Assembly: GCF_003696205.1 (NCBI RefSeq)
Contig: NZ_RFFI01000018.1
Location: forward strand, 1 to 46,542
From: Cellulomonas triticagri
GTDB taxonomy: Bacteria; Actinomycetota; Actinomycetes; Actinomycetales; Cellulomonadaceae
Length of the DNA: 46,542 nucleotides
Reading direction: 5' to 3'
Shown here: in pieces, positions 1 to 46,542 of the stretch
How the letters are laid out: each line of letters opens with the position of its first letter
Numbering within the stretch: position 1 is the stretch's first letter
Translations under genes and position numbers: made by a program
The notes under the pieces: model-generated
Told to the model about the DNA's origin: nothing
Databases searched by the model: none
The model's input: the letters and a program-made list of their open reading frames with translations, nothing else

Positions 1-148
1 CGCGACGGGCGCGGTGCCGTCCCGGGCTCGGGCGACCGTCCCGGGCCGACCGGCGTCGCGCCGTCGGCGTCGGGCCGACGGCCACGGCCGCCGGGCGAGA
101 AGCTCGGCGGTGCCGGGCGCCGGCCGGAGTCCTCGGGGCGCGCCACGA

Positions 149-1453
149 TCAGCAGACCGCGGTGATGTCGCCGGCGGAGAAGGCCTCCTTGCCCGCCTCG
201 CGGGTCTGGGCCGGCGTCGGCGCCTGCGTCGTGCCGTCGCCGGGCGCAGCAGTGCCGGGGTCGGTGCCGGGGTCGGTCCCCGTGGTCCCGCCGGCGTCGG
301 GCGTGCCCGCGGTGTCGCCGCCGGCCGACGCCGGGTCCTGGCTGGTGCCCTCGAGCATCGGCCGGTCCGCGGCGACGTTGGCCCAGATGGTGTCGGCCTC
401 GGAGGTCCACTCCACCCGGTTCCGGTCGCTCGCGGCGGCCGCGAACGGGATCGTCATGAACGAGACGTTACCGAGCGAGACGCTCCGCAGGCTGTAGGCG
501 AGCCCGGCCATGTCGGTGATCGAGCTGAACCCGCTGTCGATGGACAGCGACTCCGTCGCCGAGTCGAGGAACCGGATCAGCTGAGTCACGTCGGTGAGCA
601 TGTTCTTGCCGAGCAGCTCCTCGACCATCGCGGCGAGCAGCTGCTGCTGGCGACCGAGCCGGTTGGTGTCGGAACCGTCGCCCACGCCGACGCCGGTACG
701 GGCACGAGCGAAACCGAGCGCCTGCGTGCCGTTGAGCGTCTGCTGCCCGGCCGACAGCGTCAGCGCCGCCTTGGGCGAGTCGATGTCGTTGGGGATGCAC
801 ATGGAGACGCCGCCGATGGCGTCGACCATCTTGGTGAAACCGGCGAAGTCCACGACGACGAAGTGGTGGATCGGGACGCCGGTGTTCTCCATGACGGTGT
901 TCACGGTGCACGCGGCGGCCGAGGCGATGTCGCCGCCGCGGTCGGCTCCGAGCGCGAACGCCGAGTTGAACATCGCCCGGGACTGCGGCGACGTCGTGGA
1001 GCCGTCCGACATGGTGCACGACGGGATGCGGACCAGGGAGTCGCGGGGGATCGAGATCAGCTCGACGCGACTGCGGTCGGCGGAGATGTGGGCCACGATC
1101 GTCGTGTCGGACCGCATGCCGTCGACGTGGCCGCCGATGGCCTCGTTCTCGCCGTCGCGCTCGTCGGACCCCATGAGCAGGATGTTCACGGCCTGGCCGG
1201 CGTTCGGGTCGTTCGGGTCGGCGGGGCCGGTCGCGGACGCGGCGGGCTCCGGCAGGTCGCGGATCAGGTCGCTGGCGTCGATCGAGCTGATGTTGCTGTT
1301 GAGCTGGACGTACAGCGCGGCCGCACCCGAGGCGCCGAAGCAGAGCACCGTGACCACGGTCAGCGCCACGCCCCGGAGCACCGCGTGGCTGCGCCGGGGT
1401 CGGCCGTGGCGGACGGCGCGCGGGCGTGCAGGAGCGGCGTGGCGGGAGGTCAC
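149..1453 (-). CDS. LytR-CpsA-Psr (LCP) family wall-polymer ligase
   Basis: LCP proteins are membrane-anchored extracytoplasmic enzymes that transfer lipid-linked glycopolymers onto peptidoglycan. The 434-residue product has a basic N-terminus, one membrane segment at about residues 24-48 and then the LCP domain. Family landmarks are visible: LLMGSD (92-97), RSDTT (114-118), SIPRD (134-138) and an arginine-rich stretch around 245-270 (ALGFARAR, then NRLGRQQ). After about residue 360 comes a low-complexity Gly/Thr/Pro/Asp tail that includes GTDPGTDPGT and ends in cysteine. The frame stays open upstream to 1786, but that extension overlaps galE and reads as non-protein. I chose the GTG at 1453 because TATGCT lies 8 bases upstream on this strand, which suggests a nearly leaderless transcript. 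An ATG at 1552 is the alternative. It probably ligates one of the polymers made by this locus; which one cannot be told from sequence. Confidence 0.9.
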   Translation of the reverse strand: MTSRHAAPARPRAVRHGRPRRSHAVLRGVALTVVTVLCFGASGAAALYVQLNSNISSIDASDLIRDLPEPAASATGPADPNDPNAGQAVNILLMGSDERDGENEAIGGHVDGMRSDTTIVAHISADRSRVELISIPRDSLVRIPSCTMSDGSTTSPQSRAMFNSAFALGADRGGDIASAAACTVNTVMENTGVPIHHFVVVDFAGFTKMVDAIGGVSMCIPNDIDSPKAALTLSAGQQTLNGTQALGFARARTGVGVGDGSDTNRLGRQQQLLAAMVEELLGKNMLTDVTQLIRFLDSATESLSIDSGFSSITDMAGLAYSLRSVSLGNVSFMTIPFAAAASDRNRVEWTSEADTIWANVAADRPMLEGTSQDPASAGGDTAGTPDAGGTTGTDPGTDPGTAAPGDGTTQAPTPAQTREAGKEAFSAGDITAVC

Positions 1454-1461
1454 GAGGACCG

Positions 1462-1467
1462 AGCATA
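1462..1467 (-). promoter_or_regulatory. -10 box, leaderless LCP gene
   Basis: On the minus strand this reads TATGCT, a good actinobacterial TAnnnT box, with only 8 bases between it and the GTG at 1453. Transcription would begin at or next to the start codon. There is no Shine-Dalgarno sequence. No convincing -35 is seen. Confidence 0.5.
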
Positions 1468-1537
1468 GGAGCCGTGGCTCTGCAGGTGAGGGAACCTGGG
1501 GGGTGAGGCGGTGGAGGAATCGTGCAGGCCGCCTCGT

Positions 1538-1543
1538 TAGGGT
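1538..1543 (+). promoter_or_regulatory. -10 box, leaderless galE
   Basis: TAGGGT is followed by 7 bases and then the galE ATG at 1551, so the transcript probably starts at the ATG. No ribosome-binding site can be seen between the two. It is arranged divergently with the LCP promoter. Confidence 0.5.
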
Positions 1544-1550
1544 GGGTGCC

Positions 1551-2534
1551 ATGACTGTCCTCGTCACCGGCGGAGCCGGGTACATCGGGGCGCACGTCGT
1601 CCGTCTGCTCGTCGAGGACGGCCGGGACGTGGTCGTGGTCGACGACCTGTCGGCGGGGACGGCGGAGCGCGTCGGCGGTGCGGAGCTCGTGCGGCTGGAC
1701 GTGGCGGCGGCGGGTGCGGCCGAGGTGCTCGGCAACGTGGTGCGGCGTCGCGGGGTGAGCGAGGTCGTGCACTTCGCGGCCCGCAAGCGGGTGGACGAGT
1801 CCGTGGCGGACCCGCTGCGCTACTACCGGGAGAACCTCGACGGCCTGGCGGCGGTCCTCGACGCGGCCGTCGCGCACGGTGTGCGCTCCGTGGTGTTCTC
1901 CTCCTCGGCCGCCGTGTACGGCGACGTCGCCAGCGGTCTGGTCCGCGAGGACGCCGCGACCTCCCCGGTGAACCCCTACGGCCGGACCAAGCTGGTGGGG
2001 GAGTGGATGCTGCGGGACGTCGCCGCGACCGGTGCGCTGCGGGGCACCGCGCTGCGGTACTTCAACGTGGCGGGCGCGGGGTGGCCGGACCTGGGTGACC
2101 CCGCGGTCGCGAATCTCGTGACGCTGGTGCTGGACGCGCTGCGTCGCGGCGAGCGACCGGTGGTGCTCGGCACCGACTACCCCACCTCCGACGGATCGGG
2201 CGTCCGGGACTACGTGCACGTCCTCGACCTGGCCCGCGCCCACGTCGCGGCGCTCGACGCGATGGCCGGGGACGGGGAGCCGTACCGCTGCTACAACGTC
2301 GGTACCGGCGTCGGGACCTCGGTGCTGCAGGTGATCCACGGGCTGGCCGAGGTGACCGGGATCCCGGTGGACCCGGTGCTCGCCGGGCGCCGGGCCGGCG
2401 ACCCCGCCGAGGTCGTCGCCGATCCGGCGGCGATCGGTCGCGAGCTCGGCTGGCACGCTCGCGAGCCGCTGTCCGCGGTGCTCGCCAGCGCCTGGTCGGC
2501 CTGGCAGCACGCGCAGGCGACCGCGTCGCGCTGA
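1551..2534 (+). CDS. galE: UDP-glucose 4-epimerase
   Basis: The enzyme interconverts UDP-glucose and UDP-galactose in the cytoplasm, using bound NAD. The 327-residue product is an extended short-chain dehydrogenase/reductase. It has the dinucleotide-binding TGGAGYIG near residue 6, FSSSAAVYG for the catalytic serine region, and a YGRTK catalytic pair (Tyr143, Lys147). Its length is close to the usual 330 or so. The ATG is read from an apparently leaderless promoter shared divergently with the LCP gene, and the gene ends at a strong hairpin facing rfbB. Here it probably supplies galactose for surface glycans. A related NAD-dependent sugar epimerase with another substrate cannot be excluded. 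Confidence 0.88.
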   Translation: MTVLVTGGAGYIGAHVVRLLVEDGRDVVVVDDLSAGTAERVGGAELVRLDVAAAGAAEVLGNVVRRRGVSEVVHFAARKRVDESVADPLRYYRENLDGLAAVLDAAVAHGVRSVVFSSSAAVYGDVASGLVREDAATSPVNPYGRTKLVGEWMLRDVAATGALRGTALRYFNVAGAGWPDLGDPAVANLVTLVLDALRRGERPVVLGTDYPTSDGSGVRDYVHVLDLARAHVAALDAMAGDGEPYRCYNVGTGVGTSVLQVIHGLAEVTGIPVDPVLAGRRAGDPAEVVADPAAIGRELGWHAREPLSAVLASAWSAWQHAQATASR

Positions 2535-2544
2535 CCCGGCCGGT

Positions 2545-2590
2545 ACGACGGAGCCCGCCGCCCCTGCGGGGGTGCGGCGGGCTCCGTCGT
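2545..2590. terminator. bidirectional terminator between galE and rfbB
   Basis: A perfect 17-base-pair inverted repeat pairs 2545-2561 with 2574-2590 around a 12-base loop. It lies between the converging stop codons of galE (2534) and rfbB (2604), so it can end both transcripts. It lacks a long U tract, which is usual at this GC content. Confidence 0.85.
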
Positions 2591-2603
2591 CAGGCGTGCC
2601 GGA

Positions 2604-3707
<1,104 letters not shown>

Positions 3708-3737
3708 TCAGTTCGGCGGGACACGCGGGGCACGTCC

Positions 3738-3751
3738 TTGACGGGAGTCAA
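3738..3751. promoter_or_regulatory. inverted repeat upstream of the amidase gene
   Basis: TTGAC, four bases, GTCAA form a perfect palindrome about 55 bases before the likely amidase start. The left arm could also serve as a -35 hexamer. It may be an operator; no regulator is identified. Confidence 0.25.
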
Positions 3752-3803
3752 CCTGTGTCTGACCCTGCGGATGTCCGTCGCCCGTCCACCCCAGGGACCT
3801 CAC

Positions 3804-6581
3804 ATGCCATCGCGCCTCGCGCTCAGCCTGCTCGTCGCCGTCGCCACCGCGCTGCCCGCAGGTCTCGTCGCGCCGACCGCGACGGCCGCCGACCAGCTCG
3901 CAGGCCGCAGCACCGCTGCCGCCCCGCCGGTCGGTGTCACCGAGGAGTCGCTCGAGGCCTCGCTCGGCGCGGAGGCGACGGAGGCACCGGACGACCCGGC
4001 GGTCGAGACCACCGTCGACGAGACCGACGTCGTGGTCGCGCCGCTGGCGGAGGCCGCGTCCCCCGCCGCGCGGGCGCAGGAGCGGACGACGCAGGGCGAC
4101 GCCGTGCTGCCGGGTTCGTCGCAGGAGCTCGACCCGGTGGACGCGGCGGACGGACCGGTCGTCGCCGACGTCGTGGACGACGGCGAGCCCGCGCGCGTCG
4201 TCACGCCCCCGGTGCAGACCGGCGGGGCCCAGACGGTCGGGGTGACCTGGCCGGCCGGCGCGCAGGCGGCGGACCTGGAGCCGCAGGTGCGCTCGCTCAC
4301 CGAGGACGGCTGGACCGGATGGGTGGACCTGGAGGCCTCCGACCTCGCCGCCGACGCGGGGACCACGGACGCCGAGCACGAGCTGCGGGGCGGGACCGAC
4401 TCCCTGTGGATCGGGGACGCCGAGGCGGTCCAGGTGTCGTTCGCCGCCACCGCCGACGGCGGGCCGCAGGGGATGAGCCTGGCGATGGTCACCTCGCCGG
4501 AGGAGGAGCCGGCCGTGCAGGGCGCGTCCTCGTCGGGTGGGCTCGTGATCCGCGACGCCGCGTTCGTCCCGGCCGCCGTCGCCGCGCCGCGGGTGTACTC
4601 CCGTGCCGAGTGGGGCGCGCGCGCCCAGTCCTGCGCCCCCGACGTGGCGCGCACGCTGCTCGCCGCCGTGGTGCACCACACCGCGGGCAGCAACTCGTAC
4701 TCGACGGTCGCGCAGGCCATGCAGCAGATCCGGAACGACCAGGCGTACCACATCACCGGACGCGGCTGGTGCGACATCGGGTACAACTTCTTGGTCGACA
4801 AGTGGGGCAACGTGTACGAGGGTCGGGCGAACTCCGGCACGCAGCCGGTCATCGGCGTGCACGCGGGCGGCTTCAACACCGCCACGGTCGGCGTGTCCAT
4901 GCTCGGCGACTACAGCGGCGTCACGCCGTCCGCGGGCACTCAGGAGTCCGTCGCCCGCGTGATCGCCTGGCGGCTCTCGCAGTACCACCGGGACCCCACG
5001 AGCACGGTCGGGTACACCACGCTCGGCGGCGAGAACTCCCGCTACCCCGGGGGGACCACCCTCGCGCTCCCGGTCGTCGTCGGTCACCGCGACACCGCGT
5101 ACACCGCCTGCCCCGGCAACGCCGGGTACGCCGTGCTCGGCGCGATCAAGAACCGGGCTCGCGCCATCATCGGCGCCGGCTTCGTCAATCCCGCGGCGAC
5201 CACGACGTCGATGGGAATCGGGGGATCGGTGTCCGTTACCGGTGGCGTGATCACGGGCGCGAACTGGTCGCTCGCGGTCACGGACACCCGGACGGGCATC
5301 ATCGTGCAGCGTGTCAACGGGTCGTCCGGACCCTCGGGCGGTGGCGCGATCGCGACCTGGAACGGGCGCGTACCGGCGGGGACGGCGGCGGGTCCCGGCA
5401 CGTACCGGCTCACCCTGACCGGGACCTACGGGGCGACGACGCTGGTGCCCTACACCTCCACGGTGACGATCTCCGGCAGCCAGAACCCGCCCACGGTCGC
5501 GCCCGTGGCACTCACGGGTGACCTCGGCTTCGTGCCGATGGCGCCGGTGCGGCTCCTCGACACCCGTCCGTCCGCAGCCTCGCTCGGCCCGGACTCGCGG
5601 TTGGACCTGAAGGTCGCCGGTGTCTCCGGCATCCCCGCGGACGCCAAGGCCGTCGCGCTGACCGTCACCGCGGTCAACTCGTCCACGATCACCCACGTGC
5701 GGGCGTGGCCCGCCGGGCAGGCCCGTCCCGACGCGTCGGTGCTGAACACGGACCCGGGCCGGACGACCGCGGGTTCGCTGGTGGTCGGCGTCGGGGGTGA
5801 GGGCAAGGTCAGCCTGTACAACAACCTCGGCAGCACCCACCTGCTCGTCGACGTGACGGGCTACTACACGTCCGCGGCCACCAGCGGCTTCGAGCCGCTC
5901 CCCACCGCCGTCCGTGCCCTCGACACCCGCCAGGCCGGCGGTACGGTCGCACCGGGCACGCGGCGCACCGTCCAGGTCGCCGGTGCCGGTGGCGTTCCTG
6001 CTGACGCCACCGCGGTGGCGGTGAACGTGGTCTCGGTCAAGCCCTCGTCGGTGGGCTACGTCTCGGTGATCCCGAGCGGGGCGACGGCGGGCACCACGTC
6101 CACGGTCAACAACCAGCCCGGGCGGGACACCGCGAACCGCGCGGTCGTCACGCTGGCCGGCGGCAAGCTCGACGTCTACGTCGGTGGCGTCGCGCAGCAC
6201 GTGGTCGTCGACGTGGTGGGCTGGTACGGCTCGGGGGCCGACGCGACCTTCACGCCGGTCGCCCCGGTCCGGGCCTTCGACACCCGGTCCGGCAGCCCGC
6301 TCGGTGCGGGGGAGCAGCGCTCGCTGACCGTGTCCGGTCTGCCCGCGGGGACCACCGCCGTGGCGATGAACCTCACCTCGACGAGGGCGACGTCCGCCGC
6401 GACCTACCTGACGGTCTGGGGGTCCGGTGCCCGTCCGGCCACCTCCGACCTGAATGCCGGTGCGGGGCGTGACCAGGCCAACCAGGTGTACGTGGCGCCG
6501 GCCTCGGGACGGGTCAACGTCTACAACAACCTGGGCTCGTCGCACGTGGTCGCGGACGTCTTCGGGTACTTCTCCGACTGA
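3804..6581 (+). CDS. secreted PGRP-type N-acetylmuramoyl-L-alanine amidase with three C-terminal repeats
   Basis: The 925-residue precursor begins with a Sec signal peptide (MPSRLALSLLVAVATALPAG, Ala-rich cleavage region). An acidic Ala/Val-rich N-terminal region runs to about residue 260. A peptidoglycan-recognition/amidase_2 domain follows at about 262-457. Zinc ligands are recognisable: His in VHHTAG (291 or 292), His428 in GHRDTAYTACPG and Cys436. The enzyme would cut the muramoyl-alanine bond outside the cell. Then comes a Gly-rich beta-like linker and three repeats of about 115 residues, beginning near 5521, 5884 and 6241. Each has a DTR motif near its start and an aromatic xDVxGYY-like end. 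The same repeats close the protein at 15617. The reading frame extends upstream to 3672, but the ATG at 3804 fits the signal peptide; 3771 is an alternative. Confidence 0.9.
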   Translation: MPSRLALSLLVAVATALPAGLVAPTATAADQLAGRSTAAAPPVGVTEESLEASLGAEATEAPDDPAVETTVDETDVVVAPLAEAASPAARAQERTTQGDAVLPGSSQELDPVDAADGPVVADVVDDGEPARVVTPPVQTGGAQTVGVTWPAGAQAADLEPQVRSLTEDGWTGWVDLEASDLAADAGTTDAEHELRGGTDSLWIGDAEAVQVSFAATADGGPQGMSLAMVTSPEEEPAVQGASSSGGLVIRDAAFVPAAVAAPRVYSRAEWGARAQSCAPDVARTLLAAVVHHTAGSNSYSTVAQAMQQIRNDQAYHITGRGWCDIGYNFLVDKWGNVYEGRANSGTQPVIGVHAGGFNTATVGVSMLGDYSGVTPSAGTQESVARVIAWRLSQYHRDPTSTVGYTTLGGENSRYPGGTTLALPVVVGHRDTAYTACPGNAGYAVLGAIKNRARAIIGAGFVNPAATTTSMGIGGSVSVTGGVITGANWSLAVTDTRTGIIVQRVNGSSGPSGGGAIATWNGRVPAGTAAGPGTYRLTLTGTYGATTLVPYTSTVTISGSQNPPTVAPVALTGDLGFVPMAPVRLLDTRPSAASLGPDSRLDLKVAGVSGIPADAKAVALTVTAVNSSTITHVRAWPAGQARPDASVLNTDPGRTTAGSLVVGVGGEGKVSLYNNLGSTHLLVDVTGYYTSAATSGFEPLPTAVRALDTRQAGGTVAPGTRRTVQVAGAGGVPADATAVAVNVVSVKPSSVGYVSVIPSGATAGTTSTVNNQPGRDTANRAVVTLAGGKLDVYVGGVAQHVVVDVVGWYGSGADATFTPVAPVRAFDTRSGSPLGAGEQRSLTVSGLPAGTTAVAMNLTSTRATSAATYLTVWGSGARPATSDLNAGAGRDQANQVYVAPASGRVNVYNNLGSSHVVADVFGYFSD

Positions 6582-6588
6582 CCGGTCG

Positions 6589-6643
6589 GTCCGGGGGCGC
6601 GGCCTCGCGCAGGTATGCTGACGCGGCGCTCGCGCCCCCGGAC
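6589..6643. terminator. inverted repeat after the amidase gene
   Basis: Twelve bases at 6589-6600 pair perfectly with 6632-6643 across a 31-base gap. It starts 8 bases after the amidase stop, so it may end that transcript. The next operon's likely -10 lies inside the gap, so the repeat might instead be regulatory. Confidence 0.4.
6614..6619 (+). promoter_or_regulatory. -10 box for the methyltransferase-wzm-wzt operon
   Basis: TATGCT on the plus strand would start transcription near 6626, leaving a leader of about 33 bases that includes GGAAG before the ATG at 6659. No clear -35 is seen. Confidence 0.4.
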
Positions 6644-6658
6644 GATCGGAAGCCTCCT

Positions 6659-7534
6659 ATGTCGCAGTACGACACGACGCTGGACCTGTCGGTGTCGAAC
6701 ACGAGTCACGCCCAGGTGCTGAGCCTGGTCCCCGCCGGGAGCGAGGTCCTGGACGTCGGGTGCGCCACCGGCTACCTCGCCGAGGCGCTCGTCGCCCGCG
6801 GGTGCACGGTGAGCGGGATCGAGTACGACCCCGAGGCCGCCGAGAAGGCGCGCCCGCACCTCGACCACCTCGTGGTCGGGGACCTCAGCACGATGGACGT
6901 GGCCGCCGAGTTCGAGGGCCGCACGTACGACGTGCTGGTCTTCGCCGACGTGCTCGAGCACGTGGCCGAGCCCGCGGAGGTGCTGCGCGGCCTGCTTGCC
7001 CTGCTGCGGCCCGGCGGCTCGGTCGTGATGTCGATCCCCAACGTCGCGCACGGCTCGCTGCGGCTCGCCCTGCTGCAGGGCCGGTGGCAGTACACCAAGG
7101 TGGGGCTGCTCGACCGCACGCACATCCGGTTCTTCACCCGCAAGTCCGTCCTGGAGCTGCTGGACGAGACGGGGCTGGCCGCCGCCGACTTCCGCACCAC
7201 GTTCCGGGACCCGCTGTCCGCGGACGTCGACGTCGACGTCGACGCGTTGCCGCCGGGCGCGGTGGAGTGGGTCCGGCAGCAGGAGGACGCGCAGACGTTC
7301 CAGTTCGTCGTGCGCGCGGTCCGGGACGACGCCGACGCCGCGCTGAGCCGGGCGGTGTCTGAGCGCGAGGTGCTGCGGTCGCAGGTCGCGGCGCTGCGCG
7401 CGTCGGCCGAGCAGGCCCGTGGTGAGCGGGACCAGGCGGTCGCCTCGCTGCGCGAGGTGCAGTCGACCCTGGGCTGGCGGCTGCTCCGCGTGCCCCGGTC
7501 CGTCTACGGCCGGCTGCGCGGGGGCGCCCGATGA
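6659..7534 (+). CDS. SAM-dependent methyltransferase with C-terminal coiled coil
   Basis: Class I methyltransferase of 291 residues. Motif I is EVLDVGCATGYL (29-40), followed by an acidic adenosine-binding segment (GIEYD), FADVLEHV and the LRPGGSVVMSIPN post-motif. Past about residue 220 the protein becomes a charged heptad-like coiled coil (SEREVLRSQVAALRASAEQA) and ends in a basic tail, WRLLRVPRSVYGRLRG. Its stop overlaps the wzm start (ATGA), so it heads the ABC-exporter operon. In ABC-exported O-antigens such as the WbdD system, a methyltransferase with a coiled coil caps the chain and sets its length. This gene's place and architecture fit that role, but the acceptor is unknown. Confidence 0.85.
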   Translation: MSQYDTTLDLSVSNTSHAQVLSLVPAGSEVLDVGCATGYLAEALVARGCTVSGIEYDPEAAEKARPHLDHLVVGDLSTMDVAAEFEGRTYDVLVFADVLEHVAEPAEVLRGLLALLRPGGSVVMSIPNVAHGSLRLALLQGRWQYTKVGLLDRTHIRFFTRKSVLELLDETGLAAADFRTTFRDPLSADVDVDVDALPPGAVEWVRQQEDAQTFQFVVRAVRDDADAALSRAVSEREVLRSQVAALRASAEQARGERDQAVASLREVQSTLGWRLLRVPRSVYGRLRGGAR

Positions 7535-8367
7535 TCACGATGGTGCGCGAGCTGCGCGCAGCCCCGGAGCTGCTGGCGAACCTGACGCGACGCGAGGTCA
7601 AGGGCAAGTACAAGCGGACCGTGCTCGGTCAGCTGTGGTCGCTGGTGAACCCGCTCGCGCAGATGATCATCTTCACGGCGGTGTTCTCGTTCGTGCTGCG
7701 CGTGCCGATCCCGACGGGTGATCCGTCAGGGCTGCACAACTTCGCGGTCTTCCTGCTGTGCGGCCTGCTGCCGTGGGGCTTCTTCGTCAACGTCATCAAC
7801 GGCGGCATGGACTCGCTCGTGGCGAACGAGAACCTGATCAAGAAGGTCGCGTTCCCCCGTGCCGCGCTGCCGCTGGCCAGCGCGTTCTCGCTGACGCTCT
7901 CGTGGTCCATCGAGATGGTCGTCCTGCTGGTCGCCCTCACCGTGCTCGGTGCGGCGTCGCTGCTGTGGACCCCCGCGCTCGTGCTCGTCATGGCCCTGCT
8001 CTTCGCCTTCGCGTTCGGCGTCGCCCTGCTGCTGTCCGTCGCCAACGTGTACTTCCGCGACACCCAGCACTTCGTGGGCATCCTCACGCAGGCCTGGTTC
8101 TACGCGACGCCGATCGTGTACCCGACCTCGCTGGTCCTGGAGCAGTCGGAGAAGATCGGGTCGCTCATCGGCTCGTGGACGCTCTACGACTTCTACCGCC
8201 TGAACCCGATGGAGCGGTTCGTGGAGCTGTTCCGCTCCTTGCTGTACGACAACCGGTGGCCACCGCTGGACTCGACGCTGTACTGCGTCGCATGGGCGCT
8301 GGTGGCCCTGGTCGTCGGCGCGGCGGTGTTCAGGCGGCACGAGAAGAAGCTGGCGGAGGCGCTGTGA
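7531..8367 (+). CDS. wzm: ABC polysaccharide exporter, permease
   Basis: ABC-2 type membrane subunit of 278 residues, the usual size for Wzm/TagG proteins. After a cytoplasmic start containing LTRREVKGKYKRTVLGQLWS, typical of this family, come about six membrane segments. It pairs with the ATPase encoded directly downstream (4-base GTGA overlap) and would move a finished undecaprenyl-linked glycan across the membrane. It also overlaps the methyltransferase gene upstream by 4 bases, so the four genes 6659-10951 are very probably co-transcribed and translationally coupled. Confidence 0.93.
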   Translation: MITMVRELRAAPELLANLTRREVKGKYKRTVLGQLWSLVNPLAQMIIFTAVFSFVLRVPIPTGDPSGLHNFAVFLLCGLLPWGFFVNVINGGMDSLVANENLIKKVAFPRAALPLASAFSLTLSWSIEMVVLLVALTVLGAASLLWTPALVLVMALLFAFAFGVALLLSVANVYFRDTQHFVGILTQAWFYATPIVYPTSLVLEQSEKIGSLIGSWTLYDFYRLNPMERFVELFRSLLYDNRWPPLDSTLYCVAWALVALVVGAAVFRRHEKKLAEAL

Positions 8368-9545
8368 GCGAGGCAGCGGTCACGGTCGATGCCGTGACCA
8401 AGAAGTTCCGGGTCTACCACGAGCGGAACCAGACCCTGAAGGCGGCCGTGATGCGCCGTCGGCGCTCGGTGTACGAGGACTTCCTCGCGCTGGACGACGT
8501 CTCGTTCGACATCCCGCAGGGCAGCACCTTCGGCCTGGTGGGGGACAACGGCTCCGGCAAGTCGACGCTGCTCAAGTGCCTGGCGCGGATCCTCTACCCG
8601 GACGCCGGCGCGGTGCGCACCCGGGGCCGGGTCGCGGCGCTGCTCGAGGTCGGGTCGGGGTTCCACCCCGAGCTGTCGGGCCGGGACAACGTGTACCTGA
8701 ACGGCTCGATCCTCGGGATGAACCGGGACGAGATCGACCGCAAGTTCGACGCGATCGTCGACTTCTCGGGCGTCGAGCAGTTCATCGACCAGCCGGTGAA
8801 GAACTACTCCTCGGGCATGTACGTCCGGCTCGGCTTCGCCGTGGCGATCCACGTCGACCCCGAGATCCTCCTGGTGGACGAGGTGCTCGCGGTCGGCGAC
8901 GCCGCGTTCCAGGAGAAGTGCACGGAGAAGTTCGTGGAGTTCCGCCGCGACGGGCGCACCGTGGTGGTGGTCAGCCACTCGATGCCCTCGCTGCGGAACA
9001 TGTGCGACAACGTCGCGTGGCTCTCGCACGGCCGGCTCGTCGAGACCGGGGAGGCCAAGCCGATCCTCGAGCGCTACCTGGACTCGACGCGGACCGACAC
9101 GACCACGGACCAGGACGGAGCCGTGCGCTGGGGCTCGGGGGAGGCGCGCATCGACGGCGTCGACCTGCTCGGGGCGTCCGGCTCCGCGTCCTCGTTCCGC
9201 ACGGGTGACGAGGTGACGGTCCGCATCCGGTACACCGCGCACGAGCGCATCGAGAACCCGGTCTTCGGGCTCGCGCTCGAGTCGCACGACGGCGTCTACC
9301 TGTGGGCCAACAACACCCGCGACCTCGGCCACCGGATCGAGGCGATCAGCGGCACCGGCTCGGTCGACTGCACGATCCCCCGGCTCGCGCTGCAGCCCGG
9401 GTCGTTCCAGGTGATGGCCTCGATCGTCGACCAGTCGACGACGCACGTCTACGACTACCTGCGGGAGGGCGCCCGGCTGAACGTCGACTTCGGCACCCCC
9501 GTGGAGTCGGGCGGCTACCTCGCGCTCGACGGGCGCTGGTCGTGA
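8364..9545 (+). CDS. wzt: ABC polysaccharide exporter, ATPase with cargo-binding C-terminal domain
   Basis: The 393-residue protein has an ABC domain at about 1-240. The Walker A GDNGSGKST lies near residue 58, the signature is the YSSGM form near 148, and the Walker B is ILLVDEVLAVGD near 167. An H-loop histidine is in VVSHSM. From about 255 to the end is a beta-rich Wzt_C-type domain with a final GGYLALDGRWS region. In O-antigen systems that domain binds the modified end of the glycan and so couples chain capping to export. The start is the GTG overlapping the wzm stop; the longer open frame upstream lies inside wzm. Having this tail, together with the upstream methyltransferase, suggests export of a capped polymer. 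Confidence 0.93.
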   Translation: MSEAAVTVDAVTKKFRVYHERNQTLKAAVMRRRRSVYEDFLALDDVSFDIPQGSTFGLVGDNGSGKSTLLKCLARILYPDAGAVRTRGRVAALLEVGSGFHPELSGRDNVYLNGSILGMNRDEIDRKFDAIVDFSGVEQFIDQPVKNYSSGMYVRLGFAVAIHVDPEILLVDEVLAVGDAAFQEKCTEKFVEFRRDGRTVVVVSHSMPSLRNMCDNVAWLSHGRLVETGEAKPILERYLDSTRTDTTTDQDGAVRWGSGEARIDGVDLLGASGSASSFRTGDEVTVRIRYTAHERIENPVFGLALESHDGVYLWANNTRDLGHRIEAISGTGSVDCTIPRLALQPGSFQVMASIVDQSTTHVYDYLREGARLNVDFGTPVESGGYLALDGRWS

Positions 9546-10951
9546 CCGCCGGCGTGCTGCCGCCCGCCGTGGCCGGCACCCGGCAGCGGGTCCTCGTGGT
9601 CACGCTGGACACGATCGCGGACCGGATGGCCGGCCCCGCGATCCGGGCGTGGGAGATCTCCCGCGCGCTGAGCGAGGAGCACGACGTCCGGCTGGTGACG
9701 TTCGGGCGCTGCACCCGGGACGGCGTCGGGTTCCGGGCCGCCCGCACGACCGTGGAGGCGTTCCGCGAGGACGTCGCGGCGAGCGACGTCGTCATCGTGC
9801 AGGGCTTCGTGTTCAACGCGTTCGCCTGGCTGCAGGAGTGCCCGCAGGTCCTCGTGGTCGACCTGTACGACCCGTTCCAGCTCGAGACGCTCGAGGTGGA
9901 CCGGTTCAAGCCCGCCGCGGAGCGCGAGCGAGCGCTGGCGTTCGCCCTGGGAGAGCTGCGCGACCAGCTGCGCCGGGGGGACTTCTTCCTGTGCGCCTCG
10001 CGCCGGCAGCGCGACCTGTGGTTCGGCCACCTGTCCGCGGCGGGTCGGATCAACCCCGACACCTACGACGCCGACCCCTCGCTGGCGTCGCTGCTGTCCA
10101 TCGTGCCGTTCGGCACCAGCGAGCAGGCACCGTCGCCGCAGCGGCACGCGATCAAGGGCGCGACGCCGGGCATCGGGCCCGACGACAAGGTCGTGCTGTG
10201 GGGCGGAGGCGTCTACAACTGGTTCGACCCGCTGACGTTGGTGCGCGCGGTCGACCGCGTGCGCGCGCGGGTGCCCGAGGTCCGGCTGTACTTCCTCGGG
10301 ATGAAGCACCCGAACCCCGACGTGCCCGAGATGGCGGTCGCGTCGCGGTGCCGCGACCTCGCCGACGAGCTCGGCCTCACCGGGACCCACGTCTTCTTCA
10401 ACGAGGAGTGGGTGCCCTACGAGTCGCGGGCCGACTACCTGATGGACGCCGACGTCGGCGTGAGCTGCCACTTCCCGCACGTCGAGACCGAGTTCTCGTT
10501 CCGGACGCGGATCCTCGACTACCTGTGGGCAGGGCTGCCGATCGTGTCCACCGAGGGCGACGGGTTCGCCGACCTCGTCCGCCAGCGCGGGCTGGGGCGC
10601 GCGGTCCCGGCGGAGGACGTCGACGCGCTCGCGGAGGCGCTCGGCGACCTGCTGACGGACTCGGCTGCTGCGGATGCGGCGCGTGCTGCGGTCGCGCAGA
10701 CCGCACGGGAGTTCACGTGGCCGGTGGTGCTCGCTCCGCTGGTGGAGTTCTGCCGGGCGCCACGACGCGCGGCCGACGCCCACCGGCTGACGACGACGGA
10801 CCCGGCCGCGCCGGTGCCGGTCGTGGTGCCGCAGGTCGGACGTCTGCGTGCGCTCCGCTCCGACGCCGGTGCCGTGTGGCGGCACCTGCGTGCGGGCGGC
10901 CTGCGTCAGGTCGTGGCCAAGGTCCGCTGGCGGCTCGCCCGCCGGCGCTGA
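9542..10951 (+). CDS. GT4-like glycosyltransferase
   Basis: The 469-residue GT-B type protein opens with RVLVVTLDTIADRMAGPAIR, like GT4 enzymes. Its second domain has VLWGGGVYNWFDPLTLVRAV and then FFNEEWVPYESR, with donor-site features in FRTRILDYLWAGLPIVSTEG. It ends in a basic tail (LRAGGLRQVVAKVRWRL) like the one closing the protein at 12889. The GTG start overlaps the wzt stop by 4 bases, placing it last in the exporter operon. It probably adds a sugar to the exported chain. Donor and linkage are not predictable. Confidence 0.85.
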   Translation: MTAGVLPPAVAGTRQRVLVVTLDTIADRMAGPAIRAWEISRALSEEHDVRLVTFGRCTRDGVGFRAARTTVEAFREDVAASDVVIVQGFVFNAFAWLQECPQVLVVDLYDPFQLETLEVDRFKPAAERERALAFALGELRDQLRRGDFFLCASRRQRDLWFGHLSAAGRINPDTYDADPSLASLLSIVPFGTSEQAPSPQRHAIKGATPGIGPDDKVVLWGGGVYNWFDPLTLVRAVDRVRARVPEVRLYFLGMKHPNPDVPEMAVASRCRDLADELGLTGTHVFFNEEWVPYESRADYLMDADVGVSCHFPHVETEFSFRTRILDYLWAGLPIVSTEGDGFADLVRQRGLGRAVPAEDVDALAEALGDLLTDSAAADAARAAVAQTAREFTWPVVLAPLVEFCRAPRRAADAHRLTTTDPAAPVPVVVPQVGRLRALRSDAGAVWRHLRAGGLRQVVAKVRWRLARRR

Positions 10952-10984
10952 CCCGCTGCGCGCGGCCCGAGGGCGGGTCAGCGC
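10945..10984. terminator. bidirectional terminator containing both stop codons
   Basis: A perfect 12-base-pair stem, 10945-10956 with 10973-10984, sits exactly where the converging genes end. Each arm contains a stop codon (TGA at 10949-10951 on plus, and at 10980-10978 on minus). It should act in both directions. Confidence 0.75.
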
Positions 10985-12480
10985 ACCGAGCGGTGGTTCA
11001 CGTGGGGGTCGTGCTTGGCGAGCTCGAGCGTCTTGTCCATCAGGTACTGCCGCTCGAACGGCCGCACGTCCGCGACGCGGCTCGAGCTCTCGTAGTGGTA
11101 GAGCGTGGCGAACGGGGTGCAGACGACCGCTCGCCCCGAGGCGACGACCTTGTGGCAGAAGTCCACGTCGTTGAACGCCATCGGCAGCTCCTCGCTGAAC
11201 CCGCCGAGCTCGAGGTACAGCGCGCGGGGCACCAGGACGCAGGCTGCGGTGACCGCGAGGTAGTCGACGTCGACGATCTTGGTGCCGAAGTGGCTGGCGT
11301 CGTCGGCGCCCACCCGGTGCGCGTGCACCGGCAGCCAGGCGTCGTCGTGCACGATGCCGACGTGCTGGATGGTGCCGTCCTCGAACAGCAGCTTCGCGCC
11401 GACCGCCCCCACGGCGGGGTCCTGCGCGACGGCGACCATGCGGTCGAGCCAGCGTGGCTCCACCACCTCGGTGTCGTCGTTCAGGAGCACGACGTGCTCG
11501 CCGCGGGCGACGCGGACGCCCTCGTTCACCGAGTACGAGAACGAGAACGGGCCGGTGACGGGGGCGACCACCAGGCGGTCACCAGCGAGCTCCCGGACCA
11601 CGTCCACCACGCCGTCCGGGGTGTTCTCGCTGACGACCAGGACCAGCTCCCAGCGGGGGTAGGTGGTCCGTTCCACGAGCGACCGCACCGCGGTCTCGAC
11701 GACGAGCGTCGACTCGCCCCGCACGTCCCGCCGTCCGCCGCCCGTGGGCACGACGACCGACACCAGCGGGGGCGGCTCGGGCAGCGTGCGCCAGACCCGG
11801 AGATACCCGTCCTGGTGCGCGACCTCCACGGTGGCGTCGACGCCGAGCCGCTCGTAGCGCGCCACGACCGCTCGGCGGCCGGCCTCGACGTCCTCGGGTC
11901 GGGTGGACGGGCGGTGCAGGCGGGTCACGCCCATGACCGGCAGGTGCTCGACGCGCTCCGTCAGCTCCGTGACGCGCAGGTGCAGGTCCCACTCCGCCGC
12001 GGACTCGTCAGGCCCGGCACCCGCCTGCTCGACCAGGGAACGACGCATCAGGCAGAGGCGGCCGAGGTAGTCCCAGCCCTCGAGGTAGTGCGGCGTCCAG
12101 CCCGGCTTGGTGTGGATCCCCTCGATGCCCGGTGCCTGCCACTGCTCGTCGGTGTAGAGCACGTCGGTCCCCGGTCGCGTGGCGAGGTAGTCCGCGGCGG
12201 CCTCGAGCACGCCGGGTTCGACCTCGTCCCCGGGGGCGAGCAGTCCCACGTAGTCCCCGGACGCGGCAGCGAGGCGGACGGCGAGGGTGCCGTCGTCGAC
12301 CCAGCGGACTCGCCCGGGGAGTGTCGCGTCGACCTCTTCGCGTGCCTCGGCTCCGGCAGCGGTCGTCGGCACGACGAGCTCGGCGACGCCGGCGACGTCG
12401 AGCGCGACGCTCCGGACGGTGCGCAGCACCCGGGCGTCGTCGCCGCCGCCGAGCAGGACGAGGGAGAGCGTCGGGTTCAT
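10978..12480 (-). CDS. GT2 glycosyltransferase with a second, partial GT2-like region
   Basis: The 500-residue protein has two GT2-like halves. The N-terminal half keeps LAPGDEVEPG and LYTDEQW, like the GDE/TDE motifs of GT2 enzymes, but its nucleotide-binding start is weak. The C-terminal half is a full GT2: VSVVVPTGGG, LLNDDTEVVEPRWLDRM with the DDT metal motif, a hydrophobic AVTAACVLVPR acceptor loop and MAFNDVDFCHKV. It is cytoplasmic, with no membrane segment. The start overlaps the stop of the small coiled-coil gene upstream (ATGA), so the pair forms one unit. The N-terminal half may be a worn duplicate or a binding domain. Confidence 0.85.
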   Translation of the reverse strand: MNPTLSLVLLGGGDDARVLRTVRSVALDVAGVAELVVPTTAAGAEAREEVDATLPGRVRWVDDGTLAVRLAAASGDYVGLLAPGDEVEPGVLEAAADYLATRPGTDVLYTDEQWQAPGIEGIHTKPGWTPHYLEGWDYLGRLCLMRRSLVEQAGAGPDESAAEWDLHLRVTELTERVEHLPVMGVTRLHRPSTRPEDVEAGRRAVVARYERLGVDATVEVAHQDGYLRVWRTLPEPPPLVSVVVPTGGGRRDVRGESTLVVETAVRSLVERTTYPRWELVLVVSENTPDGVVDVVRELAGDRLVVAPVTGPFSFSYSVNEGVRVARGEHVVLLNDDTEVVEPRWLDRMVAVAQDPAVGAVGAKLLFEDGTIQHVGIVHDDAWLPVHAHRVGADDASHFGTKIVDVDYLAVTAACVLVPRALYLELGGFSEELPMAFNDVDFCHKVVASGRAVVCTPFATLYHYESSSRVADVRPFERQYLMDKTLELAKHDPHVNHRSVR

Positions 12481-12824
12481 CGCTGCCGCAACCCCGCGCG
12501 GACGAACCGGCCGGCGACGCCCCGGGCGCGGCGCGCGAGCTCACGGGCCAGGTCCGCGGAGCTGCCGGGGCGGGCGATCTGCTCGGCCGCCGCGCGCAGC
12601 TGGGCGTCCCGCTCGACGAGCGCTGCGGTCAGGTCGCGGAGCACGGCGTCGCGTCGCGCCACGGCAGCGCGCAGCACGTGGAGCTCGGCGCTGACGGCGT
12701 CGAAGCGCTGCTGGAGGAGCGGCTCGGCCGTCTCCTGCGCGCGGCGCGCCATCGCGTCGTGCGCGGTCCGGTCGCGCCGCGCGAGGTCGGCGTGCCAGGT
12801 CGGGCGGGTCGACGATTCGGACAT
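12477..12824 (-). CDS. small coiled-coil protein, function unknown
   Basis: 115 residues, with no recognised family. It is mostly charged helix, Ala/Arg/Glu-rich with leucines at heptad-like spacing (RFDAVSAELHVLRAAVARRD). It ends in a basic amphipathic segment (RRARGVAGRFVRAGLRQR) similar to tails of other enzymes in this locus. The gene is translationally coupled to the GT2 downstream and is read from a leaderless promoter divergent to 12889. A scaffold or membrane-docking partner for that GT2 is my inference. Coupling and coding-like GC3 make it a real gene. Confidence 0.7.
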   Translation of the reverse strand: MSESSTRPTWHADLARRDRTAHDAMARRAQETAEPLLQQRFDAVSAELHVLRAAVARRDAVLRDLTAALVERDAQLRAAAEQIARPGSSADLARELARRARGVAGRFVRAGLRQR

Positions 12825-12831
12825 GGCCGGA

Positions 12832-12837
12832 ACACTA
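12832..12837 (-). promoter_or_regulatory. -10 box, leaderless minus-strand transcript
   Basis: TAGTGT on the minus strand is followed by 7 bases and the ATG at 12824. There is no Shine-Dalgarno sequence. It is one half of a divergent leaderless pair within a 64-base gap. Confidence 0.45.
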
Positions 12838-12876
12838 GAGCATCGGGCGGCGACCTCCCGAGCGGCGCATGCCGTC

Positions 12877-12882
12877 TAGACT
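12877..12882 (+). promoter_or_regulatory. -10 box, leaderless plus-strand transcript
   Basis: TAGACT is followed by 6 bases and the GTG at 12889, so the start codon would be the 5' end of the message. It is the other half of the divergent pair at 12832. Confidence 0.5.
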
Positions 12883-12888
12883 CGTCTG

Positions 12889-15516
12889 GTGCGTGTCGTC
12901 CAGGTCTCTGCCCACTACCCGCCGAACCTGGTGAGCGGCGGCACGCTCGTGCCGCAGCGGGTCGCCCGCGGGCTCGCCGCGCGTGGCCACCACGTGAGCG
13001 TCTACGCCGGGCACCTCGACGAGCGGCGCCCGCTGGACACCTGGACGGAGGAGGACGGCCACGGCGTCCGTGTCCGCTGGATCGCGACCACGCCGTGGAC
13101 CGCGTGGTCCGACCCGCGCAACAGCCTCAACCCCGAGGTGACCGCGGACTTCGAGGAGTGGCTCGCCGGGGAGTGTCCCGACGTCGTGCACCTGCACTCG
13201 CTGCAGACCCTCGGTGCGGGACTCGTGAGCGCGGCCCACCGCTCGGGGGCCAAGGTCGTCGTCACGATGCACGACTTCTGGTGGTCCTGCGCCCGGCAGT
13301 TCCTCGCCGCCCCGGACATGCGTCCCTGCAGCCTCGTCGTCGACTGCGGCACCTGCCCGTGCGCCGTCGACCACGCGTGGCTGCAACGGCGCAACGCGGC
13401 GCTGCACGAGCACCTGTCCGGTGCGGACGTGGTGCTCGCGCCCTCGGCCAGCGCGGCACGCGTCCTCGCCGCCAACGGTGTCGACCCGTCGCGTGTGGTG
13501 GTGGACGAGAACGGCGTGCCGGCCTCCGACCTGCCTCCCGTCGCGGAGCGTGCGCCTGCGTCCGCGGACACCCCGGTGCGTCTGATGTTCGCCGGTGGAC
13601 CCGACCCCATGAAGGGTCTGCCGGTGCTGCTCGAGTCGTTGGCGGCGCTGCCCGCCTCGGGCTGGACCCTGGATCTGTACGGCGTGCGGCGCGACACGTT
13701 GCCGCACGGAGCCAGGGTGCCGGGCACCGTGCGGTTCCCGCCGGCGTACGACCGCACGACCGTCGCGGACGTGATGGCCGCGCACGACGTGCTCGTGCTG
13801 CCGTCGGTGATGCGCGAGTCGCACTCGATCGTGACCAGAGAGGCGCTGGCGGCGGGGATGGCGGTCGTGTGCACCGACACGCTCGGCCCGGAGGAAGTGG
13901 TCGAGGACGGGGTCAACGGGTTGGTCGTGCCCGCCGCCGACGCCGAGTCGCTCGGTGCGGCGCTGGCGCGGCTGGTCAGCGAGCCCGGACTCGCCGGACG
14001 GCTGCGGGACTCGGGCAAGGCCGTCGCGATCCGCGACTTCGAGGACCAGCTGGACGGTCTGGAGTCGCTGTACGCCGACCTGGTGGGACCGGGGGGCGCG
14101 GAAGAGGAGGACGTCGTGGCGGGATCGGGAGCGCCCGGAGGGCGACGGGAGCAGGCCATGAGCCCTGACGGCCTGGACCCCGCGGCGCTGGACGCCGCGG
14201 AGGCGGCACTGCTGCGTCGTGTGCTGGTCGTCGTCGGTATCCGGGGCGCGGCTCTGCGGTACCGCGGCTTCCTCCCGGCGGAGGCACTCCGGCTGCGGGG
14301 GGTGCACGTCGACGTGCTGCACTACCGGGACCCGCAGGTCCCGGTGCTCGCGGCCGACGCGGACGCGCTCGTGCTGTACCGGGTCCCCGCGACCTCGCAG
14401 ATCGTCGACATGGTCGCGGACGTCCGCGCGCGGCCTCGTCCCGTGCCGGTCCTGTTCGACATCGACGACCTGATCTTCGACCCGGCGCTCGAGGGCGAGG
14501 TGCACGGGCTCGACGTGCTGTCCCCCGAGGAGCACGCGCTCTGGTGGCGCGGCGTCGCCCGGTACCGGACCACGATGGAGCTCGCGGACGCGTACGTCGG
14601 CAGCACCGAGCGCCTCTGCGAGCACGCCACCCGGACCACGGGCCTGCCGGCGTTCCGGTTCGCCAACGGCGTGGGCATCGACCTGGCGCAGCAGAGCGAC
14701 CTCGCCCGCCGGCGCGAGCGCACCCCCGGGCCGTTGCGCATCGGCTACTTCAGCGGGACCAACACGCACGACGCCGACTGGGCGGTCGTCGAGCCCGCCG
14801 TGGCCCGCGTGCTCGCGGAGCGACCCGACGTGGAGCTGTGGATCGGCGGCTTCCTCACGACCGGGGCCGCGCTGGAGCCGTTCGAGCACCGGATCCGTCG
14901 GCTGCCGATGCTGCCCTGGTACGAGCTGCCGGGCCGGCTGCGGGACGTCGACGTGAACCTCGCCCCGCTGGTGCTCGAGAACACGTTCAACGAGGCGAAG
15001 TCCGCGATCAAGTGGCTCGAGGCCGCGCTGGTGGAGACCCCGACCGTGGCCTCGCCGACGCAGCCGTTCCGCGAGTCCGTCGACGACGGGCGCACCGGCT
15101 TCCTGGCCACCACCGAGGACGCGTGGGCGGACGCGATCGGCGCGCTGCTGGACGACGCGCTGCTGCGCCGACGTGTCGGGGCCGCGGCACGGCGCGAGGC
15201 GCTCCTCAGCTGGGGTCCGCACAGCCAGGCCGACGTGTACCTCGGTGTGCTGCGGTCCGCCGCGGCCGTGCGTCGGGAGCACGGGCCCCGGCAGCGGACG
15301 AGCTGGGAGCCGGTCGTGGACGACGAGCCGTTCGACGCCGCCGAGGGCTGGATCGACGTGCACCCGGGGATCCCCACGGACGGGCGCGCGGCGCTGGCGT
15401 CCCGAGTCGCGGGACTGCCTGGCGGGCGGTACGCCGTCGCGGCCGTGCGTGTGCTGCGGGCCGGTGGACCGGGCGCGCTGGCACGGAAGGTCGTGGCGAA
15501 GGTCGGCGGTCGCTGA
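12889..15516 (+). CDS. double glycosyltransferase (two GT4-like modules fused)
   Basis: The 875-residue protein is about twice a normal GT4 enzyme. Module 1 (1 to about 400) has VSAHYPPNLVSGGT, HLHSLQTLG, MHDFWWSC with a Cys-rich insert (CGTCPC), then GGPDPMKGLPVLLES and the donor motif ESHSIVTREALAAG. An acidic, Gly-rich linker spans about 400-440. Module 2 (about 440-810) has YRGFLPAEALR, LFDIDDLIF, IGYFSGTNTHDADW and AKSAIKWLEAALVETPTVAS. The C-terminus is LRAGGPGALARKVVAKVGG. An in-frame ATG at 14158 follows a GGGAG ribosome-binding-like sequence, so module 2 might also be made alone. It probably adds two successive sugars. Confidence 0.88.
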   Translation: MRVVQVSAHYPPNLVSGGTLVPQRVARGLAARGHHVSVYAGHLDERRPLDTWTEEDGHGVRVRWIATTPWTAWSDPRNSLNPEVTADFEEWLAGECPDVVHLHSLQTLGAGLVSAAHRSGAKVVVTMHDFWWSCARQFLAAPDMRPCSLVVDCGTCPCAVDHAWLQRRNAALHEHLSGADVVLAPSASAARVLAANGVDPSRVVVDENGVPASDLPPVAERAPASADTPVRLMFAGGPDPMKGLPVLLESLAALPASGWTLDLYGVRRDTLPHGARVPGTVRFPPAYDRTTVADVMAAHDVLVLPSVMRESHSIVTREALAAGMAVVCTDTLGPEEVVEDGVNGLVVPAADAESLGAALARLVSEPGLAGRLRDSGKAVAIRDFEDQLDGLESLYADLVGPGGAEEEDVVAGSGAPGGRREQAMSPDGLDPAALDAAEAALLRRVLVVVGIRGAALRYRGFLPAEALRLRGVHVDVLHYRDPQVPVLAADADALVLYRVPATSQIVDMVADVRARPRPVPVLFDIDDLIFDPALEGEVHGLDVLSPEEHALWWRGVARYRTTMELADAYVGSTERLCEHATRTTGLPAFRFANGVGIDLAQQSDLARRRERTPGPLRIGYFSGTNTHDADWAVVEPAVARVLAERPDVELWIGGFLTTGAALEPFEHRIRRLPMLPWYELPGRLRDVDVNLAPLVLENTFNEAKSAIKWLEAALVETPTVASPTQPFRESVDDGRTGFLATTEDAWADAIGALLDDALLRRRVGAAARREALLSWGPHSQADVYLGVLRSAAAVRREHGPRQRTSWEPVVDDEPFDAAEGWIDVHPGIPTDGRAALASRVAGLPGGRYAVAAVRVLRAGGPGALARKVVAKVGGR

Positions 15517-15574
15517 ATTCGGGGCGATTCGCCCACGTACGCGCCGAACCGCCCCGCAGCTCGGACCACCTCCC

Positions 15575-15580
15575 TATCCT
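15575..15580 (+). promoter_or_regulatory. -10 box for the SpoIID-domain gene
   Basis: TATCCT would start transcription near 15587, leaving about 30 bases of leader that include GAGAGG before the GTG at 15617. Confidence 0.4.
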
Positions 15581-15616
15581 GGGTCGGCACCCCGCACCCG
15601 CCGAGAGGTCCGAGTC

Positions 15617-18283
15617 GTGAACACCCTGCGCCGCCTGACCGCGGCCGTCGTCGCCGCCCTGCTCACCGCGACGGGGCTGGTCGCGCTCGCCCCGGCCGCC
15701 AGCGCGGCGGAAGAGGTCTACCCGGCACCGGCCTCCGGGTCCTGGACGGTCGACGGACGCGCCTACGGGCACGGCCGCGGCATGTCGCAGTGGGGCGCCC
15801 AGGGGGCCGCGCTGCAGGGTCGGACCGCCTCGCAGATCCTCGACTTCTACTACCCGGGTACCGGGACCGGCTCGGTCGCCGGGCAGTACGTGAAGGCGAC
15901 GCTCGCGGCGTTCGCACCGTCGGCCACCGTGACGGTGTGGAGTCCCGAGAACCGGAACATCCGGATGGGTCCGATCAACGGTGAGGTGGTCCTGCCCCCC
16001 GGGCGCTGGACGGTCACGATGTCGGGCGGGACGGTCACCGCGGAGAAGCGCACCGTCGTGAACGGGCCCGTGGTCGACCGACGCACCTACTCCGGTGTGC
16101 TGCGGTTCGAGTCCCAGAACGAGTACGGGATGATCGTCGCGGCGAGCCAGTCCGCCACGACCGGCCGGTGGTACCGGGGCGATCTGCGGATCGAACCGAC
16201 GTCGGGCACGACGTTCAACGTCACCAACAGCCTGCCGATGGAGGACTACCTGCGCAGCGTCGTGCCGCGCGAGTCGCCCGCCAGCTGGGAGCCGGCGGCG
16301 CTCCAGGCGCAGTCCGTCGCGGCGCGGTCGTACGCGTGGTGGAAGGTCACGCGCGGGCAGACCCTGTGCGACACGACCACGTGCCAGGTGTACTACGGGC
16401 GGGGCGTCGCGAACGCCGCGGGCGCCCTCACGACGTCGTACGAGCACAGCCGCTCGGACGCGGCGATCGCCGCGACCAACGGGCAGGTCCGCACCTACGG
16501 CGGCTCCGTGGCGTTCACCGAGTTCTCGTCGTCCAACGGCGGGTGGACGGCCGCAGGCTCGGTGCCCTACCAGGTGGCCAAGGCCGACCCCTGGACCGGG
16601 TCCGCCCCGGGGGACACGGTCACGGCGTGGACGGCGACGCTCGCCGTGTCCCGCGTCGCGCAGTCCTGCCCGGGATCCGGCGGCACGCTGCGCAACCTGG
16701 TCGTCACCGGGCGGACCGGCAACGGCCCGCTCGGAGGTCGGATCTCCCAGGTCCGGCTGGAGTGCAGCACGGGCAACGCCACCGTGAACACCCCGGCCTT
16801 CGGGCTGCGGTCGTCGTGGTGGCAACCGCGCGCCACTGCACCGGTCCTCGGGTCCCCGGCCTTCTCCGCGACCACCATCGACCACGGGGCGCAGATGAGC
16901 ATCGGGGTGACCCCGAACCTCGCGATGAGCTGGACGCTCACGGTCGTCGACCGGAGCACGGGGCGTCGGGTGACGCAGACCACGGGCAGCGCCCAGGCCG
17001 GCACGCGGTTCAACGCGACCTGGTTCGGCACCTACGACGGGAGGACCGCGGCCGACCCGCCGTACGTCGGACCGGGCACCTACAACGTGACGCTCACCGC
17101 GGTGGACCCGGCAGGTCGGAGCGCCGCTCCCGTGACCACCCAGGTCACGGTGCGTCCGCCCGCGGATCCCGCGGCCCCCGCGGCCGTGCCGCTGGTCGGC
17201 GACGGCGGTTACGTGCCCGTGACCCCCGCCCGGATCACCGACACCCGCACCACCTTCCAGTCCCTCGGTCCGGGGCGCCGTGCCGACGTCGCGGTGCTCG
17301 GTCGCGGCGGCGTCCCCGCGAGCGGGGTCACCGCGGTGGTGCTGAACGTCACCGCGGTCGGCTCGACCGTCGCGAGCCACCTGCGGGTCTGGCCCGCGGG
17401 CTCGGCGATGCCGAACGCCTCGGTGCTGAACACGGCCCCGGGTCGAACCCAGGCGAGCCAGGTCGCCGTCGGCGTCGGCGGCGACGGCAAGGTCAGCGTC
17501 TACAACGCCACCGGCACGACGCACTACGTCGTGGACGTGCTCGGGTACTACACCACCGACCTCGTGGGGTCCGCCCGGTACACGCCGGTGGACCCGGCCC
17601 GTGCCCTGGACTCGCGCACGGGCGGCGCCCTTGCGGCCGGCAGCACCCGGGCCGTCGACGTGGCCTCGGTGCTCGGCGTGCCCGCCGCGTCGCTCGGCGC
17701 GGTGACCGTGAACGTGACGACGACCCGGGCGTCCGGGGCGGGGTACGTGGTCGCCTACGGGGCGGGCGCGCTGCCCACGGCCTCCACCGTCAACCTCGTG
17801 CCGGGAGCGGACATCGCGAACCGCGCGGTCGTGCCCGTGGTCGACGGCAAGATCACGCTGGGCGTGCAGGGGTCGTCCGTGCACGTGCTCGTCGACGTCG
17901 TGGGGTGGTACGGGAAGCCGGGTGCAGCGGAGGGATCGCTCTTCACGCCCGTGCAGCCGTCCCGCGTCCTCGACACCCGAGGTGGGGCGCCCGTCGGCCC
18001 GGCTGCTGAGGTGCGGGTCCAGGTGACCGGTGGGGCGGTCCCGCCCGACGCGACGGCGGTCTCGGGGACCGTCACGGCCGTGAACCTCACCGCGCCCTGG
18101 ACGCACGTGCGGGTCTGGCCCGACGGAGAGCCGCGCACCGGGACCTCGGACCTCAACGCGACCCGGGGCTACACCCAGGCCAACGCCGTCACGACGCGCA
18201 CCGGGGTCGGGGGCGGGGTGCGCCTGTACAACGACCAGGGCACGGCGCACCTGATCCTGGACGTCGCCGGCTACTTCCGCTGA
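15617..18283 (+). CDS. secreted SpoIID/LytB-domain protein with three C-terminal repeats
   Basis: The 888-residue precursor has a signal peptide (about 1-33, ending APAASA). YGHGRGMSQWGAQGAA follows near residue 50. The SpoIID/LytB core at about 200-300 carries MEDYLRSVVPRE and ALQAQSVAARSYAWW, and FSSSNGG occurs further on. In sporulating bacteria SpoIID cleaves stripped peptidoglycan; the LytB form modifies amidase activity. After a Gly/Pro linker come three repeats of about 115 residues starting near 17205, 17572 and 17935, each with a DTR or DSR motif. They match those of the amidase at 3804. The GTG start fits both the signal peptide and GAGAGG 7 bases upstream. It is probably a wall-remodelling partner of that amidase. 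Confidence 0.88.
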   Translation: MNTLRRLTAAVVAALLTATGLVALAPAASAAEEVYPAPASGSWTVDGRAYGHGRGMSQWGAQGAALQGRTASQILDFYYPGTGTGSVAGQYVKATLAAFAPSATVTVWSPENRNIRMGPINGEVVLPPGRWTVTMSGGTVTAEKRTVVNGPVVDRRTYSGVLRFESQNEYGMIVAASQSATTGRWYRGDLRIEPTSGTTFNVTNSLPMEDYLRSVVPRESPASWEPAALQAQSVAARSYAWWKVTRGQTLCDTTTCQVYYGRGVANAAGALTTSYEHSRSDAAIAATNGQVRTYGGSVAFTEFSSSNGGWTAAGSVPYQVAKADPWTGSAPGDTVTAWTATLAVSRVAQSCPGSGGTLRNLVVTGRTGNGPLGGRISQVRLECSTGNATVNTPAFGLRSSWWQPRATAPVLGSPAFSATTIDHGAQMSIGVTPNLAMSWTLTVVDRSTGRRVTQTTGSAQAGTRFNATWFGTYDGRTAADPPYVGPGTYNVTLTAVDPAGRSAAPVTTQVTVRPPADPAAPAAVPLVGDGGYVPVTPARITDTRTTFQSLGPGRRADVAVLGRGGVPASGVTAVVLNVTAVGSTVASHLRVWPAGSAMPNASVLNTAPGRTQASQVAVGVGGDGKVSVYNATGTTHYVVDVLGYYTTDLVGSARYTPVDPARALDSRTGGALAAGSTRAVDVASVLGVPAASLGAVTVNVTTTRASGAGYVVAYGAGALPTASTVNLVPGADIANRAVVPVVDGKITLGVQGSSVHVLVDVVGWYGKPGAAEGSLFTPVQPSRVLDTRGGAPVGPAAEVRVQVTGGAVPPDATAVSGTVTAVNLTAPWTHVRVWPDGEPRTGTSDLNATRGYTQANAVTTRTGVGGGVRLYNDQGTAHLILDVAGYFR

Positions 18284-18333
18284 CGGTGCCGGTGGGCCGC
18301 CCGTGCAGGGCGTGGGAGGCCCACCGGTGCCGT
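18283..18333. terminator. terminator after the SpoIID-domain gene
   Basis: A 16-base-pair stem pairs 18283-18298 with 18318-18333 and includes two G-U wobbles. It begins at the last base of the SpoIID-gene stop codon. The opposing minus-strand operon ends at 18395, so it may serve both. Confidence 0.7.
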
Positions 18334-18394
18334 CGGGCAGGCACCAGGCCGCCGCACCGACGTCCGGTCGGCGCCGGCTGGTCCGGGCAGGTCG

Positions 18395-18787
18395 TCAGCC
18401 CGTGCGCCCCGGGGGGAGACCGGTGTCGTCACCGGCCGGGGTGCGCGGGCCACGCAGCTGCTCGACGTCGAGGCGCAGCAGCGCGACCTCCTCGGCGAGC
18501 GTGCGCGTCTCCTCCTCGAGCTGCGAGATCTCGACGCTGAACTGCACGCACACGATCAGCAGCACCACCCCGCTGACCAGGAACAGCAGGTTCACGGGTG
18601 TCTCCACGCCCAGGAGGTCCGCGAGGCGGGCCAGCACGGAGGGGATGGCACCGACGACGACGACCGCGCCGGCGAGCAGGATCCAGGCGGCCGCGTACTT
18701 CTCGCGGATCCGCCGGGACCGCAGCAGGTAGACGATCGCCCCGACGGTCACCGCGCACATCACGAGCGCGGTCACGTAGCCGGTCAT
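18395..18787 (-). CDS. DUF2304 small membrane protein
   Basis: 130 residues with about three membrane segments (start MTGYVTALVMCAVTVGAIVY, then AWILLAGAVVVV and VNLLFLVSGVVLLIVC), followed by a charged coiled-coil end (EISQLEEETRTLAEEV). This is the typical layout of DUF2304 proteins, which are commonly encoded beside polyprenyl-phosphate GT2 enzymes. Here its start overlaps the stop of the upstream GT2 by 4 bases. A role as partner or flippase-like helper of that enzyme is inferred. A second such pair lies at 34642-35765. Confidence 0.8.
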   Translation of the reverse strand: MTGYVTALVMCAVTVGAIVYLLRSRRIREKYAAAWILLAGAVVVVGAIPSVLARLADLLGVETPVNLLFLVSGVVLLIVCVQFSVEISQLEEETRTLAEEVALLRLDVEQLRGPRTPAGDDTGLPPGRTG

Positions 18788-19566
18788 CCCTTCACCTCCG
18801 CGGCGGCGTGGAACCGGGCGCGGGCCGTCCGGTTGGTCGGTCGGCTCAGGGCGATCCCCAGAGCCAGGACGGCGCGGCCGAGGAAGACGGCCGCGCGGAG
18901 CGGGCTGTGGGAGGGGCGCCCGCCCTGCCGTTCGCGCATCGACACCGGGACCTGCCGGACGACCAGTCCGGCACGGGCGGCGATCACCAGCGACTCGACG
19001 GTGTCACCCAGGTACTCGGCGGGGTACTCGGACGCGAACAGCGGCAGCGCGCGCGGACCGGCGAGCTTGAACCCCGAGGTCGTGTCGGTCAGGCGCGTGG
19101 CGGTGACACGGGACAGGACACCCGCCAGCACCCGCATCGCGGCGCGGCGCGGCCCGCGGGCCTCGTAGCTGCCCGCGCCGGCGAACCGCGCGCCGATCAC
19201 GACATCGGCGTCGTGCTCCCGGGCCGCGGCGAGCAGCTCCGGGATCGCGCGCGGGTCGTGCTGGCCGTCGGCGTCGAGCTGGACCACGGCGTCGTAACCG
19301 CTGCGCAGCGCGTACTTGAAGCCGGCACGCATCGCTCCGCCGACCCCGAGGTTGATCGGCAGGTCGAGCACCGGGACACCCTTCGCTCGGGCGACCGCGG
19401 CGGTCGCGTCGCGGGAGCCGTCGGAGACGACCACCACGTCGGTGGCGGACAGAGACCGTTCGGCCGCGCAGACGGCGTGGACCTCGTCGAGGACGCCGGG
19501 CAGGGCGTCCTCCTCGTTCCAGGCGGGGATGACCACGAGCACGCGGTCGAGGCTCGTGTGGGGCAC
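18784..19566 (-). CDS. GT2 polyprenyl-phosphate glycosyltransferase (DPM1-like)
   Basis: 260 residues. The GT2 core has VLVVIPAWNEEDALPGVLDE, VVSDGSRDAT, NLGVGGAMRAGF and the metal-binding LDADGQHDP, then DTTSGFKLAGPRAL. This is the pattern of dolichyl/undecaprenyl-phosphate mannose synthases. It would load a single sugar from a nucleotide donor onto a polyprenyl phosphate for later transfer outside the membrane. It lacks a C-terminal membrane domain; DUF2304 is encoded directly after it. The GTG start lies 9 bases after the flippase stop. Confidence 0.85.
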   Translation of the reverse strand: MPHTSLDRVLVVIPAWNEEDALPGVLDEVHAVCAAERSLSATDVVVVSDGSRDATAAVARAKGVPVLDLPINLGVGGAMRAGFKYALRSGYDAVVQLDADGQHDPRAIPELLAAAREHDADVVIGARFAGAGSYEARGPRRAAMRVLAGVLSRVTATRLTDTTSGFKLAGPRALPLFASEYPAEYLGDTVESLVIAARAGLVVRQVPVSMRERQGGRPSHSPLRAAVFLGRAVLALGIALSRPTNRTARARFHAAAEVKG

Positions 19567-19575
19567 CCGTGCAGA

Positions 19576-21084
19576 CTACTCGTCGGAGCTGCCCGCTCGG
19601 GACCGCAGCAGCGGCAGCGCCGCGACGGCCCCGCCAGCCACGCCGACGACGACCAGGCAGGCCAGCGTCGTCCAGCGGCCGTCCACGACGTGCTGGACGG
19701 CCCACGAGACCGCCGCGGTGCCCAGCGCGAGCGCGAGCGCGCCCAGCACCGCGCCCCGGCCTGGTCCGCCCCCGGGGGTGACCAGGCCGCGCGAGCCGCG
19801 CAGCAGCACGACCAGCGCCGCGGACGAGGCCAGCACGCCGGCCGCGGCGAGGCCGAACATCCCGCCGGCGAGCGCGAGCAGCACGCCGGCGACGACCTTC
19901 ACGACCGTGTAGACGGCGTACGAGCGGGTCTCGATGCCCGGCCGGCCGGCCGCGCGGACCACGACGGCGCGGGCGTTGCCCGCGAGCGTGAGGACGAAGC
20001 CGGCAGCGAGCACCGCCGTCAGCGGCGCGATCCCGTCGACCTCCGGCCCGAGCCACTCCGCGGCGGCGAACGGCAGGACGCCGAGGGCCAGCGCCGCGAA
20101 CGGCAGCACCAGGCGCAGCCAGCCGCGTTCCGCCTCGGCCCCCGCGTCCGGAAGGCTGCCGGGATCGCGTCCGGCACGGACGCTCAGCGAGGTGAACACG
20201 GGTGTGAGCAGCACGGTGGGCGCGAGGCACGCCGCGGCCGTCAGCGGGGCGGCGGCGGAGACGCTGGCGAGTGCGGCCGTGCCGAGCAGGATGCCGGCGA
20301 GGACCACGTCGAGCTCCCGCTGGGCGACGAATCCCACCGCGGAGAGCTGGTTGCGCCAGGAGTACGCCCACAGCTCGCGCGTCTCGGCGCGGGACGTCGG
20401 TCGGCGCACCTCGCGCAGCAGGTGCCGCCGGCACAGCACCAGCCCGGCGAGCACCGCGACGCCCGCGTCGGCGAACGAGGCCAGCAGCAGCCCCGGCAGC
20501 CCGGAGCCCGTGGCGAGCGCGACCACGATCCCGACGGCGAGCACGCCTCGCGCGGCGAGGGACTGCACGGCCATGGCGACGAACCGCGACCGCGCCGCGA
20601 GGTACGAGCTGAGGGCCAGGGCGACGAGCTGCAGCACCGCGAGCGTCCCCGCGTGCCGGAACAGCAGGGCGGCGTCGTCCCGGACCGCCTCGGGGACGGT
20701 CACCACGGCCAGGACGCCGCGCGAGATCCACGGACCGGCGACGGTGACGACGACCAGCAGCGCCCCGAGGACCAGCAGCACGGACGCCGTGATCCGACCG
20801 CCGAGGGCGGTGTCCGCGCGACCGCGCGCGACGCCGTGGTACCGCTGCATGATGCCGACGACCCCGAGGTCCGCCGTGAGCAGCAGGTTGATCGTCGTCA
20901 TCATCAGCGCCCACGCGGCGTACGCGCCGGGGCCGAGCCGCTCGAGGACGAACGGGGTGGCGAGCAGCTGGACGCCGAGGGGCGCCATCCGCGCCACCGC
21001 GACGAGCAGGCCGTCGGTGCGCCGGGCAGCAGGTTCGGGGCCCGTGGCCGGGGCGGGTCCGGCGGGGACCTGGTCGGCGGTCAC
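19576..21084 (-). CDS. oligosaccharide flippase (Wzx-like, MATE/MVF superfamily)
   Basis: 502 residues with about 12-14 hydrophobic segments along its whole length. It begins at the GTG overlapping the previous stop (GTGA). Near the start are VARMAPLGVQLLATPFVLER and YAAWALMMTTINLL, as in polysaccharide biosynthesis flippases. The C-terminal end is short and polar (LLRSRAGSSDE). It would flip undecaprenyl-linked oligosaccharides, probably those built by the three GT2 genes upstream in the same operon. The much longer open frame upstream is not used. Confidence 0.82.
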   Translation of the reverse strand: MTADQVPAGPAPATGPEPAARRTDGLLVAVARMAPLGVQLLATPFVLERLGPGAYAAWALMMTTINLLLTADLGVVGIMQRYHGVARGRADTALGGRITASVLLVLGALLVVVTVAGPWISRGVLAVVTVPEAVRDDAALLFRHAGTLAVLQLVALALSSYLAARSRFVAMAVQSLAARGVLAVGIVVALATGSGLPGLLLASFADAGVAVLAGLVLCRRHLLREVRRPTSRAETRELWAYSWRNQLSAVGFVAQRELDVVLAGILLGTAALASVSAAAPLTAAACLAPTVLLTPVFTSLSVRAGRDPGSLPDAGAEAERGWLRLVLPFAALALGVLPFAAAEWLGPEVDGIAPLTAVLAAGFVLTLAGNARAVVVRAAGRPGIETRSYAVYTVVKVVAGVLLALAGGMFGLAAAGVLASSAALVVLLRGSRGLVTPGGGPGRGAVLGALALALGTAAVSWAVQHVVDGRWTTLACLVVVGVAGGAVAALPLLRSRAGSSDE

Positions 21085-21956
21085 GCCGGTCCTCCCGGCC
21101 GCATCCGGGGGTCGGTGCGTCCGGTCCACCCGTCCCGCAGCCCTCGCAGCAGCGTCGCCAGCCGCTGCGCCCGCGGCGGCTCGAACAGGAGCACGGTGAG
21201 GGCCACGTAGCACTGCAGGGCAGCGGAGACGATCACCCAGGCGGGCTCGCGGCGCAGGTGCTCCCTGGCGAGCACCGTGCCGTTGCGGGCCGTCCAGTAC
21301 AGGCGCCACGTGGCGTGGCTGGTCGAGCGGAGCCGCAGCGGGCCGATGCCGCGCCAGCGGGTCTCGCCCAGGCTGTGCGGGAGCCGGACGCGCGCGTCCT
21401 GCACCACCCGCCACCCGGCGTGCCGCACCCGCAGGCAGAAGTCCTGGTCGACGCAGTCGACGAAGAAGTCCTCGCGGAACGGTCCGACCGCGTCCAGGGC
21501 TGCCCGGCGCACGAGCATGCCCGACGTGATGACCACCGGGAGGTCCGCGAGTGGAGGCCGGTGCGCTGCACGGGGGTCGAGCGGCCGGTCGGCGTCCACG
21601 TCCCACGGCACCGGTGCGGCGACGCCGGTGCGCGGGTCGTCGTCGAGGTGCGCGGCGAGCGCCGCCACGAGCCCGTCGGGCACGGCGGAGTCCTGGTCGA
21701 GCAGCAGCAGGTCGGTTCCCGGGGGGACCGACGCCGCCCCCGCGTTCAAGGCCCCGGCGAGCCCCAGGTTGCGGCCCGGGCGGAGCACCGTCGCCAGCGC
21801 GGCGACCTCGGGGAGGGCGTCGGTTCCCGGCTCGCCCTCCGGGGTGTTGTCGACCACCACGACCGTGGCGCACTGCGCCGCGGCCGACCGCACGACGGCT
21901 GTCGCACGCTCGTCCGGGCGGAACGCGGTCACGACCGCGGCGACCGGCGCGGTCAC
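21081..21956 (-). CDS. GT2 glycosyltransferase, rhamnosyltransferase-like
   Basis: 291 residues. VAAVVTAFRPDE, VVVVDNTPEG, NLGLAGALNAGA, LLLLDQDSAVPD (metal-binding DQD) and FFVDCVDQDFCLRVRHAGW match dTDP-rhamnosyltransferase-type GT2 enzymes. The GTG start overlaps the previous gene's stop, and its own stop overlaps the flippase start. Being in an operon with rfbC makes rhamnose a likely donor, but this is inference. Confidence 0.85.
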   Translation of the reverse strand: MTAPVAAVVTAFRPDERATAVVRSAAAQCATVVVVDNTPEGEPGTDALPEVAALATVLRPGRNLGLAGALNAGAASVPPGTDLLLLDQDSAVPDGLVAALAAHLDDDPRTGVAAPVPWDVDADRPLDPRAAHRPPLADLPVVITSGMLVRRAALDAVGPFREDFFVDCVDQDFCLRVRHAGWRVVQDARVRLPHSLGETRWRGIGPLRLRSTSHATWRLYWTARNGTVLAREHLRREPAWVIVSAALQCYVALTVLLFEPPRAQRLATLLRGLRDGWTGRTDPRMRPGGPA

Positions 21957-22981
21957 AGCGCCCGCCGTGCGGCGCGCCACCAGAGACGCAGCAGGCCCTG
22001 CACGGGCGCGGCGGCGGCGGGCAGCGGCATCTGCGCCGAGTCGAAGGTGTCCGTCATGAGGTGCGCCAGCGCGCGGTCCGGGACCGACCGGGTGCGCTGG
22101 ACGAGTCGCCGGCGGCGGGCGACCGCGCTGGGGTGCCGCAGCAGCCACGCCCAGCCTCGGAGCTTCTGGCGCCCCCACCCCTGTGCGGTGGCGACGGCGA
22201 GCATCGCGACCTCGAAGCCGAGCAACGGCACGGCGAGCAGCAGCAGCGTGCGCGCCTGGTACGTCGTCAGCACGAACAGCAGGCGGTTGCGCTCCAGGAG
22301 GTACATCTTGAGCGGGGACCTGCTGAACTCGAAGTGGTGGACCGCGCTGGCCTCGGGCACGTAGCGGACGGTCCGGCCGTGCTGCCACGCCCGCCACGAC
22401 AGCTCGAGGTCCTCCATGTAGGCGAAGAAGTCCTCGGGGAACCCGCCGAGCTCGTCCCACAGCGAGCGGTCCACGGCGACGAGCGCGCCGCTCGCGGAGG
22501 CGACCTCGCGGCCCGTCGTGTGCGCGGACACCGGGTCCTCCAGCCCGCCGGCCCAGCACAGGCCGAGCACGTGCAGCGGGTTCCCGGCGGAGTTGACGCG
22601 TCCGGGGTCCGACGCGAGACGGACCAGCCCGCCGGCGACACCGACCTCGGGGTCGGACCGCAGCGCGCGCACCAGCGTCGCGACGGCGTCGGGGGCGACG
22701 ACGGCGTCCGAGTTCACGAGGACCACCGGGCGCCCGGAGGTGGCTGCAGCGGCGGCGTTCATGCCTCCGGTGAAGCCCAGGTTCGTCCCGGGCACGAGGA
22801 GCCGGACACGCGGGTCGGGCGGGAGCGTCGTCACGGCGTCGGTCGTGCACCCGTTGTCGACGAGCACGATCCGGACGTCCACGTCCTGCGACGCGAGCAC
22901 GGCCGCGACGGCCTCGTGCAGGTACTGCTCGGGGCCGAAGGCGAGCATCAGCACGTCCGCGGTGGGGATGTCGTGGGTCAT
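21953..22981 (-). CDS. GT2 glycosyltransferase
   Basis: 342 residues, starting MTHDIPTADVLMLAFGPEQY. GT2 motifs are VDNGCTTDAVT, GTNLGFTGGMNAAA, LVNSDAVVAPDA (NSD metal site) and FPEDFFAYMEDLELSWRAW, the form seen in WbbL-like rhamnosyl and related transferases. A hydrophobic stretch (TLLLLAVPLLGFEVAMLAV) in the C-terminal third may associate with the membrane. The ATG overlaps the preceding stop (ATGA) and the stop overlaps the next GTG. The middle one of three coupled GT2 genes. Confidence 0.86.
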   Translation of the reverse strand: MTHDIPTADVLMLAFGPEQYLHEAVAAVLASQDVDVRIVLVDNGCTTDAVTTLPPDPRVRLLVPGTNLGFTGGMNAAAAATSGRPVVLVNSDAVVAPDAVATLVRALRSDPEVGVAGGLVRLASDPGRVNSAGNPLHVLGLCWAGGLEDPVSAHTTGREVASASGALVAVDRSLWDELGGFPEDFFAYMEDLELSWRAWQHGRTVRYVPEASAVHHFEFSRSPLKMYLLERNRLLFVLTTYQARTLLLLAVPLLGFEVAMLAVATAQGWGRQKLRGWAWLLRHPSAVARRRRLVQRTRSVPDRALAHLMTDTFDSAQMPLPAAAAPVQGLLRLWWRAARRAL

Positions 22982-23904
22982 GCGTCCTCCTGCAGCGGGC
23001 CGGTGCGTCCGCGCAGCCCGTCGACGAGCCCGCGCAGCAGCAGACGGGCGCGACGGGCCCGGGGGGCGACGGCGAGCACGTAGAACCCGGCGTACTTGGT
23101 GATCCACGCCAGGTACCCGACCTGCCAGGCACGCGGCAGCAGCCCGGACCGGACCAGCAGGACGGTGTTGCGGGCCATGTAGTAGTTCCGCACCGGCGAG
23201 TGGATGTGCACGTCCCGCTCGCGGCCGGGGATGCGCTGCACGCGGTCGCCGAGCGAGTGCGCGAGCCGCGCGCCGACGACGCCGAACGAGCCGTAGCCCG
23301 CCCGGCGGGCGCGCAGCCCCCACTCGAGGTCGATGTGGTCGATGAACCAGGCCTCGTTCATGCCGCCGACCTCGCCCAGCACCGCGACGTCCACGAGGCA
23401 GCCCGAGGCGATGAGGAAGGTGGCGGGCACGAGGGCGCCGTCCACCTGCGGCACGGTGGCCCGACGCGGTCCCCAGCGGTGGTCCGAGAACAGCAGCGGC
23501 GCGCCCGCGTTGCGCTCGTCGACGGTCACCGGGCCGACGGCGGCCACGCGCCCGTGCTCGGCGCGGGCCCGCGCGAGCCCGTCCCGCAGCCGCGCGACCA
23601 TGTCCGGCTCCGGCACGGAGTCCTGGTCCGAGAGGAGCACCGTCGTCGCGCCGTGGGCGCGCGCCCGCTCGATGCCGAGGTTCTGCGCCCGTGCGATGCC
23701 GAGGTTCCGCCCCAGCTCCACGAGCTCGCCGCGCAGGTCCGCGACCACGTCCCGCAGGGCGTCCACCGCGCGGGCGTCGCTGCCGTTGTCGACGAGCACG
23801 ACGTGGTCCACCTGGGGCGCGAGGGCCCGCAGCAGCACCGTCGTCGCGGCGACGTCCGGCCGGTAGGTGACGACGACGGCGACGACGCCCGTCGGTTCAG
23901 CCAC
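22978..23904 (-). CDS. GT2 glycosyltransferase, rhamnosyltransferase-like
   Basis: 308 residues. VVAVVVTYRPDVAAT, LVDNGSDARAV, GRNLGIARAQNLGI, VLLSDQDSVPEPDM and WFIDHIDLEWGLRARRAGY are the ordered motifs of the RfbF-type rhamnosyltransferase group. A C-terminal YLAWITKYAGFYVLAV is hydrophobic. The GTG start overlaps the end of rfbC by 8 bases, so it is coupled to dTDP-rhamnose synthesis. Probable dTDP-rhamnose donor. Confidence 0.87.
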   Translation of the reverse strand: MAEPTGVVAVVVTYRPDVAATTVLLRALAPQVDHVVLVDNGSDARAVDALRDVVADLRGELVELGRNLGIARAQNLGIERARAHGATTVLLSDQDSVPEPDMVARLRDGLARARAEHGRVAAVGPVTVDERNAGAPLLFSDHRWGPRRATVPQVDGALVPATFLIASGCLVDVAVLGEVGGMNEAWFIDHIDLEWGLRARRAGYGSFGVVGARLAHSLGDRVQRIPGRERDVHIHSPVRNYYMARNTVLLVRSGLLPRAWQVGYLAWITKYAGFYVLAVAPRARRARLLLRGLVDGLRGRTGPLQEDA

Positions 23905-24514
23905 GCAGCGTCGCCAGGTACGCCTCGACGTCCGCGTGCTGCGGCAGGAGGCCGTCGGCCAGCGCCTGCTCGAGCGTGGGTGCGGCCGTGTCCTTCTCGG
24001 ACAGCTGCGGCGTGATCGGCCGGCCGTCGCGGCCCGTGGTGGGCCAGTCGATGCCCACGGTCGGGTCCAGCGGGTGGATGCCGTGCTCGCGCCCGGGCGC
24101 GTAGCCCGCGGAGCACAGGTAGAGCACGGTCGAGTCGTCCTCGAGCGACATGAAGGCGTGGCCCAGGCCCTCGGCCAGGTAGATCGCCCGGCGGTCGACG
24201 TCGTCCAGCAGCACGGAGTCCCACTGCCCGAACGTCGGCGAGCCGACCCGGATGTCCACGACCACGTCGAGCACGGCGCCGCGCGCGCAGGTCACGTACT
24301 TGGCCTGGCCCGGGGGGACGTCCGCGAAGTGGATGCCGCGCAGCACGCCCGCGGCGGAGACCGACAGGTTGGCCTGCTGCAGGTCGAACGCGTGACCGGC
24401 GGCGTCGCCGAACGGCGCCGACTTGAACCACTCGAGGAACACCCCGCGCGGGTCGCCGAACTGCTTCGGGGTGATCTCCCACGCCCCGGGGACGGCGAGC
24501 TCGCGGTACTCCAC
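23897..24514 (-). CDS. rfbC: dTDP-4-dehydrorhamnose 3,5-epimerase
   Basis: Third step of dTDP-L-rhamnose synthesis. The 205-residue cupin has FGDPRGVFLEWF, LRGIHF with the catalytic His62, KYVTCARG and Tyr132 in LYLCSAGY, in the spacing of RmlC enzymes. The GTG start lies 6 bases after GGAGAA. It is the first gene of the 18395-24514 operon and diverges from rfbD, so the last two enzymes of the pathway share one control region. Confidence 0.95.
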   Translation of the reverse strand: MEYRELAVPGAWEITPKQFGDPRGVFLEWFKSAPFGDAAGHAFDLQQANLSVSAAGVLRGIHFADVPPGQAKYVTCARGAVLDVVVDIRVGSPTFGQWDSVLLDDVDRRAIYLAEGLGHAFMSLEDDSTVLYLCSAGYAPGREHGIHPLDPTVGIDWPTTGRDGRPITPQLSEKDTAAPTLEQALADGLLPQHADVEAYLATLRG

Positions 24515-24561
24515 GGTGGTTCTCCAATCGGTCGGTGCGCGACGCCCGCGCAGCGGCGACC

Positions 24562-24567
24562 AGCGTA
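24562..24567 (-). promoter_or_regulatory. -10 box for the rfbC operon
   Basis: TACGCT on the minus strand would start near 24555, about 40 bases before the rfbC start. Confidence 0.35.
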
Positions 24568-24578
24568 GCGGGGCCGAC

Positions 24579-24584
24579 TAGGCT
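24579..24584 (+). promoter_or_regulatory. -10 box for rfbD
   Basis: TAGGCT would start near 24591, leaving a leader of about 32 bases that contains GGAGA before the GTG at 24623. It is divergent to the rfbC promoter. Confidence 0.4.
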
Positions 24585-24622
24585 GACGGCCGGACGGCTG
24601 GTCGAGACGAGATGGAGATGCT

Positions 24623-25468
24623 GTGCGCTGGTTGGTGACGGGTGCCCGCGGGATGCTGGGGCAGGACCTGGTGGCACGGGTGCGGCAGGACGGCCACGAC
24701 GTCGTCGCGCTGGACCGCGACGAGCTCGACATCACCGACGCGGCGGCGGTGCTCGACGCGGTCGCCGGTGCGGACGTGGTGGTGAACTGCGCGGCCTGGA
24801 CCGCGGTCGACGACGCGGAGACCCGCGAGGGTGACGCCTTCACCGTCAACGCCGTCGGCCCGCAGTCGCTGGCGCGGGCGACCGCCCGGCACGGCGCGCG
24901 TCTCGTCCAGGTCTCGACGGACTACGTCTTCGACGGCCACGCGACCCGGCCCTACGCGGAGGACGGGTTCGCCGCCCCGCGCTCGGCCTACGGCCGCACC
25001 AAGCTCGCGGGCGAGTGGGCGGTGCGGGCCGAGGCCCCCGACCACCTGATCCTGCGCACCGCCTGGCTGTACGGCGCGCACGGCGGCTGCTTCCCCAAGA
25101 CCATCGCGCGCGTCGCCGCGGAGAAGGGCGGCCTGGACGTGGTGGACGACCAGGTCGGGCAGCCCACCTGGACCGTCGACGTCGCCGACCTCGCGGTGCG
25201 CCTGGTCGACGCCGCGGCGCCGTCGGGGACCTACCACGCGACGTCGTCGGGGCTGACCTCCTGGTTCGGCTTCGCGCGGGACGTCGTGGCGGCGGCCGGG
25301 ATGGACCCGGAGATCGTGCGCCCGACCACGAGCGAGGGCTTCGTGCGTCCGGCTCCCCGCCCGGCGTACTCGGTGCTCGGGCACGACGCGCTGCGCGCGG
25401 CGGGCGTCGAGCCGATCGGTGACTGGCAGCAGCGGTGGGCGACCGCCGCGAAGGAGGTGCTCGTCTGA
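24623..25468 (+). CDS. rfbD: dTDP-4-dehydrorhamnose reductase
   Basis: Final step to dTDP-L-rhamnose, using NAD(P)H. The 281-residue SDR protein shows VTGARGMLGQDL, INTTAW-like NCAAWTAVDDAE, VSTDYVFDG and YGRTK (Tyr123, Lys127). RmlD landmarks TAWLYG and GQPTWTVDVADLA are also present. The GTG start follows GGAGATGCT. Its stop overlaps the pseI start by one base (TGATG), so rhamnose and pseudaminic acid supply are translationally linked here. Confidence 0.95.
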   Translation: MRWLVTGARGMLGQDLVARVRQDGHDVVALDRDELDITDAAAVLDAVAGADVVVNCAAWTAVDDAETREGDAFTVNAVGPQSLARATARHGARLVQVSTDYVFDGHATRPYAEDGFAAPRSAYGRTKLAGEWAVRAEAPDHLILRTAWLYGAHGGCFPKTIARVAAEKGGLDVVDDQVGQPTWTVDVADLAVRLVDAAAPSGTYHATSSGLTSWFGFARDVVAAAGMDPEIVRPTTSEGFVRPAPRPAYSVLGHDALRAAGVEPIGDWQQRWATAAKEVLV

Positions 25469-26523
25469 TGGCGGACCGTTCGATCCGGGTCGGCGCCCAC
25501 ACCGTCGACGCCCACCACCGGCCGTTCGTCGTGGCCGAGATGTCCGGCAACCACAACGGCGACCTCGGCCGTGCGCTCGCGATCGTCGACGCGGTGGCGG
25601 AGTCCGGCGCCCAGGCGCTCAAGCTCCAGACGTACCGCGCCGACACGATCACCATCGACGCGGACGGCCCCGCGTTCCGGGTCTCGGCCGGGCACGAGCT
25701 GTGGGGCGGGAAGAACCTCTACCAGCTCTACGAGGAGGCGCACACCCCCTGGGAGTGGCACGAGCCGATCTTCGCCCGGGCGCGCGAGCACGGTCTCGTG
25801 CCGTTCTCGAGCCCGTTCGACGGCACGGCGGTCGACCTGCTCGAGAGCCTGGACGTCGAGCTCTACAAGATCGCGTCGCTCGAGATCGCGGACCTCGCCC
25901 TGCTGCGCCGCGTCGCGCGGACCGGCAAGCCGATGGTGATCTCCACCGGCGCCGCCTCGATCACCGACGTCGACACGGCCGTCCGGACCATCCGGGCCGA
26001 GGGCAACGACCAGGTCGTCGTGCTCGCGTGCACGTCGTCGTACCCCGCGTCGCCGAGCGAGTCGAACCTGCGGTCGATCCCGGTGATCCGCGACGCGTTC
26101 GACGTCGTGGTCGGCCTCTCGGACCACACGAAGGGGATCGGGGCCTCCGTCGCCGCGGTCGCCCTGGGCGCGTGCCTCATCGAGAAGCACGTCACGCTCG
26201 CCCGCGCCGACGGCGGCGTGGACTCGGACTTCTCCCTGGAGCCGCAGGAGCTCGCGGCGCTCGCGACCGAGACCGAGGTCGCCTGGCAGGCGCTCGGGGA
26301 GGTCCGGCTCGACCCGACCGCGGGGGAGGCGGAGAGCCGACGTCTGCGCCGGTCGCTGTACGTGGTCGCGGACGTGCGCGCGGGCGACGTCGTCACCGAG
26401 GACAACGTCCGGTCCATCCGCCCGGCGGGTGGGCTCGAGCCGGTGCACCTCGACGTGGTGCTCGGCCGGACGTTCCGGTCCGACGCCGCCCGCGGCACCG
26501 CCCTGACCTGGGACCTGCTCTGA
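25468..26523 (+). CDS. pseI: pseudaminic acid synthase (NeuB family)
   Basis: Condenses phosphoenolpyruvate with 2,4-diacetamido-2,4,6-trideoxy-L-altrose to form pseudaminic acid. The 351-residue protein has the NeuB barrel, starting FVVAEMSGNHNGDL and ALKLQTYRADTIT. It also has VPFSSPFD, YKIASLE, ISTGAASI, CTSSYPA, GLSDHT and IEKHVTL, then GGVDSDFSLEP, which is closer to PseI than to sialic acid synthases. An antifreeze-like SAF domain (about 285-345) ends it. The start ATG overlaps the rfbD stop and follows AAGGAGG; an upstream frame to 25435 is unlikely. Legionaminic acid synthase is the main alternative, but the adjacent pseB type argues for Pse. Confidence 0.9.
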   Translation: MADRSIRVGAHTVDAHHRPFVVAEMSGNHNGDLGRALAIVDAVAESGAQALKLQTYRADTITIDADGPAFRVSAGHELWGGKNLYQLYEEAHTPWEWHEPIFARAREHGLVPFSSPFDGTAVDLLESLDVELYKIASLEIADLALLRRVARTGKPMVISTGAASITDVDTAVRTIRAEGNDQVVVLACTSSYPASPSESNLRSIPVIRDAFDVVVGLSDHTKGIGASVAAVALGACLIEKHVTLARADGGVDSDFSLEPQELAALATETEVAWQALGEVRLDPTAGEAESRRLRRSLYVVADVRAGDVVTEDNVRSIRPAGGLEPVHLDVVLGRTFRSDAARGTALTWDLL

Positions 26524-26541
26524 CGGCGGTGCGTGCCCCCT

Positions 26542-26578
26542 CGACGCCGTCGCACCCCGTGGGGGTGCGGCGGCGTCG
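26542..26578. terminator. bidirectional terminator between pseI and pseG
   Basis: A 17-base-pair stem with one U-G wobble pairs 26542-26558 with 26562-26578 around a 3-base loop. It lies between the converging stops of pseI (26523) and the pseG fusion (26584). Confidence 0.85.
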
Positions 26579-26583
26579 TCGCG

Positions 26584-28029
26584 TCAGGCTCCGTCCCTGA
26601 CGAAGGTGTCGAGCCCGTCCCCGGCGATCCCCGCGGGCCGGTAACCTGCCGCCTCGAACAGGCGGACCGACGCCGCGTTGCCCGGCCGCACGCAGGCCAG
26701 GACCGCCGGTCCGGGCCCGACGCGCTCCCGCCACGCCTGCTCGCCCGCGGCGAGCACGTCGGCGGCGAGGCCGCGCCCTCGGGCCGTCGGGGCCAGGGTG
26801 ATCGAGACCTCCCAGAGGTCGTCCCGCTCACGGTCGAACCGCACCGTGCCCACCGGCGACCCGGTGCGCTCGACCACCAGCAGCACCCGGTCCGGGTCGG
26901 TGAGCACCCCGTCGAGCCACCGCAGGTGCGCGTCCTCCGGGACCACGTCCTGGGTGCGGGACGAGGTCCGTGTCGCCGGGTCGTTGCGCCAGGCCAGCAG
27001 CAGCGGGCCGTCGGTCGCACGGGCGGGGCGTGCCGCGACGACCGGCCGCCCGCCGGCGGCCCACCAGGCGTCCAGCACGCGGTCCGCGCCGAGCCCGTCC
27101 ACCAGCGCCCGGCCCGTCGTGCGCAGGTCCGCCCGACGTCGCGGGTCCGTGAGCAGGCCGGCCAGCGCCGCCACCGCCGCGGGGTCGGCGGCGCGCACGG
27201 CGTCGAGCGGACCGAGACCGACCGCGATCCCCGCCGCGACCGCGCGCTCGTAGCCGGTGCGCTGGTTCTCCGTGACCGCGACCAGCGCGGTCGGGGCGCC
27301 CACGCACGCCAGCTCCCACACGGAGGTGCCGGCGGCGCTCAGCACCACCCCGGCCGTCGCGGCGAGCGCCGGCAGGTCGTCCTGAGGGCCGAGCACCTCG
27401 GCGGTCGGCACGAGGGCACGGACACGCTCGGCCGCCTCGCCGGCCGCGACCACCCGGATCCGCGGCGCCCCGGCCCGGTCCGCGAGGCGGGCGGCCGCGG
27501 CCCCGACCCCGAACGCGTCGGTGCCGCCCATCACGACGAGCACGTCCGACGGGGAGTCGTCCGCCCCGGCCGGGTCGCGGGCCAGCCGGCGCGCCGCGCG
27601 GACGGCCGCGCGCAGGGGGGCGTACGCCACGCCGCGCAGCACCGTCCCGGAGCCGTCGTCCGGCCGGTCCTCCGTCTCGGCGCCCAGGGTGGAGTCGACG
27701 ACGACGTCCGCCGCCCGGCGGCCGAACGTCCCGTCCTCCATGGACGAGACGAGCGGGCCGTGGCCGCGCAGGTCGCCGTCGACGCCGTAGTGGTCGACGT
27801 GCAGCACGTCGGCGTCCAGCCTCGCGACGGCCGCGGCGTCGAGGGGCCCGGCCGGCAGCACGGGCAGCCCGGCGGCGTGCACGAGCCGGCGGCCCAGCGG
27901 TGCGTCCACGGATCCGAGCAGCGCCACGGGCCAGCCACGGTCGCGGGCCGCCTCCGCCAGCGCCAGCGACCGCACGAGGTGCCCCACCCCCGACCCGGCG
28001 CTGGCGTCGCAGCGCAGCAGGACGCGCAT
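26584..28029 (-). CDS. pseG: PseG-PseH fusion: UDP-sugar hydrolase plus N-acetyltransferase
   Basis: 481 residues. Residues 1 to about 320 match PseG, which removes UDP from UDP-2,4-diacetamido-2,4,6-trideoxy-altrose. MRVLLRCDAS, then SGVGHLVRSLALA place the catalytic His at 17, as in Campylobacter PseG; VDHYGVD, VVMGGTDAFGV and LSAAGTSVWELACVG follow. From about 326 to the end is a GNAT acetyltransferase (LLLAWRNDP, VGTVRF, ITLAPTARGRGLAADVLA, NAASVRLFEAAGY), the expected fold for PseH, which N-acetylates the 4-amino sugar one step earlier. No stop, frameshift or start codon with a ribosome site separates the halves. It is coupled to pseF by a 1-base overlap. No other pseH is seen in the window. 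Confidence 0.9.
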   Translation of the reverse strand: MRVLLRCDASAGSGVGHLVRSLALAEAARDRGWPVALLGSVDAPLGRRLVHAAGLPVLPAGPLDAAAVARLDADVLHVDHYGVDGDLRGHGPLVSSMEDGTFGRRAADVVVDSTLGAETEDRPDDGSGTVLRGVAYAPLRAAVRAARRLARDPAGADDSPSDVLVVMGGTDAFGVGAAAARLADRAGAPRIRVVAAGEAAERVRALVPTAEVLGPQDDLPALAATAGVVLSAAGTSVWELACVGAPTALVAVTENQRTGYERAVAAGIAVGLGPLDAVRAADPAAVAALAGLLTDPRRRADLRTTGRALVDGLGADRVLDAWWAAGGRPVVAARPARATDGPLLLAWRNDPATRTSSRTQDVVPEDAHLRWLDGVLTDPDRVLLVVERTGSPVGTVRFDRERDDLWEVSITLAPTARGRGLAADVLAAGEQAWRERVGPGPAVLACVRPGNAASVRLFEAAGYRPAGIAGDGLDTFVRDGA

Positions 28030-28784
28030 CACGCCTCCTCGAGCGCCTTCTGGCGCACGTCGGCGTTGAGCGCCACCAGGTCGGGGCGGGCCCGCAGCAG
28101 GGCGACGAGCTCGCGCCACCGGACCGGGGCGTCCCCGAGCGCGGTCGCGACGGCGTCGAGCAGGGCCGCGTCCTGCGCGGTGTCGAGCGTGACACGCAGG
28201 TCGTGCGCGTCCGGGGCGACGACGAGCCCGAGGGTGCGGTACTCGCCCGGCACGGCGTACAGCGCGGACGTCACGTGCACCCGGTGGTGGTCGCGGGCCA
28301 CCCGGTCGGCGGCGGCGAGTGCGGCGGCGGAGACGAGCTCGACGTCCAGGCCGCGGGGCAGGGTGCGCACCAGGGTGGTCGCCACGTAGTCCAGCGTGGG
28401 GTCCGCCCGCCACGCGCCCACGACCGCGGCGACCAGGGCCGGGTCGAGCAGCGGGCAGTCCGCGGTCAGGCGGACGACCGCGTCGGCCCCGGTGGCCTCG
28501 CGGGCCGCGACGAACCGCGACAGCACGTCCAGCTCCGAGCCGCGGACCACGCGCACGCCGAGCTCCGCCGCGAGGTCGGCGACCGCGTCGTCGCCCGGTG
28601 CGGTGGAGGTCGCGACGACGACCTCGTCGACGCCCGCGGCGGCCTGCGCCGCGCGGACGACCCAGCCGAGGACGGGCCGTCCGGCCAGCGGCAGCAGCAC
28701 CTTCCCGGGCAGCCGGGACGACCCGGTCCGGGCCTGGACCACGGCGACGACTCGGGCGGGCGAGGGCGGGGGAGCGGTGCGCAC
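28029..28784 (-). CDS. pseF: pseudaminic acid cytidylyltransferase (SpsF family)
   Basis: Would activate pseudaminic acid with CTP to CMP-pseudaminic acid, the donor for transferases. The 251-residue protein has the nucleotidyltransferase start VVAVVQARTGSSRLPGKVLL, then VVATSTAPGDD, GSELDVLSRF and RLTADCPLLDP, followed by YVATTLVRTLPRGLDVELVS, the SpsF-type pattern. The GTG at 28784 fits the domain start; a longer frame reaches 28847. It lies first in a two-gene unit with the pseG fusion and diverges from pseB. Exact sugar specificity is inferred from context. Confidence 0.85.
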   Translation of the reverse strand: MRTAPPPSPARVVAVVQARTGSSRLPGKVLLPLAGRPVLGWVVRAAQAAAGVDEVVVATSTAPGDDAVADLAAELGVRVVRGSELDVLSRFVAAREATGADAVVRLTADCPLLDPALVAAVVGAWRADPTLDYVATTLVRTLPRGLDVELVSAAALAAADRVARDHHRVHVTSALYAVPGEYRTLGLVVAPDAHDLRVTLDTAQDAALLDAVATALGDAPVRWRELVALLRARPDLVALNADVRQKALEEA

Positions 28785-28870
28785 CGTGCCATGATGCTCT
28801 ATCGGGCGCACCGCGCCGCGCGGCCACGGCGCCGCGCACACCCGCACCGACCGTCTGGGAGTTCCACGGC

Positions 28871-29854
28871 ATGTCTCTGCTCACCGGGTCCTCGATCCTC
28901 ATCACCGGAGGCACGGGGTCCTTCGGCAAGGCGTTCATCCGGGAGGTCCTGGACCGGCACGACCCGCGTCGTCTCGTGGTGTTCAGCCGCGACGAGCTCA
29001 AGCAGTACGAGGTCCGTCGGCACTTCGACGACGACCCCCGCCTGCGCTGGTTCATCGGCGACATCCGGGACCGCCAGCGCCTCGCCCGCGCGATGCACGG
29101 CGTGGACTACGTCGTGCACGCCGCCGCGCTCAAGCAGGTGGACACCGCCGAGTACAACCCGTTCGAGTACGTCCAGACGAACGTCAACGGGTCGCAGAAC
29201 ATCATCGACGCGTCGATCGACGCGGGCGTGAAGAAGGTCGTCGCGCTGTCGACCGACAAGGCGTCCAGCCCGATCAACCTCTACGGCGCGACCAAGCTGT
29301 GCGCCGACCGGATGTTCGTGTCCGGCAACCACTACGCCGCCGCGTACGACACCCGGTTCTCCGTGGTCCGCTACGGCAACGTGATGGGCTCGCGCGGATC
29401 GGTCATCCCCGTGTTCCGCCGGCTCGCCGAGGAGGGCGCGTCCCTGCCGATCACCGACCTGCGGATGACCCGGTTCTGGATCACGCTGCCGCAGGCGGTG
29501 CAGTTCGTGCTCGACTCGTTCGAGATGATGACGGGCGGCGAGCTGTACGTGCCGCGCATCCCCAGCATGAGGGTCACCGACCTCGCGCAGGCGGTCGCCC
29601 CGGGCTCGGCGATGCACGAGATCGGCATCCGTCCCGGCGAGAAGCTCCACGAGGAGATGATCGCCCCCGACGACTCCCGCCGGACCGTGCGCCTGGGCGA
29701 CCGCTACGTGGTCATGCCCTACGTCAGCGGGTGGGGCTACGAGACGCCCGCGGGTGGTGAGCCCGTCGAGGACGGCTGGACCTACCGGTCGGACACCAAC
29801 GACCTGTGGCTGGACGAGGCCGAGCTGCGCGACATGGTCGCGCGGTTCGCCTGA
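28871..29854 (+). CDS. pseB: UDP-GlcNAc 4,6-dehydratase (C5-inverting)
   Basis: First pseudaminic acid step: UDP-GlcNAc to UDP-2-acetamido-2,6-dideoxy-L-arabino-hexos-4-ulose. The 327-residue SDR has ILITGGTGSFGKAF, FSRDELKQYE and HAAALKQVDTAEYNP. Catalytic Asp129-Lys130 lie in LSTDKASSPINLYG, with Tyr138 and Lys142. The single-domain, soluble PseB/FlaA1 type distinguishes it from membrane-bound retaining dehydratases (PglF, LegB). Upstream is GGGAG about 11 bases before the ATG. It forms an operon with pseC. Confidence 0.95.
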   Translation: MSLLTGSSILITGGTGSFGKAFIREVLDRHDPRRLVVFSRDELKQYEVRRHFDDDPRLRWFIGDIRDRQRLARAMHGVDYVVHAAALKQVDTAEYNPFEYVQTNVNGSQNIIDASIDAGVKKVVALSTDKASSPINLYGATKLCADRMFVSGNHYAAAYDTRFSVVRYGNVMGSRGSVIPVFRRLAEEGASLPITDLRMTRFWITLPQAVQFVLDSFEMMTGGELYVPRIPSMRVTDLAQAVAPGSAMHEIGIRPGEKLHEEMIAPDDSRRTVRLGDRYVVMPYVSGWGYETPAGGEPVEDGWTYRSDTNDLWLDEAELRDMVARFA

Positions 29855-29864
29855 GGCCGCCGCC

Positions 29865-30995
29865 GTGCTGCCCTACGGGCGCCAGTCCGTGGACGACGCC
29901 GACGTCGAGGCCGTCGTCGCCGCGCTCCGCAGCGACTGGCTGACCACCGGCCCCGCCGTCGACGAGTTCGAGCGCGCGATCTCCACGCACGTGGGCGGCG
30001 CCGCCGCCGTGAGCGTCACCTCCGGGACAGCGGCCCTGCACGTCGCGTACGCGGCGGCCGGGATCGGCGCCGGTGACGAGGTCGTGACGACCCCGCTGAC
30101 GTTCGTGGCGACCGCGGCCGCCGCCGCGCTCCACGGCGCCACCGTCGTGTTCGCGGACGTCGAGGCCGACACCGGCAACCTGGACGTCGAGGCGGCGCGC
30201 GCCGCGATGACGGACCGGACCCGCGTCGTCGCCGCCGTGGACTACGCGGGGCTGCCCGCCAGCCCCGACGCGTTCGCGTCGCTCGCCCACGAGCACGGCG
30301 CGCTGTTCCTCGAGGACGCCGCGCACTCGATCGGGTCGCTCTGGGACGGACGGCCCGTCGGGTCGTTCGCGGACCTGACGACGCTGTCGTTCTTCCCGAC
30401 GAAGAACCTCACGACCGCGGAGGGCGGTGCCGTCGTCACGGCCGACGCCGCGCTCGAGCGACGCGCGCGCGGGTTCAAGAACCACGGGCTGGTGCGCGAG
30501 CGCGACCGGCAGCGGTTCCCCGACGAGGGACCGTGGCACCAGGAGGTGCACGAGTTCGGGCTGAACTACCGCCTGCCCGACGTGCTCGCCGCCCTCGGCA
30601 CCTCCCAGCTGCGCCGCCTCGCGGCGTTCCGCACGCGCCGCGCCGAGATCCACGCCCGGTACGACGAGGGCCTGCGGGACCTCGAGGGCGTGCTCACCCC
30701 GGCGCGCCGCGCGCAGGCCGAGCCGGCCTGGCACCTGTACCCGCTGCGGGTGCTCGACGGCCGCCGGCGCGACGTGTTCGAGCAGCTGCGCGCGGACGGC
30801 ATCGGCGTCCAGGTCAACTACATCCCCGCCTACTGGCACCCGGTGTTCGCCGACCTCGGCTACCGGCGGGGGATGTGCCCGAACGCCGAGGCGTACTACG
30901 AGCAGGAGATCTCCCTGCCGCTGTTCCCGGACCTCACGGACGCGCAGGTCGACCAGGTCGTCGACGCCGTGCGCCGCGCGGTGACGGGCCGCTGA
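29865..30995 (+). CDS. pseC: UDP-4-amino-4,6-dideoxy-GlcNAc aminotransferase
   Basis: PLP enzyme that aminates the PseB product, with glutamate as usual donor. The 376-residue DegT/DnrJ/EryC1-type protein starts LPYGRQSVDDADVEAVVAAL. It has SVTSGTAALHVAY, FLEDAAHSIGS and the PLP lysine Lys180 in FFPTKNLTTAEGGAVV, then GLNYRLPDVLAALG. It starts 10 bases after pseB. The GTG at 29865 fits the domain; the frame opens at 29754 inside pseB. Confidence 0.93.
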   Translation: MLPYGRQSVDDADVEAVVAALRSDWLTTGPAVDEFERAISTHVGGAAAVSVTSGTAALHVAYAAAGIGAGDEVVTTPLTFVATAAAAALHGATVVFADVEADTGNLDVEAARAAMTDRTRVVAAVDYAGLPASPDAFASLAHEHGALFLEDAAHSIGSLWDGRPVGSFADLTTLSFFPTKNLTTAEGGAVVTADAALERRARGFKNHGLVRERDRQRFPDEGPWHQEVHEFGLNYRLPDVLAALGTSQLRRLAAFRTRRAEIHARYDEGLRDLEGVLTPARRAQAEPAWHLYPLRVLDGRRRDVFEQLRADGIGVQVNYIPAYWHPVFADLGYRRGMCPNAEAYYEQEISLPLFPDLTDAQVDQVVDAVRRAVTGR

Positions 30996-31000
30996 CGGGC

Positions 31001-32059
31001 GTGGACGCTCCCGCACCGGACGATCCGCCCCGGGTTGGACGGCCGACGGTGTCGGTCGTCGTCCCGGTGCACGGCGTCGAGCGCTACCTGCGGGACTGCT
31101 TGGACTCGTTGCTCGCGCAGACGCTGCCCGGGATCGAGGTCGTGGCCGTGAACGACGCGTCCCCCGACGGGTCGCTCGACATCCTGCGGGCCTACGAGCG
31201 GGAGCACCCGGGCAGGGTCGTCGTCGTCGACTCACCGACCAACCGGCGGCAGGGCGGCGCGCGCAACCTGGGGATCGCTGCGGCCTCGGGGGAGTTCCTC
31301 GGGTTCGTCGACGCCGACGACTGGGTCGATCCGACGATGTACGAGAAGCTGGTCGCCCGAGCACGCGACACCGGGGCGGACGTGGTCGACTGCGACCTGC
31401 TGCAGGCCCGTGGCGAGCCGCACCGCCTCACCCGGGAGGTCAGCTGCTCCCCGGAGCAGACGGGGCCACGGTCCGCGGAACGGGACCGGGCGCTGATCCG
31501 GCGCGGGAGCCGGATCGTCACCAAGATCGTCCGGCGCAGCCTGTTCACGGAGCACGACGTGCGGTTCCCGGAGCAGGTGGCGTACGAGGACAACGCGCTC
31601 GCGACCGTGTGGTGCCTCGCCGACCGGGTCGAGAAGGTCGACGACGCGCTGTACTACTACCGGATCAACGCGGGGTCGACCGTGCGCTCGCGCGACAGCG
31701 CGATCGTGGCGGACCGGCTGGAGACCGCCGAGCAGATGGTGCGGAACGCGCAGGCGTGGGGCGTGTACGACGACTACCCCGACGAGGTGGAGGGTCGGTT
31801 CGTCGAGCTGTACTACCTCAACACGATCGGACCGTGCCTGTTCCGGTTCGACCGGCCGCAGCGATCCCGGCTGATCCAGCTGCGCGCGACCGCACGGACG
31901 CGGTTCCCGGACTACCGCCGGCGCCCGGCGTTCCGCCACGTCGCTCGAGCGCCCAGGGTCGTATCGGGCCTCAACGACCTGAGCCCCACCCTGCTGTGCG
32001 CGATCGCCTGGGCGGTCCGCGCGGTCGCGCGGGTGACCCCGCGGGCCCTGCGTCCGTAG
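31001..32059 (+). CDS. GT2 glycosyltransferase (CpsI/EpsH-like)
   Basis: 352 residues. VSVVVPVHGVERYLRDCLDS, VNDASPDGSLDIL, GGARNLGIAAASG and LGFVDADDWVDPTMYEKL (DADD metal site) define a GT2 domain of the capsular type. It is followed by a KIVRRSLF and FPEQVAYEDNALA segment found in that group. The basic C-terminus carries a hydrophobic segment (LLCAIAWAVRAVARV). It starts 5 bases after pseC, so it belongs to the pse unit and may act on the sugar carrying or receiving pseudaminic acid. Retaining or inverting CMP-sugar transferases are usually not GT2, so it is less likely to use CMP-Pse itself. Confidence 0.85.
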   Translation: MDAPAPDDPPRVGRPTVSVVVPVHGVERYLRDCLDSLLAQTLPGIEVVAVNDASPDGSLDILRAYEREHPGRVVVVDSPTNRRQGGARNLGIAAASGEFLGFVDADDWVDPTMYEKLVARARDTGADVVDCDLLQARGEPHRLTREVSCSPEQTGPRSAERDRALIRRGSRIVTKIVRRSLFTEHDVRFPEQVAYEDNALATVWCLADRVEKVDDALYYYRINAGSTVRSRDSAIVADRLETAEQMVRNAQAWGVYDDYPDEVEGRFVELYYLNTIGPCLFRFDRPQRSRLIQLRATARTRFPDYRRRPAFRHVARAPRVVSGLNDLSPTLLCAIAWAVRAVARVTPRALRP

Positions 32060-32067
32060 GACGCGGG
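32047..32067. terminator. small hairpin between converging genes
   Basis: Nine base pairs with one wobble (32047-32055 with 32059-32067) close a 3-base loop that includes part of the GT2 stop codon. It is short but well placed between the converging ends at 32059 and 32085. Confidence 0.4.
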
Positions 32068-32084
32068 CACCGTGGTGGTCGACG

Positions 32085-33482
32085 TCAGCCGGCCGGGGTC
32101 ACGGACCCGTCCGCTGGACCGGCCCGGCGGACACGGCGGAGCTGGGCCAGGGCAGTGACCGCGAGGACGGGCAGCGCGGCCAGGAGCACCCCGAGCCCGG
32201 CCTGCGGACCGGTCGACAGGGCGGTGCCGATCGAGACCAGGGCGACCACTGCGACCACCGCGCCGGGCCACCCTCGCAGCGGTACCGGCGCGAGCCGCGA
32301 CGCGACGACCCAGGTGACGGCGAACAGGGTCGTGTGCGCCACGACCTTGACCACGGCGAGCCCTTCGAGCCCGACGACGGCGGCGGCGAGGGCCCCGGCC
32401 CCGGCGAACCCGACGGCGGTCGTGACGGTGATCGTCGCGAGCGTCCCGGTGCGGCCCCGCTCGATGAGCACCAGGCTGCAGCCGAGGTAGAGGGCGTACG
32501 GCACACCCATCCAGACCACGACCCGGACCAGCGTCTCGATCGTGGTGTGGTCGAACCCCGGGCCGACGAAGAGCGGGACCAGCCACGGCGTCGTCACGGA
32601 GAGGCAGACGGCCCCGCCGGCCAGGACGACCGCGATGAGCACGGCGGACGCGCCCATCCACCGCCACCGGACCGCGGCCGGCTGCCGGTACACCGCCGGT
32701 CCCCAGGCGTTGAACAGCGCTGTGGCCACCGTGAACACGGTGTTCCCGAGCATGATGGCGGGCTGATAGGTCCCGGCTCCGTCGGCGCCCTGGAACGTGC
32801 CGGCGAGGATCGTGTCCGAGCTGAGCAGGACCACCATCGCGAGACCGTGCGGCAGCAGGGCGAGGGCCGGCGGCAGCCCACGCCGTGTCCGCTCCCGCTC
32901 ACGCCACGGCCACGCGGGACGCGACACCACGAGGGAAGCACCCCCGAGCAGCACCAGGACCGCGGTGTAGCCGCTCAGGTAGGCACCCGCCGTCGGCGCC
33001 ACCCACGTCGCACCGATGCCCACGAGCACCGCGCCGAGCGTCGACGACGTGGCGAGCACGATGAAGCCGAGCGGGCGCCGATCGGCGCGCAGGACGGCCT
33101 GGCACGCGGCGATGCACGTCAGAGCGCCCGACCCCAGGGCGACGGCGAGCGCGGGCACGGGGTCGGCGACGACACCCGCCGACCAGAGGACGACGACGGC
33201 GACGGTGCCCAGCACGCCGATCCCGATGCCTCCCACGACCATCAGGCCGACCGTGACCCGCGCGTCCACCCGGCCCTCCGCACCGCGCTCCCAGTCCCGG
33301 AGCACGAGCTGGGGGAACCCCGCGGCGAGGACGCTCACGAGCGTCTGCGCGACCGCGAGGGCGACGGCGACCCGCCCGTACTCACCGGTGCCGAGCGCGC
33401 GCGTCGCGAACGGGGTGGCGACCAGCAGAGCGAGACCCTGCAGCGCTGCGCCGAGCACGTAGAGCAGGCCGTGCCGGCTCAC
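32085..33482 (-). CDS. oligosaccharide flippase (Wzx-like), second copy
   Basis: 465 residues and about 12 or more membrane segments. It starts MSRHGLLYVLGAALQGLALL and continues TPFATRALGTGEYGRVAVAL, the classic start of Wzx/RfbX-type flippases. It is not close to the flippase at 19576, so it is probably a separate export route rather than a recent duplicate. I chose the GTG at 33482 because the first helix follows at once; GTG at 33515 is possible. The stop of the gene upstream, 33529, is very near. Confidence 0.82.
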   Translation of the reverse strand: MSRHGLLYVLGAALQGLALLVATPFATRALGTGEYGRVAVALAVAQTLVSVLAAGFPQLVLRDWERGAEGRVDARVTVGLMVVGGIGIGVLGTVAVVVLWSAGVVADPVPALAVALGSGALTCIAACQAVLRADRRPLGFIVLATSSTLGAVLVGIGATWVAPTAGAYLSGYTAVLVLLGGASLVVSRPAWPWRERERTRRGLPPALALLPHGLAMVVLLSSDTILAGTFQGADGAGTYQPAIMLGNTVFTVATALFNAWGPAVYRQPAAVRWRWMGASAVLIAVVLAGGAVCLSVTTPWLVPLFVGPGFDHTTIETLVRVVVWMGVPYALYLGCSLVLIERGRTGTLATITVTTAVGFAGAGALAAAVVGLEGLAVVKVVAHTTLFAVTWVVASRLAPVPLRGWPGAVVAVVALVSIGTALSTGPQAGLGVLLAALPVLAVTALAQLRRVRRAGPADGSVTPAG

Positions 33483-33528
33483 CCGGTCACCGGCCGGGTG
33501 CCCGAGCGCGGCCACCGGGGGGACGGCG

Positions 33529-34554
33529 TCATGCCGTCGCCGCCACGCGGATCGGCTCGGACCGGTCGCTCGGGGCGCGGCCGAGCGGGCGCGGCAGGTA
33601 CGCCGCGCTCGCCCGCAGCCACGCGACGGCACCGAGGGAAGCGCCCTCGCTGGCAGCCGTCGGCGTGGCCGACGAGGAACGCCGCCGCACCGCTGTGAGC
33701 GTGCGGCTGACCGGCGCGGTCAGCCAGTGGTCCAGCCAGGGCCCGACGTGCCGGCGGTCCCACCTCAGCAGGGCCCGGAGCTCCTCGGGCTCGCGCACGT
33801 AGGCGAGGCCGGTCTCGGCCTCGGCGGCAGCGCGCCGCTGCGCGGCCCCCGCCTGGTCGTCGTAGAACTCGGGCCACCGCTCACGGAGCCGGTCCACACC
33901 CGCGGAGTCCTCGCCGGCCAGGTGCATGGCGTCGCCCGTCACGGCGGTCGGGATGCCGAGCGAGGCCGCGTAGACGATCGGAGTCGAGAGGCGGTTGGAG
34001 ACGACACGACCCGCGCCGGTCAGCAGCGCGTGCAGGCGTCCGAGGAACGCCGGGTCGGTGCGGCGTCCCAGGGTGACGACCTCGTGGCCGGCCGACCGGT
34101 ACGCCTCGACGACCCTCGGGTCGTCGGCCTCGACGTGGTACAGGCAGACCGTCGCCGGTCCCTCCGTCGCGGCCCAGGCGCGCGCCACCGCGCGGTGGTC
34201 GCCCCGCAGCGCCTGGGTGGCGATGCCGTGCACCGGCAGGATCACCGTGCCGGAGCCCGTCGGCGCCGGCCCGAGCCGTGCGCACAGGTAGTGCCACGGT
34301 GCACCGATCGGGACGCTGCGGCGGTCGGCCGTCGCGGGGTCCCACGCACGCGACGAGTGCGACCACACGAACAGCGACCGCCGCGCGGGGCCGGTCGCCG
34401 TGCCGATCGCCGGGAAGTCCCGGAAGTGCGTGTCCAGGGGCGACACGGCGGTCCAGCCGTGCTGCACGAGGCCGGGCAGGTGCCGGGCGCGGTCGAGCCC
34501 CGCGTACGTGGCGAGGGCGCTGCTGTGACCGTAGTAGTGGTTCTGGGATTCCAC
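33529..34554 (-). CDS. unrecognised protein, possible GT-B glycosyltransferase
   Basis: 341 residues with no family I can name. It has no signal peptide or membrane segment. Residues 5-34 read like NHYYGHSSALATYAGL followed by LVQHGW. Then come LFVWSHSSRAW and IGAPWHYLCAR. The second half has a Rossmann-like pattern (VILPVHGIATQALRGDHRAV, CLYHVEADDPRVVEAYRSAG, VVTLGRR). It ends with RVVSNRLSTPIVYAASLGIP at about 183-202, followed by TAVTGDAMH, which resembles the donor site of sialyl- and glycerophosphate-type GT-B transferases. It is expressed with a flippase and is close to the pse genes, so a CMP-pseudaminic acid transferase is a reasonable guess. The GTG is set by a leaderless promoter. 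Confidence 0.6.
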   Translation of the reverse strand: MESQNHYYGHSSALATYAGLDRARHLPGLVQHGWTAVSPLDTHFRDFPAIGTATGPARRSLFVWSHSSRAWDPATADRRSVPIGAPWHYLCARLGPAPTGSGTVILPVHGIATQALRGDHRAVARAWAATEGPATVCLYHVEADDPRVVEAYRSAGHEVVTLGRRTDPAFLGRLHALLTGAGRVVSNRLSTPIVYAASLGIPTAVTGDAMHLAGEDSAGVDRLRERWPEFYDDQAGAAQRRAAAEAETGLAYVREPEELRALLRWDRRHVGPWLDHWLTAPVSRTLTAVRRRSSSATPTAASEGASLGAVAWLRASAAYLPRPLGRAPSDRSEPIRVAATA

Positions 34555-34561
34555 GGCGTCG

Positions 34562-34567
34562 AGCCTA
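34562..34567 (-). promoter_or_regulatory. -10 box, leaderless
   Basis: TAGGCT on the minus strand, 7 bases and then the GTG at 34554. There is no ribosome-binding site. Confidence 0.5.
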
Positions 34568-34605
34568 CGGGCCGCGGGCTGCGTCGAGGCACGCCGCCGC
34601 GCAGG

Positions 34606-34611
34606 TACCCT
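34606..34611 (+). promoter_or_regulatory. -10 box for the GT2-DUF2304-DUF2142 operon
   Basis: TACCCT would start near 34618, leaving a short leader with GGGGAGAG just before the GTG at 34642. It is divergent to the promoter at 34562. Confidence 0.35.
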
Positions 34612-34641
34612 TGACCGTCCGGTCGGCGGTGAGGGGAGAGC

Positions 34642-35334
34642 GTGAGGGTGGCCCTGCAGGCCCAGCAGCAGCACGACGACGTCTGCGTCGTCGTGCCCCT
34701 GTTCAACGAGCGGACGGTCGTCGGCGACGTCGTCCGCGACCTCCGCACGGCGTTCCCGCTCGTCGTCGTGGTCGACGACGGCAGCACCGACGACTCGGCC
34801 GCTGTGGCCCGGGACGCGGGGGCCCTGGTGGTGCAGCACCCGATCAACCTCGGGCAGGGCGCGGCTCTGCAGACAGGGATCGAGGCGGCGCTGCGGCTGG
34901 GTGCGCGGTACGTCGTCACGTTCGACTCCGACGGCCAGCACCAGCGGACGGACGCCGAAGCCATGGTCGAGCGCCTGCGGGCCGACGAGGCGGACGTCGT
35001 CTTCGGGTCGCGGTTCCTGGACTCGCGGACCCGGCCGGGCCTGGTCAAGCGCCTCGTCCTGCGTGCGGCGATCGTGTACTCGAACCTGACGACCGGCGTG
35101 CACCTCTCCGACACCCACAACGGTCTGCGCGCCCTGAACCGGCGGGCTGCCTCCGCCCTCAGCATCCGGCAGAACAGGATGGCCCACGCGTCCGAGATCA
35201 TCGAGCAGGTCGGGCACGCCCGGCTGCGGTGGGTCGAGCACCCGGTGCACATCCTCTACACCGACTACTCGCGGTCCAAGGGGCAGTCCGTGTTCAACGC
35301 CGTGAACATCCTGACCGAGATGATCTACAGGTAA
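34642..35334 (+). CDS. GT2 polyprenyl-phosphate glycosyltransferase (DPM1-like), second copy
   Basis: 230 residues. VCVVVPLFNERTVVGDVV, VVDDGSTDDSAAVA, HPINLGQGAALQTGI, TFDSDGQHQ and DTHNGLRALNRRAA give the DPM1-type order. No C-terminal membrane domain is present. It is followed 5 bases later by a DUF2304 gene, repeating the arrangement at 18395-19566. It would load a polyprenyl phosphate with one sugar for an extracytoplasmic transferase, perhaps one of the DUF2142 proteins downstream. The GTG is preceded by GGGGAG; GTG two codons later is possible. Confidence 0.87.
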   Translation: MRVALQAQQQHDDVCVVVPLFNERTVVGDVVRDLRTAFPLVVVVDDGSTDDSAAVARDAGALVVQHPINLGQGAALQTGIEAALRLGARYVVTFDSDGQHQRTDAEAMVERLRADEADVVFGSRFLDSRTRPGLVKRLVLRAAIVYSNLTTGVHLSDTHNGLRALNRRAASALSIRQNRMAHASEIIEQVGHARLRWVEHPVHILYTDYSRSKGQSVFNAVNILTEMIYR

Positions 35335-35339
35335 CCCGC

Positions 35340-35765
35340 GTGCTCATCAAGCTCCTCCTCCTCGTCGCCATCGCCGCCGTCTTCGTCCTCGGGCTGCGCG
35401 CGCCGAGCGGTGCGCGCCACCTCGCGCTGCGCCGGGTGTCCGTGCTGCTCGCCGCGGCCCTCGCCGCGCTCTCGGTGCTGTTCCCGGACGCGTGGAACGC
35501 GATCGCCGAGTTCGTCGGCGTCGGCCGCGGCACGGACCTGCTCCTGTACGGCCTGATCGTGGCGTTCCTGCTGTACATGGTGACGACCTACCGCCGGTTC
35601 CGGGACATGGAGCAGCAGATCACGCTGCTCGCCCGCCGCATCGCCGTCGACGAGACGCTGCCGCGCGCCGCGGCCGTACCGCCGCCGGGCCCGAAGCCCG
35701 CCGCCGGCGGCAGCCCGGCGCAGGACACCGCCGAGGGTGAGGCGAGCGGTGCGGACGGCCGCTGA
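35340..35765 (+). CDS. DUF2304 small membrane protein, second copy
   Basis: 141 residues. LIKLLLLVAIAAVFVLGL, RRVSVLLAAALAALSVLF and LLLYGLIVAFLLYMVTTYRR are three membrane segments. After them come the RFRDMEQQITLLARRIA helix and a Pro/Gly/Ala-rich end. The organisation matches the protein at 18395, though sequence identity looks low. It starts right after the GT2 stop and overlaps the next gene. Confidence 0.78.
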   Translation: MLIKLLLLVAIAAVFVLGLRAPSGARHLALRRVSVLLAAALAALSVLFPDAWNAIAEFVGVGRGTDLLLYGLIVAFLLYMVTTYRRFRDMEQQITLLARRIAVDETLPRAAAVPPPGPKPAAGGSPAQDTAEGEASGADGR

Positions 35766-37380
35766 GGACGAGCGGGCCCCGGGCCGGTCGCACCGTCCGG
35801 GTCGTGCGCTGCGCTCCCGCTCCCCGCGCCTGGTCTTCTGGCTGTCCTGGCTCGTCCTGACCGGTCTCGGCAGCGTGTGGGCGCTGGCGAACCCCATGGC
35901 GGCAGCGCCCGACGAGCCCGCGCACATCGTGCGCGCCGCCTCGCTGTACCGCGGCGCCGACCTGGTCGAGCTGCGCCCCGGTCTGCTCGTCGCCGAGGTA
36001 CCGCGCATCTACGCGCTGACGCACGAGATGGCCGGCTGCTACGCGTTCCACTCCACGGAGCCGGCCTCGTGCTGGGTGCCGGAGTGGGGTGACGTCACGG
36101 AGGTCGTGCAGGCCACGACCTCGGCGGGGAACTACAACCCGCTCTACTACGCGATCGTCGGCGCTCCGACGCTCCTCGAACCGCGCAACGGCACGCTCTA
36201 CCTCATGCGGCTGGTCAGCGCGGCGCTCGGCGCCTTCTGCATCGCTCTCGGGCTCCGCTCGGTCGCCGAGGTGTCGCGCAGGCGCTGGATCGTCCCCGCG
36301 GTCGCCCTGGCGACCACCCCCATGGTCGTCTTCATGAACAGCACCGTGAACCCCAACGCGGTGGAGGCGGCGGCCGGGCTGGGGCTGTGGACGACCTTGC
36401 TCCTGGCGCTCCGGCACCCCGACCGCACGCTGACGCGCCGCCGGTGGTGGCGTGCCGGGGTCCTCGTCGTGCTCCTGGTCAACGCGAAGGCGTTCTCCCC
36501 GCTCTACCTCGCGATCATCGTCCTGACGGCGGTGCTCGTCGTGGGATGGGCACCGGTGCGAGCAGCGCTCGTCGACCGCCGGACCTGGCCGGGGCTGGCA
36601 CTGGGTGTGCTCGGGTCGGCCGCGGCCGTCGCCTGGACGCTGACCGCGGAGGGGGTCACGACCGCCCGGACCCAGGCGTTCCCCGAGCTCACGACCGAGC
36701 GCGCGCTGAACAACGTGCTGCGGTTGACGTCCTCGTACGTCGAGCAGCAGTTCGGCCGGTTCGGCTGGCACGACACCCCGGCACCAGGGTCCGTGTACCT
36801 GCTGCTCGCTGCCGCGCTCGGCGTGGTCGTGGTGCTGTCGCTCGGGGCGGCCCGCCTGCGCGAGGGCGCCGCGTTCGTCGCGCTGCTGCTCGTCGTCCTG
36901 CTGCTGCCGCTGGTGCTGCAGGTGCCGAACGCGAGCTACGTCGGCCTGCCCTGGCAGGGCCGGTACCTGATGGCTGTCTCCGTGGGCGTCCCGGTGCTCG
37001 CCGGGTTCCTGCTCGACCGCCGTGCCCCGGTCGCCGCCGGTGTGGCACGCCGGGTGTCCTGGGTACTGCTCGGCGTGGTGGCGGTCACCCAGCTGCTGAG
37101 CTTCTGGGAGAACCTCCGCCGGTACGTGGCGGGCACCTCCGCGCCGTGGTTCGAACCGGTGGAGAACCGGTGGGATCCGCCGTTGCCGGAGTCGGTGCTG
37201 CTGGGGGCCGCCCTCCTCGCGGTGCTCGCCTGGGTGGTCCTGCTCGGGTGGCTCGCGCACGAGCCCGACCCTGACCCGCGCGCAGAGCCCGAGCTCGAGC
37301 CGGGCGGGCCGTCGGTACCGCCGCGTGTCTCGTCCGGCACCCTGCCGGACTCCGCTCCGCAGGTGCGCGGGGCCGACTGA
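35749..37380 (+). CDS. DUF2142 membrane protein, GT-C-like
   Basis: 543 residues and about 10-12 membrane segments. The first external loop carries the family's acidic motif (AAPDEPAHIVRAASLYRG). The membrane bundle ends in a Pro/Glu-rich cytoplasmic tail. The architecture resembles GT-C enzymes that use polyprenyl-phosphate sugars, with Asp/Glu in the first loop. Its operon position after a GT2 and DUF2304 supports that. The start is ambiguous between GTG 35749, which has GAGG 6 bases upstream, and 35737. Confidence 0.8.
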   Translation: MRTAAEDERAPGRSHRPGRALRSRSPRLVFWLSWLVLTGLGSVWALANPMAAAPDEPAHIVRAASLYRGADLVELRPGLLVAEVPRIYALTHEMAGCYAFHSTEPASCWVPEWGDVTEVVQATTSAGNYNPLYYAIVGAPTLLEPRNGTLYLMRLVSAALGAFCIALGLRSVAEVSRRRWIVPAVALATTPMVVFMNSTVNPNAVEAAAGLGLWTTLLLALRHPDRTLTRRRWWRAGVLVVLLVNAKAFSPLYLAIIVLTAVLVVGWAPVRAALVDRRTWPGLALGVLGSAAAVAWTLTAEGVTTARTQAFPELTTERALNNVLRLTSSYVEQQFGRFGWHDTPAPGSVYLLLAAALGVVVVLSLGAARLREGAAFVALLLVVLLLPLVLQVPNASYVGLPWQGRYLMAVSVGVPVLAGFLLDRRAPVAAGVARRVSWVLLGVVAVTQLLSFWENLRRYVAGTSAPWFEPVENRWDPPLPESVLLGAALLAVLAWVVLLGWLAHEPDPDPRAEPELEPGGPSVPPRVSSGTLPDSAPQVRGAD

Positions 37381-37493
37381 GGTCGGCGGCAGGTCGGGTC
37401 GGGTACCCCACCGGACCTGCACGGAACGTCCACGGCGCTGTGGCACGATGGCTCCCCGTGCGTGCCGGAGGGTGCGCCACGGGAGGAGGTCGG

Positions 37494-39752
37494 GTGTCCA
37501 CGACGGGTGAGGACAGCGTGGTGGCATCGGCTGCGCGGGACGGCGGGGCCGTGGGCTCCACGCGACGGGTGCGGCCTCGTGCCCCGCGGTGGATCCCGGC
37601 CGTCCTGTGCGTCGTGGTCGTGCTGCTGGGTGTCGTGCTCGCCGCGACGGCCCGTGTCGGCGCGCAGCAGGGCGACGTCACGCAGCACTTCGGTCTGACG
37701 AACGCCGACACCCAGCTGCGGCCGGGCGCCTCGTTCGACATGGAGCTCACCGCCACCGAGGACGACCTGAGCGAGGTCGCCGTCGTGCTGGGCACCTGGT
37801 CGGGCCGTGCCGACTGCACGCTGACGGCGACGCTCCGCGACGGTGGCCGCGAGATCGCGTCGCAGGACACACCGTGCGCGGAGCTCCCCGACACGGCGCT
37901 GGCCACGGTGATCTCGTTCGACCCGATCGCGGACTCCGCGGGGACGACGTACGACGTGACGCTCTCGGTGTCCGAGGACTCCCGGCGGGGCCCCGCGCTG
38001 TGGGACACCGTCGACGGCCAGCACCCGGTCGTCGCCCTGTACGGCGAGCCCGACCGGCCGATGCTGTCGGTCGTCGGCGACGTGCTGGACCGGATCGCCG
38101 TGTACGGCCCCGCCTGGGGCTCGCCGGGCTGGGTCGTGGGGCTCGCCGTGCTCGTCCTGGCCTGCGTGGTGGTGCTCGCGCTGCGCCCGCGCTGGGGACT
38201 GGTCGCCGTGATCGTGCTGGTGGTGGCGCGCGGGTTGCTGTGGTCCGTGCTGATCCCGCCGCTGCAGGGCATGGACGAGGGGGCGCACTACGCGAACGTC
38301 CAGTTCATGGCGGAGGAGGGCCGGCTGCCGAACTGGAACACCGAGGACCGGCAGCACGGGACGTACTCCGAGTCGCTGACGGTGACGTCGCACGCGATGC
38401 ACGTCTCGGCGTGGCAGCCGACCGACCGGCCCGACTTCGACGACTCGTCCGCCGAGGCGCTCCGTGAGGCCGACGCGGTCGCGAGCCCGCTGTCGGACGG
38501 CACGGGGCCTGCGGCGTCGTACCCTCCCGCGTACTACGCGCCCGCCACGCTGGCCTACCACCTCGCCGCCGACGACACGGTCGCCCAGGTGCATGCCATC
38601 CGGCTGTGGTCGGTGCTGCTCGGTGTCGGAGCGATCGTGCTGGCGTGGCTGTTCGCGGGGGAGGTCCTGCCGGGCCGCCCGGCAGCGCGCGCGGGGCTGA
38701 TCACGGCGGTGGCGCTGCAGCCGATGCTGGCGCACCAGTTCGCGCTGGTGAACAACGACGCCTGGGTCGTCACGGCAGGGTTCGCGGCGCTGTGGATCGG
38801 CGCACGCCTGGTCCGGGAGGCGCGGGCGCCCTGGTGGATGCTCGCCGCGGGCGGTGTCGCCGGCCTGGCAGCCCTCGGCAAGCCGTTCGCCGCGCTCACG
38901 GTGATCCCGATCGCGGTGGGGTGGCTGCTGGGCAAGCTGCGGTACCGCGTGCGGGACTGGCGTGTGCTGGTCGGTGAGCCGCTGGTCGCCGCGGTGGGGG
39001 TGGGCCTCACGTACGGGTCCTGGCTGGTCGCGGCACGCGTGCTGGGGATCAACACCGGACTCGGATTCCCCGAGGGCACCGAGGACGGTCCCCGCGACCT
39101 GCTGACGTACGCCCGCACGCAGATCAACACGGGGTTCGCGGAGTTCCGCACGCTGTGGGTCGACCAGATGTGGGGCAACTTCGGCTGGGTGAACACGCCG
39201 CTGCCGCTCGGTGCGCAGAAGGTGGTGTGGTTCTGCTACCTGCTCGTCGCGCTGATGGTCCTGGTGTGGCTGGTCCTGCTCGTGCGCGGCCGCCGCCGGG
39301 GTCCGGTCGCGGAGGCGGTTCGTCGTGTCGACCGCCTGGTGGCGCTGTGCGTGCTGTCCGGTCTCGGCATGATGCTCGGCATGTACGCGGTGGAGTACGG
39401 CTACTTCGCGTCCACGGGCCTGACGAACCTGCTGCAGGGGCGGTACCTGCTGATGGTGGTCCCGGCGCTGCTCGTGCTCCCACCGCTGCTCGCGGAACGT
39501 CTGGTGCGCAGCCGGCGGGTCGCGGACCCGTCGGTGGAGCGTGTCGACGTCGGTGCGGAAGCCGGGCCCGGGGGGCGGGACGCGCAGGCCCTGGACGCCG
39601 CCGTCCGGGAGGCCGACGGGGAGCCCGTGGCCGCGGTGGTGGAGGCGCGGGCCCACGTCGCGGTCACGGCCACCGCCTGGGCGATCGCCGTCGGCGTGCT
39701 CGCGCTGCACGTCACGGGCGTGCTCGTCGTGGCGCAGAAGTTCTACCTCTAG
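37494..39752 (+). CDS. DUF2142 membrane protein with extracytoplasmic domain
   Basis: 752 residues. After a basic start and one membrane segment (about 45-65) comes a beta-rich outer domain to about residue 200 with a likely disulfide pair (DCTLTATL, TPCAEL). Then about 11 membrane segments follow, with the acidic loop PLQGMDEGAHYANVQFM, the DUF2142 signature. A charged loop near 680-700 precedes a final membrane segment (WAIAVGVLALHVTGVLVVA). GGAGGAGG lies just before the GTG, a very strong ribosome site that fixes this start. It is a second copy of the family, longer than the first, so it may act at a different step. Confidence 0.82.
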   Translation: MSTTGEDSVVASAARDGGAVGSTRRVRPRAPRWIPAVLCVVVVLLGVVLAATARVGAQQGDVTQHFGLTNADTQLRPGASFDMELTATEDDLSEVAVVLGTWSGRADCTLTATLRDGGREIASQDTPCAELPDTALATVISFDPIADSAGTTYDVTLSVSEDSRRGPALWDTVDGQHPVVALYGEPDRPMLSVVGDVLDRIAVYGPAWGSPGWVVGLAVLVLACVVVLALRPRWGLVAVIVLVVARGLLWSVLIPPLQGMDEGAHYANVQFMAEEGRLPNWNTEDRQHGTYSESLTVTSHAMHVSAWQPTDRPDFDDSSAEALREADAVASPLSDGTGPAASYPPAYYAPATLAYHLAADDTVAQVHAIRLWSVLLGVGAIVLAWLFAGEVLPGRPAARAGLITAVALQPMLAHQFALVNNDAWVVTAGFAALWIGARLVREARAPWWMLAAGGVAGLAALGKPFAALTVIPIAVGWLLGKLRYRVRDWRVLVGEPLVAAVGVGLTYGSWLVAARVLGINTGLGFPEGTEDGPRDLLTYARTQINTGFAEFRTLWVDQMWGNFGWVNTPLPLGAQKVVWFCYLLVALMVLVWLVLLVRGRRRGPVAEAVRRVDRLVALCVLSGLGMMLGMYAVEYGYFASTGLTNLLQGRYLLMVVPALLVLPPLLAERLVRSRRVADPSVERVDVGAEAGPGGRDAQALDAAVREADGEPVAAVVEARAHVAVTATAWAIAVGVLALHVTGVLVVAQKFYL

Positions 39753-39758
39753 CGAGGC

Positions 39759-39812
39759 CGCCGCACGAACGGAGGGCCAGGTGCACGCACCCGGCCCTCC
39801 GTTCGTGCGGCG
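39759..39812. terminator. bidirectional terminator between the DUF2142 gene and rfbA
   Basis: A perfect 20-base-pair stem, 39759-39778 with 39793-39812, closes a 14-base loop between the converging stops at 39752 and 39822. It is the longest hairpin in the window. Confidence 0.88.
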
Positions 39813-39821
39813 AGCGACCGC

Positions 39822-40700
39822 TCAGCGCTGGTCGGACTCCAGCAGGCCGAGCAGGTAGGCGCCGTACCCGGACTTCACGAGCTGCTCGGCGCGGACGCGC
39901 AGCTCGTCGTCGGAGAGGAACCCGCGCCGCCACGCGACCTCCTCGGGCGAGCCGATCTTCATGCCCTGCCTGCTCTCGATGGTGCGCACGAAGTCCGAGG
40001 CCTCGAGCAGGGAGTCGAACGTCCCGGTGTCCAGCCACGCGGTGCCGCGGGGCAGCACCTCGACCTGCAGCCTGCCCTGCTCGAGGTAGTGCCGGTTGAC
40101 GTCGGTGATCTCGTACTCGCCGCGGGGCGAGGGCTTCAGGTCCTTCGCGATGGCGAGCACGTCGTTGTCGTAGAAGTAGAGCCCGGGGACCGCGTAGTTC
40201 GACTTCGGGGCGGCGGGCTTCTCCTCGAGGGAGAGCGCGCGGCCGGCCGCGTCGAACTCGACGACGCCGTAGGCCGTCGGGTCGGCGACCCGGTAGGCGA
40301 AGACCGCGGCGCCGTCGATCTGCTCGAACCGCTGCAGCTGGGAGCCGAGCCCGTGGCCGTAGAAGATGTTGTCGCCGAGCACGAGCGCGGCGGAGTCGGT
40401 GCCGACGAAGTCCGCGCCGAGCACGAAGGCCTGTGCGAGCCCGTTCGGTTCCGCCTGCACGGTGTACTCGATGGAGATGCCGAACTGCGAGCCGTCCCCG
40501 AGCAGGCGCCGGAACTGCTCGGCGTCGTGCGGGGTGGTGATGATCAGGACGTCCCTGATACCCGCCAGGATGAGCGTCGAGAGGGGGTAGTAGATCATCG
40601 GCTTGTCGTAGACCGGGACGAGCTGCTTGCTCACCCCGAGCGTGATCGGGTGGAGTCGTGTGCCGGAGCCGCCGGCCAGGATGATGCCTCGCATGGTCAT
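39822..40700 (-). CDS. rfbA: glucose-1-phosphate thymidylyltransferase
   Basis: First step of dTDP-L-rhamnose synthesis: glucose-1-phosphate plus dTTP to dTDP-glucose. The 292-residue protein has the nucleotide loop [20 protein letters not shown], then [59 protein letters not shown] and [18 protein letters not shown], all standard for RmlA. Start ATG at 40700; the ATG two codons in is equally possible. It is alone on its transcript, divergent to manA. Confidence 0.97.
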
Positions 40701-40743
40701 ACAGTGTGGCCCATCCCGCGCTGCGCCGTCGGGGCGACAGGGG

Positions 40744-40800
40744 TGTCCGCCGTCCGGGTGACGGACTGGAAGCCATGTCCGGTTTGTGCCAATGTGTCCG
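40744..40800 (+). repeat. three TGTCCG direct repeats before manA
   Basis: TGTCCG occurs at 40744, 40776 and 40795 in the manA/rfbA divergent gap, in a locally less GC-rich stretch. Possible binding sites, but the word is short and the count could be chance. Confidence 0.2.
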
Positions 40801-40825
40801 AATTCGAGACGGCGGAGGGAGCGTG

Positions 40826-42028
40826 ATGATCCGGATCGAGAGCGCCGAGCTGCACTACGCCTGGGGGTCGCCGACCGCGATCCCCGAGCTGCTCGGCACG
40901 CCGGCGCCCGGGGGACCGGTCGCGGAGGCGTGGTTCGGTGCGCACCACGCCGGACCCTCGCCGGTGTTCACCCCGGACGGCGGCGGCACCGGGACGCTCG
41001 TCGAGGCGATCGACCGCGACCCGCGGGGAGCGCTCGGCGACGGCGTCGTCGCGCGGTTCGGCCCCACGTTGCCCTACCTGCTCAAGATCATCGCCGCCGA
41101 GAGCCCGCTGTCGCTCCAGGTGCACCCCCACGTGGACGCCGCCCGCGCCGGGTTCGACCGCGAGGAGCGGGCCGGTGTGCCTCTCGACGCGTCCCACCGC
41201 TCGTACCGCGACCGCAACCACAAGCCCGAGCTCGTGTACGCACTGACCCGGTTCGAGGCCGTCTGCGGTTTCCGTGCGCCGCGCCGCGCGGCGGAGCTGC
41301 TGGCCGGGCTCGACGCGCCGCTCGCCGAGGAGCTGCACGACGTGCTGGCCGCCCAGCCCGACGCCCGCGGCATCGAGTCCGCGTTCACGCAGCTGCTGGA
41401 GCCGGAGACCCGGCCGACGGCCCGGGAGGTCCAGGGGGTGGTCGACGCCTGCGCCGCACGCCTCGCCGACGGGTCGCCCTCCCCGCGCGCCGACCGCACG
41501 GTCGTCCGCCTCGCGGAGGCCTACCCGGGCGACCCCGGGATCGTCACCTCGCTGCTCCTCAACCCCGTGACCCTGCACCCGGGGGAGGCGCTGTTCGTCC
41601 CCGCGGGTGGCGTGCACGCCTACCTCCGCGGCGTCGGGGTCGAGATCATGGCGTCGTCCGACAACGTGCTGCGGGCCGGCCTGACCCCGAAGCACGTCGA
41701 CGTCGCCGAGCTGCTGCGGAACGTCGACTACGTCGCGGCGCCCCCGATCCGGATCGCCCCCGAGCGGTTCCACGGCGCCACGCGCGTCTACTACGCGCCG
41801 GTCGACGACTTCGAGCTCTCGATCACCGGGGTCGAGGACGACGGCGTGCACCCGCTGCCGGGCCGCGGCCCGCGGGTGCTGCTGTGCCTCGAGGGCGACG
41901 CCACGGTGCGGGCCTCCTCCGGCGCGGAGCTCCGGCTCACGCGGGGCCAGGCGGCCTTCGTGCCGGCCTCGGACGGTTCGCTGCAGGTCGAGGGACGCGC
42001 CCGGCTGGTGCAGGCGGACGTACCCTGA
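40826..42028 (+). CDS. manA: mannose-6-phosphate isomerase, class I
   Basis: Interconverts fructose-6-phosphate and mannose-6-phosphate, the entry to GDP-mannose. The 400-residue cupin-type enzyme starts [20 protein letters not shown]. Zinc site residues are in LQVHPH, then HKPELVYAL and [20 protein letters not shown], followed by [17 protein letters not shown] precedes the ATG. GDP-mannose made from its product can feed the two dehydratase-like genes converging from the other side, which end only 7 bases beyond its stop. No phosphomannomutase or guanylyltransferase is in the window. Confidence 0.93.
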
Positions 42029-42035
42029 CGCGCCC

Positions 42036-42986
42036 TCAACCCTCCGGGTGCGCCAGGTCGTGCGCGACCATCGCCGCGACCAGCCCGGTGAGGTCGTGGG
42101 TGCGGCGCCAGCCCAGCTCGCGCTCGGCGCGCCCCGGGTCCCCGACCAGCTCGGGGGCGTCGCCGGTGCGCAGCAGCGCGGGGTCGACGCGGACGTGCCG
42201 CTCCCAGTCGTCCAGCCCGGCGGCCGCGAACGCGGCGGCGACGAACTCCGCGACCGAGTGCGCGCGCCCAGTGGCCACCACCCAGTCCACGGCGTGGTCG
42301 TGCCGCGCCGCGCGGACCATCGCGTCGACGTAGTCCGGGGCCCAGCCCCAGTCGCGGCGCGCCTCGAGGTTGCCCAGGACGAGGGTGTCGTCCAGGCCCA
42401 GCGCGATCCGCGCGGCGCCGCGCGTGATCTTGCGCGTGACGAACGTGGTCGGCCGCCGGGGCGACTCGTGGTTGAACAGCACGCAGGACGTGACGTGCAG
42501 GCCGCGCCCGCGGTAGACGGCCGCGGCGTGGTGCGCGAGGGCCTTCGCCACGCCGTAGGGGTTGCGCGGGGCGACGGGCGTCGACTCGTCCTGGGGGACC
42601 CGGTCGGGGTGGCCGAAGATCTCCGCGGACGAGGCCTGCACGACCCGCACCGGGCGGCCCGCGGTCTCCTGGACCGCCAGCGCCGCGTCCAGCAGCGTCA
42701 CCGGGGCGAGCCCGGACAGCTCCACCGTCAGCTCCGGCTCCGCCCACGACCGGGCGACCGAGCTGATGCCGCCGAGGTTGTACAGCTCGTCCGGGGCGAG
42801 CCGCAGCACGAGCGCGCGCAGCCCCGCCCGGTCGGCGAGGTCGACGGCGTGCGGCGTCCAGCCGTCGGCGCGGACCTCGTCGCCCGGGCGCACGAGCCCG
42901 TGCACCCGGACGCCCTCGGCGAGCAGCCGGTCGACCAGGTAGGAGCCGTCCTGACCGGTCGCGCCGGTGACCAGGGCGACGGTCAC
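42036..42986 (-). CDS. GDP-mannose 4,6-dehydratase-like SDR, paralogue of gmd
   Basis: 316 residues. VALVTGATGQDGSYLVDRLL, ELYNLGGISSVARSW, VQASSAEIFG, NPYGVAKALAHHAA and CVLFNHESPRR align along the whole length with the gmd next to it. The Ser/Glu and Tyr/Lys catalytic residues remain. It ends with the RARELGW-like RAERELGWRRTHDL. The usual partner here would be a 4-reductase (Rmd or Fcl), but its sequence is clearly of the dehydratase type with the NHESPRR motif. It could be a second dehydratase, or a reductase evolved from one. The GTG overlaps the gmd stop by 4 bases. Confidence 0.75.
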   Translation of the reverse strand: MTVALVTGATGQDGSYLVDRLLAEGVRVHGLVRPGDEVRADGWTPHAVDLADRAGLRALVLRLAPDELYNLGGISSVARSWAEPELTVELSGLAPVTLLDAALAVQETAGRPVRVVQASSAEIFGHPDRVPQDESTPVAPRNPYGVAKALAHHAAAVYRGRGLHVTSCVLFNHESPRRPTTFVTRKITRGAARIALGLDDTLVLGNLEARRDWGWAPDYVDAMVRAARHDHAVDWVVATGRAHSVAEFVAAAFAAAGLDDWERHVRVDPALLRTGDAPELVGDPGRAERELGWRRTHDLTGLVAAMVAHDLAHPEG

Positions 42987-43960
42987 GCGGTCAGCCTGCG
43001 CTGCTCGGCGAGGTCGTGCTCGACCATCATCGCGACCAGCCCGCCGAAGTCGACGGTCGGCCGCCAGCCCAGGCGCTCGTGGGCCTTCGTGGCGTCGCCC
43101 ACGAGCAGGTCGACCTCGGCCGGGCGGACGAACTGCGGGTCCGTGCGCACCAGGTGGGACCAGTCGTCGACACCCACGTGCGCGAAGGCGGCGTCCAGGA
43201 GCTCGCGGATCGAGTGCGTCTCGCCCGTCGCCACGACGTAGTCGTCGGGCTCGTCCTGCTGCAGCATCCGCCACATCGCGTCGACGTAGTCGCCCGCGAA
43301 GCCCCAGTCGCGGCGGGCCTCGAGGTTGCCGAGCACGAGCTCGTCCTGCAGGCCGAGCGAGATCCGCGCGACGGCCTGGGTCACCTTGCGGGTCACGAAC
43401 TCCGGGCCGCGCCGGGGCGACTCGTGGTTGAACAGGATGCCCGAGGAGGCGTGCATCCCGTAGGACTCGCGGTAGTTGATGGTCATGTAGTGCCCGAACA
43501 CCTTGGCGACGCCGTACGGCGACCGCGGCCACAGCAGCGTGGACTCGCGCTGCGGGACCTCCTGCACCTTGCCGAACATCTCGGACGACGACGCCTGGTA
43601 GAACCGGACGGGGCCGCCCGCGGTGTGCAGCCGCACCGCCTCGAGCATGTTCAGCACCCCGGCCGCGGTCACGTCGGTCGTGATGCGGGCGTTCTGCCAG
43701 GAGTACGCGACGTACGAGATCGCGCCGAGGTTGTAGACCTCGTCGGGGCGCGCGGTGGCCAGGGCCGTCATCAGGCTCGGCATGTCGGTGAGGTCCCCGG
43801 TGAGCACCCGGACCTCGGGGACTGCCTCGCGCACCAGGGCGATCTTGGGGTTGTTCTGCCCCCGCACGAGCCCGAACACCTCGTACCCCTTGGCGAGCAG
43901 GAGCTCGGCGAGGTAGAGGCCGTCCTGGCCGGTGATGCCCGTGATGAGTGCGCGTGCCAT
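42983..43960 (-). CDS. gmd: GDP-mannose 4,6-dehydratase
   Basis: Converts GDP-mannose to GDP-4-keto-6-deoxymannose, the precursor of GDP-rhamnose, fucose or perosamine. The 325-residue SDR has ALITGITGQDGLYLAELLLA, EVYNLGAISYVAYSW, FYQASSSEMFGKVQE, SPYGVAKVFGHYMT and ILFNHESPRRGPEF, then LGNLEARRDWGFAGDYVDAM, the classic Gmd set. GGAG precedes the ATG. It leads the two-gene unit with the paralogue downstream. Confidence 0.95.
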   Translation of the reverse strand: MARALITGITGQDGLYLAELLLAKGYEVFGLVRGQNNPKIALVREAVPEVRVLTGDLTDMPSLMTALATARPDEVYNLGAISYVAYSWQNARITTDVTAAGVLNMLEAVRLHTAGGPVRFYQASSSEMFGKVQEVPQRESTLLWPRSPYGVAKVFGHYMTINYRESYGMHASSGILFNHESPRRGPEFVTRKVTQAVARISLGLQDELVLGNLEARRDWGFAGDYVDAMWRMLQQDEPDDYVVATGETHSIRELLDAAFAHVGVDDWSHLVRTDPQFVRPAEVDLLVGDATKAHERLGWRPTVDFGGLVAMMVEHDLAEQRRLTA

Positions 43961-44024
43961 GAGGTCTCCGGATCCGTCGGTGGTGCGGGGCGGGTGCGGC
44001 GGCGCTGCACGTCGGCCCGGTGGC

Positions 44025-44030
44025 TAGGCT
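44025..44030 (+). promoter_or_regulatory. -10 box for the 44077 operon
   Basis: TAGGCT on plus. The overlapping minus-strand reading at 44026-44031 is TAGCCT and could serve gmd. Divergent promoters with overlapping -10 elements would compete. Confidence 0.35.
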
Positions 44031-44076
44031 ACCGACGACCTCGGGACGGAAGGTGCGGGCACCGCGTGAGCGCAGC

Positions 44077-45030
44077 ATGAAGGTCGTCGTGCAGATCCCC
44101 TGCCTCGACGAGGAGGAGACCCTGGGGACGGTCCTGGCCTCGATCCCGGAGCGGATCGACGGCGTGGACGAGATCGCCGTGGTGGTCGTCGACGACGGGT
44201 CGACGGACGGCACCGCCCGGGTCGCCCGCGCCTACGGCGCGACCGTGGTCCGGCACACCCGGACGATGGGGCTGGCGCGGTCGTTCCGCGACGGGGTGCA
44301 CTGGGCGCTGGCCCACGGCGCCGACGTGGTCGTGAACACCGACGGCGACAACCAGTACCCGCAGGACCGGATCGGGGACCTCGTGCGGCCGATCCTCGAC
44401 GGCGTGGCCGACGTCGTGGTGGCCGACCGCCAGACGGCGACGATCGCCGAGTTCTCCTGGTTCAAGAAGCGGATGCAGCGCCTGGGCAGCGCGGTCGTCA
44501 GCCGCGCCGCCGACACCCGCCTGCCGGACGCCGCCAGCGGCTTCCGCGCCTACTCGCGGGCGGCGCTGCTGCGGCTGAACGTGGTCACGGACTTCTCCTA
44601 CGCGATGGAGACGATCATCCAGGCGGGGCACCGGCGCCTGCGCATCGTCAGCGTGCCGGTGGTGACGAACCCCCCGACGCGCGAGTCGCGCCTGTTCCGC
44701 ACCGTGTTCCACCACATGGCGCGCTCGGCCACCGCGATCACGCGGTCGTACCTGATGTTCAAGCCGTACGTCGTGTTCGCGACGCTGGCCGCCGTGTTCG
44801 GGGTGCTGGCCCTGGTGCCGATGGTGCGGTTCCTCGTCCTGTGGTGGGTGAACGGCACGGCCGGGAACGTCCAGTCGCTGATCTTCGGCGCGATCATGGC
44901 CGTGGCGTGCCTGCTGTCGGTCGCGCTGGGGGTGCTCTCGGACCTGCTGCGCACCAACCGCGTCCTGATCGAGCAGCAGCTCGAGCACCTGCGGCGGCTC
45001 GAGTACGACCGGGAGGCCGACCGTGGCTGA
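44077..45030 (+). CDS. GT2 polyprenyl-phosphate glycosyltransferase with membrane domain (ArnC-like)
   Basis: 317 residues. VVVQIPCLDEEETLGTVLAS, VVVDDGSTDGTARVA, MGLARSFRDGVHWAL, NTDGDNQYPQDRI and DAASGFRAYSRAAL form the DPM/ArnC-type GT2 core. Two C-terminal membrane segments follow (YVVFATLAAVFGVLALVPM and LIFGAIMAVACLLSVALG) and a charged end. Unlike the GT2 copies at 18784 and 34642, this one carries its own membrane domain and needs no DUF2304 partner. GTG at 44053 is an alternative start. Confidence 0.85.
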   Translation: MKVVVQIPCLDEEETLGTVLASIPERIDGVDEIAVVVVDDGSTDGTARVARAYGATVVRHTRTMGLARSFRDGVHWALAHGADVVVNTDGDNQYPQDRIGDLVRPILDGVADVVVADRQTATIAEFSWFKKRMQRLGSAVVSRAADTRLPDAASGFRAYSRAALLRLNVVTDFSYAMETIIQAGHRRLRIVSVPVVTNPPTRESRLFRTVFHHMARSATAITRSYLMFKPYVVFATLAAVFGVLALVPMVRFLVLWWVNGTAGNVQSLIFGAIMAVACLLSVALGVLSDLLRTNRVLIEQQLEHLRRLEYDREADRG

Positions 45031-45769
45031 GCGCCCCGCCGACGTCCTGCGCGGCGCGTACGTGGGTCTGTGGCGGTCCGCCCGCCGCGTCGCCGACCGC
45101 TCGGGTGCGCTCGCGGCGCTCGACGCGCGGGGCGCCGCACGCCCGGCTGGCGTCGCGGCGCAGGTGCGCTCGATGTTCGCGATCCACGACGCGGCCGACC
45201 TGGTCGCGCTCGACGTCCCCTGGTGGACGTACGGGGCTGCTGCGCGCGTCGCGGCGCACCTGGACGCCCTGGGCGGGTCCGCGCGCGTGCTCGAGTACGG
45301 CTCGGGAGCCTCGTCGGTCTGGCTCGCCCGGCGGGCCGCGCACGTGACCAGCGTCGAGCACGAGCCGGGGTGGGCGGCGCTCGTGCGCGACCTCGCGCGG
45401 GACGCGGGGGTCGCCGACCGGCTGGACGTCCGGGAGGTGCCCCCGCGGTCCACCCCGGAGCCGCTGGTGCCGTCCGGTCGCCGGGGCGAGGGCGGGCGCG
45501 ACTACGCCGCCTACGTCCGGGCGATCGACGACGTCCCCGGCGAGCTCGACCTGGTCGTCGTCGACGGGCGGGCCCGGGCGGCGTGCCTCGAGGCCGCGAC
45601 GCGACGGCTCGCCCCCGGCGGCCTCGTGCTGCTCGACGACAGCCAGCGCCCCCGGTACGCCGCCGCCCTGGCCTCGTGCGGGCTGGACGTGCACCGGATC
45701 CGGGGGTGGGTGCCGTCGCTGCCCTACCCGCGCGAGTCCGCGGTGCTGACCCTGCCGGCGCGGGCGTGA
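45023..45769 (+). CDS. class I SAM-dependent methyltransferase
   Basis: 248 residues. RVLEYGSGASSVWLARRAAH is motif I and VTSVEHEPGWAALV the adenosine-binding acidic end. LDLVVVDGRARAACLEAATR and GGLVLLDDSQRPRY follow, as in methyltransferases of surface-glycan loci. The N-terminal 90 residues are basic and helical, without a clear family. It overlaps the GT2 upstream by 8 bases and the gene downstream by 4. Its target may be a sugar of the same glycan. Confidence 0.75.
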   Translation: MAERPADVLRGAYVGLWRSARRVADRSGALAALDARGAARPAGVAAQVRSMFAIHDAADLVALDVPWWTYGAAARVAAHLDALGGSARVLEYGSGASSVWLARRAAHVTSVEHEPGWAALVRDLARDAGVADRLDVREVPPRSTPEPLVPSGRRGEGGRDYAAYVRAIDDVPGELDLVVVDGRARAACLEAATRRLAPGGLVLLDDSQRPRYAAALASCGLDVHRIRGWVPSLPYPRESAVLTLPARA

Positions 45770-46542
45770 CGTCGACCCGCGCGTCCCGGGCGGGCGACCT
45801 GCTCGCGCGGGCCCTGCTCGCCGTGCCCGACCGGGCGCCGGTGCTGCTCGGCTGCCTCGGGCTCGCCGGCCTGCTCGCGGTCCTCGCGGGGCAGTTCCGC
45901 CCCGTCGTCGTCCTGCCGCTGGCGGCGGCGCTCGCCGCGGCCACCTGGCGGTGGGTGCCCGGGGCGCCGCGACGCGGTCCGGGCGACCTCGCCGCGGTCG
46001 GCGCGCTGCTGGCGCTGGTCGCGCTCTGGGTCGCCCTGGGGCTCGGCCGGGTCGCGGAGTACGTCGTGGTCAACCGCGACCCGGGGTTCCTCACGCTCCG
46101 GGCGCTGTGGCTGACCGACCACGCCGCCGCGCCGATCCCGGTCGGCTCGGCCGAGCAGGCGGCGGCCGCCGTCGCGGGGGCCAGCGCGGGCACCGAGGCC
46201 TTCTGGCTCCAGGACGGGCACCTGTACGCCCAGGGCAACACGATGCTGCCCGCGCTGCTCGCGGTCCAGGGCTGGGTCGGCGGCGAGCGGGCCGTCCTGG
46301 CCGGGGTCGTGGCCATCGGCGCCGTCGCCCTGCTGGCCGTGTTCGCCGCCGCGCGGAGGTTCACCGGGTCGTGGTGGGCCCTGGTGCCGACCGCGGCCCT
46401 CGGGGCCAGCCTGCCGTTCCTCACGTTCACGCGCGCGGCCTACACCGAGCCGCTGACCGTGGCGCTGCTGTGCGGCGGCCTGGCCGTCGCCCACGGCGCG
46501 TGGCACGGCGCCCCCGGCGGCGGCCGCCGCCCGGGGCGGTGG
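45766..46542 (+). CDS. multi-pass membrane protein, incomplete (window ends)
   Basis: The first 259 codons are open to the window end. They encode several membrane segments: VLLGCLGLAGLLAVLAG, VVVLPLAAALAAATW, VGALLALVALWVALGLG, and later AGVVAIGAVALLAVFAAA and a further one. A polar outer loop (YVVVNRDPGFLTLRALWL) lies between them, as in GT-C or Wzy-like membrane enzymes. The GTG overlaps the methyltransferase stop. Family not recognised. It could be a transferase using the product of the GT2 at 44077. Confidence 0.6.
   Translation, partial: MTSTRASRAGDLLARALLAVPDRAPVLLGCLGLAGLLAVLAGQFRPVVVLPLAAALAAATWRWVPGAPRRGPGDLAAVGALLALVALWVALGLGRVAEYVVVNRDPGFLTLRALWLTDHAAAPIPVGSAEQAAAAVAGASAGTEAFWLQDGHLYAQGNTMLPALLAVQGWVGGERAVLAGVVAIGAVALLAVFAAARRFTGSWWALVPTAALGASLPFLTFTRAAYTEPLTVALLCGGLAVAHGAWHGAPGGGRRPGRW

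Follow-up and report, generated by a model that had tools for sequence, protein, structure and literature searches.

A predicted pseudaminic acid cassette with a candidate GT-B-like nonulosonate transferase in a Cellulomonas surface polysaccharide locus

Results

Between positions 25468 and 30995 of the 46,542-nucleotide stretch of Cellulomonas triticagri DNA analysed here (the window) lie pseI, a pseG-pseH fusion, pseF, pseB and pseC. A sequence-only reading of this DNA had recognised all of them within 5.5 kb and in three strand blocks, and model and Pfam matches confirm the set, with three of the six activities (PseI, PseB and PseC) above curated cut-offs and three (PseG, PseH and PseF) below them. 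The start of pseI (25468..26523, forward strand) overlaps the rmlD stop. Its product, a pseudaminic acid (Pse) synthase with NeuB and SAF domains, scores 452.5 bits on the NCBI equivalog model TIGR03586 (cut-off 340) and 266 bits on the NeuB model, under that model's cut-off of 400, and its top PDB sequence match is 8h2c, “Pseudaminic acid synthase” (E 4.9e-73). PseG and PseH share a single 481-aa ORF (26584..28029, reverse strand), in which the PseG (UDP-sugar hydrolase) domain takes up residues 1-258. The PseG model (91 bits, cut-off 153) and the PseH model (29 bits, cut-off 93) fall under their cut-offs yet are the best matches, and a GNAT N-acetyltransferase domain is clear at about residues 334-464 (Pfam Acetyltransf_3, 51.6 bits). 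Overlapping the start of this fusion, pseF (28029..28784, reverse strand, GTG start) would encode a CMP-Pse synthetase of the CTP_transf_3 kind (PF02348, 89.9 bits); it reaches 35.6 bits on the PseF model TIGR03584, under the cut-off of 206 and outscored by KDO cytidylyltransferase-type models (71), and it is syntenic in six relatives at 74-89% identity. The 5-inverting UDP-GlcNAc 4,6-dehydratase gene pseB (28871..29854, forward strand) passes TIGR03589 with 495 bits (cut-off 408), and the residues D129, K130, Y138 and K142, already picked out from the sequence, are indeed identical in an alignment with the UDP-GlcNAc C6 dehydratase 2gn4 (E 3.1e-109). The PLP aminotransferase gene pseC (29865..30995, forward strand, GTG start) barely passes TIGR03588, with 423.6 bits against a cut-off of 423.5. 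Because the five pse ORFs recur jointly in six relatives, at 48-97% identity, the gene set is more than a chance assembly.

The cassette is bordered on the left by rmlD (24623..25468, forward strand; TIGR01214 289 bits, over cut-off), beside which lies rmlC (23897..24514, reverse strand; PF00908 201.7 bits; TIGR01221 151.9 bits, just under its cut-off of 155.75), and on the right by an rmlA-like nucleotidyltransferase gene (39822..40700, reverse strand; PF00483 259 bits) with homologues in five relatives at 79-96% identity. Downstream of pseC, in the cassette's variable part, is a GT2 glycosyltransferase gene (31001..32059, forward strand; PF00535 120.5 bits). Between the same borders are a Wzx-like flippase gene (32085..33515, reverse strand; start from codon scoring, PF01943 37.1 bits on the longer frame 32088-33632) and a DPM-like GT2 gene that precedes one for a DUF2304 membrane protein (34648..35765, forward strand; PF00535 80 bits, PF10066 78 bits). 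Elsewhere in the window are a wzm-wzt ABC polysaccharide exporter with a Wzt C-terminal domain (7531..9545, forward strand; PF01061, PF00005 and PF14524), a second Wzx-like flippase (19576..20988, reverse strand; PF13440 24.8 bits, cut-off 23) and a LytR-CpsA-Psr (LCP) glycopolymer ligase (149..1381, reverse strand; PF03816 142 bits). Flippases, an LCP ligase and many glycosyltransferases had also been seen by the sequence-only reading. This context is alike in six relatives, and where PseI is lacking on the same scaffold, as in the relatives G115 and G066, different genes lie between rmlD and rmlA. Gene content suggests that the cassette, placed between rmlD and rmlA in a Cellulomonas locus for a rhamnose-type surface polysaccharide, is exchangeable as a module.

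The same interval contains an ORF that had gone unremarked (33529..34554, reverse strand, GTG start). Its 341-aa product has no Pfam family and no PDB sequence match, and no convincing Pfam family was found in the 29 members of the protein family around it. An AlphaFold2 model (pLDDT 85.2, pTM 0.86) was compared with known structures. In Foldseek all 16 matches at E<=0.001 are glycosyltransferases, at modest TM-scores of 0.2-0.35, and a viral fold library yielded two at the same E threshold, their query TM-scores being near 0.3. In a VIA fold search the best row for the predicted structure was TagF (Z 9.5, 4.3 Å over 239 residues), a score within 1 Z of UDP-GlcNAc 2-epimerases, and TarL followed at Z 8.1; GT118 and GT107 members are not among the VIA matches listed, which excludes nothing. 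The predicted fold points to the GT-B superfamily (two-Rossmann). Invariant residues of the protein are H32 (in QHGWT), D167, N187 and E229. TagF and TarL are teichoic acid polymerases that use CDP-polyol donors and release CMP. The GT-B-like family differs from them in that the PF04464 (CDP-polyol transferase) profile matches 0 of the 29 members at E<=1. Sequence kinship with three glycosyltransferase-like neighbours of the Pse cassette in another genome, G018 (a DUF6716 protein, an unnamed ORF and a PF04464 protein), was considered and rejected, there being no significant profile match to any of them.

Across the family sample, the GT-B-like protein occurs in 7 of 150 genomes, all of them PseI-positive (7 of 8, vs 0 of 142; Fisher p 3e-11), and across the class sample in 14 of 394, with 12 among the 20 genomes whose PseI is over the cut-off (p 4e-16); these and all other co-occurrence p-values given here are inflated by relatedness among the genomes. 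All 14 class-level carriers have a NeuB-family synthase on the same contig, 1.6-14.6 kb away. Pse enzymes lie within 10 kb at 22 of the 28 GT-B-like loci in named genomes, and at four of the other six (two in Arthrobacter, two in Arsenicicoccus) a legionaminic-type (Leg) cassette lies inside or adjoins the locus. Carriers include the type strain Cellulomonas iranensis NBRC 101100 (L056) and Arthrobacter pascens (L079). In Rothia kristinae (L077) the gene has a flippase as its neighbour and no nonulosonate gene turned up within 10 kb of it; the NeuB-type gene of this genome is on another contig. One copy from Pseudonocardia (L073) sits on a contig of 11.9 kb that lacks Pse genes. Flippase homologue matches lie at most 1 kb from the GT-B-like ORF at 15 of the 28 loci. 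Association of the protein with Pse and Leg cassettes spans at least seven named families of Actinobacteria, and on its tree the partner has to change twice between Pse and Leg. It is not the sole solution, since G018 in the family sample and 8 of the 20 PseI-positive genomes in the class sample do without it.

Discussion

Gram-negative bacteria are the best-known source of pseudaminic acid; here an actinobacterial surface locus unites Pse genes with an unclassified protein. We put at about 70% the probability that the cassette makes CMP-Pse and that the 341-aa protein transfers Pse to a surface glycan, which is exported and perhaps fixed to the wall, with the cassette as an exchangeable rmlD-rmlA module. 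From the computed gene identities, synteny, co-occurrence and predicted fold we infer the catalytic steps, the transferase role, the acceptor and the wall attachment, as follows. PseB would carry out 4,6-dehydration of UDP-GlcNAc with inversion at C5, PseC would aminate C4, the PseH domain would N-acetylate, the PseG domain would release UDP, PseI would condense the sugar with PEP, and PseF would activate it as CMP-pseudaminic acid. In the cytoplasm, the GT-B-like protein would move Pse from CMP-Pse to a lipid-linked or growing surface glycan, which would then be flipped or exported by the Wzx at 32085 or by Wzm/Wzt at 7531, and the LCP ligase may fix the product to peptidoglycan.

Several other readings need to be weighed against this one, beginning with the identity of the sugar. 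That the cassette yields another nonulosonic acid (legionaminic acid, Neu5Ac or Kdn) seems to us very improbable: the weak scores of PseF, PseG and PseH on Pse models would be in keeping with it, but PseB, PseC and PseI exceed the Pse cut-offs and PseB carries the 2gn4 residues, whereas the LegB model gives PseB 70 bits (cut-off 475) and the LegC model gives PseC 194 bits (cut-off 420). No UDP-GlcNAc 2-epimerase family was matched among the window proteins scanned with Pfam. In a NeuB-family tree (61 of 63 rows kept, with L103, labelled Pse, and L122 left out because their extracted sequences had no similarity to PseI), the window PseI falls inside the Pse clade with support of 100/97, apart from the NeuB genes of LegB/LegC cassettes. 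On the curated models and this tree, both of which the sequence-only reading had proposed as checks, the Leg/Neu reading was rejected and the earlier preference for Pse over legionaminic acid is supported. The acceptor is a separate matter. The claim that flagellar genes are lacking holds for the window but not for the genome, a draft of 280 contigs that contains fliC, fliD, fliF and flgN. The fliC gene lies on a contig of 17 kb (C276) other than that of the Pse genes (C90), with a GT2-type gene on either side (L033:7593-9140 and 9285-10862). One of these could transfer CMP-Pse from the cassette to FliC, and flagellin is present in 6 of 8 PseI-positive family genomes vs 62 of 142 others (p 0.09, inflated as above), but we regard this as unlikely. 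The genome has no match to a Maf-type (PF01973) protein, which is not decisive because in Clostridium GT2-type enzymes, as distinct from Maf, are discussed as flagellin glycosyltransferases (PMC13317340), and Caulobacter FlmG is presented as another kind (PMC7591256). The fliC-side glycosyltransferase does not track Pse, being found in 10 of 150 genomes (E<=1e-20), eight of them PseI-negative, and four genomes with both flagellin and PseI (G008, G018, G109 and G113) gave no match to it. Where a family genome has flagellin as well as PseI (six cases), the two genes sit on separate contigs or are at least 280 kb apart (over 280 kb in G008 and G018). In G118, a genome listed as 100% complete, the Pse cassette is present and flagellin gave no match. 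On these grounds flagellin was rejected as the main acceptor. Together with the window genes, the context shared by six relatives and the rmlD-rmlA exchange, G118 supports, at the level of gene content, a Pse-bearing surface polymer made by the locus, as the sequence-only reading had thought likely.

It is also conceivable, if rather doubtful, that the GT-B-like protein is a passenger of the cassette, either handling a different sugar in the same repeat or no transferase at all, and inherited with the Pse genes. Close linkage makes such hitchhiking possible, the cassette's variable part has further glycosyltransferases, and the association signal is in part one of shared locus, since the neighbouring GT2 is also tied to PseI (6 of 8 vs 9 of 142, p 9e-6, again inflated). 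Against this, the protein is kept, with homologues 36-69% identical to the window protein, while the surrounding genes differ, and legionaminic-type partners appear at two separate positions in its tree, where the common denominator would be a CMP-nonulosonate. The product of the ORF at 33529-34554 is probably what attaches Pse. We further lean towards the view that this ORF founds a new actinobacterial family of GT-B-like CMP-nonulosonate transferases. These would decorate surface polymers with Pse, or with Leg in some members of Arthrobacter and Arsenicicoccus, and their donor would have switched at least twice. If the protein is indeed a transferase, it would offer a handle for the enzymatic synthesis of Pse and Leg glycosides, predict which Actinobacteria bear sialic-acid-like surfaces, and let one ask whether phages or lectins read such surfaces. 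By title or start of abstract, in a search with most subscription journals outside its reach, we found no paper describing this protein family or Pse in Cellulomonas.

Wall polymers that bear Pse occur in Actinoplanes and Kribbella. Actinobacterial teichulosonic acids, among them the Kdn polymer reported for Streptomyces (PMC11481543) and a teichulosonic acid reported for Kribbella (PMC6113628), resemble the predicted product in having a nonulosonate in a wall polymer and an LCP-type ligase; the sugar predicted here is Pse, as opposed to Kdn in Streptomyces. Among transferases, KpsS1, described as the retaining Pse transferase of an Acinetobacter capsule (GT118; PMC12887879), is alike in the role proposed, from CMP-Pse to a capsule-type glycan, and the window protein may differ from it, to judge indirectly from its lack of Pfam and PDB sequence matches. 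Maf flagellin transferases, described as using CMP-activated nonulosonates (PMC13317340), would share their type of donor with our candidate, and differ from it in that the genome is without a PF01973 match. With respect to biosynthesis, the closest comparison is the CMP-Pse5Ac7Ac pathway of Helicobacter and Campylobacter (PseB-C-H-G-I-F), to which the window corresponds by homology in all six activities, although here PseG and PseH form one ORF, PseF is a divergent CTP_transf_3 protein, and the genes sit in a Gram-positive polysaccharide locus.

Genomic setting of the Pse cassette

The window is contig C90 of the 4.39 Mb draft genome, and the interval holding the Pse cassette is bracketed by rmlD, which ends at 25468, and an rmlA-like gene (39822-40700). 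With gene starts placed by hand and by a codon-usage script, this interval reads, in order, pseI(+), a pseG-pseH fusion(-), pseF(-), pseB(+), pseC(+), a GT2 gene(+), a Wzx-like flippase gene(-), a 341-aa ORF without a Pfam family (33529-34554, minus strand), followed by genes for a DPM-like GT2, a DUF2304 protein and a pair of DUF2142 membrane proteins. Beyond it the window encodes an LCP ligase, Wzm/Wzt, a second flippase and several GT2/GT4 proteins; the polysaccharide locus also includes a 925-aa amidase-domain protein (3804-6581) and an 888-aa SpoIID-domain protein (15617-18283).

The CMP-Pse pathway is itself already known. The claim of the sequence-only reading that it is complete here holds by curated cut-offs for PseI (exceeded by ~110 bits), PseB (~90 bits) and, by just 0.1 bit, PseC, whereas PseG, PseH and PseF score under theirs. 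The PseB residues singled out in that reading (D129, K130, Y138 and K142) are indeed conserved in an alignment with 2gn4, and a pathway of the Pse rather than the Leg or Neu type agrees with the PseI phylogeny: in a 61-row NeuB-family tree, the window PseI lies inside a clade of 26 (support 100/97), comprising 25 rows that the curated cut-off assigns to PseI, plus G377 (299 bits, under the cut-off), while NeuB genes of LegB/LegC cassettes occupy a different branch. One row over the PseI cut-off, G240 (350 bits), is placed outside the clade. In the family sample, PseI exceeds the cut-off in 8 of 150 genomes, our own counted. Another NeuB type, under that cut-off, occurs in 49/150, with most matches covering only ~260-270 of 327 positions; judging by sequence, it probably represents a separate nonulosonate pathway that is commoner in this family. 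The Humibacter albus Pse locus (L070) carries two NeuB-family genes, at 37% and 65% to the window PseI.

When window proteins were compared with up to 20 kb on each side of PseI in seven relatives (the G108 contig spans only 6.7 kb), Pse genes were found near rmlA/C/D, Wzm/Wzt or LCP homologues in six, all but G108, in keeping with the surface-polymer context proposed earlier. Two PseI-negative genomes, G066 and G115, keep the scaffold of amidase, methyltransferase, Wzm/Wzt, GT4, GT2, rmlC, rmlD and rmlA, and their rmlD-rmlA interval holds different genes or one lone GT2 instead of the Pse cassette, so the cassette looks like an exchangeable module in a surface-polysaccharide locus. G081 and G131, also PseI-negative, have less of the scaffold in common. 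Across loci L123-L130, PseI-negative relatives hold differing genes at the cassette site, much as in a serotype locus.

A candidate nonulosonate transferase

The 341-aa ORF adjoins the Pse cassette in 5 of 7 relatives and sits on a separate contig in G108. Its product occurs in seven of 150 family genomes, every one PseI-positive (7/8 vs 0/142, p 3e-11). The neighbouring GT2, used as a control, occurs in 15 of the 150 at E<=1e-20 (6/8 PseI-positive, 9/142 others, p 9e-6); it is likewise PseI-associated, yet unlike the 341-aa protein is not confined to PseI-positive genomes. The class sample comprises 394 genomes and overlaps the family sample in G000 and at least G021; 14 of its genomes carry the protein, 20 have PseI over its cut-off, and 12 have both. 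Of the two remaining carriers, G377 has a synthase inside the Pse clade with PseB and PseC homologues nearby, and G448, whose coordinates agree with those of Arsenicicoccus cauae, has a legionaminic-type cassette. A synthase lies 1.6-14.6 kb from the gene, on the same contig, in 14/14 class carriers; two of the 14 matches to the 341-aa protein (G391, G552) have one TGA inside the aligned stretch.

Among named genomes, 28 loci encoding the protein were found, all of them actinobacterial going by record title, and 22 have Pse enzymes within 10 kb. Arthrobacter pascens (L079) has instead LegB-, LegC- and NeuB-type genes (NCBIfam), all below cut-offs and with some ORFs truncated; L080 shows this pattern from similarity only, and the Arsenicicoccus loci L062 and L063 have, on the same contig, a cassette sharing 55-80% identity with the L079 one. 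L071 and L073 are two copies from one genome, of which the former adjoins Pse genes. In Rothia kristinae (L077:10001-12579) the gene is accompanied by a flippase gene only, both amid what look like housekeeping genes; no nonulosonate gene was found within 10 kb, and a NeuB-type gene lies on a different contig. Across the 27 genomes involved, PseI exceeds its cut-off in 21 and a NeuB type other than PseI scores best in five; in one MAG, whose contig stops in pseC, neither was found. Since the four Leg-partnered members fall at two positions in a 29-row tree of the protein itself, the protein seems, from these comparisons, to partner a nonulosonate rather than one particular sugar. Our literature search turned up neither this family nor its Pse/Leg link.

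A Pfam scan of 29 members gave no convincing family (best E 0.0066, DUF1937, in five), and a PDB sequence search at E<=10 found no match. An AlphaFold2 model built from 29 sequences (pLDDT 85.2, pTM 0.86) matched glycosyltransferases in 16/16 Foldseek hits at E<=0.001, with TM-scores of only ~0.2-0.35. VIA-align, ranking candidates supplied by Foldseek itself, placed TagF first (3l7j; Z 9.5, 4.3 A, 239 residues), with a capsule multienzyme (8a0m, Z 8.9; 8a0c, with CMP, Z 8.5) and TarL (8va1, Z 8.1) also high, but UDP-GlcNAc 2-epimerases score level with these (Z 8.8). The model is best read as GT-B-like, with no more than a hint of a CMP-releasing subgroup. Residues that do not vary across the family include Q31-H32-G33-W34-T35, H109, D167, N187 and E229.

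Possible acceptors of Pse

Pse occurs in a wall polymer of Actinoplanes. Other actinobacterial nonulosonate wall polymers are described for Streptomyces, where the sugar is Kdn (PMC11481543), and for Kribbella (PMC6113628). From gene presence, homology, synteny, co-occurrence and predicted fold, we infer catalysis, acceptor and linkage as follows: the cassette would synthesize CMP-Pse, the GT-B-like protein would transfer Pse, and the product would be exported through a flippase or Wzm/Wzt and possibly ligated by LCP.

The sequence-only reading noted no flagellar genes, which is true of the window, but the genome is flagellated, with fliC on contig C276; we therefore examined whether Pse might go onto flagellin rather than a surface polymer. 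A GT2-type gene lies on each side of fliC (L033, 7593-9140 and 9285-10862), one with a methyltransferase domain, and flagellin glycosylation by these is probable. It is apparently not tied to Pse: the fliC-side GT occurs in 10/150 family genomes (E<=1e-20), only two of them PseI-positive. Flagellin is found in 6/8 PseI-positive against 62/142 other family genomes (p 0.09), but in those six it lies on a different contig from PseI or at least 280 kb away, and Pse genes without any flagellin match occur in G118 and also in G108, although the latter genome is only 77% complete. The genome has no match to PF01973 (Maf-type), which is not decisive because, according to PMC13317340 and PMC7591256, flagellin transferases other than Maf exist.

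Other transferases must exist besides the GT-B-like protein, since it is missing from 8 of 20 class-level PseI genomes and from G018 of the family sample. In G018 a 374-aa GT-like ORF adjoins pseI (L037:1280-2404); it is a candidate transferase and may represent a second nonulosonate transferase family. Across the 394 genomes it has a single strong match, in G332, with a NeuB-type gene ~3.3 kb away. The same Pse locus encodes a DUF6716 'putative glycosyltransferase' (L037:8206-9420) and a PF04464 protein (9417-10544).
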